Assembly (NCBI GenBank): GCA_028277985.1
Contig: JANQFG010000005.1
Location: 1 to 64,000, forward strand
Direction of reading: 5' to 3'
Source: a bacterium
GTDB taxonomy: Bacteria > Desulfobacterota > DSWW01
Length of the DNA stretch: 64,000 bases
Of the stretch, positions 1 through 64,000 are shown in pieces. Under the pieces are notes generated by a model. The model did no database searches. It saw nothing but the letters and a program-made list of their open reading frames with translations, and was not told where the DNA came from. Every line of letters begins with the position of its first letter. Position 1 is the first letter of the stretch. Both the position numbers and the translations under genes were made by a program.

Positions 1-2
1 CC

Positions 3-1316
3 CCCGCCTTCCTCTACTACTTCCACTCGGGCTACAAGGATGCCTGGGAAAAGAGGGAATGGCACTGCCCCTCCATGAAGCGCGAATTCTCGGAGTACAT
101 GAAGGAGGCCCTCGATGAGGGCTGGTGGGACGGCCTGGTCCTGCCTTACCCGGATCAGGAGCCGAGGACCTATTGCTACTACGCGACGAGCCCGGCACGA
201 AAGAACCGGGGGTGGAACAAGAACATCCTCCCCAGCCTCTGGAAGAAGTACAAACTGGTCTTCGGTTTCGAGACGCGATGGTCCACCACGGCCCTTTACT
301 CGGACTACGTCCTTCCCTGTGCGGGCTTCTACGAGAAGCTCGACACCCGGTTTCCCACGCCTCACGTGCCGTGGCTGACCCTGACCGAGAAAGCGGTCGA
401 ACCGCCGGGAGAGGCGATGGACGAGTGGCGGATCTGCCTCGAGCTCGCAGGCAAGATCGAGGAGGAGGCGAAGCGGCGCGGCAAGACGAAGTTCGTGCTC
501 CGAAAGGGCAGAGAGCTCAACCTGGATGGGCTCAAGAAGTTCCAGTCTCTCGGCGGGTGCAAAGACCTCGAGGACATCATGGAAGACGCCCTCGAGACGA
601 GCGTGGCCCTCGGAAACCTTCCGCGGGGAACCGATCTCGCTAAGATGCGCAAGGAAGGCATCGTACGGTTCGTGGGGCTTTCCATCTTCGACCCCATTAC
701 CATGCACCTTTCCACCGACATCAAGCCGGACGAGCCGATCGTGCCCCTGACCTGGCACACGGGCTCAAAGAAGCTCCCCTACCCCACCTACAACCGGAGA
801 CTCCAGTTCTACATCGACCACCCGTGGTTCCTCGAGGCGGGGGAGCAGATGCCGGTGCACAAGCCCACGCCGAAGATGGGCGGGGACTATCCGCTCACAC
901 TGACGAGCGGGCACCAGCGCTGGAGTGTGCACTCGATCTGGATCACGGACGAGCAACTCCTCAGGACCCATCAGGGCCGGCCCTTCATGTTCATGAACCC
1001 GGAGGACGCCAAGAAGCGCGACATCAAGGACGGGGATCTTGTTCGGGTTCGAAACGACTTCGACGATTTCCAGATCCACGTGAAGATCAGCCCTGCGGCA
1101 AGGCCCGGCAAGGGGACGTCTCCGGGCCAGGTGATCGTCTACCACGCATGGGAGCCCTTCCAGTTCAAGGACTGGAAGAGCTACGACACGGCCATTCCCG
1201 GGATGATCAAGTGGCTGGATCTTGCGGGCGGTTACGGGCACCTGGATTACTACCGGTGGAACTGGTGCATTCAGCCCATCGACCGGGCCGTCTCTGTCGA
1301 GGTTGAGAAGGCGTAG
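3..1316 (+). CDS. Molybdopterin-dependent oxidoreductase (DMSO reductase superfamily), C-terminal part; 5' end cut by window edge
   Basis: Open frame continues upstream of the listed ATG to base 3 (PAFLYYFHSGYKDAWEKREWHCPSMK). Contains YSDYVLPCAGFYEK and a C-terminal MopB-like segment (LTLTSGHQRWSVHSIW..NPEDAKKRDIKDGDLVRVRND). Confidence 0.85.
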   Translation, partial: PAFLYYFHSGYKDAWEKREWHCPSMKREFSEYMKEALDEGWWDGLVLPYPDQEPRTYCYYATSPARKNRGWNKNILPSLWKKYKLVFGFETRWSTTALYSDYVLPCAGFYEKLDTRFPTPHVPWLTLTEKAVEPPGEAMDEWRICLELAGKIEEEAKRRGKTKFVLRKGRELNLDGLKKFQSLGGCKDLEDIMEDALETSVALGNLPRGTDLAKMRKEGIVRFVGLSIFDPITMHLSTDIKPDEPIVPLTWHTGSKKLPYPTYNRRLQFYIDHPWFLEAGEQMPVHKPTPKMGGDYPLTLTSGHQRWSVHSIWITDEQLLRTHQGRPFMFMNPEDAKKRDIKDGDLVRVRNDFDDFQIHVKISPAARPGKGTSPGQVIVYHAWEPFQFKDWKSYDTAIPGMIKWLDLAGGYGHLDYYRWNWCIQPIDRAVSVEVEKA

Positions 1317-1325
1317 GGAATTTCT

Positions 1326-1372
1326 GGAGATTGCGACAAGAGTTGGAGATTGCGAGCGTGAGCGAAGCAACC
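1326..1372. repeat. Repeat copy: ggagattgcgacaagagttggagattgcgagcgtgagcgaagcaacc
   Basis: Same units recur at 1865-1958 on the other side of the GIY-YIG gene. Confidence 0.8.
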
Positions 1373-1387
1373 TCCCAGCCCACCAGC

Positions 1388-1687
1388 TCATTCCTCAGCT
1401 ATCTCCGCGTATAGGTCTTGCCATCCGGGGTTCACAGATGCGACAAGTGCCTCCTTCTTTCTCCGTGAACCGGCCTTGAGTTGCATCTCGCGATGGTTCG
1501 CGCTCTCCGGGTCTTCGTACACCTCGTAATAGACCAGCTTGTTCGTCCGATAGTAACTGGAAAATCCCCCTCCAAGCCCTTGCCGGTGCTCGCATACACG
1601 CCTCAACAGGTCATTCGACACACCGGTGTACAGGACCGTATTGTGCCTGTTTGCCATGATGTACAGATAGTACTGTCTGTCTGTCAT
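1388..1687 (-). CDS. GIY-YIG domain protein (UPF0213/YhbQ-like), 99 aa
   Basis: MTDRQYYLYIMANRHNTVLYTGVSNDLLRRVCEHRQG..FSSYYRTNKLVYYEVYEDPESANHREMQLK. Start moved to the internal ATG at 1687. Confidence 0.88.
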   Translation of the reverse strand: MTDRQYYLYIMANRHNTVLYTGVSNDLLRRVCEHRQGLGGGFSSYYRTNKLVYYEVYEDPESANHREMQLKAGSRRKKEALVASVNPGWQDLYAEIAEE

Positions 1688-1864
1688 GTCAGTTGCGCGC
1701 GGAAGGTGTGTCGCGATATGCACATTCGCGGGTACCGTGAGGTTCCTTGTACGTTGGGGGAGCAATTCGTGGGCCAATTCGCTTCGAGGCTGGGGGGTTG
1801 CTTCGTCGCCTCCGGCGCCTCGCAATATCCTCTGGGGGCGCTCCTTCGCGAGATCAAAACCCAA

Positions 1865-1958
1865 GGAGATTGCGACAAGAGTTGGAGATTGCGAGCGAAG
1901 CGAAGTCGAAGATTGCGAGCGCAAGCGAAGTCGGAGATTGCGAGCGTGAGCGAAGCAA
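1865..1958. repeat. Tandem degenerate ~24-bp units (g[ga]agattgcgagcg..agcgaagtc)
   Basis: Consecutive units ggagattgcgacaagagtt / ggagattgcgagcgaagcgaagtc / gaagattgcgagcgcaagcgaagtc / ggagattgcgagcgtgagcgaagcaac. Confidence 0.8.
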
Positions 1959-2118
1959 CCCCCAAGCTCACAGGGCCAAGGGGTTTGGGGGTTGCTTCGA
2001 CCCCATTCGGGTCTCGCAATCTTCACTTCGTTCCGACTTCGTCGTCTCCGGCCCCTCACATTCTCCCATGGGGGCACTCCCTCGCAATATCCTACGGGGG
2101 AGAACGACCCGCGGTGCA

Positions 2119-2163
2119 GAGAGATCCCCGCCTTCGCGGGGATGACGGCTCGCCGGGATGACG
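2119..2163. repeat. REP-like palindromic element (gatccccgccttcgcggggatgacggctcgccgggatgacgg)
   Basis: Short palindrome ccccgc-ctt-gcgggg followed by duplicated gggatgacgg. Confidence 0.6.
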
Positions 2164-2166
2164 GCG

Positions 2167-3453
2167 CTATTCGGAAACGAAGTCGGCCACGTGGCGGGTG
2201 GGCGAAATCGTCATCACCAGCACGGAGGAAACAAGAAAAGTGCCGATGCAGACCAGAAAGGCGACTTCATAGCTTCCGGTCGTATCGAATATCTTGCCCG
2301 CGCCGGGGATCCCCACCACGATACCGATGGCAAAGCCGCTCATCACGAGGCCCATGAGCTTACTGAAATTGAGCTCGCCGAAACAACGACCCACCAGGAT
2401 GGGCAGCACCACCGCATTACCCGCGATTCCCAGGCCGAAGGGCACGGTATAGAGCCAGAGCAGATTCACATCTCCCGACCCCATCCGGATGAAGACCACC
2501 TCGAGAACACTCGCCCCGACGGCCAACAGGACACCCACGATTGCCAGAATCACGGCCGGGCTGATCCGGTCCGCCATCCAGCCGAAGAGCAGCCGGCCCG
2601 GAATACTGAACAGCACGGTGAATCCCAGGAAGGATGCGGCCTGCTGGGGGGTGAATTTCGCCTCCTGGATCAGAAAGGGCACGAAGTGAAAGTTCATCGC
2701 CGACAACCCGAGCAGTTGCAGGACGTAGGTGGCAAAAACCAGCCAGAACGTCAGCGACGCCACGGCCTGCTTGACGGGCAGGCCGCTCATGCCGCTGATG
2801 GAGTCTTCGTCCGCCGGCTCCCCATCCGGCAATAGCCCCATTTCAGAGGGCCTCGTACGCACGAAGATTGCAATCAACGGGATGACCACCAAAACGGTGA
2901 CCCCAAAGGCAACCAGCCAGGTCTGCCGCCATCCCAGCAACCGGATCAGCCATTCGTTCAGGGGCGGCAACAAGAACCCGCCGCTCCCGATGCCGAGCAT
3001 CATCAACGACATGGCCCGGCCCCTGTACTTGTTGAACCAGTTCGTGATCGCGGTCTGCGACGGAACAAGGGTGGTGCCGGCAACCGCGAAACCGGCCGCG
3101 AACAGCATCGCGTATAGCATCCACAGGGACTGAACAGAGGCATACCCGACCAGGGTCAGGCTGGATAGGATGGCCGAGCCGAGCATCGTCTTCATCACAC
3201 CGAAACGGCCTATGAGAAGACCGATCACCGGCCCGGAGAAGCCGTACACAATGGCCCAAAGCGCAGCCCCGGCCGATACCTGGGTCATGGTCCACCCGAA
3301 CTCTTCTATCAGGGACTGCACGAACACCGGAAAGCAATAGAAGCCCATTCCTCCGGTGTTCAACACGACGAAGTATAGCGCACCCACGATCCACCAGCCG
3401 TAGAAGACACGGGTGTTCGCTCTCCAGTTCGGCATGCGTTCGACCTCCGACAT
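2167..3453 (-). CDS. MFS transporter (oxalate/formate or monocarboxylate type)
   Basis: 428 aa with 12 hydrophobic segments. N-terminal RVFYGWWIVGALYFVVLNTGGMGFYCFPVF is typical of this MFS group. Confidence 0.85.
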   Translation of the reverse strand: MSEVERMPNWRANTRVFYGWWIVGALYFVVLNTGGMGFYCFPVFVQSLIEEFGWTMTQVSAGAALWAIVYGFSGPVIGLLIGRFGVMKTMLGSAILSSLTLVGYASVQSLWMLYAMLFAAGFAVAGTTLVPSQTAITNWFNKYRGRAMSLMMLGIGSGGFLLPPLNEWLIRLLGWRQTWLVAFGVTVLVVIPLIAIFVRTRPSEMGLLPDGEPADEDSISGMSGLPVKQAVASLTFWLVFATYVLQLLGLSAMNFHFVPFLIQEAKFTPQQAASFLGFTVLFSIPGRLLFGWMADRISPAVILAIVGVLLAVGASVLEVVFIRMGSGDVNLLWLYTVPFGLGIAGNAVVLPILVGRCFGELNFSKLMGLVMSGFAIGIVVGIPGAGKIFDTTGSYEVAFLVCIGTFLVSSVLVMTISPTRHVADFVSE

Positions 3454-3582
3454 CGCGTACGGTTCAGGGCAGTTTTAGCTGGGGCACCTCGTTCTCACCA
3501 TTCAGAATGGTCGCTACGTTACCACAATCGATCGCAACATCAAAGCGGGGCAATTTCTTGGTTCTGAAGATCCAGAAGTGCA

Positions 3583-3610
3583 TAAAGATTTGGCTGTCAA
3601 ATGCCGATAA
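3583..3610 (+). promoter_or_regulatory. Putative sigma28 (FliA-type) promoter upstream of cheY: TAAAGATT-N12-GCCGATAA
   Basis: TAAA at 3583-3586, 16-nt spacer, exact GCCGATAA at 3603-3610. Confidence 0.6.
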
Positions 3611-3703
3611 ATCTTCTATAGCCATGCACCGTCATTTCCTTGTGCAAACTCCGAAACGAAGACCGAACATGAAGCCGTTTTCCGGTCGACAGGGGAAACA
3701 TCC

Positions 3704-4081
3704 ATGGTCGAACAAGACATGAAAATCCTTGTGGTAGACGATTTCTCCACCATGAGAAGGATTGTCAAGGGCGTCCTGAGTCAGCTGGGGTACAACAACA
3801 TCGAAGAGGCGGAGGACGGCCAAAAGGCCCTGGATATCCTCAAGGCGGGCGGCATCAAGCTCGTCGTCTCCGACTGGAACATGCCCGTCATGGACGGCCT
3901 CACCCTGCTCACCAATGTCCGAGGCGACCCGAACCTGAAGGACACCCCTTTCCTGATGGTGACCGCTGAAGCGGAACAGGAAAAGATCGTAGAGGCGGTG
4001 AAAGCGGGCGTCAACAACTACATCGTCAAGCCCTTCACACCGGATTCCCTGCGCGACAAGATCGATAAGATATTCGGCTAA
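3704..4081 (+). CDS. cheY: Chemotaxis response regulator CheY
   Basis: KILVVDDFSTMRRIVKGVLSQLGY..VVSDWNMPVMDGLTLL..VTAEAEQ..NNYIVKPFTPDSLRDKIDKIFG; all receiver motifs present. Confidence 0.93.
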   Translation: MVEQDMKILVVDDFSTMRRIVKGVLSQLGYNNIEEAEDGQKALDILKAGGIKLVVSDWNMPVMDGLTLLTNVRGDPNLKDTPFLMVTAEAEQEKIVEAVKAGVNNYIVKPFTPDSLRDKIDKIFG

Positions 4082-4147
4082 CCGTGAAGTGATCTGCTAG
4101 GCGGGAAGACGCGGGCCCTTCTCTCTCTATCCACCCGCGCCTTGAGT

Positions 4148-5699
<1,552 letters not shown>

Positions 5700-6093
5700 C
5701 TCCCAATACCTGCTTCAAGACATCTCGAATCGACTCCGGTTGAAACGGCTTCTTCACATGGGCCTTCGCCCCGAGCCGATATGCCTCGCCTATCGCTTCC
5801 TGGCTCACCTCGGTGGTCACCAGGATCACCGGTGTCTTGCTGCACACTTCGTCCTCACTGAGGTGCTTGAGCATCGTTATTCCGTCCATCACCGGCATGT
5901 GCACATCGAGCAGGATCACGTCCACCCAGTTCTGAGCAAGGGCCTCCAACGCCTCTGCCCCGTTCGCACACTCCAGATAGTCACCCACTTCATAGCCGGA
6001 CAGGGAGACCACCTTTTTGAGGATGGAGCGCATGGTGGCCGAATCGTCTACAATTAGCACCTGCAGTCCCATGGTTCTTCCTCTTTCTTGAAT

Positions 6094-6588
6094 TCAGACA
6101 CCTTCCAACAACGTCTTGACTACCTGTTTTCCGTTTCGAATCCATACCTTCCCGGTACCGATATCCAGAAAGACGGTGCGACTGACCGTCCCTCCGACGT
6201 CCTCCGCATCGATGAGCACGTTGTTCTTCCAAAACATGTTGCGCAGGGCGGTATAATTCCGCTTTCCTATGTTAAATCGGCCGGATTTGTCCAGAATCTG
6301 AGCCCCTCCCACCACGGCGATCCGCGCCCTCTTCTTGTCCAGCCCCAACTCGTAGGCACCCTTGAAAAGCCTCGGGATTCCGGTATCCGCGAACATGGCC
6401 GGCTTGTTCTTCGCCTTGTTCTGGTCGATCGTGGAATCCGGGAGCATGTAGTGCAGCAATCCTCCCACCTTCGCGACCGGGTCGTAGATTGCCAAACCGA
6501 TGCAGCTTCCCAGGGAGTACGTAACCAGGCAGGACTGTCGGTCTGCAGTGACCAACATTTCAGCAATCCCAATCGTATCCTGTTTCAT
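6094..6588 (-). CDS. cheD: Chemoreceptor glutamine deamidase CheD
   Basis: CLVTYSLGSCIGLAIYDPVAKVGGLLHYMLPDS and IAVVGGAQIL. Confidence 0.93.
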   Translation of the reverse strand: MKQDTIGIAEMLVTADRQSCLVTYSLGSCIGLAIYDPVAKVGGLLHYMLPDSTIDQNKAKNKPAMFADTGIPRLFKGAYELGLDKKRARIAVVGGAQILDKSGRFNIGKRNYTALRNMFWKNNVLIDAEDVGGTVSRTVFLDIGTGKVWIRNGKQVVKTLLEGV

Positions 6589-6675
6589 GCTCTACCGCTG
6601 TCTTCGAATCGAGTGTTTTGTCCGATCTAGGATGAAACCCGGGCCGTTCTCACATCACCTCGCCCGGACTCGAGA

Positions 6676-8889
6676 TCACGCCGCAAGCTGCATGTCCCCT
6701 TTTGAAACACCCTTGAGCTGCAACCGGAATATCCCGTCCAGATCCAGGATCAGGCACACTCGCCCGTCTCCCAGGATCGATCCCCCGGCAACGCCTTCCG
6801 GATGACTCCATCCCTTTCCCAGACTCTTGATCACGACTTCCTGTTTTTCCAGCACTTCATCGACGAGGAGACATCGGTTCTCGCCGTTCATCTCCACCAC
6901 CACCATCAACCCTTCCCAGATCTCGCTCCTTTCGGTCTGCACGGTGAACAACTCGTGCAGCCGAATCACGGGAAGCAGGTTCCCCCGGATCCGAACCATC
7001 TCACCTTTACCCACCAGGGTGAAACAGTCCTCCTCTCGGGGACGTATGGTCTCTCGTATGTTCACGGTAGGCAGCACATATCGCTCTTCGCCTACGCGAA
7101 CGATCATCCCGTCGATGATCGCCAGCGTGATCGGCAGTTTCATAATAAAGGTGCTGCCCTTCCCCGGAACCGACTGAATCTCGATCTTGCCCCGCAAACC
7201 CTCTATGGTCTTCCTCACGATGTCCATACCCACGCCCCGTCCCGAGACGTCCGTCACGGTATCGGCCGTGGAGAAGCCGGCCCGGAAGATGAGCTGATCG
7301 ATCTCGTGGTCGGCGAGCACTTCATCCGGACTGACGATACCTCGTTCGATCGCCTTCTTGAGAATCTTCTCCCTGCTCAGCCCCCGGCCGTCATCCCGGA
7401 TCTCGATGACGACATTTCCACCTTTGTGGTAGGCGTGAAGGGTGATGGTCCCTGTCTCCGACTTCCCCGTCGCTCGCCTCTCTTCGACGGGGTCGATTCC
7501 GTGATCCACCGCGTTGCGCACCAGGTGCACCAGCGGTTCGTAGACGGCATCCACCATGTTCCGATCGATCTCGGTCTCCTCTCCGTGCATCACGAGATTG
7601 ATCGATTTGCCCGACTTGCGAGAGAGATCTCGAACCAGCCGAATCATCTTGCGGAAAGTCTGCTGCAGCGGCACCATCCTCAGACTCATCGTGGTGTTCC
7701 GAAGCTCGGATGTAATTCGAGAAAGCAGCCCAAAGCTCTTGCTGAGCACCCGGTCCTTCATCGATTGGATCCCGGGATGCTGCTGGACGAGCGCCTGTGC
7801 GATGACCAGTTCCCCTACCATATTGACCAGGTCATCCAGCTTCTCCATGTCCACCTTGATCGTGGTCTGGCCCTTAGAGCTGGTCGCCTTGGGTGCAGCA
7901 CCTTTCGGCTTCGAGTTCTGCGCAACCGGCTCCGGTGCCGTCCGAGGTTTCGCAACCTTCTCGCAGACCGGCCCTGACTCCTCTTCTTCCTGCTCCACCA
8001 CCTCGGGGGCTTCTGTTGTCGCGACCGGCTCGGCGGTTTCTGCTGGTTCCGAGGCTTCCTCCGGTTCTGCTTCCGACGCCTCACCGTCTCCCTTCAGCAT
8101 GGCTAGGAAATCTGCAGTCTCGCCGGACAGGTCTTCTGCGGTGCCCCCTTCCAACCTGATCCGCACACTTTCGAGAAGCTTCTTCAAGAGGTCGACCGCT
8201 TCCAGGGTGGCCTCTATCTCCCGCGGGCCTATCTTGATATCACCCTTCCGCGCCTTGTCCAGCAAATCCTCCACGGCGTGGGTGAGCCGGTTGATCAGGT
8301 TCAGATTCAAGAAACCGGACACGCCCTTGATCGTGTGAAAGGGGCGAAAGATCTCGTTCACCACGTCCAGATTCGAGGGATCTTCTTCCAGACTCAGGAT
8401 CTTCACCTCGATCGATTCGAGACTCTCGTCCGCTTCCATCAAGAAGTCGTCATAGAGGTCTCGATCGGCCTCTATCCCCGTCAGGGGTTTGGTCTCTTCG
8501 CCACCGCCAGACTCCTCCTTCGCCTCTTCAACCGCTTCCGGTTCTCCTTCCTGTTGAGAAGTCTCTTCCGATACCTCCTCAGCCTCTATCGGATCCCCGG
8601 AGAGGATTCGCTTCAGGTCCGCTTCGATCTCGACGAGCCGTTCGGGGAAGGAATCGCTGTCAATGATCGATTCGCTCACCTTTGTCTGGATCCCCGACAA
8701 GAGATCCAGCACTGCGGTGTTCTCTTGTGCGAAAGGATCCGACAACAATCCATCGATGATCTTCAACGCTTCCTGAAAACTACTCGGGTCTTCTGCGTCC
8801 ACTAGAACGATTGCGGTGGAAAGCTCCTGCACCGTTTCCTTGAACTCCACTTCTCTCTCTTCTGCAGTCATGTTCGCGTCGATCCTCAT
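6676..8889 (-). CDS. cheA: Chemotaxis histidine kinase CheA (HPt, dimerisation, HATPase, CheW-like domains)
   Basis: HPt FHTIKGVSGFL, VNMVGELVIAQALV, VRNAVDHGID, DDGRGLSREKI, GRGVGMDIVRKTIE, C-terminal CheW-like domain. ORF can extend to a GTG at 8910; ATG at 8889 preferred. Confidence 0.95.
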   Translation of the reverse strand: MRIDANMTAEEREVEFKETVQELSTAIVLVDAEDPSSFQEALKIIDGLLSDPFAQENTAVLDLLSGIQTKVSESIIDSDSFPERLVEIEADLKRILSGDPIEAEEVSEETSQQEGEPEAVEEAKEESGGGEETKPLTGIEADRDLYDDFLMEADESLESIEVKILSLEEDPSNLDVVNEIFRPFHTIKGVSGFLNLNLINRLTHAVEDLLDKARKGDIKIGPREIEATLEAVDLLKKLLESVRIRLEGGTAEDLSGETADFLAMLKGDGEASEAEPEEASEPAETAEPVATTEAPEVVEQEEEESGPVCEKVAKPRTAPEPVAQNSKPKGAAPKATSSKGQTTIKVDMEKLDDLVNMVGELVIAQALVQQHPGIQSMKDRVLSKSFGLLSRITSELRNTTMSLRMVPLQQTFRKMIRLVRDLSRKSGKSINLVMHGEETEIDRNMVDAVYEPLVHLVRNAVDHGIDPVEERRATGKSETGTITLHAYHKGGNVVIEIRDDGRGLSREKILKKAIERGIVSPDEVLADHEIDQLIFRAGFSTADTVTDVSGRGVGMDIVRKTIEGLRGKIEIQSVPGKGSTFIMKLPITLAIIDGMIVRVGEERYVLPTVNIRETIRPREEDCFTLVGKGEMVRIRGNLLPVIRLHELFTVQTERSEIWEGLMVVVEMNGENRCLLVDEVLEKQEVVIKSLGKGWSHPEGVAGGSILGDGRVCLILDLDGIFRLQLKGVSKGDMQLAA

Positions 8890-8896
8890 GATGATG

Positions 8897-9754
8897 TTAT
8901 TCTTTTCCACCGCCGTTGAACGCGTGCAGCATTTCTTCCACCTCGGCGAGGATCGTGGAAGAAACCAGATCGAGCACGTTGTTGTTCAACGGGAGCCTGG
9001 AGCTGATCTTCACCGATGGCTGATAATTCAGCCCATCCACCTCTGTTCCGGTCCCAGTAGAAATACTCAGAATGTCCGCAACATGTATGAGGTCTACCTC
9101 GAGGGAATCCCCTTCGAAATTCTCGGGCTGATGATGCCAACGAACCACATCGACGATATGAGCCGGGAGGCTCCACTGCTCGAAGAGCAGGGCCCCTACC
9201 TCCGCATGATCGATTCCGAGAACCTCTCTCTCCGCCATTTCGAAGGAGTAGTCTTCCTCGTAGGCCAACTGAATGATCGGGTTCGCATCCACCTCCACGA
9301 ATGTCCCCAGCACGGTCTTTCCGACATCGTGCAGAATCGCCGACGTGAAAGTAGACTTCGGCGCCTTCAATTTCATCGTCTCTGCCAGGCGGTTGGCGGC
9401 CAAGGCCACGGTGATCGAGTGCTTCCACAATGTCCCGGCCTCGACGTCGTATCCCCGGACCGGCTTCTCCGAAACACTGCGCGCGAAAGCGGTCATGGTC
9501 AGCTTGAAGGTGTTCTCGGTGCCGAGCCACATGATCGCATCTTTCACAGTGCTCATGGTCTTCGCGCTTCCGAAGTAGGCCGAGTTCGCGAGGCGCAGCA
9601 CGTTTGCACTGAGACCGGAGTCGAGCTCGATGGCACGTGCCAGGTCCCGGATACTGACTTCCGGATCCTGGTAGAGCGCGATCACCTCCCTCGCAGCGGG
9701 CGGCATCGCGTCTATCTCGCCAACCTTGGAAAGAATCTCGTCTCTTCGGCTCAT
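8897..9754 (-). CDS. HDOD domain protein
   Basis: IDAMPPAAREVIALYQDPEVSIRDLARAIELDSGLSANVLRLANSAYFG..HSITVALAANRLAE..AILHDVGKTVLGTF. Confidence 0.88.
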   Translation of the reverse strand: MSRRDEILSKVGEIDAMPPAAREVIALYQDPEVSIRDLARAIELDSGLSANVLRLANSAYFGSAKTMSTVKDAIMWLGTENTFKLTMTAFARSVSEKPVRGYDVEAGTLWKHSITVALAANRLAETMKLKAPKSTFTSAILHDVGKTVLGTFVEVDANPIIQLAYEEDYSFEMAEREVLGIDHAEVGALLFEQWSLPAHIVDVVRWHHQPENFEGDSLEVDLIHVADILSISTGTGTEVDGLNYQPSVKISSRLPLNNNVLDLVSSTILAEVEEMLHAFNGGGKE

Positions 9755-9792
9755 TACAGGTTCTCCTCGGTCCCCATCCTCAGGTTGCTGCC

Positions 9793-10596
9793 CTACCGTT
9801 TCAGGTAGATCGACGGTCTGACAACTTCCAGGTGCATGGACAGACCAACCAGGTTTTCCGAATGGCCGACCATCAGGTATCCACCAGGCCGCAAGAGCCT
9901 CGAAATCTCCTCGAGCAGGTTCTTGCGGACCTCCTTGTCAAAATAGATCATCACATTCCGGCAGAAGACCACATCCAAAGGCCCCTTCATGGGAAAGGGG
10001 GGCTTCGACAGGTTGAGCCTCTTGAATACGATCCGGTCCTTGAGGATCGATTTTGCCCTGTAGACGGCGTCCTCTCCCCTGCCTTCTTTGTCGAAGTAGC
10101 GAGCCTTCAGAGCCTTCGGAACCGTCTCCAGACTCCTCTTCTCGTACTGTCCTACCACACATCTTTCCAGCACTCGGGTCGAGATATCGGTGGCAAGGAT
10201 CCTCATGTCCACCTTCGCGTCCTTCACTGCCTCTAGGAACGTCATTGCGATCGTGTACGGCTCCTCTCCGGTCGAAGACGCGGCCGACCAGAAGCGGAAT
10301 CGCCGCTGTCCCTCGGAGGACCACTTGGAGATCACCTCCGAAAAGAAATCGAAATGATCCGGTTCCCGGAAGAAGCTCGTCACGTTGGTGGAAATCACGT
10401 TGAGAAGCTGCACGAGTTCTTCCCCGCTCTTGTCCCTCCGCACGTACTGGAGGTAGGTTCTGCTGTCCGGCATACCGAGGGCACGAAGCCGCTTCGCCAC
10501 CCGGGCGGACACCATCGCCTCCTTGCCTGCCTGCAGAGAGATGCCGCTTCTTTCGTAGATGAGCTCTTTGAAATCTCTGAACGTCGTTTGGTCCAT
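9793..10596 (-). CDS. cheR: CheR-type methyltransferase
   Basis: FRFWSAASSTGEEPYTIAMTFLEA..ILATDISTRVLE..DVVFCRNVMIYFD. Start set at MDQTTF. Confidence 0.92.
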   Translation of the reverse strand: MDQTTFRDFKELIYERSGISLQAGKEAMVSARVAKRLRALGMPDSRTYLQYVRRDKSGEELVQLLNVISTNVTSFFREPDHFDFFSEVISKWSSEGQRRFRFWSAASSTGEEPYTIAMTFLEAVKDAKVDMRILATDISTRVLERCVVGQYEKRSLETVPKALKARYFDKEGRGEDAVYRAKSILKDRIVFKRLNLSKPPFPMKGPLDVVFCRNVMIYFDKEVRKNLLEEISRLLRPGGYLMVGHSENLVGLSMHLEVVRPSIYLKR

Positions 10597-10773
10597 GATC
10601 CTCACACAGGTGGAGTGCCCGCGACCCCCCGAAACACCTGAAGCCATGGTGTCGGCGGAGCACTTGTTTCCACTTTTCTCATTGATTTCATACGATTAGT
10701 TTCTGCTACGGTATAAAACGTGTTTTATTATTTGCCGTCTTGTCTCACTCCCGAATCAACCTCGTAACTCCTT

Positions 10774-10801
10774 ATATCGGCTACAGAATTTCTTTCATTA
10801 G
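10774..10801 (-). promoter_or_regulatory. Putative sigma28-like promoter driving the cheR-HDOD-cheA-cheD operon: CTAATGAA-N12-GCCGATAT
   Basis: Minus-strand GCCGATAT (10774-10781) preceded by 16 nt and CTAA (10798-10801). Confidence 0.45.
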
Positions 10802-10844
10802 TTTTTTCTTTCTTTTCCCGAGAAAAGCGGTAGGAGTTCAACAG

Positions 10845-10872
10845 TAAAGATGTTTCTCCCAGTCGCCGAAGT
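10845..10872 (+). promoter_or_regulatory. Putative sigma28-like promoter driving the VWA operon: TAAAGATG-N12-GCCGAAGT
   Basis: TAAA at 10845-10848, 16-nt spacer, GCCGAAGT at 10865-10872. Confidence 0.5.
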
Positions 10873-10953
10873 TATTATATTGCAGACCCGGTTCGCTTTC
10901 GTTGCTCTTTGCCGGGAGGAATCGACAGCCCCTTTCGACAGACTGGGAGAACC

Positions 10954-12426
10954 GTGAAAAGAACTTGTTTGGCCGCTCTCTTCTGGGCGCTGGGCGCCCT
11001 ATCGAGCCCTTCCTTCGAGGCCATTGCAGCCGAAGGGGGGATGGACATCGTTCTGGCCATCGACACCTCGGGAAGCATGAAGAAGACCGACCCCCACAAT
11101 CTCAGGGCAGAAGCGGCGAAGCTGTTCATCCACCTGCTCGGGCAGAATGACCGTCTCGGGCTGGTCACTTTTGACACGACAAGCCGCGTCCTTTCGGATT
11201 TGAAAGGGGCCAGAGAAGAGCGCTCCTATCTGATCGACCAACTCCGTCACATCAAGTCGGACGGATTGTACACAAACCTCCACGAGGCGATTCGGTGCTC
11301 CGAGGACATCCTGAAGGCCTCTGCCAGAAAGCGCAGGGCCGTGATCGTCATGACGGACGGCAAGATGGATCTTGGAGACCCGGCCAGAGACCGGGAGCTT
11401 GCGCAACGACTGCAGGACAAACGCCTTCCGGCCATGCGTACCGAAGGTATTCGCGTCTTTTCCATCGCTTTCACCGAGTTTTCGGACATACGGTTCTTGA
11501 AGAGGGTCGCCTTCAGCACGGACGGTTTCTTCTATCTGACCCTGAAAGACGAGGATATTCATGTCACCTTCACGGACATATACGATCATATGCTCGCGCC
11601 CGACGCCCTTCCTATTCGGAAGGAGAAATTCTACGTCGACCGTTCGGTGAAGGAACTCGACATCGTCATCACAAAGGAGGATCCTCATACCGGCATCGCC
11701 CTGGAAATGCCGGATCGGCGCATGCTGACTCTGGCAAAACACCCACGCAACGTGCGATGGCATCAATCCAGAGCCTTTGAGATGATCAGCATCGCTGAAC
11801 CCCTGGTCGGGTCCTGGCGAATACAGTACGGCGCGGACAAGGGGAACCGGATCTTCATTCTGACGGATCTCAAGCTCATGACCGCCTTTCCTGACGGGTT
11901 GGTGCCGCCCGACACGGAAGTGAAACTGGAGGTCTGGCTCCACGAGGGCCCTGTGACCTTGGAACGCAAGCCAGTGTCGATAAAAGACGTGAAGATAACC
12001 GCTAAGATCGTTCCCTCGGGTGAAGAGGGCATTGCGATTCCGCTCTACGACGATGGCACGAACGGAGATTTGGAGGCTGGGGACGGCGTCTATGCAGCGA
12101 TGATCAAGCCTACGAGGCGAGGCGAGCACATGCTGCACGTTGGAGCCCACGGGCTCACCTTCGAGAGAGAGAAGAACCTCGCCTTCTATGTCCCGGAGAA
12201 AGAACTCGAGGATACGCTGCCCCCAACCGAAGATTTGCAGCCCCTGAACGAGCACGCATTGCCGGATGTGGAGGCGATGCCCTTACAGGACGGCGCTCCG
12301 GGCACAGATTGGCGGAGCGTGCTTCTAAGGTTTCTTGCGATCAATGCCGTCCTTGCCCTTATCCTGTCTGTCACTCTCATCCTGAGGCGACGAAGAGCCC
12401 AGAGCGGTGAGGCCAAGAAATCATGA
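10954..12426 (+). CDS. Secreted/membrane VWA domain protein with C-terminal TM helix
   Basis: GTG start gives signal peptide VKRTCLAALFWALGALSSPSFEAIAA. MIDAS motif DIVLAIDTSGSMKKTD; C-terminal LLRFLAINAVLALILSVTLILRRRRAQ. Confidence 0.88.
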   Translation: MKRTCLAALFWALGALSSPSFEAIAAEGGMDIVLAIDTSGSMKKTDPHNLRAEAAKLFIHLLGQNDRLGLVTFDTTSRVLSDLKGAREERSYLIDQLRHIKSDGLYTNLHEAIRCSEDILKASARKRRAVIVMTDGKMDLGDPARDRELAQRLQDKRLPAMRTEGIRVFSIAFTEFSDIRFLKRVAFSTDGFFYLTLKDEDIHVTFTDIYDHMLAPDALPIRKEKFYVDRSVKELDIVITKEDPHTGIALEMPDRRMLTLAKHPRNVRWHQSRAFEMISIAEPLVGSWRIQYGADKGNRIFILTDLKLMTAFPDGLVPPDTEVKLEVWLHEGPVTLERKPVSIKDVKITAKIVPSGEEGIAIPLYDDGTNGDLEAGDGVYAAMIKPTRRGEHMLHVGAHGLTFEREKNLAFYVPEKELEDTLPPTEDLQPLNEHALPDVEAMPLQDGAPGTDWRSVLLRFLAINAVLALILSVTLILRRRRAQSGEAKKS

Positions 12427-13577
12427 CCGTCGATCCCCTCTACATCCTCCTCATGATGGAAGCGATCCTCGTCCTCACGGTTCTTTTGATCCTGGTGATC
12501 CGCCGTGCGAAGGCAGAACCCGTCTCGGCACCTGCTCCGGAACCCGTGTCTGAGCCTGTGCCCGAGCCGGTTCAGGACTCGGATATGATCCGGAGATCCC
12601 TCTTCCTCCGCATGCTGGAAGAGAACATCAAAGATATTCAGAAGAATTCGGGCATTGGGGAGGACGGCGAAGGTGCGGAATCACAGGGCCTGCTCCTCGA
12701 CCAAGTGTACAACCTGAACATGGATCTCCTGAAGAGCCTGAGCGAGGCGCTTCAAAAGGAGGAGACAAACGCGGTCGAGTCCCTGTCTGAATCCCTCACC
12801 GTCAAGTTTCGCGTTTCCGTGAATGACAGGCTTCTCTCCTTCATGCGTGCTCTGGAGGAGCAGCCTCTGTCTTCGCAAGATTTCGACCCAGCCTCACCTG
12901 AGAATCGTCTCGTCACAAGAGAGACGTACGACCGAATACAGAAGAACGTTACCAATGTGGTCAATCTCAACAAGGAGATGAAGGAGCAGATCCTCAACAT
13001 GCAGGGGGAAGAAGCTCTCAGCGAAGAGGGGACCACGAGTCTGACCAAGAACATGGACCTCATGACAGCTTTCATCGGTGATCTGGAAAACTCGAATCGA
13101 GAGCTGGAACTCTGCGTGAACACCCTCGAGAAGGCGAACGACGACCTCTCGAACCAGCTCGCCGAGCTGACGCAGAAGCTGAACCAGAAGGACCCGTCGG
13201 ATGAACCGACAGAACAGAGCGATGAGTCGACAGAGCCGGCGGAACCGGACAAGGAAACGGAAGAACCGGTAGAGGGGAGCGGCACGTCAGCCGAGGCGGT
13301 GGAACAGGCCGAGAAGCCGGAAGCGCCGGTCGATGGTACAGATCAACCGGAAGAGCAGACTGCCCAAGAAGACCAACCGGCAGAAGAGCCGCAGCAGGTC
13401 TCTACACTGGAAGAACAGGTAAAGCAGAACGAGAAAATGGTCGAAGAGATATTCCAGAATGTTCAAGCCGAGAAAGAACAGGAGCAGGACCATCCCTCAG
13501 AAGAACCAGAGAAGCAAAAACCCCCGAGCGAAAATCCAGATAACCAACCTTTAGAAGGGGAAGCAAATGAACGTTGA
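12423..13577 (+). CDS. Single-pass membrane coiled-coil protein with long acidic, Pro/Glu-rich tail
   Basis: N-terminal TM LLMMEAILVLTVLLILVIRRAK; coiled-coil NLNKEMKEQILNMQG..ENSNRELELCVNTLEKANDDLSNQLAELTQKLNQK; tail rich in EEP/PAE. Overlaps the upstream stop. Confidence 0.8.
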   Translation: MTVDPLYILLMMEAILVLTVLLILVIRRAKAEPVSAPAPEPVSEPVPEPVQDSDMIRRSLFLRMLEENIKDIQKNSGIGEDGEGAESQGLLLDQVYNLNMDLLKSLSEALQKEETNAVESLSESLTVKFRVSVNDRLLSFMRALEEQPLSSQDFDPASPENRLVTRETYDRIQKNVTNVVNLNKEMKEQILNMQGEEALSEEGTTSLTKNMDLMTAFIGDLENSNRELELCVNTLEKANDDLSNQLAELTQKLNQKDPSDEPTEQSDESTEPAEPDKETEEPVEGSGTSAEAVEQAEKPEAPVDGTDQPEEQTAQEDQPAEEPQQVSTLEEQVKQNEKMVEEIFQNVQAEKEQEQDHPSEEPEKQKPPSENPDNQPLEGEANER

Positions 13578-14031
13578 GTTCGTCAACCCATTCCTGGAAG
13601 CCGTCATCAACGTCCTGGGCACCATGGCAAGCACCGAAGCTTCACCCAAGCCACCTTTCGTGAAGAGTGACGACCGGGCTATGGGAGACGTGACCGGTGT
13701 GTGTGGAATGGTAGGAGAAAAGGCGAAGGGCTCCCTCGCGATTTCCTTCACGGAGGAAGCGATTCTCTCCATCGCTTCCCGGATGCTCGGAGAAGAAATC
13801 TCAAGCATGGACGAAACCATCGCGGACGTGGTGGGGGAAATCACCAACATAGTGGTCGGAGGCACCAAGAGGGCCCTCGTAGAGCAGGGCTACACCTTTG
13901 ACATGGCCATCCCGAGTACGGTGATCGGCAAGGACCACTCCATTTTTCACAGAACCGACGGTCCCATCATGATCGTGCCCTTCGAGACCGACGCGGGCAA
14001 GTTCTTCGTGGAGGTCTGCTTTGAGAAGTAG
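13567..14031 (+). CDS. cheX: Chemotaxis protein CheX
   Basis: MNVEFVNPFLEAVINVLGTMA..GVCGMVGEKAKGSLAISFTEEAILSIASRMLGEE..VGEITNIVVGGTKRALVEQGYTFDMAIP. Confidence 0.9.
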   Translation: MNVEFVNPFLEAVINVLGTMASTEASPKPPFVKSDDRAMGDVTGVCGMVGEKAKGSLAISFTEEAILSIASRMLGEEISSMDETIADVVGEITNIVVGGTKRALVEQGYTFDMAIPSTVIGKDHSIFHRTDGPIMIVPFETDAGKFFVEVCFEK

Positions 14032-14071
14032 AGGGCTCCATCAGGAGATGAGGCAATCAACGGCAGAAGCC

Positions 14072-14317
14072 TCAGTTCCAGTGGGGCTCCACCGGTTCGA
14101 GACGAACGGAGAGGTCCTGCTGTTGGACAGGGTGGCCGGGCCCCTCCGTATTGAGCCGATCCTTCTTGAGGGCCGAGATCATCTCCGGTCCGTAGGCGTC
14201 GATCAGGTGCCTTGCCGACACACCGATCAGAAGGCAGACACAGGCGACAACCACCATCCTGACAGCGTGAAATAGCCTGACGGCCCCCCCTATCGCTTTC
14301 TTTCGAAAATCCAGCAT
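14072..14317 (-). CDS. Small predicted membrane protein, 81 aa
   Basis: One hydrophobic segment (VRMVVVACVCLLIGVSA) and a purine-rich stretch just before the ATG. No homology recognised. Confidence 0.45.
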   Translation of the reverse strand: MLDFRKKAIGGAVRLFHAVRMVVVACVCLLIGVSARHLIDAYGPEMISALKKDRLNTEGPGHPVQQQDLSVRLEPVEPHWN

Positions 14318-14667
14318 CCTTCCCCCTTTTTTCGGTCAGGCCCCGCCTCGGAAAACCGAAAAGTCTCTTTTGAAGCCGTTCAACCCTTATAATCAATATT
14401 ATATTTGGTATTCCACGTGTGTGCAAGGGCCTCCCCATTCGTTATACCTGCCGCCGAAACATCTCGGCAGGAAATAGAACAGGAAGAACGACTCTCTGAA
14501 ACAACTCTTGACACGCTCATCCAACAAATCCTATTCTCAGAATACCGTTGTGGGTTTCATATCTTTTTCTATGATCGTTCCACCACCATCTCTGTCTCCG
14601 CGTTCAACCACCCTCGGTCGTACGCTTCCCAGCAGGCCGCATGCACCACCACAACGGATCGACCCTG

Positions 14668-14786
14668 GTTACGGCACCCAGAGTAAGGCAAAGCCACACC
14701 AGCCGTGAGGCTGGGCCGGAAAGCCACGGGTCTCGTCGCAATCTCGCCCGCCAGCCGAGACAGCCGGGCTGCCAGCACGTATAGCG
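14668..14786 (+). ncRNA. GEMM-I-type cyclic-dinucleotide riboswitch (c-di-GMP-I, or cGAMP-sensing variant)
   Basis: gagtaaggcaaagcc..ccagcc-GTGA-ggctgg (GNRA-capped stem)..ggaaagccacgggtct..gagacagccgggctgcc matches the GEMM core and its tetraloop-receptor layout. Confidence 0.82.
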
Positions 14787-14859
14787 CCGGATTTGTGTTC
14801 TGTCTCATCGATTCCAATGGGTCCAAAAAAGTCTCAGGAGGACAGAAAGGAGACGCGAC

Positions 14860-15159
14860 ATGATTATCCTTACGATCTCGTCATTTCCGCCGGAAAGTGC
14901 AAGAGAGATAGGCAAACGCTTCATGGAGAGGGGCTCCCTGCCGGATTACATCAAAATGCGAGGTCCTTATGTCCTGCCTCGTCAGGCAGAGGGCATCCAG
15001 AGCATGACCTTGTACGAGGTCGACCGGCCCACCCGCATGGCGGAAGCCGTTGAGCTCCTCGCCAACGAACAGGCAAAATACTTCGGCACACCGGGGTACA
15101 CGTATTCCATCAACGTGTGTCTCGAAGCGGAAGAGGCGCTGAAGACGATCGGTCTCTAG
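14860..15159 (+). CDS. Conserved-looking 99-aa protein of unknown function downstream of the GEMM riboswitch
   Basis: MIILTISSFPPESAREIGKRFMERGSLPDYIKMRGPYVLP..; good RBS (aaaggagacgcgac-ATG). Confidence 0.8.
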   Translation: MIILTISSFPPESAREIGKRFMERGSLPDYIKMRGPYVLPRQAEGIQSMTLYEVDRPTRMAEAVELLANEQAKYFGTPGYTYSINVCLEAEEALKTIGL

Positions 15160-15191
15160 AGGGCGGGCCGTCATGGCCGGCACCTGAGGAT

Positions 15192-16589
15192 CTACACGCC
15201 TCGAAGAAATCTCCGGTACTTCTTCAGCCTGTACCGAAACGTGCTCTCCGGAAGGCCGAGAAGCTTTGCTGCGTGAGATTTGTTTCCCTTTGCCTTCAAC
15301 AGGGCGCTCCGGTATTCCGAGGCCAGCTGCTCTTCCACGGCATCCACCAGATCCTCGTCCTCGACTCCCACCATCCTATGCGTCCTGGCCCCATCACGGG
15401 CCAGGGCGAGAAGGGAGGTCGTGAAGTCGTCCGAGGACAGGGTCCTTGCCTTGGTGGAGATCACGGCCCGAGCCAGCACATTCTCAAGTTCTCTGACATT
15501 TCCGGGCCAATCGTGCTCCTCGAGCCTTGCTAGGGCAGAGGGGAGAAGCGTAACGGCCGGTTTGCCGTGTTTCCGGCAGTACTTTTCCAGGAAATAGGAG
15601 ACGAGGATCGGAATGTCCTCCTTCCGCTCGCGGAGGGGCGGAATCCTAATGGGAAGTATGTTCAGACGATAGAACAGGTCCTTACGGAAGGAGCCTTCCG
15701 TGACCGCATCGGAGAGGTCCCTGTTCGCCGCAGCGATGACCCGGGACTCGAGTTCGATCTCCGTGTTGCCACCCACCCTATGAACGGTCTTCTCCTCCAC
15801 GGCGTGAAGAAGCTTGATCTGCAGGTCCACAGGAATCTCGGCCACCTCGTCGAGGAAGACCGTACCCGCACCCGCATACTCGAACTTGCCGAGCTTGAAA
15901 TCCTTTGCCCCGGTAAAAGCGCCCTTCTCATGACCGAAGAGCTCGCTTTCGATGATGGTTCGGGACAATGCTGCGCAGTTCACGTGGACAAAAGGCTCGT
16001 CTCTCCGGTCGCTCCGCTGGTGAATCGCTCTGGCGACGACGCCTTTGCCGGCTCCCGTTTCTCCCGTGATCAGGACGTTCTCATCGATGCTCGCTGCGTA
16101 CAGAATCCCCTTGAAAACCTTCTTCATGGCCCTGGAACTCCCGACGAGGCCCTCGGGCCCGAAGGATTCGCTCCCGTCCGCCTCCAATTCACTCACCTTC
16201 CTCTCCAGGAGGTGCTTGTAGAGCGCACGTTCGACCACGATTGCGAGGACGTCCGGATTCACCGGTTTCAGTAGAAAATCCTCGGCACCGAACCGTATGC
16301 ATTCGATTGCGTCGTCCACCTTGCCTTGCCCGGTCATCACGATGATCTTGTTCCCCTCTCCTGCAACGAGGCACTCCTTGAAGAACTCGACCCCGTCGCG
16401 GACCGCGTATGACGGAGGCAGGGCCAGATCCAGCAGAAGAAGATCCGGCTTGATCCGATTGAGCTTCTCTCTGCCCTCCTCCCTGTCGGGCGCGATATGA
16501 ATCTCATAGCCCGAAGGCTCCAGGAGATCGCGGATCGACTCAGCGAGATACTCTTCGTCCTCGATAATCAAGATTTTCTCGTTTGCCAT
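15192..16589 (-). CDS. Sigma54-dependent response regulator (NtrC family)
   Basis: Receiver domain, AAA+ with GETGAGKG and GAFTGA, C-terminal Fis-type helix-turn-helix (KSHAAKLLGLPESTFRYRLKKYR). Confidence 0.95.
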   Translation of the reverse strand: MANEKILIIEDEEYLAESIRDLLEPSGYEIHIAPDREEGREKLNRIKPDLLLLDLALPPSYAVRDGVEFFKECLVAGEGNKIIVMTGQGKVDDAIECIRFGAEDFLLKPVNPDVLAIVVERALYKHLLERKVSELEADGSESFGPEGLVGSSRAMKKVFKGILYAASIDENVLITGETGAGKGVVARAIHQRSDRRDEPFVHVNCAALSRTIIESELFGHEKGAFTGAKDFKLGKFEYAGAGTVFLDEVAEIPVDLQIKLLHAVEEKTVHRVGGNTEIELESRVIAAANRDLSDAVTEGSFRKDLFYRLNILPIRIPPLRERKEDIPILVSYFLEKYCRKHGKPAVTLLPSALARLEEHDWPGNVRELENVLARAVISTKARTLSSDDFTTSLLALARDGARTHRMVGVEDEDLVDAVEEQLASEYRSALLKAKGNKSHAAKLLGLPESTFRYRLKKYRRFLRGV

Positions 16590-16637
16590 GTCCTTGTCCT
16601 GTAGTGGGTGTTGGCGGACTTTGCGGAACTCCTGGAA

Positions 16638-17903
16638 TCAGGTGTACGTCGGAATCTTGATGCGAAATGTCGTTCCCTTCCCCTGCTGGCTCATGATATC
16701 GATGCTGCCCCTGTGATCCTCGATGATTCTCCGTGTGATCGGCAGACCCAGTCCGGTACCGCGCCCCCTGCGCTTTGTCGTGAAGAAGGGTTCGAAGGCG
16801 CGGGCACGAGCCTCTCTGGACATGCCTACTCCCGTATCCGAAATCTCCACCTGCGCCCAGAACACATTGTAGATCCCAACGCTGATGACCAGCTCTCCGC
16901 AGTAGTCCATCGCTTCGATCGCGTTCCTGATCACATTGATGAAGCCCTGCTGCAGCTGTACGTCGTCTCCCAGAACATTCACGGGATCGTGAGAGTATTC
17001 TTTCGAGACACCGAGATCTTTCCCCCGGGGCCTCTCCAGGCTCTTCATCACGTAGCTTGCCGCCTTATCCACCGTAGCCCGCAGATCGAGAGGGGCGAGA
17101 TCAAGACTCTGTTCCTCGATATAGGAGAGGGTCTGGTCGAACAGGTTCGACAATCGCTCTGTCTGGCCCCGGATGATATCGAGTTCTTCGCTCGGCCCGC
17201 GCTTTCGCAGAAGGGCAACCTCGTTCATGATGATGGCAAGCGGCGTTCTCAGCTCGTGGGTGAGACCGGCAAAGAAAGTGCCCAGATGTACGAGTGTCCT
17301 CTTCTCGCTCAGGACATTGACGACCTGAATGGCGATGAAGCCCCCGACCCAGAGAACGCCCAGGGCCTGAGACAGCCGGATGAGATAGTGAACCGGCTCG
17401 AGATCGCTCCTTCTCCCCACGGCTGCCGGGACCAGCTCGAAGAATTCGAACCAGAAGAGCGCCACATAGGAGAGGGAGCACGCGACCAGGATCCAGAGGA
17501 TCTCTTTACGCGAGAAGAGCCCGCTCGCATAGAGGATCAACAACAGATACAAGCTGGGCAGGAACGAGGATTGGATGCCTCCGAGAAAATGGATGAAGCC
17601 GGTCAGAATGATCACGTCTGTCAGCACCGTCAGGAGGTTGATCCGGTGCTCACGGAGCGGATACCCCCTAACCAGTGCATAATAGGGGACCCAGAGGAAT
17701 ATCTCGACGAAGCACAGACACCTGAGCGCCCAGATGTCGAGCTCCACCCTCGCGATCCCCGTGCCCATGGGCATACCGATGCCGGTGAAGTGAACCGCCT
17801 CGATAACGATCCACAGCAGCGTGACCACGACGGAGCGAAACTCGAAGGAGCGCCGTTTGAACCTCTCCTTCAATGGCCCTTCCACCTCTTGAACGTCCCT
17901 CAT
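16638..17903 (-). CDS. Membrane-bound sensor histidine kinase
   Basis: Multiple N-terminal TM segments, FAGLTHELRTPLAIIMNE H-box, DTGVGM and GRGTGLGLPITRRIIE. Confidence 0.93.
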   Translation of the reverse strand: MRDVQEVEGPLKERFKRRSFEFRSVVVTLLWIVIEAVHFTGIGMPMGTGIARVELDIWALRCLCFVEIFLWVPYYALVRGYPLREHRINLLTVLTDVIILTGFIHFLGGIQSSFLPSLYLLLILYASGLFSRKEILWILVACSLSYVALFWFEFFELVPAAVGRRSDLEPVHYLIRLSQALGVLWVGGFIAIQVVNVLSEKRTLVHLGTFFAGLTHELRTPLAIIMNEVALLRKRGPSEELDIIRGQTERLSNLFDQTLSYIEEQSLDLAPLDLRATVDKAASYVMKSLERPRGKDLGVSKEYSHDPVNVLGDDVQLQQGFINVIRNAIEAMDYCGELVISVGIYNVFWAQVEISDTGVGMSREARARAFEPFFTTKRRGRGTGLGLPITRRIIEDHRGSIDIMSQQGKGTTFRIKIPTYT

Positions 17904-20218
17904 GTTCCTCCGGATCCTTCCCTGCCGAAGGGTTTGAAGGTCATAATCAGAACCGGCAAGAGCAGAAGATCTGCGGCCAGAGCACCGAAGACCGTGAAGC
18001 CGACCAGGGCACCGAAATTCCGTGTTACCTGAAACCCGGAGATCAGGAAGATCAGGAACCCGGCGATGAAGATGATCGAGGTATAGATGAGCGCCTTGCC
18101 GACACTCTCCATGGTGTTGAGAATCGCCTGCCGGTATTCTCCTTCCTGTCGGAATTCGATTCGGAACCGTGCCAGGAAGTGCATCGTGTCGTCCACGGCC
18201 AATCCGAGGGCTATACAGGCGAACGGCGTGGTGAACAGGTTCAGGGGCAACCCCAGGAGCCCCATGACACCGAAGGTGAAGGCCACGGGGAAGAAGTTCG
18301 GTATCATACTCAACAGACCGACCTTGACCGACCGGAAAGAGACGGACACCATCAGGAAGATCAGGAGACCGGCGAGGGGAAGACTCTTCTGCAACCCCGC
18401 GATCAGGGGCTCCTGCAGATTGGTGAGCAGGATGGAGCGTCCTGTCAGGTGTACCTCCCGAGCAGACGGGAACGCCCTCTTCAGATAGGCCCGGGTCTGG
18501 TCGATGACCAGGGACAGAGAGGCAAGATCGCTCGCGTCAAAGATGACGGTCAACACGGTGCTGCGCCGGTCCGGGCCCACGAACTCCTCCAGGAACCCCT
18601 CGTCGTCGGAAAAGGATGCGAGCAGGAGCAACTGCGCCGCAGCCCCCTTCTCCTTCGGCACCTCGAAAGCCCCGGCCCTTTCACCATTGAACTTGAAATT
18701 CAGGTGTTTGATCACATCCACAACCGAGAGCACCCTCCCTATGTGGGGTTGGGACTCCAGAAATTCCTCCAGGTCCTCTAGGCCCCGCAGGACGGATGGA
18801 TCCGTTATCAAATCGGGCTCATCCATCTCGATCGATATGTAGAAAACCCCGGCACCGGCCACATGCTCGTTTACCCACCTCTGGGATTGCTTGAGGGCGC
18901 TCGCCTTGCCGAACCAGTTTTCCGCATCCGTATCCACGTGGAGTTGCCGAGTGCCGGCGTAGGTCACGGCGACAAGGACAATCGAGGCGCCCAGGATGAG
19001 CCCCGGTCTCTGCATATTGACCTTTCCCAGCCTCCTTAGCAGCGGACCGAGCCTTCCGGGTATCGGGTTTTCCTTGGTTCTGAATTCCATCAGGTGGAGA
19101 TGGCGTAGATACGAAAGGAGGATCGGGATCACGACGATGCCGAACACGTATGCGAACCCGATGCCGACCGCCGAATAGACGCCCATCTGCTGGATCGGCA
19201 CGAGGTCGTTGATGACCATGGACCCGAAACCCACCATGGTGGTCAGGCTCGTCAGGAGGCACGGAACCGCGGACAACCGGACCGTGCGCACGATCGCGTC
19301 CCGTCGGCTCACCGCCTTGTAGACGCTATCCTGGTAGTTGGCCAGGATATAGACGCAATCGGAGGTGCCGATCACGAAGATCATGGTCGGGATCAGGATG
19401 GTCACTAGGTTGATCTCCCCTGTGACCAGGGTCAGGAGCCCGATCGTCCAGATCACGCTCAGCAGGACGGCCACAAAGGGGATGACGGTCAGATAGTAGT
19501 TGCGGAACACCAGAAACATGGAGCCGACCACGAGTACCAGCGTGAAAGGCAGGTAGGTGAGCAGGTCGCGGAAAGTCTGTTTCGTGACATAGGCTGCCAC
19601 AGGCGGGCTGCCGGCCATATACAGGCTTCGGCCCGATATCCTAGACTCTTTCTGGAGGATCTCCTCCAACTCGTCGACGAGTTCCTCCCGCGCCTTCCGG
19701 TTCGACATGGATTCGTCGAGCTTGAGGTGAACGGCTCCCACATGGAAGTCCTCGGAGGCCAGGATGCCGAAATAGAGCGGATTCGACCGGATCCGTTTCT
19801 CCAGGGCGTCCCTCTCCTGTCTCGTATCGGGAAACCGCTCGATCAGTTTCACGATCTCGATCGAGTCGCCGTCGCTTCGCACATCCTGCGCGCTCATCAA
19901 TGATATCGCCTTGGCGACATGGGGAGCCTCCTCCAGGACCGACTCCAGCCTCTGGATATACGCCAGGCTCTCCCTGGAGAGGACGTCTTCGGTTTCAAAG
20001 GCCACGACGAGGATCTCGTCGTAACCGAATTGATCGAGGAAGCGCTCGAAGAACTGGAAGTCCCGGTCGCTTTTCAGGGTCAGCTCGTCGAAATCGTCAT
20101 TGATCTTCAGTGAGGGGAGCAGGAAGAGGCAGCCCAGGGTCATGCAACCCACGAGGGAGAGAATCAACGTGCGGTTGCGAATCAGGAACTCGGTATACCC
20201 GGTCATCCAATCCCCCAC
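17900..20218 (-). CDS. RND superfamily (MMPL-type) exporter
   Basis: 772 aa, two TM-loop-TM halves, IALGLAVDDTMHFLARFRIE and IPTMIFVIGTSDCVYI motifs. Confidence 0.92.
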   Translation of the reverse strand: MGDWMTGYTEFLIRNRTLILSLVGCMTLGCLFLLPSLKINDDFDELTLKSDRDFQFFERFLDQFGYDEILVVAFETEDVLSRESLAYIQRLESVLEEAPHVAKAISLMSAQDVRSDGDSIEIVKLIERFPDTRQERDALEKRIRSNPLYFGILASEDFHVGAVHLKLDESMSNRKAREELVDELEEILQKESRISGRSLYMAGSPPVAAYVTKQTFRDLLTYLPFTLVLVVGSMFLVFRNYYLTVIPFVAVLLSVIWTIGLLTLVTGEINLVTILIPTMIFVIGTSDCVYILANYQDSVYKAVSRRDAIVRTVRLSAVPCLLTSLTTMVGFGSMVINDLVPIQQMGVYSAVGIGFAYVFGIVVIPILLSYLRHLHLMEFRTKENPIPGRLGPLLRRLGKVNMQRPGLILGASIVLVAVTYAGTRQLHVDTDAENWFGKASALKQSQRWVNEHVAGAGVFYISIEMDEPDLITDPSVLRGLEDLEEFLESQPHIGRVLSVVDVIKHLNFKFNGERAGAFEVPKEKGAAAQLLLLASFSDDEGFLEEFVGPDRRSTVLTVIFDASDLASLSLVIDQTRAYLKRAFPSAREVHLTGRSILLTNLQEPLIAGLQKSLPLAGLLIFLMVSVSFRSVKVGLLSMIPNFFPVAFTFGVMGLLGLPLNLFTTPFACIALGLAVDDTMHFLARFRIEFRQEGEYRQAILNTMESVGKALIYTSIIFIAGFLIFLISGFQVTRNFGALVGFTVFGALAADLLLLPVLIMTFKPFGREGSGGT

Positions 20219-20292
20219 ACGATCCGCTCGCTCAGCGGGACACGCTGGTCTTGGAAGTTCGGAACCAGGAGAAGGAGGGCATTCGCGGCCCC

Positions 20293-20322
20293 AGCATAGG
20301 AATGACGCTCATATTTTGTCAA
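20293..20322 (-). promoter_or_regulatory. Possible sigma70 promoter for the RND/HK/RR genes (TTGACA-N18-TATGCT)
   Basis: Minus-strand reading of the 122-nt gap between the RND gene and the S8 protease gene. Confidence 0.4.
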
Positions 20323-20340
20323 GCAGAACGAACAGGCGGG

Positions 20341-21030
20341 TCAGGGCGACAGTGGTCTCTGGAGATCCTCCAGCATGCTTCTGACCGACGAAGAGTCCGC
20401 GGAAGGGTGCTCGCTGAGATAGGCGGTTGCAAGCGCCGTTACACGGGCGGCCGCAAAGCTGTTCCCCTTCAGGTTCATTTCCTGCGGAAGGCCGGGGATG
20501 GCCCTGGGCCTCCCATAGGCGCCGAACTCAACCGGCATGTGCGGGTGGTGGACCACCGAGCCTTGCTCGCACGAGGAATTCCAGTAGACCCCGATGACGG
20601 TCCGCAGGCACGCCGGAAGGACATCGTCTTCAGGCCCCCTGGCGGCTGCGACGATCACGATGTCCCGTTCGTCCGCTTCCTTGCAGAGGCGGGCCAGATC
20701 CCCCCTGACACCAGGCTGTTCCGTCCCAAGGCTCAGGTGGATGATCTTCGAGTCGATCCGGATGGCCCTCTCCAGCGCGGCAAGCAGAACCGCGGACGAG
20801 GCGTAGAGCTCTCGGTGAAAGATTTTGAAAGCCTGCAGCCTCGCCGAAGGAGACCGTTCGCGAATGACCCCCGCGATGGCTGTCCCGTGTCCCAGTTCGT
20901 CCTGGTAGTCTTCACTCTCCTCCACCCCTCCCGACTCGCCGAGCAGAAAGGAGCGTCCGCCTTCCACACCCTGCACATGCGAATGCCATGGATTGACGCC
21001 GCTGTCGACTATGGTGACTCGGATTCCCAT
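20341..21030 (-). CDS. Short subtilisin-like (S8) serine protease without signal peptide; QhpE-like
   Basis: VTIVDSGVN (Asp), LGHGTAIAGVI (His), GNSFAAARVTALATAYL (Ser); 229 aa, no signal peptide. Confidence 0.82.
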   Translation of the reverse strand: MGIRVTIVDSGVNPWHSHVQGVEGGRSFLLGESGGVEESEDYQDELGHGTAIAGVIRERSPSARLQAFKIFHRELYASSAVLLAALERAIRIDSKIIHLSLGTEQPGVRGDLARLCKEADERDIVIVAAARGPEDDVLPACLRTVIGVYWNSSCEQGSVVHHPHMPVEFGAYGRPRAIPGLPQEMNLKGNSFAAARVTALATAYLSEHPSADSSSVRSMLEDLQRPLSP

Positions 21031-21038
21031 CGATTTGC

Positions 21039-22748
21039 TCAGAGACCGATCGAGTTTTCCGCTGCCTTGTCAAACGGGCCGTCATAAACCAGCCCGCTCG
21101 CGTCCAGGGAAATCAGCTTGTCCGCCCCTTCAATGGCCGAAGCCCGGTGACTGACCACGACCACTGTCGTGTCCCGCATGAGTGCTCGCAGCGTCTGCTT
21201 CAGCCGTTCTTCGATCGACGGGTCCAGAAAAGCAGTGGCCTCGTCGAGGATCAGCACCCGGGGAGAGGTGAGGAGCGACCGTGCGATGCTGATCCTTTGC
21301 TTTTGTCCACCCGAGAGCCGAACGCCACGGTCCCCGACAACGGTCTCGTACCCTTCGGGCAGGGATTCGATAAAATCGTGGATACAAGCCGCCTTCGCCG
21401 CATCCAGAATCTGCTCCCGGGTTGCCCCGGGTTTCGAATATCGTATGTTCTCTAGGATCGTGGTGTGAAAGAGGAAGGTATCCTGGGATACGAGGGCGAT
21501 CTGGCGGCGGAGCCAATCAGGGTCCAGATCGCGCAGGTCGGTTCGGTCCATGGTGATCCTGCCGGAATCCGGGTCAAAGAGCCTCATGATCAGGTGGCAC
21601 ATCGTGGTCTTTCCCACACCGCTCGGGCCTACCACGGCATTAACACTCGCCGGAAGAATCTCAAAGGAGACACCTCGCAGCACCGGCTCTTCGCTCTCGT
21701 ATGCAAACGAAACGTTCTCAAACGTGATGGCGCCGCGGAAAGCTTCCCCTTCCAGAACCTTGGTCCCTCCCTGTTTAAAGGCGGGAGGGATGTCAAGGAT
21801 CTCTCTTACCCGCTGCAGGGCCACTTTGGATGTCTGGAGGCCGAGGTACCCTTCCATCAGGCCCTGCAAGGGACCGAACAGCCGCCCCTGATAGATCGTG
21901 AAGGCGACCAGGCTCCCGATCGTAAGGTTTCCACCGATCACCAGGTAGCCTCCGTAGCCAAAGACCACGATTGTATTGACGATCGAATAAAGGGTGGGGA
22001 CCGACCCGGACCAGGCGCCGAGAATCTGGTACCGCAAGAGCAGCTTGAGCACCCCTGACTGCTTCTCTTCCAGCCTCTCGGTCTCGACCGTTTCCGCGCC
22101 AAAGGCCCGGATCAATGCGATTCCGGTCAGAGACTCATACAGGAAGTGCGCGATGTCCGCGTTGCTCTCCGCCACTTTCCTGGCAAGGTCCAGCAGTCTG
22201 GGTCGGATCGCGCGGAGGATGTACACGGCCAGGGGCAGGAAACCCAGGCTCAGGAGGGCCATGCGCCAGTTGAGCCAGAACAGGATGCCCGCGGTGATCA
22301 CACAGGTAAGGGAATTGAAGAGGAGGTTCGGCACCAGCTCGGTGAGCAGGGACTGGATGTCGGCCATGTCCGAGGCGATCCGGGAGTAGAGGTCTCCGAC
22401 CTTACGCTTGGAGTAAAGGCTCAACGGCACCCGGTGGAGGTGGGCGAAGAGATCCTCCCGCATTCGGAACAGGAGCCGGGCTGAGTATCGCATGTAGATG
22501 TAACCGTTGCCCACACGAATGACGAACCCGATGGCGACCAAGGCGATGACCGCGCCGAGGATCTTGACGAGAAGATCCGGACGATTGCCTATGAGCACCT
22601 TGTCGATCAGGATCTTTGCAAACAGCGGCTGGACCATTCCCAGGGCCGTGCTGACCGCGCTCAGTGAAAAAGAGAGGAGCAGCACCTTCTTGTGGGGTCG
22701 AAGGTACTTTCCAAGGTAGGAGATCTGCTGTCGTGCGTTTTCCCGCAT
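21039..22748 (-). CDS. ABC exporter, fused TMD-NBD; QhpF-like
   Basis: Walker A VGPSGVGKTT, signature LSGGQKQR, Walker B VLILDEATAFLD; N-terminal TM domain. Confidence 0.92.
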   Translation of the reverse strand: MRENARQQISYLGKYLRPHKKVLLLSFSLSAVSTALGMVQPLFAKILIDKVLIGNRPDLLVKILGAVIALVAIGFVIRVGNGYIYMRYSARLLFRMREDLFAHLHRVPLSLYSKRKVGDLYSRIASDMADIQSLLTELVPNLLFNSLTCVITAGILFWLNWRMALLSLGFLPLAVYILRAIRPRLLDLARKVAESNADIAHFLYESLTGIALIRAFGAETVETERLEEKQSGVLKLLLRYQILGAWSGSVPTLYSIVNTIVVFGYGGYLVIGGNLTIGSLVAFTIYQGRLFGPLQGLMEGYLGLQTSKVALQRVREILDIPPAFKQGGTKVLEGEAFRGAITFENVSFAYESEEPVLRGVSFEILPASVNAVVGPSGVGKTTMCHLIMRLFDPDSGRITMDRTDLRDLDPDWLRRQIALVSQDTFLFHTTILENIRYSKPGATREQILDAAKAACIHDFIESLPEGYETVVGDRGVRLSGGQKQRISIARSLLTSPRVLILDEATAFLDPSIEERLKQTLRALMRDTTVVVVSHRASAIEGADKLISLDASGLVYDGPFDKAAENSIGL

Positions 22749-22751
22749 TTC

Positions 22752-23744
22752 TCATGATCCCCGGAAATAGCACATGTAGCCCTTGTCGCAATACTCGGGC
22801 GTATCCCGGAGGGAACGGGCAAAGGAGGCGATCTCGTCGTGGGAGGCGCCTTCCTTCGCCTTGTCCACCACGGCGCGGACGAGTTGCAGGCTCGCCATCT
22901 TACGGACGAAGGAGGCCTCCCGTCCAATAACCTTCACGGACGTCACGCCCCAGTCTCGAAAGTGGCCGAACCAGCAGAGGCTGCAAGGACCGTTCGGCAG
23001 ACCATGGTGCTGGAAGGAGGAGCCGCAGTTGTTCTGGTACCAGAGGTACTCGCGCAACTCCTTCCGGTGCTCTTCGACTTCGTCGGGAGAGATGCCCGCC
23101 CTCCCCTCTCCCTGCACCTCGACCTCCCATTCCGTGAGGCAGAAAGGGCCGCCCAGGACGTGCGTGGTCTGACAGAAGCCCTCTTCAAAATAGCACCCGT
23201 CGTTGACGGCGAAGACCTCGAACTCCATGCCGGTCGGGTTCCTGCTGACGATCCCTTCGATCTCAGAGCCTCTGAGCTGTCTCGGCAGAATGATCCGGTC
23301 GATCCCGAGGCCCGAGTAGAACCAAACCGCCCAGGTGTTGGTGCAGGCGCCCACGCTGCTCAGATGGACGCGGGCCGGCAGCTCCGAGTCGGCCAGAAGC
23401 ATGAGGAAATTGAGATCACTCACGATGAAACCGTCTACCGCGAGCTCGGCGGAGAGCCGCTCGGCCAGCTTGAGCAGGTAGTGCATTCCCCCGTCCGTGT
23501 AGAACGGGGCGTTCAAGGTGATGTAGATCGGAACCCTTGCCGGACGCGCCAGATCGACGACCTCCTGGATCTCCTCCCAGGAAACCAGGTTGGCACCCAC
23601 CGGGCTCCTGCGGTTCATCCACCATCGGCCGCCGAAATGCTCCTCCCACTCAGGCGTAGCCACGCCGCAGTAGAGTTCGTCTGCTCCGAAATGCAAGAGC
23701 ATTTCCACTTCCCGCGGCGAGCTGACCGGTGCGACGATTTTCAT
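22752..23744 (-). CDS. U32 peptidase-family protein
   Basis: MKIVAPVSSPREVEMLLHFGADELYCGV start; Cys-rich C-terminal half (NDGCYFEEGFC..PFC..NNC..GPCSLCWFG). Confidence 0.82.
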   Translation of the reverse strand: MKIVAPVSSPREVEMLLHFGADELYCGVATPEWEEHFGGRWWMNRRSPVGANLVSWEEIQEVVDLARPARVPIYITLNAPFYTDGGMHYLLKLAERLSAELAVDGFIVSDLNFLMLLADSELPARVHLSSVGACTNTWAVWFYSGLGIDRIILPRQLRGSEIEGIVSRNPTGMEFEVFAVNDGCYFEEGFCQTTHVLGGPFCLTEWEVEVQGEGRAGISPDEVEEHRKELREYLWYQNNCGSSFQHHGLPNGPCSLCWFGHFRDWGVTSVKVIGREASFVRKMASLQLVRAVVDKAKEGASHDEIASFARSLRDTPEYCDKGYMCYFRGS

Positions 23745-24640
23745 GAGACTCCTATGGCCAGGCCTTGATAGACGCAGCGAACTTCTCGGCCCTTGGTCCA
23801 TGTAAGAAAAGAGGACAGCAGGGAGGCAGGGTACCGGTAGAAGATCGCGTTGCCTTCCTGCAGGAGTTTCAAATTGCTCTTCGCGTCGGTTAGACACAAG
23901 GAAGCATCACGACAGGATCTACCGCATGTGTCAGCAAGAGAGAATTTGGTCGCCGGACTCCGTTCGAAGGAGGCAAGCCAGCAAACCCTGCCCATGGAGA
24001 CGTACCCGAACGGAACGTAGACCGAAGTAGCCAACCCGTGCGGCACATTCCACCTGGGGGCTCCGTGGGGAAGCAGGTCCCGCTCGAAACGGCTCACGTG
24101 GAGACGAACCATCTCACCCTGGAATCGGGGCGAATCAAAGGTGGAACGGTTCAGCAGGGCTTCAGCCTCCTCGGACATACGCGCGAAGGCAGCTGGGTCC
24201 GGCAGTCGCGGATCCTTGAATCCCTTGTTCAGCAGTCTCCCGAGCGAGAGACGCAGGGACGGATGCCTTGCTCTCAGGAGTTGAAGTGTGCCCCAGTCAT
24301 TCACCACGACTTCGGCCTCGAGTCGTTGATCATCCAGACGATCGAACAGGGGCGCGCACATCTCCAGGCCTTCATCCGTAGCCGGGGGCGTAAGAAGAGT
24401 GACCGCCCACGAACGGGCCTCCGCCAGCCGGGTAAAGGCATCCAGTGTCTCGACATCCACCAGCCGATGCAGACAGAACTCGTCCCCCACGTAAACGCGT
24501 CGGCATGCGTCCATCAAGGATGTGCTCTGGAGTGTCTCCCCGAGGGACTCTCCCGGGAACAACTCTGTCCATTGCCCGTCGAACGCATCGATGGATTCCA
24601 TCTGAGACGGTTCTCTGAGGTGGACTGCCAGCTCTACCAT
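23741..24640 (-). CDS. Second, divergent U32-family protein (UbiV-like)
   Basis: VVNDWGTLQLLRARHPSLRLSLGRLLNKGFKDPRL and Cys cluster GRVCW..DTCGRSCRDASLC. ATGA stop/start overlap with the next U32 gene. Confidence 0.72.
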   Translation of the reverse strand: MVELAVHLREPSQMESIDAFDGQWTELFPGESLGETLQSTSLMDACRRVYVGDEFCLHRLVDVETLDAFTRLAEARSWAVTLLTPPATDEGLEMCAPLFDRLDDQRLEAEVVVNDWGTLQLLRARHPSLRLSLGRLLNKGFKDPRLPDPAAFARMSEEAEALLNRSTFDSPRFQGEMVRLHVSRFERDLLPHGAPRWNVPHGLATSVYVPFGYVSMGRVCWLASFERSPATKFSLADTCGRSCRDASLCLTDAKSNLKLLQEGNAIFYRYPASLLSSFLTWTKGREVRCVYQGLAIGVS

Positions 24641-24686
24641 GGGAATCCTTGTCCCGTCCTCTTGCCGAGTCTTTCGACCCGGTCCA

Positions 24687-26114
24687 TTACCCAGGGTGGC
24701 CTCTTGATGCGCAGAGCATCTCGAGCACATCCGGGCTCGTTGCCGCGAGGCGGCAGTAAACGTCCAGGCCGATCTCACCCCAGCGTCTGATCCAATCACA
24801 GTAGTGGAGATTCGGCTTCAAGTGACTTCCCTCCCGAACGCAGGCCTCGTGGTAACAACCGCCCGTACAGATCGTGCGGGCCCAACAGCTCCGGCACTCT
24901 TCCTTGTTGCTGATTTCCGCATCCCTGCGAAACCTGCTCAGCTTCTCGGTGTCGAATCCGTTGAAGATGTCGCCCATGCAGAACGTCTCTTCGCCGGTGA
25001 ATCGCTGGCAGAGAAAGAGCTTTCCTTCCGGGTCCGCAGAGAAGAGGCCCAGGCCGGCGCCGCAGGGGTAGTTCATCAGCTCGCCCTGGTGGAGAGCCAC
25101 AAGGATCTCGATCAAGTTGGAAAAACCGAAGAACCTCTCCTCCTGGACCGCCTCGAGGAAACGTTCCGAGAGATTCCGGAATACCTTGAGCAGCTCGTCC
25201 ATCTGTTGCTCACTGAGCCGGTACTCCGGATGACCCGTCGTGACCGGCGCAAAGCCCACTTCCACGAACCCGAGCCCAAGCAGGTGATCCAGGGTTTCGG
25301 GCACCCTCTCCGGCTCGTCCACTACCGTCACCCTGGCGGCGACCGGGCGCTTCCGGGAACGGTCGATCAGGTGCTGCACTCTTGGGAGGATCACCCCGTA
25401 GGAGGGGCGATCATCATGAAACCTGCGGTATCGATCGTGAAGCTCAGGGGATCCGTCCAGACTGACCGTGATCGACACATCCTGCTTCTGGAGAAAGTCG
25501 ACGATCTCCGGCGTTAACAGGGTCCCATTGGTAGTGATTGCGAAGCTAATACGCTTGCCCGAGGCGGCTGCTTCCGTGCGAGCATACCCCGCAATTTCTT
25601 TGATGATCTCGAAATTGAGCAGAGGCTCGCCCCCGAAGAAGACGAGCACCAGATCTTGCAGCCCACCCGATCTCTCGAACAGAAAATCGACCGCCCGGAA
25701 CGCTACTTCCCGGCTCATCTTCCGAGGGGGTTGGGCCCGCTCTCCCTTCTCGGCGTGATAGCAGTAGCTGCACTGCAGGTTGCAGGCCTCGGCCACGTGC
25801 AGGATGAGCGTCTTGAGCGGAATGTCCGTGGGCGGAGTGAAGCCTTGCGGTCCGGAAGCCCGGGGGTCTATAGCAGGGAGGACTGCCCGGCGCTTCAGCA
25901 GGGCGTCAAAGAGTTCCTCACCCTCATCGTGGGGCATGCCGTGCAGAGAGGCGAGCGCCTCTTCGCGGGTGAACTCCTGCCCGGAGTCCCACTCCCTCAG
26001 CAGGGCGATGGTCTCCGGATCCGCCTCGAAGACCGCCTTGTCCGCGACCAGGAAGAGGAAGTCCCGCCCATCCGATTCGACCCTTCTGTATTCTGCCACC
26101 CGATATTTCTTCAT
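24687..26114 (-). CDS. Radical SAM/SPASM peptide maturase (QhpD/PeaB-like)
   Basis: CNLQCSYCY (CxxxCxxC), FFGGEPLLNFE, SPASM cysteines YPCGAGLGLFSADPEGKLFLCQRF..CRSCWARTICTGGCYHEAC..HYCDW. Confidence 0.92.
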   Translation of the reverse strand: MKKYRVAEYRRVESDGRDFLFLVADKAVFEADPETIALLREWDSGQEFTREEALASLHGMPHDEGEELFDALLKRRAVLPAIDPRASGPQGFTPPTDIPLKTLILHVAEACNLQCSYCYHAEKGERAQPPRKMSREVAFRAVDFLFERSGGLQDLVLVFFGGEPLLNFEIIKEIAGYARTEAAASGKRISFAITTNGTLLTPEIVDFLQKQDVSITVSLDGSPELHDRYRRFHDDRPSYGVILPRVQHLIDRSRKRPVAARVTVVDEPERVPETLDHLLGLGFVEVGFAPVTTGHPEYRLSEQQMDELLKVFRNLSERFLEAVQEERFFGFSNLIEILVALHQGELMNYPCGAGLGLFSADPEGKLFLCQRFTGEETFCMGDIFNGFDTEKLSRFRRDAEISNKEECRSCWARTICTGGCYHEACVREGSHLKPNLHYCDWIRRWGEIGLDVYCRLAATSPDVLEMLCASRGHPG

Positions 26115-26273
26115 TCCTAGGAGGTTTCCACATGCGCACCCAATTTTCAAATCACCCACATCCCACCCTCCCCTCCCCCACCCCTCCTTGGGGTCGGACC
26201 AAGCCAAGTGCGCCAATACCAAACGAAACATGTCCGAGAAGCCCCCAGAATAGACGTTAGAGGCGGCGCTCAG

Positions 26274-26330
26274 CTTGGTCCGACCCCGCTCACGAGCTGC
26301 AACTTGGTCCGACCCCGCTCACGAGCTGAA
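26274..26330. repeat. Two tandem copies, 29-bp period: cttggtccgaccccgctcacgagctg(caa)
   Basis: 26 identical bases at 26274 and 26303. Confidence 0.9.
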
Positions 26331-26446
26331 TATAACGATTGAATGAAATTAAGAATATTTGTATTGACATAACGACGGTAACCTAACTAATCTGGGCCTC
26401 GGTTGACGGCGTCCCACCCTTCGCCCAGAACCCAGGAGGCCCGGTC

Positions 26447-27895
26447 ATGAAACCCTTTTCTTGTCGCGCGCTCTTCATCCTGCTCGTTTCCTCAACCATC
26501 ATCGTGTCTTTCGCAACGTTATCCTACTCCCAGCACATAACCAGCCAACTGACCGACAACGATCAAGCCGACCAAGGTCCCCGCATCGGCAATAACGGGT
26601 ATGCGGTCTGGTTCGGATCGGACGGCTCCGACGATGAAATCTTCCTTTACGACGGAACGAGCACGACCCAGATCACGGACAACGATGTGGACGACCAGGA
26701 CCCGGACGTGAATGGCAGCGGCCTCGTGGTCTGGTCCGGGTGGGACGGCTCCGACAACGAGATCTTCCTTTTCAACGGAACGGACACGACCCAGCTCACG
26801 GATAACGACCTGGACGACGGGGGCCCGCAGATCAACGCCACCGGGTACGTGGTCTGGTCCGGGTCGGACGGTTCAGGCGATGAGGTCTTCCTCTACGACG
26901 GTGCGACCACGACCCAGCTCACCACCAACCACCATGATGACCTGGCTCCTGGAATCAACGGCAGCGGGCATGTGGTCTGGTTCCAGTACGACGGGGCCGG
27001 TGATGAGATCTTCCTCCACGACGGTGCAACTACGACACAGCTCACGAATCGGATCTATGATGACACGGCACCCCGAATAGGCGACGGCGGGCATGTAGTC
27101 TGGCAGGGATATGACGGAACGGATTTCGAGATCTTCCTTTTCGACGGCGCCACCACGATACAGCTCACGGACAACACCTACTACGACCTGGACCCACAGG
27201 TGAACGGCGCAGGGCAAGTGGTCTGGTCCGGATTCGACGGAACCGACCACGAGATCTTTCTCTTTGATGGGACGACCACGACCCAGCTCACGATCAATGG
27301 GCATTACGACATGTTCCCGCAGATCAACGATGACGGCCACGCGACATGGCAAGGATTCGACGGAGCCGACTATGAGATCTACTTCTACGACGGAACGCGC
27401 ACAACCCGTTTTACCAACAACGCCAACGCCGATTATTACCCCCGCATCAATGAAGACGACGAGGTAATCTGGCAAACAGACGACGGAGCCGACTGGGAAA
27501 TCTTCCTCGCGGAACCGTGCACCGACGCCGACGGGGACGGCCGCTATCTGGAAACCGGCTGCCCCGAGCCGCTCGACTGCAATGACGCAAACGAGTACAT
27601 CTTTCCCATGAACCCGAACAACATCTATTGCGATTGTGCGGGGGCCAACCCCCAGGGGACGGCGGAAGTGTGCGACGAGGGCGCCGACGAGGACTGTGAC
27701 GGCCTGAGGGATTGCGCGGATCCGGACTGCGCAGCCGATCCGGTGTGCAACCCTCCGTCTTTCTGCGCGGGCACATCGGAAGCTTCAGTTTCGGGAACAA
27801 CAGGGACGCGAGGTCTTTGGGACCTTGCTGCACTCACGGCCCTTCTCATGCTTCCCGTTTACCTGGTTCTCAGATTTGCTATGCACCGCAGATGA
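26447..27895 (+). CDS. Secreted repeat protein (propeller-like, 8 x 41 aa), metal-binding-motif region, C-terminal sorting-type TM tail
   Basis: Signal peptide; repeats (LTDNDxDDxxPxINxxGxVVWSGxDGxDxEIFLYDGTTTTQ); DCNDANEYIFPM..DEDCDGLRDCADPDC; tail LLMLPVYLVLRFAMHRR. Confidence 0.88.
   Translation: MKPFSCRALFILLVSSTIIVSFATLSYSQHITSQLTDNDQADQGPRIGNNGYAVWFGSDGSDDEIFLYDGTSTTQITDNDVDDQDPDVNGSGLVVWSGWDGSDNEIFLFNGTDTTQLTDNDLDDGGPQINATGYVVWSGSDGSGDEVFLYDGATTTQLTTNHHDDLAPGINGSGHVVWFQYDGAGDEIFLHDGATTTQLTNRIYDDTAPRIGDGGHVVWQGYDGTDFEIFLFDGATTIQLTDNTYYDLDPQVNGAGQVVWSGFDGTDHEIFLFDGTTTTQLTINGHYDMFPQINDDGHATWQGFDGADYEIYFYDGTRTTRFTNNANADYYPRINEDDEVIWQTDDGADWEIFLAEPCTDADGDGRYLETGCPEPLDCNDANEYIFPMNPNNIYCDCAGANPQGTAEVCDEGADEDCDGLRDCADPDCAADPVCNPPSFCAGTSEASVSGTTGTRGLWDLAALTALLMLPVYLVLRFAMHRR
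26549..27514 (+). repeat. Eight 123-bp (41-aa) tandem coding repeats
   Basis: Units read directly from the translation. Confidence 0.9.
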
Positions 27896-27917
27896 GCGTG
27901 GGGAGGGATGCGGCAAG
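27835..27917 (+). repeat. 83-bp direct repeat, copy 1 (covers the 3' end of the propeller-like gene)
   Basis: cacggcccttctcatgcttcccgtttacctggttctcagat[t]tgctatgcaccgcagatgagcgtggggagggatgcggcaag; one mismatch to copy 2. Confidence 0.95.
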
Positions 27918-28098
27918 GAGAGTGGGGTCGGACCAGGCTAACCGCCCGAATACTATGTAGAACCGTGTCAGAGAGAAACGAAAATACCCCTTAGAAGCAA
28001 TCCCGACTCGGGGCTGCCGAGCGAAGCATCCGTCTAGATTGGAACGTCCGCTCGTCTCCAGAAAAGAAGGATGCAGAAGACAAGGAACCGGCCGTTCC

Positions 28099-28368
28099 CT
28101 AAGTGGATCTCTCTCTTCCAAGAAACACGTTGTAGAGAAAGGCGAAGATTAAGCCGCTGACGGCACCGTCCACAAAGGCGTACACCGTCCCTACGATCAG
28201 ATCGCCGAAGGCGCCCGAAGCCTGATACCCCGGATACACGGAAGCGAAGACCTGGAGGAAATCCGTGCCGTACCCTGATACCGCCAGGTTTCCGATGCCG
28301 GTCAGGAATATGGCCAATGCCCCGAAGCTACCCACCGTCAACATGAACGCTTTCAGGTTGAGTCTCAT
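28099..28368 (-). CDS. Small two-TM protein, resembles proteins annotated as bacteriophage holin
   Basis: MRLNLKAFMLTVGSFGALAIFLTGIGNL..VYPGYQASGAFGDLIVGTVYAFVDGAVSGLIFAFLYNVFLG; RBS aaggagg. Confidence 0.75.
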   Translation of the reverse strand: MRLNLKAFMLTVGSFGALAIFLTGIGNLAVSGYGTDFLQVFASVYPGYQASGAFGDLIVGTVYAFVDGAVSGLIFAFLYNVFLGRERST

Positions 28369-28676
28369 CGTTTCCTCCTTTTGGGTTCTTTCAAGCCGAT
28401 TTGAGCGCGCCCCTATACAGCGGCATGGTCTGTAATGTAGAAACGGCAAATGCGTACTGTCAAGAATTTCTTTGAGTACTGCTTGAAGATGGTTGGAGCA
28501 AACTGTCTGCCAAATATTCTCCACATTCAAGCACCTGAATAAGAGCCATCCTTGACCATAGAATCCGGGTTGTAGTGAGATAAACCAGCCTCTAAGGGCG
28601 ATTGGCACCCCATTTGCTGCTGCACAGTGAACCCTAGACTCTACTTGTTCGGATTTCGTCCACGGACTGAAATACC

Positions 28677-29432
28677 ATGCCTCGCGCTCTTAGACATTAT
28701 CTTCCTGGCTATCTCTGGCACCTTACTCACCGCTGCCACGAGAATTCGTATCTACTCAACTACGACACCGATCGTAAACGATACCTCTACTGGCTTTTTC
28801 AGGCCAGGAAACGTTACGGCCTTTGTGTCCTAAACTACATGATCACCTCGAACCACGTGCATCTTCTTGTCAAGGACACTGGCGATGGGGTCATTTCCCG
28901 TTCAATGCAACTCGTCGCGGGGAGAGTTGCACAGGCATTCAACTCGAGACGGGGCAGAAGCGGCGCCTTTTGGCAAGACCGCTATCATGCAACCGCCGTT
29001 GAAGATAACCACCACTTCGTCCATGCTGTGATCTATGTTGACTTGAATATGGTGCGGGCCGGGGTTGTCTCTCACCCCGATCAATGGCCATTCTGTGGAT
29101 ATCACGAGTTGATAACCAGGAGACAAAGATATTCAATCGTCAACCGCGGGGAGTTGATGCGAGTGTTGGACATCAGCAATGAGCCGGCTCTGGTGGCAAT
29201 GAGACGGAATTGGATTGATGACGCACTCGACAAAGGTCCACCCTGCCGTGAGGAAAAATGGACACATAGCCTGGCTGTGGGTGGACCGGCGTTCCTGGAA
29301 ACGATGAAGAAAGAATTAGGACCCAGAGCCCGGGGCAGACAGATACAGTTCGACGATCGGGTGGCAGCAGGTATGATCAAGGAGAACTGCGGTGTTTACA
29401 GTCAATCCGCGGGCGGAAAAAATGGCCTCTAA
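28677..29432 (+). mobile_element. REP-associated tyrosine transposase (RAYT/TnpA-REP, Y1 family)
   Basis: LPGYLWHLTHRCHENSYL..YMITSNHVHLLVK..GAFWQDRYHATAVEDNHHFVHAVIYVDLNMVRAGVV. Confidence 0.9.
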
Positions 29433-29480
29433 GCGATGACATCCACCTCCCAGAGCCCTGCTTCCTAATGCAATCAAATA

Positions 29481-29540
29481 CATAGCTTGGTCCGACCCGG
29501 TTTTCGCAACCCGGGTTTCGCATAGCTTGGTCCGACCCGG
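29481..29540. repeat. REP-like repeat pair: catagcttggtccgacccgg, 40-bp spacing
   Basis: Identical 20-mers at 29481 and 29521; related copy at 29718 (catagctcggtccgacccggg). Confidence 0.9.
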
Positions 29541-29544
29541 GTTT

Positions 29545-29627
29545 CACGGCCCTTCTCATGCTTCCCGTTTACCTGGTTCTCAGATTCGCTATGCACCGCA
29601 GATGAGCGTGGGGAGGGATGCGGCAAG
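29545..29627 (+). repeat. 83-bp direct repeat, copy 2 (orphan)
   Basis: Same 83 bases as 27835-27917 with one substitution. Confidence 0.95.
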
Positions 29628-29916
29628 TATGGGTCCTGCCCTTCCCTCAGCGGAGGTTTCTCTTCCAAGAATTATTTTTGGCATCTCTAGGTTCTGTTTC
29701 CCGTTTGGAATCCAACACATAGCTCGGTCCGACCCGGGTTTTTCCGACTTTCTTGATCAGATATTTGATGTGATTCGTTTTTGTCCTTGACGCCCCATTA
29801 CATTTTTCGTTATCCTGTTCTCACCTTTAAAATGACAGTAGATTAGCGTACGTCGTGCCTTTGCCCGCCCTCTCAAGAGGGGAATTCCCGACTGTCTTGG
29901 ATTTCATGCGATTCTT

Positions 29917-32900
29917 ATGAATAACAAGAGATCACCGTGGCTCATCGCCCTGACCGTCTGCCTCGGACTGCTCATCCATTCGACGTCCGCCGGCGCTCTC
30001 GACATATCCATAACCGACACGGGATTTCAGCCCGCCTCCGTCACAATCCTTGCGGGTGAGGGAGTCCACTGGACGAATGACTCCGGTGACACCCAAACCG
30101 TCACTGCCGACGGCGGCCTGTTCGATTCCGGCCCCCTGCAACCCGGAGCCGGTTTCAGCGTGGCCCTCGCAATTCCCGGAGTACACACCTACCGCTCATC
30201 TTCGAATCCGGATTTCGAAGCCAGGTTCCACGTCGTTCTCGAGGAGCTTTCGGCAGATGACGACGCGCTGGCAAACGACCACATACCCGACATCACCTTT
30301 CCCCTTCAACTCGCTGACGATATGTCCCCGCACCCCGATTGGGGCTTCCTCACGTCCAGAACCCGCATCTTGCTCGGTTTTACGGATACGGCAACGGTGA
30401 CCCAGGCGAACGCCGCCCTCCAAGCAGCAACTGTGGCAATCATAGGTGGTCTGCCTGAGGTCGACATTCTCCTCGTAGCGGCCCAGGACACGCCGGACTT
30501 CTCTGGCCTCACAGCTGCACTCGACACCCTTCGCGCGGATCCGGCGGTAGATTTCGCTGCCATTTCTTCTGAGATGGAACTCCAAGAGCTTCCCAGGCCC
30601 GCGGACGAAACCACCGGCAAACCACCGTACAACTGGACATGGGCAAGGACGGAAACCGCAAGCGGCGATCCGCTGGGCGACACCGGCAACTGGAACCTGG
30701 AGGCCTCGCGGCTACCTCAAGCCTGGAACCTCCGGGAAACCATCCAGAGAAGGGGTCACGTCGAATCTACACGCACAGCCGTCGTTGACAGCGGATTCGA
30801 ACCACATGAAGACATGATTGGAACACGCTCTGAACACGTGCTGTGCAAACCTACACCGGATGGTCCCAAGTGCACGACGAGCGAGCCGGGTGATCACGGC
30901 CAACTCGTTACAGGTATCATCGCGGCGGTCTACGACAATGACTCTGTCGAAGAGGGGCGCTCCCTTGGGTTGAGTGGTGTCAACCCTGTCGCACGCGTAT
31001 CTGCTCTCGAATACGGATTCGAAGGCGGCACGGATGCCTTCGCGGATCTTCTCGAAATCATCAAGCTGGTGGCAGAGGAACTCTCCGACATCAAGGTTGT
31101 TAATCTCAGTGTCAAGCATTCTGTTCCTCATGCCGTCCCGGGCGATCAACCCTGGTGGGACAGCCAGGGCGTGTTTCCGGTCTGCGGTCCGGGTGACAAT
31201 GACGACAACACAGCAGGGGCCAATGATTTCTGTACCCCGAACAACGACGACGATTGGCTGGAGGAAATGGCGAATCTCGGGAAGGCCACCCGAAATATCG
31301 CAGAGTATGCTTCTCAGAAGGGCATCATAATCGTCCAGGCCGCCGGCAACGACAGTGGTCAAACCACACCAGGGCTCCCTAAATCCACTTTTTGTCTCGG
31401 CAGCGGCGTGAATGTTGAGGGCTGCACCTTTGAGAGATTGAAGGCGGTCAACGTCGCGGAATTCGCCTGGGCATCCGAGAACTGGGTCAATCCTGCCATT
31501 GCCAACCCTATCATCATCGTAGAAGCCATTGGAATCGACCTGGGCCGCTCGGTTTACTCCAATATTGAGGGCGACGTATCAGCACCCGCCGACGACCTGG
31601 TCAAATTAGCCCTGGATAACCTTTATGCCCAAAAGGGGGCAGGCGGCACATCCTCGGCCACGCCCCATGTCGCGGGCCTTGTCGGATACATGTCCGCCTT
31701 CGACCCCTCTCTCACCATAGATCAGATCAAAGACCATTTGCTTGGATGGGCACGGGCCGACACGACAGATGGAGCCGAATCGCGTATCGACGCCTTCGCT
31801 ACCATGCTCTCGCTTCCTGGAGCTGCCAAGGCCCTTGTGGACGTAAACGACATGTCCAAGGACGGCAACCGGCGCGTAGTCCTGGGCCCCCCGGACCCGG
31901 ACAATCTGGGTGGAGTCGAGTTGGGTCTCGATATGACCTCGAGCAGCGACATCGACCCCAGCACGGGCACGTGGTACCGCACGCACCCTGACGGCATAAT
32001 TGACATGCGTGACTTCCGCCGCTTCCGCGATGTGAGGCTTCAGCTTTGCGAGAAGCTCCCTCCGGGCACAGGAGAGTGCATCGACATTGCCGATTCCGCT
32101 GATATTCAACTCAACGGTCCCCCCGACCATCCAAAGAAGGACTTGAACTTCGATCGATGCGTCAACCAGGGTTCCAGCGACCCCGACTGCCCCACCTCGG
32201 AGAACGTATTCCCAAGGTTCGACTTCAATGGCGACGGCGTGTTCTCGCGTTCTGACCTTGCCACGGTCCCTCTCAAACCGGATGGCAGCCCAGCGGACGA
32301 CAAGCTCGACGAGACCCTGATGACAGACCTGGAAGTCCTCATGAGCCAATGGGACCCGGATCTCGAAAAAACCGAGGGCTACGCAGCCTCCGACCTGCCC
32401 GGCTTGCTGCTCTCGGCAGATCTGGAAATCCACGCTCAGGACTTGTTCGGTGAGGGTGCGGGCGACGTGACGGTCACGATCATTCGTCCGGACACGAACA
32501 CGGCTCTGCCTACACGCACGATTCCTGTCGGGGATTTCATCGTCTACACCGTTCCGGCAGACGTCTACCTCGAGATTAACGCCTCGGCCATGGTTGGAAG
32601 CGAGCTGATCGAGGCAGCTCCGTATATACTCTCAGTTCGTCCGGGAGTCGATGTTCGATTTGAATTGTGCAGACGAAATCTCAACCTTATCGCCAGCCCC
32701 GCAACCCTGCTGGCCGACGGTGCTGCCGAATCCTCAATTGCCCTTACTCTCCAGCCCTGCCCAACAGACTCTCTCGAGGATGCCGTAGTCACCTTTACGC
32801 AAACTCCCGGCGGACCTAACCACGGCTCTCTCCAGTACTCGACGGTCGGTCTGGATCCGGACGGAACCGCCACCAACGTCTTCACTGCCGGCACCGAAGT

Positions 32901-35900
32901 GGCGGATTACGAGATCACTGCAGTGGCGACCCTCAAGAACGGCAAACAAGTGCAGGGCACGGTCAGTCTGAAGACCACGAATCCGGTCAAGATATTCTAC
33001 AACTGGCAGCAGACCATCCTGAACTTCAGCGAAGAGGGTTCCAGTCGCTGGCCCCCCATGGATCCGACAGACCCAGCGCAAGACATCCGGTGCGGCAAAG
33101 CGACCATTCGGGGCACGGTGTTCGACCCCTTGACACCACCCCACGACCCGGTGGAAGGAGCAATCGTTGAGGTGCTCGGCGTTGATGGAACGCGTGCGGC
33201 TACCAACGCCGACGGCTTCTTCCTCATCGACGATGTCGGTTTGGGCGCGAACAACTCACCCATCCAGGTAACCGTCCGTGCAACAACACCCGACTTCACG
33301 GTAGACAAGACCGTGACGGTATTCTGCGATGCATCCCTCCTGGTCGAATTCGGTCAACCGCCATCAGCCCCGGCAAGATTAGAGGGCAGTGTTCTCGATG
33401 CGACGGGCGCCCCGTTGGCGGGCGTGTTCATCGGTAGCGACTTCGGCGGCTCCACGACTACCAACCTCTCGGGGAATTATGCCCTGGAAGATGTGCCGAC
33501 CAGCCCGAACGGGGTCCAACGCACCTGGAACGTGACCGCCAGAGCATCGGGCCTCATGCCGAATCGTCAAGCCGTTTCTGTATGGGAAGGCTCGGTCGAT
33601 GAGCTTGACTTCCAGCTGGGCATTGGCGATTGCGATGACTTCGTCATTCACGAATTCCAACTCACCCAGGATCGCCTGCACAGCGAATTCGGCGATCTTG
33701 TTGAAGGCGGGAACATCACCAAGTTCAGGGTGTATCAAGACGGGACCGAAATCGCCACCTATGGAATGGAAGGCACACTACCACCCCCTGTCGAGATTGT
33801 GCCCGCCGGCACAATCGGATGGGAGGAATGTGTCAACGATTTCAAGTTTGATGCCTTTCCCACCTCGGACGCCTTTCCCGGCTTTCCTCCCCCGCATCTG
33901 ACGCTGAAGCGGCAAGGTAGCCTGGAGCAGGCGGGCAGCGCCATGCTTCTCGACGAATTCGTGACAGACTCCATGGTATCAGGGACGTTTGATTGGCAGA
34001 ACAGCGGCTCGCAAGCACCTGCTGACGGCGCGATGCCCACTCAGCAGTTCGCAGGCACCGTTGCCATGGCCATTCCCTTTGATCAGCTCGAACGCTACCA
34101 GGACCACGCGCTCCCGTCGACTGTCTTCATGGATACTGTCCCGGAAGGACTGCGACTTCACGGCTTGAAGGAGATCGCAGAACTTGAGTACCCATACGAG
34201 TCAAGCTGGACATTCACCGAAGCCTTTATGGAAGGGATGCCTCCATTCGTTACACCCTTCACGCACTACAGCATAGGCTTCGGTGACGTCCCCGACAGCT
34301 CGGGCGCGATGAAGGCCGGCACGCATCAATCCGAGCTGATGTTTATTCCGCGGGGGGACGGTTCAGCGCTGAAGTTTTCCGGCGATGTCTCCCAACCTGT
34401 GACATTCAAACCGGATGGCGCGGGCGGCTACGAAAAATACGAATACTGTGAGGTGGTCGACCGGCAATACACCTCAAGCCATGAGTACTTCACTGCCCTC
34501 GATATTGTTCAAGATGGGATCCATAGCACGCGGCTCTGGAGGCGCAACTCGACCTACTACGGTGTATCCAATAACGATCTCTACGTTTTCACCTCTTCAA
34601 GCTCCAGTAAATCGTGGCAACATGAGTATCCCATGCCGGTTGGCCCGGGCAACTCGAAAATCCGCTATGCCTTTGTTGCGATTCCGTACACCGATGAAGC
34701 CGAATTGGAGGCACTCATACTAAGCGGCCTTTTGGATCCCCCTTCTTGTGAAGAAACTCCATCCCTGGAGGCGCTGTTTGACGCAACCCCCAACCCTGCC
34801 GACGAAGGGTCCCTCGTCTCCTTCACCGACCAGTCCTTGAGTCCTGGAAACTCCATCGTCTCCTGGGATTGGGACCTCGGTAACGGCGATACCAGCGTCG
34901 AGCAAGATCCCGCAACCTTCTACAATGACAACGGTACATATCAAGTCGATCTGACAGTCGTAGACGCCACGGGCGCCATCAGTGTCGCCTCCATGGACGT
35001 GACGGTCACCAATCTTCCGCCTGAGGGCCAGGTGGGCGATGCCTTCGCCAATGAAGGCGAAACGGTGGACATCACCGTGCTCCTGGCCGACCCCGGAGAA
35101 GACGACCGACAGGCCCTCGCTTTTCGTCTGGAGTCAACCAATTCCGCCTTTCCAGTGATAGAAGACACCCGGGCCGCTGGAATCCACACATTCTCTATCG
35201 GTGGCCTGCCCGCGGGCGACTATCCGCTTACCCTGACGGTCACGGACAAGGACGGCGCCAGCGATACCGACAGCGGCCTGGTTCAGATTCTCGGCTCCGG
35301 CACACCTCCACCACCGCCGCCGCCACCGCCACCGCCGACCCCGACCTGCGATCCCTCGATCAGCCTGGACGGAGAGGAAAAGGCCTTCCTGGACCTCTTG
35401 AATGCCTATCGTGCACAGAAGGGGCTCCCCCCCGTGGAAGCATCCCCTGGTCTTACGAAGGCGGCTGTTCGTCATGCGTCGGACATGGCGGCCAACGACT
35501 TCCTCGATCACATGGGCTCCGACGGCAGCACGCCGGAACAACGGGCCCAGGAGGAGGGATACCCCTCGAACAATGTCAGCGAGAACGTGGCTTCCGGCCT
35601 GCCCGACGGCAACACTCTGCTATTCGCGTTCATGGCTTCCGCAGGTCATGATCAGGTCATGCTCGATCCCCTGTGGAACGCCGTCGGTATTGCTCGCGAA
35701 CAGGGGGCCGACTGGTACTGGACCGTCGACTTCGGGGAGACACTCGATTGCCCATTGGCTAGGGCTTTGCCTGGTGAAAGCCCGGCTTCTCTATACGCCT
35801 CTGCGGCGGCTCGCGATTGGGATCATTTCGTATCCAACCCTCCTGCCATTCCCGAGAACGTACGGGTTCTGCAGTATGGGGGTGGGGATGATCCGCCGTC

Positions 35901-38900
35901 TGTCTTGTACCCGCCTGTTGCCGCCTTCGTGATCTCTGACGCAAGCCCCATGGAAGCAGAGACCTTAACCTTTACGAATGCATCTCGAGACGCCTCCGGA
36001 AGCCTGGTCTCCGCCATCCTGAACGTGGGTGACGGGAGTGACCCGGTTCTCCTCGGCCCCGGCGCGAACCATGACCACACCTACAACACGGATGGAAATC
36101 TCAATGTCAGTGTCACGGCGACTACCACGTATGGGGATACACTCACGGTAACGCGCCCCGTTTTCGTAGAAGCAGCCGAGGAACCTCCTCCACCTCCCGG
36201 GGATTTCAACGTCCTCATTTCACCATCTAGCCAAACATTTGCGCCTGGAAGCGGCTCGAACTTCGTTGTCACTGTTACAGCCATCAACGACTTTTCTGCT
36301 CCCGTCACCTTGAGCGTGGCGGCTCTTCCCTATGGAATCACCGCCCAATTCTCTCCGCCTACTCTTACGCCTTCGGCCTCCTCGTCCCTTCTCGTGACGG
36401 CGACCGATGACGCGGACACGGGAGACTTCGACCTCAACGTGACGGCCACGGGTGGCGGCATCACTCACACAACGAGCAGCTCGGTCTCGGTCGAATTCGG
36501 ACTGATCCCGATCTGCACAGGCACACTGGAAGGTGTGGTCACCGATACGGTTACGGGCAATCCCATCGCCAACGCCAGGGTCTCCAAGTCATATACAGGA
36601 AGCCCTCTCGATATATTCGCCGACAGCAACGGCCATTACACCATGACCGGCCTCCCGCTCGGCGTCAACAACTCCCCCCAAACGACCTCGCTCTGGGGAC
36701 TGGCAGATGGATATTGGTATGCCAACGGGTTAGGCACGGCCGCCTGCGGAGAAGTGAACACCCTGGACATCCAACTGGTTCCTATGAAATACGGAACGAT
36801 CAGCGGTTTTGTCCGGGTAGGCACACCCGATCCGAACGACCTGACCGAGAATCGCTCCGTAACGCCCACGGACGTGCCGATTGAAGGCGCCACGGTTTCC
36901 CTCAACAACAACACTGTCTTTTCAACCGACGCCGCGGGCTTCTACGGAGGCGGGTCCATTCAATTGGGCTACAACAACGAGCCGGTGGTCTATTCTCCCT
37001 CGGTTGCAGCCGACGGTTACTGGCACCCGGCGGGTTGGAATCCCGTAACGATCGAGGCGGACAAGAACACGGTGGCAGACTTCGTCCTGGTTCCCAAATG
37101 CACCGGCACCATATCCGGAAAGCTGATATTCGGCGACACGGGCCAACCCATAGCCAACGCCACGCTAAGGGCCACCCGCACCGTATGGGACTACAAATTC
37201 TACGATACCGTCACCAATGCAAACGGCGAGTTCTCTTTTGCCGACATCGAGCTGAGCTACAACAACGCAAGCGCTTCGTACACCATCACACTCCAATACC
37301 CTTATCTCTCGGAATACGCACCTCTTGAGGTCTACGTCCTACTGGAACGTTGCGGCGATCATCTCATCGAGGACCTGTCCCTGCAAGCGCGTGTATCGAA
37401 CTACGGCGCACTTGAGGGACATGTCACCGATATCGAGACGGGCGATCCCGTGGCCGACGCTCGGGTGGCTTTTCGGAGCTACAACCCAAATGTTTACAGA
37501 TCGGACCAGGCCGACACCGACGGTGCATACAGGATAGAGACCATCTTCCTTGGTTATGACGACCAGACCTCCAACACCGGCTCCGCCACCGCCAGCCACA
37601 ATGATTTCTGGAGCAGTTCCTCGCCTCCGATCACCGTGAACAGCGGGGAGACCTCAACAGCGGACTTTGAGCTGCTGCGAAAGAAGTTCGGTTACGTTGC
37701 CGGAACGGTTCGCAACGCAGCGACGCAGGAACCTATTGCCGGTGCCACCTTTACCTTTATCGCGGCCGAGCCCTCCCAGGAGGACGGCTCATACCAGAGC
37801 GGCCCGATCAGCCTGAATACAGGAAACACCCCAAGGCAAGTAGGTGTCCGGGCTTCTGCAGACGGCTACTGGGACAAGTTCGTACAGACAACCGTGAGCG
37901 CCGACCAGACGACGACCGTCGACATCGACATGATAGAGGTCTGCCAGAGCGCAACCATTGTAGGCTTTGTGTACGATGCCTCGACCCAGGAGCCTATCGA
38001 GGGAGCGGCCATCAGTATTACCCCATCGAGCGGGATCGGCTGGAAGTACACGGACCAGGACGGCAACTTCATCGTCGAGGACATTACGGTAGGGACCGAC
38101 AACTCACCCCTTGATGTAACTGTCTCGGTTTATGCTACAGGCTATTATTCTCAGAGCAAGACGGTGACGATATTCTGCGGCGCCACGATTACCGCAGAGT
38201 TCGGCCATCCCTCCACCGACACCGGGACCATTGAGGGAACGGTCACCAATCTGGACACGGGCCAGCCCATGGGCGGCGTCTTCATCGGCAGTGGGTTCGG
38301 GGGTTCCGCGACCACGGACTCCCAGGGATACTACATCCTGCCCGATGCCCCGCTGAGCGCCGGCAACACAGACCGTGACTGGCAGGTCACTGCCATCCCG
38401 GATAGCTTCCCGCCCCTCAGCCAGACCGTAACCGTGCAGGCGAACACGACGGTTACCCTCGATTTCGAGTTCGGCGGGTCGGCGAACCAATCCCCGGACC
38501 TGGACCCGGTCGGAGATCAGGTGATAGCCGAAGGGGAGACTCTCGATGTCGCCATATTCGCGGACGACCCGGACGGAGACACGATCACGCTCTGGGCCGC
38601 AGGGCTGCCTGCCTTTGCGGACTTCACGGACCATGGCGGCGGCCTGGGAACGCTGACCCTGGCCCCAGCCTTTGGCGACATGGGTGAGTATCCCGTTGTG
38701 GAGATCTTCGCCTCTGACGGGGACCTCTCTGATAAGGAAACCTTCACGATCTCCGTCCTGGAGGGGAACCAGCCTCCTGTAGCTGTGGCGGGAGGTCCGT
38801 ATACAGCGAATGAAGGCGATACGATCACCCTGGACGGGTCCGGCTCCTCCGATCCCGCTGATGACAGCCTCAGCTACCACTGGCAATTCGAATCCGAGAG

Positions 38901-40674
38901 CTTCTTCGATGTGATCGTCGAGATATCCTCGGACGATGATCTCAACGGGACTGCCCTTCTCACTGTGGAAGATCCCGGAGGACTGACCGACGCCGATACG
39001 GCGATGGTGATTTTCAACAACGTGCCTCCCGGGGTGGCCGCGGGCCCGGACGCAACGGTAGCGGTAGGAGAGAGCTTCACCGGTGCGGGGAATTTCTCAG
39101 ACCCCGGCAATGACACCTGGACGGCCACGGTGGATTATGGTGACGGGGCGGGTCCTGAGCCCTTGGGCCTCCATCCGAACAAGTCACTTGATCTGGAACA
39201 CATCTACGTGAACCCAGGGACCTATCCTGTGGTGGTGTGCGTGGCCGACGACGATGGAGGAGTGGGATGCGACAGCCTGTCCGTGACGGTGCCGATACCC
39301 AACCGGCCACCCGTGCTGCAGCCGATAGGCAACCTCTTCCTCGAAGAGGGCGACATACTGGATATCGCGGTATCGGCCACAGACCCGGACGGCGACACCC
39401 TCACCCTCTGGGCAACCGGCCTGCCCGCCTTTGCCGGCTTCACGGACAATGGTGACGGTACGGGTTTCTTTAGCCTGGCTCCTGTGCATTCAGATGCCGG
39501 TGACCATCCCGGCATAGAGGTCGTGGTATCGGACGGAGCCCTGACGGACAGTGAAACCATCAGCATCATGGTGATCGGATGGAATCAGCCGCCCGTAGCG
39601 GACGCGGGTGTGGACCGGAACGTGGAGACCGCCACAGAGGTCACACTGGACGGTAGCAATTCCTTCGACCCGGACGGGGATATGATCACCTACGACTGGG
39701 GGATCGAGTGGAGTCTGGAAGGAGTGCCCGCAGGCAGCGCCCTGACAGACGGGCAGATCCAGGAGAGGACGACTCCTGTCCCATCCTTTATTCCGGACGT
39801 GGACGGCATCTATGACTTCAGGCTGGTTGTGAATGACGGCCAGGCAGACAGCGAGCCTGATTTCGTTCGGATCACGGCCGCCACCCCGAACATCCCGCCC
39901 AACGCCCATGCGGGCCCCGATCAGTCGGGGTTTGTTGGTGAGCAGGTGCTGCTGGATGGGAGCGGCAGCGATGACCCTGACAGTGGTCCGGAGCCTTTGA
40001 GCTACACGTGGACATTCGTGCAGCTGCCCACAGAAAGCAGCCTGGAGAATACCGACATCGCCGGTGCGAACCAGGCTCAGGCGAGCTTTGTGCCCGATGT
40101 GGGAGGCACCTACGTGCTGGCTCTGCAGGTCTTTGATGGCGAGGACGGCGGTGAGGACGACGTGACGATCACTGTCTCGGTGCCCAATGTGGCCCCGAAT
40201 GCGAATGCGGGCGAGGATCAGGAAGTCGGACTTGGCGAAGAGGTCATCCTCGACGGCACCGCCAGTGACGATCCGGACAATGCGCCCGAGGCACTGGCCT
40301 TCACCTGGCGTTTCGTCTCGGTCGCCGACGGCAGTTCCCTGACCAACAGCGATCTCATGGACGTAGATACTCCGGTCCCACACTTCACGCCGGATGTGGC
40401 GGGCACCTATGTGCTGGAACTCGAGGTCAGCGACGGTGAGATGAATGATTTCGACAATGTGATGGTCACCTGCGAGGGCCCACCCGAGCCGCTGCTATGC
40501 GATTTGGACGGCTCGGCTGACGTCGACCTGTATGACATAGGCATCCTCCTCGGCTACAGGAATCAGCAGGCCGACGCCTGTCTTGAATGCGATATAGATG
40601 GGGACGGCATGATTACCGTTCTGGATGCCAGGAGGTGCGTGCTCGAGTGCACCCGACCGCGGTGTGTGCCCTAG
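29917..40674 (+). CDS. Giant secreted multidomain protein (3585 aa): cupredoxin-like, S8 protease, CarboxypepD-reg-like repeats, PKD, CAP/SCP, cadherin/PKD-like repeats, C-terminal dockerin-like
   Basis: Signal peptide; TAVVDSGFE / GDHGQLVTGII / GGTSSATPHVAGLVGYM triad; CAP region FLDLLNAYRAQKGLPPVEASPGLTKAAVRHASDMAANDFLDHMGSDG; CDLDGSADVDLYDIGILLGYRNQQ..CDIDGDGMITVLDARRCV. Confidence 0.92.
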   Translation: MNNKRSPWLIALTVCLGLLIHSTSAGALDISITDTGFQPASVTILAGEGVHWTNDSGDTQTVTADGGLFDSGPLQPGAGFSVALAIPGVHTYRSSSNPDFEARFHVVLEELSADDDALANDHIPDITFPLQLADDMSPHPDWGFLTSRTRILLGFTDTATVTQANAALQAATVAIIGGLPEVDILLVAAQDTPDFSGLTAALDTLRADPAVDFAAISSEMELQELPRPADETTGKPPYNWTWARTETASGDPLGDTGNWNLEASRLPQAWNLRETIQRRGHVESTRTAVVDSGFEPHEDMIGTRSEHVLCKPTPDGPKCTTSEPGDHGQLVTGIIAAVYDNDSVEEGRSLGLSGVNPVARVSALEYGFEGGTDAFADLLEIIKLVAEELSDIKVVNLSVKHSVPHAVPGDQPWWDSQGVFPVCGPGDNDDNTAGANDFCTPNNDDDWLEEMANLGKATRNIAEYASQKGIIIVQAAGNDSGQTTPGLPKSTFCLGSGVNVEGCTFERLKAVNVAEFAWASENWVNPAIANPIIIVEAIGIDLGRSVYSNIEGDVSAPADDLVKLALDNLYAQKGAGGTSSATPHVAGLVGYMSAFDPSLTIDQIKDHLLGWARADTTDGAESRIDAFATMLSLPGAAKALVDVNDMSKDGNRRVVLGPPDPDNLGGVELGLDMTSSSDIDPSTGTWYRTHPDGIIDMRDFRRFRDVRLQLCEKLPPGTGECIDIADSADIQLNGPPDHPKKDLNFDRCVNQGSSDPDCPTSENVFPRFDFNGDGVFSRSDLATVPLKPDGSPADDKLDETLMTDLEVLMSQWDPDLEKTEGYAASDLPGLLLSADLEIHAQDLFGEGAGDVTVTIIRPDTNTALPTRTIPVGDFIVYTVPADVYLEINASAMVGSELIEAAPYILSVRPGVDVRFELCRRNLNLIASPATLLADGAAESSIALTLQPCPTDSLEDAVVTFTQTPGGPNHGSLQYSTVGLDPDGTATNVFTAGTEVADYEITAVATLKNGKQVQGTVSLKTTNPVKIFYNWQQTILNFSEEGSSRWPPMDPTDPAQDIRCGKATIRGTVFDPLTPPHDPVEGAIVEVLGVDGTRAATNADGFFLIDDVGLGANNSPIQVTVRATTPDFTVDKTVTVFCDASLLVEFGQPPSAPARLEGSVLDATGAPLAGVFIGSDFGGSTTTNLSGNYALEDVPTSPNGVQRTWNVTARASGLMPNRQAVSVWEGSVDELDFQLGIGDCDDFVIHEFQLTQDRLHSEFGDLVEGGNITKFRVYQDGTEIATYGMEGTLPPPVEIVPAGTIGWEECVNDFKFDAFPTSDAFPGFPPPHLTLKRQGSLEQAGSAMLLDEFVTDSMVSGTFDWQNSGSQAPADGAMPTQQFAGTVAMAIPFDQLERYQDHALPSTVFMDTVPEGLRLHGLKEIAELEYPYESSWTFTEAFMEGMPPFVTPFTHYSIGFGDVPDSSGAMKAGTHQSELMFIPRGDGSALKFSGDVSQPVTFKPDGAGGYEKYEYCEVVDRQYTSSHEYFTALDIVQDGIHSTRLWRRNSTYYGVSNNDLYVFTSSSSSKSWQHEYPMPVGPGNSKIRYAFVAIPYTDEAELEALILSGLLDPPSCEETPSLEALFDATPNPADEGSLVSFTDQSLSPGNSIVSWDWDLGNGDTSVEQDPATFYNDNGTYQVDLTVVDATGAISVASMDVTVTNLPPEGQVGDAFANEGETVDITVLLADPGEDDRQALAFRLESTNSAFPVIEDTRAAGIHTFSIGGLPAGDYPLTLTVTDKDGASDTDSGLVQILGSGTPPPPPPPPPPPTPTCDPSISLDGEEKAFLDLLNAYRAQKGLPPVEASPGLTKAAVRHASDMAANDFLDHMGSDGSTPEQRAQEEGYPSNNVSENVASGLPDGNTLLFAFMASAGHDQVMLDPLWNAVGIAREQGADWYWTVDFGETLDCPLARALPGESPASLYASAAARDWDHFVSNPPAIPENVRVLQYGGGDDPPSVLYPPVAAFVISDASPMEAETLTFTNASRDASGSLVSAILNVGDGSDPVLLGPGANHDHTYNTDGNLNVSVTATTTYGDTLTVTRPVFVEAAEEPPPPPGDFNVLISPSSQTFAPGSGSNFVVTVTAINDFSAPVTLSVAALPYGITAQFSPPTLTPSASSSLLVTATDDADTGDFDLNVTATGGGITHTTSSSVSVEFGLIPICTGTLEGVVTDTVTGNPIANARVSKSYTGSPLDIFADSNGHYTMTGLPLGVNNSPQTTSLWGLADGYWYANGLGTAACGEVNTLDIQLVPMKYGTISGFVRVGTPDPNDLTENRSVTPTDVPIEGATVSLNNNTVFSTDAAGFYGGGSIQLGYNNEPVVYSPSVAADGYWHPAGWNPVTIEADKNTVADFVLVPKCTGTISGKLIFGDTGQPIANATLRATRTVWDYKFYDTVTNANGEFSFADIELSYNNASASYTITLQYPYLSEYAPLEVYVLLERCGDHLIEDLSLQARVSNYGALEGHVTDIETGDPVADARVAFRSYNPNVYRSDQADTDGAYRIETIFLGYDDQTSNTGSATASHNDFWSSSSPPITVNSGETSTADFELLRKKFGYVAGTVRNAATQEPIAGATFTFIAAEPSQEDGSYQSGPISLNTGNTPRQVGVRASADGYWDKFVQTTVSADQTTTVDIDMIEVCQSATIVGFVYDASTQEPIEGAAISITPSSGIGWKYTDQDGNFIVEDITVGTDNSPLDVTVSVYATGYYSQSKTVTIFCGATITAEFGHPSTDTGTIEGTVTNLDTGQPMGGVFIGSGFGGSATTDSQGYYILPDAPLSAGNTDRDWQVTAIPDSFPPLSQTVTVQANTTVTLDFEFGGSANQSPDLDPVGDQVIAEGETLDVAIFADDPDGDTITLWAAGLPAFADFTDHGGGLGTLTLAPAFGDMGEYPVVEIFASDGDLSDKETFTISVLEGNQPPVAVAGGPYTANEGDTITLDGSGSSDPADDSLSYHWQFESESFFDVIVEISSDDDLNGTALLTVEDPGGLTDADTAMVIFNNVPPGVAAGPDATVAVGESFTGAGNFSDPGNDTWTATVDYGDGAGPEPLGLHPNKSLDLEHIYVNPGTYPVVVCVADDDGGVGCDSLSVTVPIPNRPPVLQPIGNLFLEEGDILDIAVSATDPDGDTLTLWATGLPAFAGFTDNGDGTGFFSLAPVHSDAGDHPGIEVVVSDGALTDSETISIMVIGWNQPPVADAGVDRNVETATEVTLDGSNSFDPDGDMITYDWGIEWSLEGVPAGSALTDGQIQERTTPVPSFIPDVDGIYDFRLVVNDGQADSEPDFVRITAATPNIPPNAHAGPDQSGFVGEQVLLDGSGSDDPDSGPEPLSYTWTFVQLPTESSLENTDIAGANQAQASFVPDVGGTYVLALQVFDGEDGGEDDVTITVSVPNVAPNANAGEDQEVGLGEEVILDGTASDDPDNAPEALAFTWRFVSVADGSSLTNSDLMDVDTPVPHFTPDVAGTYVLELEVSDGEMNDFDNVMVTCEGPPEPLLCDLDGSADVDLYDIGILLGYRNQQADACLECDIDGDGMITVLDARRCVLECTRPRCVP

Positions 40675-40766
40675 CAGTCTGGGCCCTTGCTTACAGTCAA
40701 TTCTGGAGCACCTCAGGCGGCCTCTAAGTACCTCTCTTCCCCTGTCTGAGCTTCCATTTCTCATAG

Positions 40767-40838
40767 AAATAGCACATATAGCTTGGTCCGACCCCGATCC
40801 TCAAATAGCACTCACAGCCTGGTCCGACCCCGCTCCCA
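40767..40838. repeat. Two tandem 36-bp REP-like units (aaatagcac..agc[tc]tggtccgaccccg[ac]tcc)
   Basis: Read by eye at 40767 and 40803. Confidence 0.85.
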
Positions 40839-41755
40839 GCACCCATCCCCCCAAAACCAGCATGGCCCTAAACTCAAGCTCCTTGGACGGTGGCATGACT
40901 TTGTTAGCGTTGGAGGCTGCGCGCTCTCCGAAACGGATGATCATGTATTGCCCTCGCCCTTCTGGAGGACGAGGTGAAGCCTGGAGCACGTCTGGCTGTC
41001 GTGCCGAACGCAACAATGCAGTACTACTCGGACACCTAGGCGTCTATCTTCTAGATGACCGTCTATCTTGTTCACAAATTGTGTAGGAAGTGTCTTCTCT
41101 TCATTATGCTAAATATAATTGAACGGTTGAGAGGGAGGTTCCGTCCATTCCCCAGCTTGGCCACACTTCGCTGTACACGATCTTTACAGCTGCTTCCACC
41201 CCCGCGTGCTACCAAACACCCCAGCCGTTCTCTCGAGGTCCCATCTTCTAACGAATTTCCTCATTCAAATCTAGAAGCTTAAAGCTATTTCTCGGAGACA
41301 GGACTTCACCTTTCTAGAGCCGGGCACGATTCTTGAATTGGAAATCGCCCCCGAAGGGGTACAGGAATCCTGCTCCACAATCCGCGGGACCACTCGAAAG
41401 AATTAGCGTCACGTCCCCGATAAGGCCTCGGATTTCTCTACCTCCGGATGGGGAGTCGACGGGCGGGCACTCTCTCTTCTCTGCCTTCGCAGTCGTCAGC
41501 ATTCTCTACTCATTGTTCATGCCGTTTTCGCGGGCTAGGCCGTCCGAGGACACGCACACGAGAGAGGCTGTAGTGGTCTACATGTTCAGAGAATCCAAAA
41601 GAAGGGGTAAAGAATGCTGAGAAAGTCGATGCTTGCATTGAGTACCGGGCTGTGCTGCCTGATTGCGGGGGAAGCTTACTACAAACAAGAAGCAGGGAAT
41701 TGCTAGATCAATGGTGACTTAGCCGAATTGGATCTTCTCAAACAAGGGGGAAATC

Positions 41756-42553
41756 ATGAAAAAGTATTTGTGCCTTGCATTTTCTTTGTTCTTCTGTGGA
41801 TCGGTTCATGCTGACATTCTCTTAGAGGATGACTTCAATGATAATGTCATTGACACGAGCAAATGGTATTATCAGGGGAACAGGGTTGTAGAAGAAGAAG
41901 GGATAATCAAGGTTGAAAACACTGTAATAGACGAACCTGGGAATCTCTATGCGGAGGTGGCTATCCTCAATACTATCGAGCCAATTACCATCGAAAGAAG
42001 GGTTAAAGCTCATTACGCAAATGACAAATTCTCAGCTGGCTTGACAATCAGCCCCCTCGAAGCCCCTGAAAAAGCCATTAGTGTTCGATATATACACTTC
42101 TCTTATGACTGCACACGCGACGGATTCTATTTGTTCAGAGATGGAGGGTATTATGCCTGTGGGCATGAAGATAGAATGAGCGACAGAATAGCGCCTGTTT
42201 GGGATGAATGGTTTAATGAGAAAATCATTTATGACCCTGTTAGCGGATTGCTGAGCTATTTCATAAATGATCTTCTTCAAATGGAATACGATGTTGGGTC
42301 TTTGCCTGGAAACGTAACCGAATTAGTCTTCAGATTCAATTCTTGGGGTTGGTATACCGGACATTATCAGTATCTTGATGATGTAGAGGTTTCACAAGAT
42401 CCGGTTATACCTCCATGTGCTGGATCTGTAGTGGCATCGACGTATCAAACCAGTCCAGTTTATAGCTCTTCGGAGTTAACAAAGCATCTGGCTTACTTCC
42501 TTCTTCCGATAGGTGCGGTCCTCGGACTGGCGGTCTGGCGCAGGAAGAGATGA
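41756..42553 (+). CDS. Secreted LamG/concanavalin-like protein with C-terminal sorting-type TM tail
   Basis: Signal peptide MKKYLCLAFSLFFCGSVHA; DDFNDNVIDTSKWYYQGN; tail CAGSVVAS..LAYFLLPIGAVLGLAVWRRKR. Confidence 0.82.
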   Translation: MKKYLCLAFSLFFCGSVHADILLEDDFNDNVIDTSKWYYQGNRVVEEEGIIKVENTVIDEPGNLYAEVAILNTIEPITIERRVKAHYANDKFSAGLTISPLEAPEKAISVRYIHFSYDCTRDGFYLFRDGGYYACGHEDRMSDRIAPVWDEWFNEKIIYDPVSGLLSYFINDLLQMEYDVGSLPGNVTELVFRFNSWGWYTGHYQYLDDVEVSQDPVIPPCAGSVVASTYQTSPVYSSSELTKHLAYFLLPIGAVLGLAVWRRKR

Positions 42554-42755
42554 GATTGTAAGTCAACTCTGAAGATTCGTGGGGCGGCATGCGTGTTGAG
42601 TGTCGCCCTTTTTGGGTTAGCCTTCGAATTGAAACCATCCAGCACTTGGCTTGGGCGCAGAAAACGCTTTTGAGCGCCTCCGGCAAATCCAGAATAGATA
42701 TAGCTCTCCTTGATTTCCGGTTCCAGGCCCGTCTATTCGAGGTAGGCGGTCTTCA

Positions 42756-45700
42756 CTATTCGCTTCGCTTCGTCTTTGTGTTCCCTATACTCGGCAGGTC
42801 AGCTAGTAGCTCCCTCACCTTGTCCGGCTCGATCAGCGTCCCTAGCCGCTCGAAGATCTCCAGAGCCTTGGTCAGGTACTCCCGGGCCTGCTCCATGTTC
42901 CCTTTCCGCTTGTGGTAGCGGCCCATGCCTGAGTAGGCGAGGGCCACCTCGTTTTCGGCTCTGATTTCTCGGAAGACGGAGACGGCTTGTTTGAAGAGGG
43001 ATGGTGCACCTTCGGGGTTGGTCTCGAGGGCGATCTCGCCGAGGAGGCGGTGAGACCAGCCTATTACATACCTGGACCCGATGCCCTCTGACTTTTCCAG
43101 AATTTCCAAGGTCGTCTGTTTAGCCTTCTTGGTGAGCCCTCTCAGAAAATACCCTTCGGCGAGTAAGGGTAGCCACCCGAGCTCGGCTATCACAATGCCG
43201 GCCAATCGGCCTATTTGGGTGACCTCCTCGAGCAGCTCGACTCCTTTTTCCGAGTGGCCGGATCTACACCATGCCCATCCAAGAACCGCCTGTGCCGCCA
43301 CCTGATCGAACGGGGTCGGTGCGACCCGGCCGGCCATGGTCGCGTATTCGATCGCCTGTTCCGTATCGCCTCTGTGCGTACAGGCATACGCAAGGGCCCA
43401 TGCTGCGTAAGAAACCAGACTGTGGTCCGCTACCTCCTGAGCAACCTCAAGTGCCGCTTGACCCGCCTGATTCGCATCCTTCCAACGACCAAGATGTGCG
43501 TAGGCCCACGCTGCAAAGGATAGGGTCCACGAATATGTATTGGCGTCAAAGCGCTCCTCCATGATGCTGAGGACCTCATCTTTGTTGGCCAGAGCCCGAT
43601 CGTAGTCACCCCTCAATAAAAGGCTTAACTGCAGCGTCATGTACGTGTGGGCTGCATTTTCGGTGTCACCCGCTTCCACGCAGTATTCAGCGGCTCTGGT
43701 CGAGGTCTCGATGCTCTGATCCACGTATCCGAGAAGGAACCTGCACCACGCCAATCGAGAATAGAAGGCTCCCATCAACCGGGTAATGCCCAATGCGGCT
43801 GCCGAGGGTTCATACTTCATCAAGCAAGCATAGTACTCGGGGATCTTCAAGAGAAGGTGCATCAGTATCCACTGGTTTGCCAATAGTGAGATCCTTCTTT
43901 CGCAATGCTCCGGGGTCGGAGGAAGTGCATCCAGCAGTTTCATCGCTTCCTCGTAATAAGCCTTTGCATTCTCCAGTGCATACGCCTTGGTCGCCTTCTG
44001 GTTCGCCAGATCGAGATACTCCACGGCCTTCTCTCTGTTTTCACTCCGCACATAGTGGTAGGCCAACAGCTCGTAGTACTCCTCAAGTCTTTCGGCATAG
44101 AGATCTTCCATCGCTCTGCCTATTCGTTCGTGTATATCCTTCCGCCGCTTGAGGAGGAGACTGTTGTATGCCACCTCCTGCGTCAGGGCGTGCTTGAAGA
44201 TGTACTCCAGTTCAGGGAGTAGCTGCTTCTCATAGATGAACTCCAAGCCTTGAAGATCGAGGAGGGAGCCCCTCAGGTCTTCGCTCATACCCACGATCGA
44301 CAACAGTATGCGGTACGCAAACTCCCGTCCTATGACAGAGGCGACCTGGATGATTTGTTTCAAGTTGTCCGCAATCCGGTCCATTCGGCCCGCTATGATA
44401 CCTTGAATCGTATCCGGGACATCGATCTCGTTTGATTTTCGGGCCAGAACGTACTTGTCGTCCTTGCGCCGGATGGAGCCGTTCTCCACAAGGCTGTGGG
44501 TCAGTTCCTCTACGAAGAGGGGATTGCCTCCGGCTCTGCCGAGAACGAGCCCGGCGATCTCAGGGGCCATGTCACCGCCTTCAAGGATCGCCTGTACCAG
44601 TTCTGCACTTGTCTGAGCGGATAGCTGGTCAAGAGCGATCCTCCCATTCTGGGACTTGCTTCCCCACATGTGGGTGTACTCGGGGCGGTGGAGCAGGATG
44701 AGCAGGATTCTGGCATCCGGAAGGAAGCCGATCAGATAGTCGAGAAACTCGTCAGAGGTCCTGTCAATCCAGTGGAGATCCTCCACGGCCAGGATCAAGG
44801 GTTTCCGTTGGCTCTCGCGGACGAGAATGTCTCGTATGGTCTCGAATGCCTTCTCCCTGCGCTGTTGAGGAACAAGTCGGGGGTATCTCTCGTCCTCCAC
44901 CTTCAGGGACAAAACCTCATGGAGGGCAGGAGGGACGACTTCTGCCTCCTCGTCCAGTTGGAGCAGTCTATCCCTTACTTTCTCCTTGATCGTCGCCTCT
45001 CGATCCTCTTCCTCCACCTCGAAATACACCTTCAGAACATCCAGAATGGGCAAATACGGCATCGAACCGCCGTAGTGGAAGCACCGACCCTCGAGGTACG
45101 AATACTTGCCTTCGGGGAGGATTCCCCTCAGTTCGAGCAGGAGCCTTGATTTCCCGACCCCTGCCTCGCCCACCACCTCGATAACCTCGCCCGAGCCCGA
45201 TGCAACCCTCCGGAAAGCCTGCTTGAGCGTTTCAAGCTCCTCTTCTCGACCTACAAACCTTGTGAGCCCCTTCGCCGCCGCCGCCTCGAACCGAGTCTCG
45301 ACCTTGCCGGGTCGGATCAGTTCGTGTGCTTCCTGCGGCTCCTCCTTGCCCTGGAGTTCGATCTTGCCGATGGAGGCGAACTCGAAGAAGTCCATCGCCA
45401 GCCGATGGGTATGACCGGATACAAGCACCGATCCGGGATTCGACATATCCTGCATCCGGTGGGCCAGGTTCGTGGTATCTCCCAATGCCGTATAGTCCAT
45501 GCGAAGGTCATCGCCGATGCTTCCCACAATGACCGGGCCGGAGTTCAGCCCCATCCGCAGGGCGAACTCCGCTCCATGCTGCCCCTTGATCTTCTCCCCA
45601 TACACCTCGATTGCCTTCAGGATAGACAGGGCCGCGTGGCAACCCCGCCGCGCATGGTCCTCGTGGGCAACGGGAGCACCGAACAGTGCCATCACGCCGT

Positions 45701-46115
45701 CACCCGTGAACTGATTGATTGTCCCTTCGTAACGATGAATCTCGCCCATCAGGATCCTGAAAAACCCATCCATGATCTGGTGGACTTCCTCAGGGTCGAG
45801 CTTCTCGGAGATGGAGGTGTAGTTAGCCACGTCGGCAAAAAGGACCGTTACCAGTTTCCTCTCGCCTTCAATGGAGCTACGGGTCGTGAGGATCTTGTCG
45901 GCCAGATACCGGGGCGTGTATGCCCTGGGCCGGGAGTAGTCGATGGGAGAAGGTTCGTCAGACTCTCTAAGATCCGAGCCGCAGTTGTCGCAAAACTTCG
46001 CTGTGGAGGGCAATACCCTGCCGCAGTCTGGGCACGGGGTCTCTAACTTGGCCCCGCATTCCATGCAGAATCCGGCGTCCGCCTTGTTTTCAAACCGGCA
46101 CTCGGGGCAGTACAT
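42756..46115 (-). CDS. Zinc-ribbon / class III adenylate-guanylate cyclase / AAA ATPase / TPR regulator
   Basis: CPECRFENKADAGFCMECGAKL double zinc ribbon; VTVLFADVANYTSISEKLD and ALFGAPVAHEDHA cyclase motifs; GEAGVGKSRLL P-loop; C-terminal TPR-like helices. Confidence 0.92.
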   Translation of the reverse strand: MYCPECRFENKADAGFCMECGAKLETPCPDCGRVLPSTAKFCDNCGSDLRESDEPSPIDYSRPRAYTPRYLADKILTTRSSIEGERKLVTVLFADVANYTSISEKLDPEEVHQIMDGFFRILMGEIHRYEGTINQFTGDGVMALFGAPVAHEDHARRGCHAALSILKAIEVYGEKIKGQHGAEFALRMGLNSGPVIVGSIGDDLRMDYTALGDTTNLAHRMQDMSNPGSVLVSGHTHRLAMDFFEFASIGKIELQGKEEPQEAHELIRPGKVETRFEAAAAKGLTRFVGREEELETLKQAFRRVASGSGEVIEVVGEAGVGKSRLLLELRGILPEGKYSYLEGRCFHYGGSMPYLPILDVLKVYFEVEEEDREATIKEKVRDRLLQLDEEAEVVPPALHEVLSLKVEDERYPRLVPQQRREKAFETIRDILVRESQRKPLILAVEDLHWIDRTSDEFLDYLIGFLPDARILLILLHRPEYTHMWGSKSQNGRIALDQLSAQTSAELVQAILEGGDMAPEIAGLVLGRAGGNPLFVEELTHSLVENGSIRRKDDKYVLARKSNEIDVPDTIQGIIAGRMDRIADNLKQIIQVASVIGREFAYRILLSIVGMSEDLRGSLLDLQGLEFIYEKQLLPELEYIFKHALTQEVAYNSLLLKRRKDIHERIGRAMEDLYAERLEEYYELLAYHYVRSENREKAVEYLDLANQKATKAYALENAKAYYEEAMKLLDALPPTPEHCERRISLLANQWILMHLLLKIPEYYACLMKYEPSAAALGITRLMGAFYSRLAWCRFLLGYVDQSIETSTRAAEYCVEAGDTENAAHTYMTLQLSLLLRGDYDRALANKDEVLSIMEERFDANTYSWTLSFAAWAYAHLGRWKDANQAGQAALEVAQEVADHSLVSYAAWALAYACTHRGDTEQAIEYATMAGRVAPTPFDQVAAQAVLGWAWCRSGHSEKGVELLEEVTQIGRLAGIVIAELGWLPLLAEGYFLRGLTKKAKQTTLEILEKSEGIGSRYVIGWSHRLLGEIALETNPEGAPSLFKQAVSVFREIRAENEVALAYSGMGRYHKRKGNMEQAREYLTKALEIFERLGTLIEPDKVRELLADLPSIGNTKTKRSE

Positions 46116-46210
46116 CCAAACACTCCCCCCCGGAGGCAGAAGGTTCCGATTCAGAGAAAGGACAGATGGTTCCTTTCAAGGATTTCTTCGGGCAGATTCG
46201 AAAAATGAAA

Positions 46211-46244
46211 AAGGACCCAACGCTGTCCGCTGGGCCCTTTTCTA
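46211..46244 (-). terminator. Rho-independent-type hairpin downstream of tRNA-fMet
   Basis: Minus: gggcccagcggacagcgttgggtccttttt. Confidence 0.6.
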
Positions 46245-46247
46245 ATC

Positions 46248-46324
<77 letters not shown>

Positions 46325-46351
46325 ACAATATGGAACAATCTAACCATCGTA

Positions 46352-47113
46352 TTATCGCTTCTTACCTTTGTCAACCCCTGCAACCGAGGCCTGCAGTTTC
46401 TGCACTTCATCAGGCCTCAGCCTTCGATACCCGCCCTTGGGAAGCCCCTCCAAGGCCAGAGGCCCGAGGGCAACCCTCTTCAGCTTGACTACCTGGTAGC
46501 GGAACCGCTCGAGCATCTTCTTGACCTGCCGGTTCCTCCCCTCGTGCAGGGTCATGCGGAGCCAGCAGTTGCGGTCCCCCCTCTTCAGAAAGGAGACCCC
46601 TGCCGGAGCGGTCTTCCTTCCGTCCAGAACCACCCCGCTCCGGAGGCGGTCGATCACCTTCTTGTCCGGAACGCCCCTGACCTTGACGTGATAGACCTTC
46701 CTGACCTTGTACCGGGGATGAATGACCCGGTTGGCGAGTTCGCCGTCATTCGTGCACAAGAGAAGCCCCTCGGCGTCAAAATCCAATCGTCCAACGGGGT
46801 ACGGCTTACCCTTGATACCGGAGAGCAGGTCCCCCACGCAGGGCCGTCCACGAGGGTCCTCCATGGTGCAGAGCATGTTCCTAGGCTTGTGAAGAAGGAA
46901 GTAGACTGGAGCTGCGGGTTTGACCCGTTTGCCGTCCACCCTGACCGAATCTTTGGCCGGATCCACACAAGTTCCCGGCTCCCGCACGGCCTTGCCGTTC
47001 AGGGTTACGCGGCCCTCCCGGATCAATTCCTCGGCGTGCCGACGGGAGGCGGTCCCGGACCGGGCCAAGAAGCGGGCAAGCCTCTCCTCAGAGGGGCTCG
47101 GGTCAGTCTTCAT
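46352..47113 (-). CDS. rRNA pseudouridine synthase (RluB/RsuA family)
   Basis: N-terminal S4-type ERLARFLARSGTASRRHAEELIREGRVTLNG; YPVGRLDFDAEGLLLCTNDGELANRVIHPR. Confidence 0.93.
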   Translation of the reverse strand: MKTDPSPSEERLARFLARSGTASRRHAEELIREGRVTLNGKAVREPGTCVDPAKDSVRVDGKRVKPAAPVYFLLHKPRNMLCTMEDPRGRPCVGDLLSGIKGKPYPVGRLDFDAEGLLLCTNDGELANRVIHPRYKVRKVYHVKVRGVPDKKVIDRLRSGVVLDGRKTAPAGVSFLKRGDRNCWLRMTLHEGRNRQVKKMLERFRYQVVKLKRVALGPLALEGLPKGGYRRLRPDEVQKLQASVAGVDKGKKR

Positions 47114-48509
47114 CAGGGTTGCCCCCCTCCCCCGGCTTCTTGAACGCCTCGTCCCCTTCCTCCGGTACTGTCTGGTCCGATTCCACTGTTTGGACCGACT
47201 CCACTGCTTGGTCCGACCCCACCGCTTGGTCCGACCCCGTCATCTGGTCCGCCCCCTCTTCCCCCTCTTCCAGCTCTTCGTAAAGCTCCAGGCGGGTCCG
47301 AGTGCTCTTCAGGATTTCGTCCAGTTCTCCCGTGGTGATTTCTTCCTCGTCCAGCGGTTCTTCATCGTCCGACCACTCGTCTTCGTCGCCGGAGACTTCT
47401 TCGTCCTCGTCGTCGTCCTCGTATTCTTCCTCTTCTTCCTGCTCGCCCTCGGCGGACTCGGTTTCCTCGGGCACTTCTGTGCCCGCCTCCTCCGACGCTG
47501 CAGCCTCCTCCCCCACCACTCCTACCACCTCCCCCTCTTCGCCCTGAGCATCCGGCTGGTCCGACCCCTCGGCCTCCTCCTGGCTCGTATCGACCATATC
47601 CTTGATTTCCCTCAGGGTCGGCAAGTCCTTGAGGCTGTTGAGACCGAACAGCTCAAGAAAATCCTGTGTGGTGCCATACAGGATCGGCCTGCCCGGGACC
47701 TCTTTTCTCCCCAGGATGCGAAGCAGCCGTCTCTCAAGGAGGGTGCCCAGAACAGCGCCGCTGTCCACGCCCCGGATCTGTTCCGCCTCGGCCCTCGTAA
47801 CGGGCTGGCGATAGGCCACGATCGCGAGCGTCTCGAGGGCTGCCCGGCTCAGACGCGCGAACTTCTGTTGCCGAAGCCGCCCGAGCCACGGGGCAAACTC
47901 GGACCGGGTACGGAACTCGTACCCGTGCGCCACCTGAACGATCTCAAGTGCCCCTTCCCTCTGCTGGTACTCCTGCTCCAGCTCGCCCAGGATCTCTTTG
48001 AGCTTCTTCTTCGGGCAATCCGGCAGCACGGCACACATCCTGTCCAGCGAGATCGGCTGCTCCGATACGAAAATCAGCGCCTCCAGGATCGGTTTCAACT
48101 TGCTCCCGTCCGCACTGGGCCGGCCTCTCGTCTTCTGCGGCTTGGGCTCCGGTTCAACCTCTTGATCAGAGCCCTCCGATTCCACCTCTTCGTCAGGGCT
48201 CTCCGGTTCAACCTCCTGGTCAGAGACCTCCGATTCAAGCTCTTCATCGGCTCCGTCATGCTCGGCAGCATCGTCGAGGCCAACCGCTTCAGCCCCGTCG
48301 ACAGAGTCGTCCAGATTGACCGCCTCGTCCGGGCCGGCAGGTTCAGCCGTCTCTTCGGAACCGGCTCCCTGCTCGGCATCCTCTTCAGGCTCGGGAGGCG
48401 ATTCCTCTTGCTCCGGCCTCAAGCCGACCTCCAGGGACTCGTCCACGGCGTCTTCCGGCTCGTGCGTTTCGCTTGAAAGATCGTTCTCGTTCTTTTCGTC
48501 AGGATTCAC
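47103..48509 (-). CDS. scpB: Segregation and condensation protein ScpB with long acidic extensions
   Basis: KPILEALIFVSEQPISLDRMCAVLPD..LETLAIVAYRQPVTRAEAEQIRGVDSGAVLGTLLERRLL; acidic N- and C-terminal extensions. Confidence 0.92.
   Translation of the reverse strand: MNPDEKNENDLSSETHEPEDAVDESLEVGLRPEQEESPPEPEEDAEQGAGSEETAEPAGPDEAVNLDDSVDGAEAVGLDDAAEHDGADEELESEVSDQEVEPESPDEEVESEGSDQEVEPEPKPQKTRGRPSADGSKLKPILEALIFVSEQPISLDRMCAVLPDCPKKKLKEILGELEQEYQQREGALEIVQVAHGYEFRTRSEFAPWLGRLRQQKFARLSRAALETLAIVAYRQPVTRAEAEQIRGVDSGAVLGTLLERRLLRILGRKEVPGRPILYGTTQDFLELFGLNSLKDLPTLREIKDMVDTSQEEAEGSDQPDAQGEEGEVVGVVGEEAAASEEAGTEVPEETESAEGEQEEEEEYEDDDEDEEVSGDEDEWSDDEEPLDEEEITTGELDEILKSTRTRLELYEELEEGEEGADQMTGSDQAVGSDQAVESVQTVESDQTVPEEGDEAFKKPGEGGNPDED
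47168..47257 (-). repeat. Five tandem 18-bp units within scpB encoding a [GE][SA][DV]Q[AMT][VT] hexapeptide
   Basis: ctgtctggtccgattcca / ctgtttggaccgactcca / ctgcttggtccgacccca / ccgcttggtccgaccccg / tcatctggtccgccccct. Confidence 0.9.
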
Positions 48510-49269
48510 GGCTTTGCAGGGTCTCCTTCAGTTTTTCTTTCTGCTCTTCCCCACCGGACAAGGCCCTCACCTGTACGGCACCAAAGGCCTCGAACTGATA
48601 GGCCCGAATCAGGCGCAGACGAACCAGCTCCAGGATCGACAGGAAGGTGACGATGATCCCCTCACGGGAGGGCGCTCCATCGAAGAGCTCCTCAAAGGCC
48701 ATCGACTCCTTCTCCGTAATAAGGTCCAGGACTTCTACGATACGGTCCACCAGACGGATGCGCTCCGGAATGACCTCGTGAAGGGTATCCTTCGGGGCCT
48801 GCTCGATGACCTTCTGGAACGCGTCCAACAGATCGAACAGGCTCGCCTTCAGGATGGGCGGCTCTTCCTCGATTTCCAAACCGTCTGTACCTAGATGGAC
48901 CTTGAACACGTCCCGGTTGAGCAACTCCCTCTCCCCGAGGGCCTGCCCGACCTCCTTGTAGCGCTGATACTCGATGAGCCGCAGGCGCAGGGACTCCAGG
49001 GATTCGAATTCATCCTCCTCGTCATCCTCCGCCTCTGCCGGCGAAGGCAGGAGCATCTTGGACTTGTGATAGGCCAGGGTGGCAGCCATGACGAGGAAGT
49101 CGCCCACGCCGTCCAGGTTGAGCGACTCCATGACGCTCACATATTCGAGATACTTGTTCGCGATCTCTGCAACAGGGATGTTGTAGATGTCGAGCTCGTT
49201 CTTGCGTATCAAGTGCAGCAAGAGGTCGAGAGGACCTTCAAAGTCCTGAACTTTCACCTGGTAGGCCAT
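48499..49269 (-). CDS. scpA: Segregation and condensation protein ScpA
   Basis: YQVKVQDFEGPLDLLLHLIRKNELDIYNIPVAEIANKYLEYV; overlaps the scpB start. Confidence 0.95.
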   Translation of the reverse strand: MAYQVKVQDFEGPLDLLLHLIRKNELDIYNIPVAEIANKYLEYVSVMESLNLDGVGDFLVMAATLAYHKSKMLLPSPAEAEDDEEDEFESLESLRLRLIEYQRYKEVGQALGERELLNRDVFKVHLGTDGLEIEEEPPILKASLFDLLDAFQKVIEQAPKDTLHEVIPERIRLVDRIVEVLDLITEKESMAFEELFDGAPSREGIIVTFLSILELVRLRLIRAYQFEAFGAVQVRALSGGEEQKEKLKETLQSRES

Positions 49270-49294
49270 GGACTCTCTTTTTCTCGGATTCCGT

Positions 49295-49948
49295 CTACAT
49301 CCCCAGCAGGGTCCTCGTCAGCAACGACATCAATCGCCAGATATGGCTCATCAGGCCGAAGGGATTGAGGAAGATCAAACCGACCACGAGGAACATGCCG
49401 TAGGGCTCGACACGACTGACCAGGATGGCCTGCTCCCTCGGAAGGAGCCCCACGAGGATCCGGCCCCCGTCAAGGGGTGGTATGGGTATAAGGTTGAACA
49501 CGGCGAGCAGCACGTTGATGGCAACGCTGAACTCGGCCATGCCTTTGAAGAACCCGAGAAACATGTAGGTCGACGGCGGAAGCACCGAGGCGATCATCAG
49601 GACCAACTGATAGAAGATGCCGCTCACGGCAGCCAGTGCCAGATTCGTGAGAGGCCCGGCTGCTGCAACCCAGACCATGTCCTGCTTTGGGTTCCGGAGG
49701 CGGAAGAAGTTCACCGGCACCGGCTTCGCCCAGCCGAAAAGGAAAGATGCATTGGTCAGGAAGAGTACCGCCGGGATGAGCACCGACCCAACCGGGTCAA
49801 TATGGACCAAGGGGTTCAAGGTCAGGCGGCCCTGCAGCTTTGCGGTCGGATCGCCCAGCCGGTAGGCCGCGTATCCGTGCATCGCCTCGTGGAAGGTGAT
49901 CGCCAGAAGCAGGGGCGGCACCACAATCGCCAATTTCTGTAAATCCAT
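49295..49948 (-). CDS. Site-2 protease family (M50) metalloprotease
   Basis: AITFHEAMHGYAAY (HExxH), NLIPIPPLDGGRIL. Confidence 0.93.
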   Translation of the reverse strand: MDLQKLAIVVPPLLLAITFHEAMHGYAAYRLGDPTAKLQGRLTLNPLVHIDPVGSVLIPAVLFLTNASFLFGWAKPVPVNFFRLRNPKQDMVWVAAAGPLTNLALAAVSGIFYQLVLMIASVLPPSTYMFLGFFKGMAEFSVAINVLLAVFNLIPIPPLDGGRILVGLLPREQAILVSRVEPYGMFLVVGLIFLNPFGLMSHIWRLMSLLTRTLLGM

Positions 49949-50036
49949 GTGAAGAAGATTCCTTCAAATACGCCCGTATGGGTTCAAACTCTGTGAAAGA
50001 CCCTCCAGAACCTGTAGCAGATGGTCTCGAGTCTTG

Positions 50037-52706
50037 TCAACGAGACCCGGGGACCCCTTCCTCAGAGGGAAAGTGGCGCATGATCCACTCTTTCTCTGTA
50101 GTTCGATCCGTCACGTGGCCGTTGAGTTTCGCATCCATCACCTTTTCGAGGATTTCCTTGTACCTGGGGCCGGGCTTGTACCCCATCTCCTGCAGATCCG
50201 CGCCCGTCACGGAGACCGTCACGGAACGAAGCTTGGTGATGTACAGAGAAACCGCTTTCCGGGTCTTTTCCCGGGAAGTCTTGGTCATCAGGTAGAGCAG
50301 GACCTCGATCGGCAGGGGATGGAGCCACCGGTAGACCTGGCCCGGTTTCAGATCCCTGCCGCCGACGGCCATCTTCTTGAGCACCTTTTCACCCTCTGCC
50401 TTCGCACCCAGGATCCCGGTCAGCCGCTTGCCCACTACGGCGAGCCGTTTCCGGACCTCCTCGGTGGCCTGGTCGTCCAGGAGCGCAAGCAGGCAGAGAA
50501 GGTTGAACAGCCACTCCTCCCACGGAATGTCCAGGTAGAGGAGGCGGAACCAGGAAGACACCTGCCCGGCGTTTTCCAGGATCGCCCGGAGCCGTTTGTT
50601 GAGCACCAGGTCCGGGTGGATCACGCGCAGGAGGTCGAGTTCCTGCATTCTCTCCAGGATTTCTCTGGCCCTGGGCTCATGGAGAATCAGTTTGAGCTCT
50701 CCCATGAGCCTTCTGCCGTCGAGCTGTTCGGGCAGGCCGAGCTGGATCGCGCTCTGCATGAGCGTGCGCGTCTGGTGCCCGAGCGTGAATTCGAACCGCT
50801 CGGAAAATCGCAGGGCCCGGTAGATCCGGGTCGGGTCTTCGACAAAGCTCAGGTTCTGGATAACACGAACCACCTTGTCCTTGATATCCTTCTCACCGCC
50901 GAAGAAGTCCACCAGCTCGCCGAACCGTTCCGGGTCGAGCCGGACCGCCAGTGTATTCATCGTGAAATCCCTGCGGAAGAGATCGAGCTTGAGCGAGCTC
51001 CATTCCACGTTCGGCAGGGATGCGGGCTTGTCGTAATACTCGAGCCGGGCGGTGGCCACATCGATCCGGAATCCATCCGGGAAGATGACCCGAGCGGTGC
51101 CGAAGCGCTCGTGGCTTCGTTTGCGCGCCTTGTACCGGTCGCACAGCTTCTGGGCAAACAGAAGGCCATCTCCCTCGACAACGATATCGATGTCGAGATT
51201 GTCCCTTCGCAGCAGGCAATCGCGGACCACGCCACCGACCAGGTACGCGTGAATCCCGATCGACTCGGCGATCTCCCCAAACTCCCTGAGCATCTGAAAG
51301 GCCTGCGCAGGGATCCTTTCGCGCATCAGCCGCGCCACCCGCCTCTCCCGGCCCGGGACAGCCTCATCCTCAGCCGACGGATCCCTGTGCGGGGCGGGCA
51401 GAGATCTCGCGATGCTGCGCAGCATGTCCGTACGGGAGAGAAGGCCCGAGAGCTTGTCCCCCTCCAGCACCGGGATGAAGCGCTGGCCGCCCTTCAGAAG
51501 CACGTCCTGGGCTTTACGCAAGGGGTCCTCCGGGGACAGGGTGACAAAATCGGTGCTCATCACCTCGCTGACCTTTTGTTCCTTGAGCCCGTGGTAGGCA
51601 GCTTTTTCTACGATCTGTCTCGTGAGAATCCCGCGAACCGTCTCTCCCTCCAGGATGGGCAGGCTGTTGATGTTGTACCGGTTGAGGATCTCGGCTGCCT
51701 CCAGGATCGTTTGGTCCACGGTCATGGCCTTCACCGGATAGCTCATGTGATCTCGAACCTTCTCCTTCTCATCCTTTGGCTCGAGATGCTGGTTCAGAAG
51801 CACGAGCAACCGCTCCCGGACCTGGAAAAGGGTCAGATCCTTGACCGTGGCCGAGGCTGCCGTGGGGTGTCCGCCCCCTCCGAACTCCCGGGCAAGCGCC
51901 CCCACATCGACCTCGGAAATCCGGCTTCTCGCCACGAAGAAGATGCGGTTCTCCATGCGGGCGAGCACGAAGAGCACGTTCAGGTTCTCCATGTCCTTGA
52001 GCTTGTGCACAAGGACGGCCAGGTCTCCCACGTACCCGTCGGCGCTCGCCTCGGCGATGTTGACGTCCACCCCGCGCACGGCGAAAACCTTGCGGGTCTG
52101 AATCAGCTCGTTCAGGATCGCGACCTGCTCCTGGGTAAGCTCGGGTGTGATCAGGTTCGAGACCGCGTTCAGGTCTGCCCCGCACTCGAGCAGATGGGCC
52201 GCCGCTTTCAGATCGTTTACGGTGGTGGAGGAGAAGGTCAGGGATCCGGTATCCTCGTAGATCCCGAGCATGAGGATCGTGGCCTCTTCCGGCGTGAGTG
52301 CGATCGATCGCTCCTGGAGCAGCTCCACCATCAGGGTGACACTGGCGCCATACGGCTTGTAGACCTCCACATCGCCCATTATGTCGCGGTCCGTGGGCGG
52401 ATGATGATCGTAAACATGGACCTCCACGTCCGGATCGTCCACGACCTGCTGGAACCGGCCGATTCGGTCCCATTGACGGATGTCCACAAGGATGAGCCGG
52501 GTGACGCTCGCCAGGTCGATCCTCTTGAGCTTCTCGAAAGGCACCGTGTAGAGCACGCTCTCCAGAAAGAATCGCCGGAGGCTCTTCTCCTGGGAGCCGG
52601 GAAAGACCAGCACCGCTTCCGGGTATAGCTTCTTTGCGGCGATCATGGATCCCAGGGAATCGAAGTCCGCGTTGATATGTGTGGTGATTACTTCCATATC
52701 GGTCAT
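50037..52706 (-). CDS. DHH / CBS / polyA polymerase-type tRNA nucleotidyltransferase
   Basis: DHH ITTHINADFDSLGSMIAAKKLYP..VYDHHPP; two CBS segments; LVGGVVRDCLLRRDNLDIDIVVEGDG; start set by ATGA overlap with the upstream recombinase stop. Confidence 0.92.
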   Translation of the reverse strand: MTDMEVITTHINADFDSLGSMIAAKKLYPEAVLVFPGSQEKSLRRFFLESVLYTVPFEKLKRIDLASVTRLILVDIRQWDRIGRFQQVVDDPDVEVHVYDHHPPTDRDIMGDVEVYKPYGASVTLMVELLQERSIALTPEEATILMLGIYEDTGSLTFSSTTVNDLKAAAHLLECGADLNAVSNLITPELTQEQVAILNELIQTRKVFAVRGVDVNIAEASADGYVGDLAVLVHKLKDMENLNVLFVLARMENRIFFVARSRISEVDVGALAREFGGGGHPTAASATVKDLTLFQVRERLLVLLNQHLEPKDEKEKVRDHMSYPVKAMTVDQTILEAAEILNRYNINSLPILEGETVRGILTRQIVEKAAYHGLKEQKVSEVMSTDFVTLSPEDPLRKAQDVLLKGGQRFIPVLEGDKLSGLLSRTDMLRSIARSLPAPHRDPSAEDEAVPGRERRVARLMRERIPAQAFQMLREFGEIAESIGIHAYLVGGVVRDCLLRRDNLDIDIVVEGDGLLFAQKLCDRYKARKRSHERFGTARVIFPDGFRIDVATARLEYYDKPASLPNVEWSSLKLDLFRRDFTMNTLAVRLDPERFGELVDFFGGEKDIKDKVVRVIQNLSFVEDPTRIYRALRFSERFEFTLGHQTRTLMQSAIQLGLPEQLDGRRLMGELKLILHEPRAREILERMQELDLLRVIHPDLVLNKRLRAILENAGQVSSWFRLLYLDIPWEEWLFNLLCLLALLDDQATEEVRKRLAVVGKRLTGILGAKAEGEKVLKKMAVGGRDLKPGQVYRWLHPLPIEVLLYLMTKTSREKTRKAVSLYITKLRSVTVSVTGADLQEMGYKPGPRYKEILEKVMDAKLNGHVTDRTTEKEWIMRHFPSEEGVPGSR

Positions 52707-53614
52707 TTCGCTCGCGGATGGTGACGTTGATAGATCTGTTTCAGCTTCTCCCGATTCAGATGCGTATAGATCTGCGTGGTCGAGATGCTCGCATGTCCGA
52801 GCATGAGCTGTACCGATCGTAGGTCCGCCCCCCGCTCCAACAGGTGCGTGGCAAAAGAGTGTCGGAGAACATGGGGGGTGACGGGCGAAGAGATGCCTGC
52901 CTGCAATGCATATTGGTGAAGGAGCTTCCAGAAACCCTGCCGGCTCAGACCTCGGCCGGACCGGTTCAGGAACACATGGGAGACCCTCCTGGATTTTGCC
53001 AGACCGGGACGGACGCTCGTCAGGTACTCCTTGAGCGTTTCCAGGGCCACCTCTCCGACCGGCACGAGCCGCTCCTTCTTGCCCTTGCCGTAGGCCACCA
53101 CGTAGCCCACCTCCAGGTTCAGATCCTTGAGCGTCAATGCCAACAACTCCGACACCCGGAGGCCCGTGGCGTAGAGAAGCTCGAGCATCGCCTGATTCCT
53201 GAGCCCGAGCGGCTCGGCCGGGTCGGGCTGTGCCAGGAGGCGGTCCACCTCGTCGAGCGTGAGGTCCTTCGGCAGGGGGGTCCCCAGACGCGGGACATCG
53301 AGCAACGCTGTGGGATCCTCCTTCATGTAGCCTTCCTTCTGGAGAAAACGATACAGGCCCCGTAGACTGCTCACCTTTCGCCGGATCGACCGGGCCGACA
53401 TACCCCCCTGTTTCTTCCCAAGGATGTAGAAGCGCAGATCCTCTTCCTGTACGTTTCGCAGAGGCCTCTTGAGGGTGTTCTCGACCCACAGAAGATACTC
53501 GGTCAGATCCCTGCTGTACGCTTCCAGAGTGTTCCGTGCGAGGCCTCTCTCCACGCGCAGGTGATCCAGGTAGGCGTCTACGAGCCTGTTGACCTTATCC
53601 GAATCTTTGGACAA
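52703..53614 (-). CDS. XerC/XerD-family tyrosine recombinase
   Basis: LLYATGLRVSELLALTLKDLNLE, HVLRHSFATHLLERGADLRSVQLMLGHASISTTQIYTHL. Confidence 0.92.
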   Translation of the reverse strand: MSKDSDKVNRLVDAYLDHLRVERGLARNTLEAYSRDLTEYLLWVENTLKRPLRNVQEEDLRFYILGKKQGGMSARSIRRKVSSLRGLYRFLQKEGYMKEDPTALLDVPRLGTPLPKDLTLDEVDRLLAQPDPAEPLGLRNQAMLELLYATGLRVSELLALTLKDLNLEVGYVVAYGKGKKERLVPVGEVALETLKEYLTSVRPGLAKSRRVSHVFLNRSGRGLSRQGFWKLLHQYALQAGISSPVTPHVLRHSFATHLLERGADLRSVQLMLGHASISTTQIYTHLNREKLKQIYQRHHPRAK

Positions 53615-53620
53615 GACGCT

Positions 53621-56248
53621 TCATCCTTTTTTGAGGAGCCGCTCCTGAAGCTCCTGCAGTTTGTTCAACGCCTCCAGGGGCGTCATCTCCGGAAGATTCA
53701 ACCCGAGGATGTCCTCTTCGATCGGATGGGCAGCAGGAAACAGGGACGGCTGCTTCTCCTCGGGCTGCCGGCGCATCCTGCGGGAAGGGGCCAGCCGGGG
53801 CTCACCCTCCTCGTCCCACTGGCCCGACTCCAGGTTCTCGAGGATCTCCCTCGCTCTTTGGATGACGTTCGCGGGCACACCGGCCAGCCGTGCTACCTGG
53901 ATTCCGTAGCTGTGGCTCGAGGATCCCTCCGTGACCTTCCGCAGAAAGAGGATGTTTTCTCCCCATTCCTTGACCGACACGTGGCAGTTCTTGATGGTCG
54001 GATAGAGGCCCGCCAGCTCGGCCAGCTCGTGATAGTGGGTGGCAAAGAGGGTCCGGGCATTCACCTGGTGATCGATGAACTCGGCAATGGCCCAGGCAAT
54101 GCTGACCCCGTCGAAGGTGGATGTACCCCGCCCGACCTCGTCGAGAAGGATCAGGCTTCTAGGCGTTGCCTTTTCCAGAATATGGGCCGCCTCTTTCATC
54201 TCGACCATGAAGGTGGACTGCCCCCGAACCAGGTTGTCCATTGCGCCCACGCGTGTGAAGATCCTGTCCACGAGGCCCACCCTTGCAGAGGCGGCCGGCA
54301 CGAAGCTGCCCATCTGGGCCATCAGCACGATCAGGGCGAGCTGCCGCATGTAGGTCGATTTTCCAGCCATGTTCGGTCCGGTAATGATGACCATCCGGTT
54401 GTTCTTCCCGTCCATGTAGGTGTCGTTCGGGACGAACCGCTCCTCGAGAGACATCTGCTCGATGACCGGGTGCCTGCCCTCCCACACGACGAGCTCGTCC
54501 GTCATGGAGATCTCGGGCCGCGTGTAGTTGTTCCGAACCGCCACCTCGGCCAGGCAGGCGAGGACGTCCAGCTCGGCGATTGACTGCGCGGTCGTCCGGA
54601 CCCTGAGGGACTGCTCCGCGACCCGGTTGCGGACCTCCTGAAAGAGGTCATACTCGAGGTTCTGCGCACGGTCCTCGGCCCCGACCACCTTCTGTTCGTA
54701 CTCTTTCAGGGCAGGGGTGGTGAAGCGCTCGGCATTGGCCAGGGTCTGCTTCCGATCATAGTCCTCGGGCACGGACGCCAGGTTCGCCTTGGTGACCTCG
54801 ATGTAGTAGCCGAAGACCTTGTTGTAGCGGACCTTGAGAGAGCCTATCCCGGTTCTCTCACGCTCACCCGCCTCCAGAGCCGCAATCCATCTCTTTCCGT
54901 CCCTGGATGCGGATCTCAGTTCGTCCAGCTCCGCGTTGTAGCCTTCCCGGAAGATCCCTCCCTCCCGGACAGTCATGGGAGGCTCATCCTGAAGGGCGCG
55001 GTCCAGGAGGCCTGCCACATCCTCCATCGGATCGATGTGCCGGGCAATATCCTGCAGGGATTCGGCACTCAGGCCGGCAAGACGACCCAGGATCTTCGGC
55101 ACCCTGGCCAGGGACTCGCGTAGGCTGACCAGGTCCCGCGGGTTGGCAATACCGAGACTGATCCTGCTGTTCAGCCGCTCCACGTCCTGGACCTCCTTCA
55201 GGGTGTCCCGAAGGGCGGCCCTCTCGATCTCGCGTCCGGCAAGCTCTTCGACAGCGTCCAGCCTTCTCTGGATTCTCGAGGCCTGTAGAAGCGGGTATTG
55301 AACCCAACGCCTGAGAAGCCTTGCACCCATGGCCGTCTGGGTCGCGTCCAGGACCCCCAGGAGGCTGTTCTTCTTCGAGCGATCCATCCAGGTCTGCACG
55401 ATCTCGAGGTTTCGAAGGGCCGAATCGTCGAGGATCATATAATCCTGGATCTCGTACGGCGTGATCCCGTGAAGATGGCCGGGTAGCTGCTTCTGCGTCT
55501 CCTGGAGGTAGACGAGCAGAGCCCCTGCCGCTGAGAGGGCCTTTTGGAACCCGTCCGAGATCATCTGCTGGATACGCTCCGCTCCGAACTGCCGCTCGAC
55601 AATGGCGCATGCAGAATCGAACGCGAAGAACGCAGGAGCCCGGGGATTCCAGAGGGGTGGCTTCCTGCCCGCATAGATCGGCTCGAAGATCTTCCCCCGA
55701 TCCAGGTTCTCAGGGAGAAGGACTTCCCGGGCGTCGATCCTGAGAATCTCGTCCTCGACTGTGGAAAACGCATCGGTTTCTGCGATCCGAAAATCGCCGG
55801 TGGAGATATCCACGTAAGCCAGGCCGTATCGGCTTCCCTCCGCCGGGTCCGGGGGGGCAAGGGCGAGTAGGAAGTTGTTGTGGTCCGCTTCGAGGTTCTC
55901 GGCTTCGAGCACCAACCCTGGGGTGACCACCCTGGTGACTTCCCGCCGAACGATCCCCTTGGCCTGGCGCGGGTCCTCCACCTGGTCGCAAATCGCCACT
56001 TTGTATCCCTTGGCAATCAGCCTGGAAATGTACCCTGAGGCCGCATGGTACGGAACACCGCAGAGGGGGACCTTGTCAGGTGAGTTCTTGTTTCGGCTCG
56101 TCAGGGTCAGGTCGAGCTCCCGGGAGGCGATCTCTGCGTCCTCGAAGAACATTTCATAGAAGTCACCGAGCCTGAAAAATAAAATAGAATCAGGGTATTG
56201 CCCCTTGATCTGCAAGTACTGCCTCATCATCGGTGTCTGCTCGTTCAC
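53621..56248 (-). CDS. mutS: DNA mismatch repair protein MutS
   Basis: TPMMRQYLQIKGQYPDSILFFRLGDFYEMFFEDA; ITGPNMAGKSTYMRQ; LILLDEVGRGTSTFDGVSIAWA. Confidence 0.97.
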   Translation of the reverse strand: MNEQTPMMRQYLQIKGQYPDSILFFRLGDFYEMFFEDAEIASRELDLTLTSRNKNSPDKVPLCGVPYHAASGYISRLIAKGYKVAICDQVEDPRQAKGIVRREVTRVVTPGLVLEAENLEADHNNFLLALAPPDPAEGSRYGLAYVDISTGDFRIAETDAFSTVEDEILRIDAREVLLPENLDRGKIFEPIYAGRKPPLWNPRAPAFFAFDSACAIVERQFGAERIQQMISDGFQKALSAAGALLVYLQETQKQLPGHLHGITPYEIQDYMILDDSALRNLEIVQTWMDRSKKNSLLGVLDATQTAMGARLLRRWVQYPLLQASRIQRRLDAVEELAGREIERAALRDTLKEVQDVERLNSRISLGIANPRDLVSLRESLARVPKILGRLAGLSAESLQDIARHIDPMEDVAGLLDRALQDEPPMTVREGGIFREGYNAELDELRSASRDGKRWIAALEAGERERTGIGSLKVRYNKVFGYYIEVTKANLASVPEDYDRKQTLANAERFTTPALKEYEQKVVGAEDRAQNLEYDLFQEVRNRVAEQSLRVRTTAQSIAELDVLACLAEVAVRNNYTRPEISMTDELVVWEGRHPVIEQMSLEERFVPNDTYMDGKNNRMVIITGPNMAGKSTYMRQLALIVLMAQMGSFVPAASARVGLVDRIFTRVGAMDNLVRGQSTFMVEMKEAAHILEKATPRSLILLDEVGRGTSTFDGVSIAWAIAEFIDHQVNARTLFATHYHELAELAGLYPTIKNCHVSVKEWGENILFLRKVTEGSSSHSYGIQVARLAGVPANVIQRAREILENLESGQWDEEGEPRLAPSRRMRRQPEEKQPSLFPAAHPIEEDILGLNLPEMTPLEALNKLQELQERLLKKG

Positions 56249-56386
56249 CAGCGGGCCCCTGTAGCCTTTCTACGCGCCTGTTGCATGCCTGATACTAGTC
56301 TTCTACCTCATTTCACGTGATGCTTTCAACACAAAGAGCAAACAACCCTGAACCAAATAAAAATGAAAAAATCCGGCACCACGGGT

Positions 56387-56467
56387 TGACACGTCGCGTC
56401 AAGTGGTTATTTTGTTCTTGACACACAGCGTCATGAAGAGTAGGATAAGAAATAACGCACCGTGTCA
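56387..56467. promoter_or_regulatory. Three near-palindromic 15-bp operator-like sites, TGACACNNNGCGTYA
   Basis: TGACACGTCGCGTCA (56387), TGACACACAGCGTCA (56419), and TGACACGGTGCGTTA on minus (56453-56467); site 2 overlaps TTGACA-N17-TAGGAT. Confidence 0.75.
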
Positions 56468-56522
56468 TCAGTAAATCACGCTGCACTACATAAGGGGCCG
56501 GAGCCCCGGAAAGGAGGCTGTC

Positions 56523-56729
56523 ATGAACGCGAACACACACGCACAGAGGCATGGTTTCCACGGATTCCAAGTAGATTGGAAACAGCTGCGCACCTGGAAA
56601 GGCAAGAGCCTGACCAAAGAGAAATGGGCCGAGATCGCGCTGTTCGCATCGACAGCGACCGTACTCGGTTACGTCATCTGGTGGGCTGCGAAGGCGGCGC
56701 AGAGCTACACGGTCCTGGGTCTCGGCTAG
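56523..56729 (+). CDS. Small membrane protein, 68 aa
   Basis: Strong RBS (aaaggaggctgtc-ATG); one TM (WAEIALFASTATVLGYVIWWAA); followed by a strong hairpin. Confidence 0.78.
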   Translation: MNANTHAQRHGFHGFQVDWKQLRTWKGKSLTKEKWAEIALFASTATVLGYVIWWAAKAAQSYTVLGLG

Positions 56730-56779
56730 ACCCGGGCCTTTCGCCCTTCTCCCATCGGGATCTGCTGCAGCGCAGACAA

Positions 56780-56808
56780 GGGCGGTACCCTCCGCGAGGG
56801 TGCCGCCC
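56780..56808 (+). terminator. Strong hairpin gggcggtaccct..agggtgccgccc, likely terminator
   Basis: 12-bp arms; weak T-tract. Confidence 0.5.
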
Positions 56809-56959
56809 TCTACGGATTCCATCCTCTCCCTTCCCTTTCCGCACCCCAAGCATCCCACGCACTTCTCGCGGGTTGGTATCCAACATCTTTTCACATCAAA
56901 CGTCTTTTCACATCATATGACTAAGTGTTAGAATGGCGCCTGCCATCCGCGAGGAAACC

Positions 56960-58099
56960 ATGAAGGACAAGATCGTTCCCTCTCCCATCCAAGTCCCGGA
57001 CAGCGCTCTCGACGACCTAAAGCAGCGGCTGGCCGCTACCCGTTGGCCGGACGAGGAGACGCCAAAGGACTGGTCACAAGGGATCCCCCTCGCCTATATG
57101 CAAGAAGTCGTCGAGTACTGGGCATCGGAGTATGACTGGCGGCGATGCGAAGAGAAGGTGAACCGGTTCGATCCTTCAAAGACGGAACTGGACGGGCTCG
57201 GGATCCATTTCCTGCACGTTCGCTCGTCTCGAGAAGACGCGCTGCCCCTTGTGATGACCCACGGCTGGCCCGGGTCGATCATCGAGTTCTTGAAGGTGAT
57301 CGAGCCCCTGGTCGATCCGGAGGGCCACGGAGGCGACGGAGCGGATGCCTTCCACGTGGTTTGCCCTACCCTGCCCGGTTTCGGTTTCTCCGACAAGCCG
57401 GCTGAAACAGGCTGGCAGGTTCAACGTATCGCTCGCGCATGGACCGAATTGATGGCGCGGCTCGGCTACGAAAGGTACGTGGCACAGGGTGGCGACTGGG
57501 GCTCCTTTGTTACGTGCGAGATCGCCCTGGCCGATCCTGAGCACTGTGCAGGGATTCACACCAACATGCCCATCGTATGGCCCGACCCGGAGACCATGAC
57601 CAACCTGGAGCCGAGCGAGCAGGCTGCTCTCGAGGCGCTCCAGCATTACCAGGACTGGGAATCCGGGTATGCGAAGCAGCAGAGCACCCGCCCGCAGACC
57701 CTGGGCTACGGCCTTGCGGATTCTCCTGCCGGGCAGGCCGCCTGGATCCTCGAGAAGTTCTGGGCCTGGACCGACAGCGACGGTCATCCGGAGAACGTGC
57801 TCACCCGTGACGAGCTTCTCGACAACGTCATGTTCTACTGGCTCCCCGGCACCGGGGCCTCCTCGGCACGGATTTACTGGGAGAGTCTGAACAAGATCGG
57901 GTTCGACCCGATTCACATTCCCGCAGGTATCAGCATCTTCCCCAGGGAGATCTTCGGCTGCTCCCGGCGCTGGGCCGAGAAGAGGTTCACCCGCCTGGTC
58001 CATTGGAACAAACCGGCCAAGGGGGGCCACTTCGCCGCCTTCGAACAGCCGGCCGCCTTTGTCGACGAATTGAGGACGTGTTTCCGCCACATGCGCTGA
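56960..58099 (+). CDS. Epoxide hydrolase family alpha/beta hydrolase
   Basis: EH N-terminal domain (RLAATRWPDEE..DWSQGIPLAYMQEVVEYW), THGWPGSIIEF, AQGGDWGSFV. Confidence 0.92.
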   Translation: MKDKIVPSPIQVPDSALDDLKQRLAATRWPDEETPKDWSQGIPLAYMQEVVEYWASEYDWRRCEEKVNRFDPSKTELDGLGIHFLHVRSSREDALPLVMTHGWPGSIIEFLKVIEPLVDPEGHGGDGADAFHVVCPTLPGFGFSDKPAETGWQVQRIARAWTELMARLGYERYVAQGGDWGSFVTCEIALADPEHCAGIHTNMPIVWPDPETMTNLEPSEQAALEALQHYQDWESGYAKQQSTRPQTLGYGLADSPAGQAAWILEKFWAWTDSDGHPENVLTRDELLDNVMFYWLPGTGASSARIYWESLNKIGFDPIHIPAGISIFPREIFGCSRRWAEKRFTRLVHWNKPAKGGHFAAFEQPAAFVDELRTCFRHMR

Positions 58100-58126
58100 C
58101 CCTACACAAAGAGATAGGAGAAGGAC

Positions 58127-59185
58127 ATGAGCATCAAGAAGACGAGCATCCTCACTCTTGCCTGCCTGGTTCTTTTATTCCCAGCAATCGCCCCGGCTCA
58201 AATCGACCTCGTTGCCCCACCCGACGGTGCCGCGGTTTCTTCTCCCCCTACGTTCGAATGGACCACCGGCGACTACGATTTCTTTGTCTTCTATTCCATT
58301 TTCAATTACACAGGGTTCGGATACCATCCGATCCTGCTTGGATGGTACCCGATCACCTCCCTGGAGATACCTACGGATTGGTGGGACATGGTTGCAGTAG
58401 ACATCCCCTCCGTCTGGCTGGTCCTCGGATACGATATTGACACCTCCACCTTCGGAGTTGCGCCGTTTCGGACATTCACCAAGGTGGAGTCCGATATGTC
58501 CGAGATTCCCGGAGGTTGTTATTCCATGGGCGCGGATAGCCCCGACTGCAACCTTATTGACGAGTGTCCTGTGCATACGGTGTGCATCACCGCCTTCGAG
58601 ATGGACAGGTACGAAGTGACGAATTCCGAGTACGCGGAATGCGTGGCGGCGGGTTCCTGCACGGCGCCACAGCACACGCGTAGTTCAACACGGCTCTATT
58701 ATTATGGGCAGACCGCCTATGACAACTACCCCGTGCTCTATGTGAACTGGCAGCAAGCCGTGGATTACTGCGCGTGGGAGGGGAAACGGCTGCCCACGGA
58801 GGGGGAATGGGAGTACGCGGCCCGAGGCGGGCTGTCGGGAGCCACATATCCCTGGGGGAACTCGATCAGCGGTTCGGACGCGAACTACCTGAACTCGGGC
58901 GATCCGGAGGACAACGACACGAACGAGGTCGGAAGCTATCCTGCCAACGGGTACGGCCTCTACGACGTAGCCGGTAATGTCTACGAGTGGGTGTACGACC
59001 TGTATGACAACCTCTACTACAACTACAGTCCCAGAGACGATCCGACAGGTCCTGCGACAGGGGACTCGCGGGTCCAGCGCGGAGGGTCCTGGGGCCACTC
59101 CACCGGCAACCAAAGGGTGGCCAACCGCCACTACCGATTGCCCGTCAGTGTGGCCAACGACGTCGGGTTCCGCTGTGCCCGGTAG
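58127..59185 (+). CDS. Secreted SUMF1/FGE-fold protein
   Basis: MDRYEVTNSEYAEC, RLPTEGEWEYAARGG, DVAGNVYEWVYD, RGGSWGHSTGNQRVANRHYR, GFRCAR. Confidence 0.9.
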   Translation: MSIKKTSILTLACLVLLFPAIAPAQIDLVAPPDGAAVSSPPTFEWTTGDYDFFVFYSIFNYTGFGYHPILLGWYPITSLEIPTDWWDMVAVDIPSVWLVLGYDIDTSTFGVAPFRTFTKVESDMSEIPGGCYSMGADSPDCNLIDECPVHTVCITAFEMDRYEVTNSEYAECVAAGSCTAPQHTRSSTRLYYYGQTAYDNYPVLYVNWQQAVDYCAWEGKRLPTEGEWEYAARGGLSGATYPWGNSISGSDANYLNSGDPEDNDTNEVGSYPANGYGLYDVAGNVYEWVYDLYDNLYYNYSPRDDPTGPATGDSRVQRGGSWGHSTGNQRVANRHYRLPVSVANDVGFRCAR

Positions 59186-59322
59186 GTAGAGGGGTCGGCA
59201 GGATCGGAACCACAAGGGCCTGCCTCCCACAAACGCGGGCATTGAATCATTCGACGGATGCGCGCCATCCAACTCTTAGCCGGATCTCTGATAAAACAAT
59301 CATAGATTGTGAGGAGGATCCC

Positions 59323-60078
59323 ATGCTGAGAGAAGATCGATTTGCGATTCGGTTGGCGATCATGTCCCTGGCTTGGGTGCTCTTCTTCGGGGCCCAGGCC
59401 TGCAATCTCTGCATGGACTCGGACGGGGACGGTTTTGGAGATCCCGCGTCCCCGTTCTGTGCGAATGCCGCGCTCGACTGTGACGACGACGATCCTGCCC
59501 GCAACCCCGGGGCGGCAGAAGGACCCTTTGGGGATGCGACATGCGCGGACGGCATCGATAACAACTGCAATCTCCTGGCAGATATCGATGAGCCGCAGTG
59601 CGACGAAGACGACCTGGACATGACTCCACAGGACTTCGCCTGCATCCTGGATTGGAGCCAGATTCCGGAACCTCCCCCAGGCGTCTCCTACTACTTCACC
59701 AATCTGAAGGGCTTCCTGCCCGAGGCGACTCAGGTCGCCGGCTCTCCTACCGGCGGAGTCTTCCCGCCGGGAACCATCATTCAGATCCTGCCGGACGAGG
59801 CGATGGTGAAGCGGGCCCCGGGATGGAGCCCGGGCAGCGGCGACTGGGAGTTCTTCCGACTGCAGGTTAGCGCCGGAGGCACGCAGATCATTGAGAGGGG
59901 CGTCAACATCAAGAACCCGATCCATCCGGCACCGTGCATCACGTGTCACGCACAGGCCTTACCCCAGTGGGACTTCACGTGCGGAGACAGCGGCCAACAT
60001 GGATGCGACCCGCTGCCCCCCTTCATCACAGACGAGTTGATACTGAGTCTGCAGGAGGGGGATCCACGCTGCCAGTGA
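59323..60078 (+). CDS. Secreted protein with metal-binding-motif repeats and a single CxxCH haem-type motif
   Basis: DSDGDGFGDP..DCDDDDPARNPGAAEG..DGIDNNCN; CITCHAQALP. Confidence 0.8.
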   Translation: MLREDRFAIRLAIMSLAWVLFFGAQACNLCMDSDGDGFGDPASPFCANAALDCDDDDPARNPGAAEGPFGDATCADGIDNNCNLLADIDEPQCDEDDLDMTPQDFACILDWSQIPEPPPGVSYYFTNLKGFLPEATQVAGSPTGGVFPPGTIIQILPDEAMVKRAPGWSPGSGDWEFFRLQVSAGGTQIIERGVNIKNPIHPAPCITCHAQALPQWDFTCGDSGQHGCDPLPPFITDELILSLQEGDPRCQ

Positions 60079-60122
60079 CTCCGTGAGACGAGCTTCTCTC
60101 CCGCCGAGTCGAGTGGTCGAGT

Positions 60123-60140
60123 GGGGTCAGGCCTGACCCC
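60123..60140. repeat. Perfect 18-bp palindrome GGGGTCAGGCCTGACCCC
   Basis: Self-complementary by direct reading. Confidence 0.95.
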
Positions 60141-60152
60141 GGAATCCGAAAG

Positions 60153-61127
60153 CTAGCTGGATGCGTTGGCCGAGATCGCCTGCGCCCGCCTTTTGCGCTC
60201 TGAACTGAGGGCATACCACGTCTTACCCACGGCCTCGATCGCCTGGGGCACAGGAATCGGGACCCGGTTCTTCACCGCCCATCGGCCGTAGCATTGGGGC
60301 ATTTGGCCCGTCTTTCGCGAAGGGTCCATTGTCACATCCTCGACGATGAGACCCTCCTCGTTGCCCATCTGGGCCTTGACGGTGCCATCCGAATCACAGA
60401 TGGTCGAGAGCCCCGGGAAGGCGGAATCCTGCTGCAGGAAGGGCAGTCCAGGCACCGATGTCTGCCACGGGCCGCTCTTGTTGATCATGACCGCCGGAAC
60501 ACCGAGAACCCGGGCATAGTGAGGGGCAAGCTCCTTGAGACCGCGGTCGAAGTCTGCCGCGTTCTTCTTGGAGACCAGGACGCTGGTCGAAGGGGTTGGA
60601 GCCGAGTGGGGCATGAGGAGCAGGTCCACCGAGTGCTGGCACATCATGCTCGGAATGTAGGCGAGTTGGTTCTCGTAACAGATGCCGATCCCGACCTTTC
60701 CGAAGTCGGTGTCCAGGACATGAGAGCCGGCATCCCCCTTCACGAAGAAAGCCTCGAACAGCGCCGAGGTCTGCTTCCTCACGCGTCCGGCTTCCCGGCC
60801 GTCCGGCCCGGTGAGCACGAAGGTGTTGAAGAAGTGTTCCCCCTCCGCCTCGAGGAAGCTCGTCCCGAGCCAGACGCCGAGCCTCTTCGCATTCTCACGC
60901 AACCACAAGACGGTCGGACCCTCCTTGCCCTCCGCCCCTTCCCATATGGCAGGCGTGTAGATGTACCCTGTCGGCATGAATTCGGGCAGGATGATCAGCG
61001 TGGCCCCCTCTTCCGCCGCCTGGTCTACAAAGCGGGTGGCCCGCTCCAGATTCGCCTCTACCCGACCGTTCTCCGATTCCATCTGCACCGCGGCAATCCT
61101 AAGGGTCCTGGCTTCGGGTTGAGCCAT
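60153..61127 (-). CDS. Carbon-nitrogen hydrolase (nitrilase superfamily)
   Basis: RIAAVQMESENGRVEANLERA, LIILPEFMPTGY, VGIGICYENQLAYIP. Confidence 0.9.
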   Translation of the reverse strand: MAQPEARTLRIAAVQMESENGRVEANLERATRFVDQAAEEGATLIILPEFMPTGYIYTPAIWEGAEGKEGPTVLWLRENAKRLGVWLGTSFLEAEGEHFFNTFVLTGPDGREAGRVRKQTSALFEAFFVKGDAGSHVLDTDFGKVGIGICYENQLAYIPSMMCQHSVDLLLMPHSAPTPSTSVLVSKKNAADFDRGLKELAPHYARVLGVPAVMINKSGPWQTSVPGLPFLQQDSAFPGLSTICDSDGTVKAQMGNEEGLIVEDVTMDPSRKTGQMPQCYGRWAVKNRVPIPVPQAIEAVGKTWYALSSERKRRAQAISANASS

Positions 61128-61233
61128 TTCGATCCTCCTTCCGGTATTCAACTCTCTGTAGCTGGCTCCGCTCGCAATCTCCATCAGGCGACCCCTTGCC
61201 TCCGTTTTGACCTTTGACCTTCTACCTTTCACC

Positions 61234-62754
61234 TCAAGGTATATATTGGGCCTTCAACTCCTTCTTCAGGATCTTGCCCGTGGCCGTGCGAGGCAGTTCT
61301 TCCGTGAGAACGACCTTCTTGGGCACCTTGTACTTGGCAAGCTTCTCTTTGCAGAATTCGATCAGGCGAGCCTCGTCGACCTCCTTCCCCGGCTTCGGGA
61401 CCACGATAGCCATTCCGACTTCCCCCCACTTCTCGTCTGGAATCCCGATCACACCGACATCAGCCACCTGCTCGAAGCCCATGATCGCGTCCTCGACCTC
61501 GGCCGGGTAAACGTTCTCCCCGCCGCTGATGTACATGTCCTTCTTGCGGTCGATCAAATACAGATACCCCTCTTCATCGAAGTAGCCCATGTCGCCCGTG
61601 TGGAGCCAGCCGTCCACGATCGTTTCGGCGGTCGCTTCCGGCCTCCTCCAGTACTCCCGGATCACGTTCGGGCCCTTCACGACGACTTCCCCGGTCTTGC
61701 CCGTCGGCAGGGCGTTACCCTCCATGTCCTCGATCCGGATGTCCAGGTGGAAGACCGGCTTGCCGCACGAGCCGAGCTTGCGCAGCGCATCCTGGGTGCG
61801 AAGGACCGTGATGGCCGGGGCCGTCTCGGTCATCCCGTATCCCTGGCTGAAGGTAATCCCCTTCTTCATGTAGGTCTCGATCAGCGGCCGCGGGCAAGGC
61901 GAACCGCCCGCCAGGAAGAAACGCAGGCTGGAGAGGTCTGCGGTCTCGAACTCGGGCACCTGGGTCATGAACAGGAACATGACCGGGATGCCGAACATGA
62001 TGGTCGCTCTTTCATCCTCGATGAGCCGGAAGATGCCCGAAGGGTCGAAGAACCTCTGGATCACCATCTTGCAGCCCAGATACATGCTCGGGATGGCGGA
62101 CACCCCCAATCCACCCACGTGAAACATGGGGGCACAGACGATTTGCACGTCTTCGCTGCTCATGGAGTAAACACCCACGGAGTTGATACAGTTCCACTGG
62201 ATGTTGCCCTGGAGGACGACAGCCCCCTTGGGTCTGCCCGTGGTCCCGGAGGTGTACATGATGAACTCGGCATCGTCCAACGTGACTTCGGCGTCCGGCT
62301 GCGGCTCATCCTCGGACCGATTGGCGACCCACGCCTCGTATATCGGGTCGGCCTCGGCCCCTCCTTCCAACTCGCAGATGAACTGCTTCACGCTCGGCAC
62401 CTTTCCCCGCAGCTCGTCCACCAGGGGCAAGAACTCGGGCGAGTAGACGACCATCACAGGTTCGGCATCGTTGATGATGAATTCGAGTTCGGGTCCTGCC
62501 AGCCGGAAGTTGAGCGGAACCATGGTCGCGCCGAGCTTGCAGAGTGATTGCAGGATCTCCAGAAACACATGGCTGTTCGCCATCAGGACGGCCACTCGAT
62601 CGCCTTTTCTGACCCCCGCTTCCTGAAAGGCATGGGCCAGGCGGTTCACCCGGATGTTGAATTCATACTTGGTAAGCTCCAGATCGCCGTACTTGACACA
62701 CGGCTCCTGCGGGTAACGCTCGGCCCATCTTGTCGACCATTCTCCTGTATTCAT
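61234..62754 (-). CDS. AMP-dependent acyl-CoA synthetase/ligase
   Basis: IMYTSGTTGRPKGAVV, QGYGMTETAP, GWLHTGDMGYFDEEGYLYLIDRKKDMYISGGENVYPAEVE, PRTATGKILKKEL. Confidence 0.95.
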   Translation of the reverse strand: MNTGEWSTRWAERYPQEPCVKYGDLELTKYEFNIRVNRLAHAFQEAGVRKGDRVAVLMANSHVFLEILQSLCKLGATMVPLNFRLAGPELEFIINDAEPVMVVYSPEFLPLVDELRGKVPSVKQFICELEGGAEADPIYEAWVANRSEDEPQPDAEVTLDDAEFIMYTSGTTGRPKGAVVLQGNIQWNCINSVGVYSMSSEDVQIVCAPMFHVGGLGVSAIPSMYLGCKMVIQRFFDPSGIFRLIEDERATIMFGIPVMFLFMTQVPEFETADLSSLRFFLAGGSPCPRPLIETYMKKGITFSQGYGMTETAPAITVLRTQDALRKLGSCGKPVFHLDIRIEDMEGNALPTGKTGEVVVKGPNVIREYWRRPEATAETIVDGWLHTGDMGYFDEEGYLYLIDRKKDMYISGGENVYPAEVEDAIMGFEQVADVGVIGIPDEKWGEVGMAIVVPKPGKEVDEARLIEFCKEKLAKYKVPKKVVLTEELPRTATGKILKKELKAQYIP

Positions 62755-62831
62755 CTGTCTCCCTCCTCTTTCGGCTTCGCTCCTTGTCGTCGGACTACCA
62801 TAGCCGACTTTCCGGAAAATGCAAAAAGGAG

Positions 62832-62865
62832 AAAAAAAAGGGCCATATCCCGAAAGATATGGCCC
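62832..62865 (-). terminator. Rho-independent terminator downstream of the 62894-63661 gene
   Basis: Minus: gggccatatc-tttcgg-gatatggccc-tttttttt. Confidence 0.88.
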
Positions 62866-62893
62866 AGAGGGGGGGAGGCTTCGGCCCGAAAGC

Positions 62894-63661
62894 CTACTTC
62901 CTCCTTCTTACGGCCTTTAGGCATAGAATGACGCCGACGGGCAGCAGCAGGGCAGCCGTCAGGTTCTTCCAGCCAGCCCCTGTCGCCGATCGCGTCACGG
63001 TCATGGAAGCCTCTGCTGCGGTCCCGGGCGTCCAGAGGACGGATCCGAAACAGAACTCATCGTCCTTGTCCGTGAGACCGTCGCAATCGTTGTCCCTTCC
63101 GTCCGCACACGTCGGCGTGGCCGGCGGTCCTTCCACGACACCCGGATTCACTTCCGGATTGATATCGTCACAGTCCTGAAGCGGATAAGGACAATTCTCG
63201 CTCGCCTCTGCCCCGAACCCATCCTGGTCGTTGTCCACGCATGGCACACACCCGGGATCCTCCAGGTCGGAGGCCCCATCACAGTCGTTGTCCGCAAGGT
63301 CTTCGCACGTGAGATCGCCGTCCGGTCCCTCCTCCGCATCCGGGTGGACATCCGGATCCGAATCGTCACAATCAGACCCTCCGCATAGGTCGCTCACGTA
63401 GGTGTCTTGGTCTTCATCCATCGGATCACCACCGCACTGCCCATCCAGACAGGTGTCGTCCATGGTGCATTCGTCCAGGTCGTCGCAGGTCGTCCCGTTG
63501 GTGGTAGAGAAATCGTTCACACAGATGCTCTGCTCGCAGGTGTCGATCGTGCAAGGGTTGTCGTCGTCGCAATCTTCGTTGACCGAACATGCAAATGCCC
63601 GGGCAGGGGACAAGCCGAGAACCAATAGAGAGAATGCCGCCACAATGATCGTCTTCTTCAT
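62894..63661 (-). CDS. Secreted metal-binding-motif repeat protein with C-terminal sorting-type TM tail
   Basis: Signal peptide MKKTIIVAAFSLLVLGLSPARAFA; DCDDDNPCTIDTCEQSICV, CDDSDPDVHPDAEEGPDGDLTCEDLADNDCDG; tail CFGSVLW..LTAALLLPVGVILCLKAVRRRK. Confidence 0.9.
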   Translation of the reverse strand: MKKTIIVAAFSLLVLGLSPARAFACSVNEDCDDDNPCTIDTCEQSICVNDFSTTNGTTCDDLDECTMDDTCLDGQCGGDPMDEDQDTYVSDLCGGSDCDDSDPDVHPDAEEGPDGDLTCEDLADNDCDGASDLEDPGCVPCVDNDQDGFGAEASENCPYPLQDCDDINPEVNPGVVEGPPATPTCADGRDNDCDGLTDKDDEFCFGSVLWTPGTAAEASMTVTRSATGAGWKNLTAALLLPVGVILCLKAVRRRK

Positions 63662-63892
63662 GTCGCTTCCTCTTACGGGACGTGTGAGCGATCGGATATT
63701 CGAACCGTTGCGGCATATTCTAAAATACATGCTAATGTTATTTCAAGAAGAAAGTGATGACTGTTAGACAATTGTTTTGAATAATTGAGGGTTCATAATA
63801 ATCAACCAATACTTTAGTATTTCTTTCTAACAAATCAATTTAGAATAGATAATTGTACAGGAAATCTCGGGGAATGCGTAAGAAATGAGAAA

Positions 63893-63925
63893 AGGGGTTA
63901 ACCTTTTCGGCTAACCCCTTCTTTT
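63893..63925 (-). terminator. Hairpin terminator downstream of tRNA-Arg
   Basis: Minus: ggggttagccgaaaaggttaaccccttttct. Confidence 0.7.
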
Positions 63926-63928
63926 TGA

Positions 63929-64000
63929 TGGAGGGCGATGCGCGATTCGAACGCGCGACCTTTGGTTCCGGAGACCAACGCTCTATCCCCTGAGCTAATC
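63929..64000 (-). tRNA. tRNA-Arg (CCG), 5' end cut by window edge
   Basis: Minus: GATTAGCTCAGGGGATAGAGCGTTGGTCTCCGGAACCAAAGGTCGCGCGTTCGAATCGCGCATCGCCCTCCA; anticodon loop CTCCGGA. Confidence 0.9.

Follow-up and report, generated by a model that had tools for sequence, protein, structure and literature searches.

A qhp-linked pair of U32-type proteins as a candidate O2-independent replacement for the hydroxylase QhpG

Results

Two overlapping U32-type genes lie among qhp-like maturation genes

The window, that is, the whole 64,000-nucleotide stretch of DNA that was analyzed, carries on its - strand two adjacent genes, here named U32-A (UbiV-like; 24640-23741, 299 aa) and U32-B (UbiU-like; 23744-22752, 330 aa). 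They share an ATGA at 23744-23741, in which the TGA of U32-A (23743-23741) overlaps the ATG of U32-B (23744-23742), as a preliminary description of this DNA had stated, and the C-terminal cysteine cluster that it attributed to each protein is present in both. Its assignment of the tandem proteins to the U32 family holds for U32-B, which matches PF01136 (Peptidase_U32) with 94.3 bits (curated cut-off 22.4), and needs qualification for U32-A, for which searches of Pfam and NCBIfam gave no match. The top NCBIfam match of U32-B is UbiU (NF047963), at 67.6 bits, and does not reach the equivalog cut-off of 440.

We compared the two proteins with known U32 families at the profile level. U32-B matches the UbiU profile (E 2.8e-38) and is also kin to TrhP and RlhA (E 5.8e-26 and 1.1e-20). 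U32-A matches the UbiV family in profile-profile comparison with E 2.5e-6, the UbiU profile with E 1.5e-5, and the U32-B profile with E 1.4e-10; its single-sequence comparison with Escherichia coli UbiV is not significant (E 0.11). As judged from sequence comparison, U32-A is a remote homologue of U32 proteins, with a kinship visible solely through profile-profile comparison. Confident single-chain models were obtained for U32-A (pLDDT 90, pTM 0.90) and U32-B (pLDDT 88.5). The best PDB fold match of the U32-B model is the U32 peptidase 5D88 (E 3e-9); for U32-A, the PDB yielded only weak fold matches, none at E <= 0.001, and no close solved structure.

In transcription order on the - strand, the cluster reads QhpD-like, U32-A, U32-B, QhpF-like, QhpE-like. 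The QhpD-like radical SAM/SPASM maturase (24687-26126) has TIGR03906 (quino_hemo_SAM) as the top of 78 families, with 419 bits over positions 2-465 of 467, slightly short of the cut-off of 453, and contains PF04055 (68.5 bits). QhpD forms the Cys-Asp/Glu thioethers in QhpC. The QhpF-like ABC exporter (21039-22748; PF00664 and PF00005) holds the same operon position as in the qhp operons of other genomes, and the QhpE-like subtilisin protease, assigned to leader removal (20341-21030), has NF049966 (QH_SP) as its top match, with 149 bits (cut-off 165), and PF00082 at 45.8 bits. We required QhpD, QhpE and an exporter, together with a QhpC in the genome, to speak of Qhp maturation; all are found, with the QhpD and QhpE top matches somewhat below their equivalog cut-offs, and the Qhp-type setting implied in the preliminary description is thereby borne out by the three neighbors. 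No UbiT (SCP2 protein) lies beside the U32 pair in the window, where the flanking genes are QhpD- and QhpF-like. Elsewhere in the window, a 3585-aa protein (29917-40674, + strand) contains repeated stretches resembling carboxypeptidase-regulatory and PKD domains by eye, and a small transposase-like ORF (28677-29432) lies near it.

QhpC is present with an intact CTQ site and QhpG is not detected

The window genome is a draft (8.85 Mb in 291 contigs, 95.7% complete, 7.9% contamination). Contigs 123 and 49 each carry a QhpC (PF08992) above cut-off, and a search for the heme domain of QhpA gave a single hit. Both QhpC loci show the order qhpA-qhpC-qhpB; in the second, qhpA is truncated or incomplete. 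By eye, no QhpD-, QhpF- or QhpE-like protein was recognized at these two stretches, so that the window cluster is probably a maturation module common to both, which associates the U32 pair with maturation rather than with the enzyme itself.

To QhpC from the window genome and a Cupriavidus reference we added 52 sequences from loci carrying the pair (n = 54). The CTQ tryptophan is present in 54/54, the cysteines and Asp/Glu acceptors of the thioethers are intact, and the CTQ cysteine is retained in 53/54. One QhpC, at locus L022:5698-6012 (the same sequence region as L071), has Thr at the CTQ cysteine position (TTDMYCWW) and keeps the CTQ tryptophan; a tryptophylquinone lacking the cysteine crosslink is possible there, as far as the residues alone can tell.

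The flavoprotein QhpG introduces two oxygen atoms, both from O2, into the CTQ tryptophan and, by binding QhpC, also promotes crosslinking by QhpD (PMC7876137). Since any FAD protein matches at E <= 0.001, QhpG was called only at the curated cut-off of NF049967 (240 bits). No protein of the window genome exceeds it, the best reaching 104.9 bits. We considered a divergent QhpG and rejected it, as both best candidates score higher as proteins of the geranylgeranyl-reductase family.

Most ligand cysteines of UbiU and UbiV are conserved in the pair

The cluster ligands of the E. coli proteins have been defined by mutation as C39, C180, C193 and C197 in UbiV and C169, C176, C193 and C232 in UbiU (PMC6747719). 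All four UbiV ligands are matched in U32-A, by C56, C220, C239 and C243, respectively; the last three are found in 87/87 sequences and C56 in all 84 that extend that far. In U32-B, C184, C191 and C202 correspond to UbiU C169, C176 and C193 and are invariant (87/87). The counterpart of the remaining UbiU ligand, C232, is ambiguous: C240 is present in only 67 of the 87 sequences and C254/C257 in all of them, and the fourth ligand is therefore uncertain. Non-conservation of the ligands, which would have counted against the preliminary description, is thus not observed, with four of four UbiV and three of four UbiU ligands accounted for. Besides C254 and C257, U32-B has conserved cysteines at C319 and C325 (86/87, with one gap). 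These four extra cysteines suggest a putative second metal site, for which there is no Fe-S evidence.

The pair and QhpG show complementary distributions

Searching genomes, one per species, with a U32-B profile yielded 114 relatives; we retained 80 loci for analysis. They come from Desulfobacterota (Thermodesulfobacteriota), Acidobacteriota, Myxococcota, Nitrospinota, Bacillota and Pseudomonadota. U32-A adjoins U32-B in every one of the 80, most commonly with an exact 4-base overlap, so the tandem arrangement is not due to chance. At least one qhp gene is found in 62/80 loci, in several arrangements and at least five phyla; all four of qhpA, B, C and D occur in 51 of the 80, where the pair may lie between qhpB and qhpF, follow qhpE or precede qhpA. 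One U32-B, at L026:6489-7259 (- strand), has an in-frame stop within an otherwise conserved stretch, reflecting a sequencing error or a pseudogene.

A tungsten aldehyde oxidoreductase-like protein, identified by eye, is encoded within or next to many qhp operons that carry the pair (L021, at about 14425-16135; L024, L026 and L027; also L073, L077, L095, L098, L106, L107 and L124), in several operons between or after qhpF/qhpE. It could oxidize the aldehyde that the amine dehydrogenase releases.

We then asked how the pair is distributed with respect to QhpG. Among 395 genomes of the window's own phylum, eight, the window genome included, carry QhpC above cut-off; all eight have the pair and none has QhpG above cut-off. 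In six of the seven others the operon, resolved by six-frame scans, reads qhpA-D-C-B-U32A-U32B-qhpF-(gene)-qhpE, and in the seventh U32-B lies on a separate contig (439 bits). A scan of 399 Pseudomonadota genomes took as its center Aromatoleum evansii, a carrier of the pair that lacks QhpG. It identified six other genomes with QhpC; QhpG is encoded in each of the six (407-588 bits) and the pair in none, the best U32 match being 71 bits. For these QhpC-sampled genomes (8 versus 6), Fisher's exact test gives p 3e-4, a value that ignores relatedness and compares groups that are also two phyla. Plasmid records with QhpC contain true UbiU only and no qhp-type U32 pair.

The exclusion is not absolute. 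QhpG is encoded in 4 of the 51 pair loci that hold qhpA, B, C and D, and in 9 of 50 whole genomes chosen for carrying the pair (41 have none); these nine include Thauera and Aromatoleum tolulyticum. The pair is present and QhpG absent in A. evansii, A. toluvorans and A. anaerobium. Co-occurrence in most clusters, which would have refuted the proposed replacement of QhpG, is therefore not seen. Hosts of the pair include Aneurinibacillus and soil acidobacteria, which are not anaerobes. The preliminary description had proposed an anaerobic version of Qhp maturation; given these hosts, "O2-independent", which it also used, fits better than "anaerobic".

Qhp-linked pairs form a clade of their own, beside a Clostridial branch

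In a phylogenetic tree, the U32-B clade stands apart from UbiU, TrhP and RlhA with full support, the outgroup branches being long. Every sampled qhp-linked pair falls into one group (97/95), and beside all of them (90/79) branches a Clostridial clade of pairs from Desulfotruncus, Desulfosporosinus and Peptococcaceae (loci L072, L076, L079, L081 and L110, each with the pair at about 9000-11000, and L086). No qhp genes lie within about 20 kb of these Clostridial pairs, and none of five of the genomes (that of L086 was left out) contains QhpC, so that the link between the family and CTQ is not complete.

Discussion

Hydroxylation is the sole Qhp step that lacks a homologue here, and U32 proteins hydroxylate aromatic rings without O2, which together lead us to propose that the pair replaces QhpG. 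More specifically, we propose, with a probability of roughly 85%, that U32-A and U32-B add both oxygens to the CTQ tryptophan of QhpC without O2; heterodimer formation, the clusters, the hydroxylation itself, the oxygen donor and the order of steps are all inferred. The observations behind this reading are the gene architecture, the linkage to qhp genes, the conserved ligands, the substrate site, the absence of QhpG and the complementary distribution. The last of these, with the intact CTQ site, also supports the earlier suggestion of a replacement for QhpG, the chemistry itself being undemonstrated.

In the proposed pathway, QhpD would crosslink QhpC first, and the U32 pair would then hydroxylate the indole at C6 and C7. 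Each subunit probably holds a [4Fe-4S] cluster, with perhaps a second one in U32-B, an inference from the cysteines, and the oxygen would most likely come from prephenate, by analogy with proposals for other U32 hydroxylases. QhpE would then remove the leader, QhpF would export the product, and CTQ would be completed in the periplasmic enzyme. UbiU-UbiV are established 4Fe-4S, O2-independent hydroxylases (PMC6747719), and prephenate is the oxygen source of O2-independent ubiquinone synthesis and has been suggested for RNA hydroxylation (PMC11574389). Going by a title cited in PMC11231019, QHNDH starts anaerobic amine degradation in Aromatoleum aromaticum, and, as far as a title can carry the point, an O2-independent route to CTQ would be required there.

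The pair resembles E. coli UbiU-UbiV, a stable heterodimer with one 4Fe-4S cluster per protein, in being a tandem of U32-type proteins, about 330 and 300 aa long, in which all four UbiV and three of the four UbiU ligand cysteines are matched. It differs in its reversed order (UbiV-like first), its separate clade, its qhp linkage without UbiT and the four extra cysteines of U32-B, and its proposed substrate is a protein tryptophan instead of a lipid phenol. TrhP and RlhA share the U32 domain and are kin to U32-B, but are single, longer proteins of a different clade that act on RNA. With QhpG (NF049967) the pair shares the proposed step, the substrate and the operon type, whereas QhpG is an unrelated, FAD- and O2-dependent protein. 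Compared with the qhpABCDEFG operon of Paracoccus, Pseudomonas and Cupriavidus, the window genome has the functions of QhpA to QhpF; the U32 pair takes the place of QhpG, and the two copies of the structural genes lie on contigs other than that of the maturation cluster.

Linkage by itself does not identify a step, and the pair may serve Qhp maturation in another way, by aiding QhpD crosslinking, processing the leader as a peptidase or acting as a chaperone, with an unlinked, unknown enzyme performing the hydroxylation. U32 proteins were originally named peptidases, and QhpG too aids crosslinking through its binding to QhpC. We nevertheless regard this as unlikely, because QhpD-, QhpE- and QhpF-like genes all adjoin the pair and leave hydroxylation alone without an enzyme, because the pair and QhpG are complementary in distribution, and because the pair carries the cysteines of the UbiU/UbiV hydroxylases.

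It is more improbable still that we are dealing with an ordinary UbiU/UbiV, TrhP or RlhA that lies beside qhp genes by accident. UbiU is indeed the top NCBIfam match of U32-B and the cysteines align, but the score is far below the equivalog cut-off, the clade is distinct from all three families with full support, qhp linkage recurs in 62 of the 80 loci, and the window has no UbiT gene adjacent to the pair, in contrast to the true UbiU genes of plasmid records, which adjoin an SCP2/UbiT gene. The Clostridial sister clade, without nearby qhp genes and without QhpC in five genomes, leaves room for a wider system of unknown substrate in which CTQ is one use or a side effect and the Clostridial orphans represent the older state. 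To this we give equally little credence: the sampled qhp-linked members cluster together, their linkage persists through rearrangement, and a wider system would be compatible with the pair's serving CTQ formation in the window. O2-independent hydroxylation of QhpC by the U32 pair remains the reading that we prefer, and its weak points are the absence of biochemistry and of a heterodimer model, the fourth UbiU ligand without a clear single counterpart, the remote homology between U32-A and UbiV, the Clostridial pairs without QhpC, the nine genomes that have both the pair and QhpG, the hosts that are not anaerobes, the small QhpC-sampled comparison across different phyla and the draft state of the genome. 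Among the papers searched, none contains both "cysteine tryptophylquinone" and "U32", and prior notice in the 2019 work on anaerobic QHNDH is not excluded.

In a broader frame, we consider it likely that the pair represents a new two-protein U32 subfamily that occurs in five phyla or more and is the first one known to hydroxylate a protein side chain, converting tryptophan to the CTQ quinone precursor without O2 from an organic oxygen donor, with a separate Clostridial branch acting on another substrate. The formation of tryptophylquinone cofactors has so far been attributed to a hydroxylase that depends on O2, yet QHNDH is reported to function in a denitrifier under anoxia, and qhp operons occur in lineages of sulfate and metal reducers. 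If our proposal is true, the pair would be the missing enzyme for tryptophylquinone formation under anoxia, the reach of U32 hydroxylases would extend beyond lipids and RNA to protein, and QhpC would offer a soluble, genetically encoded substrate with which to probe the poorly understood chemistry of the U32 family, notably its oxygen donor and the role of its clusters.
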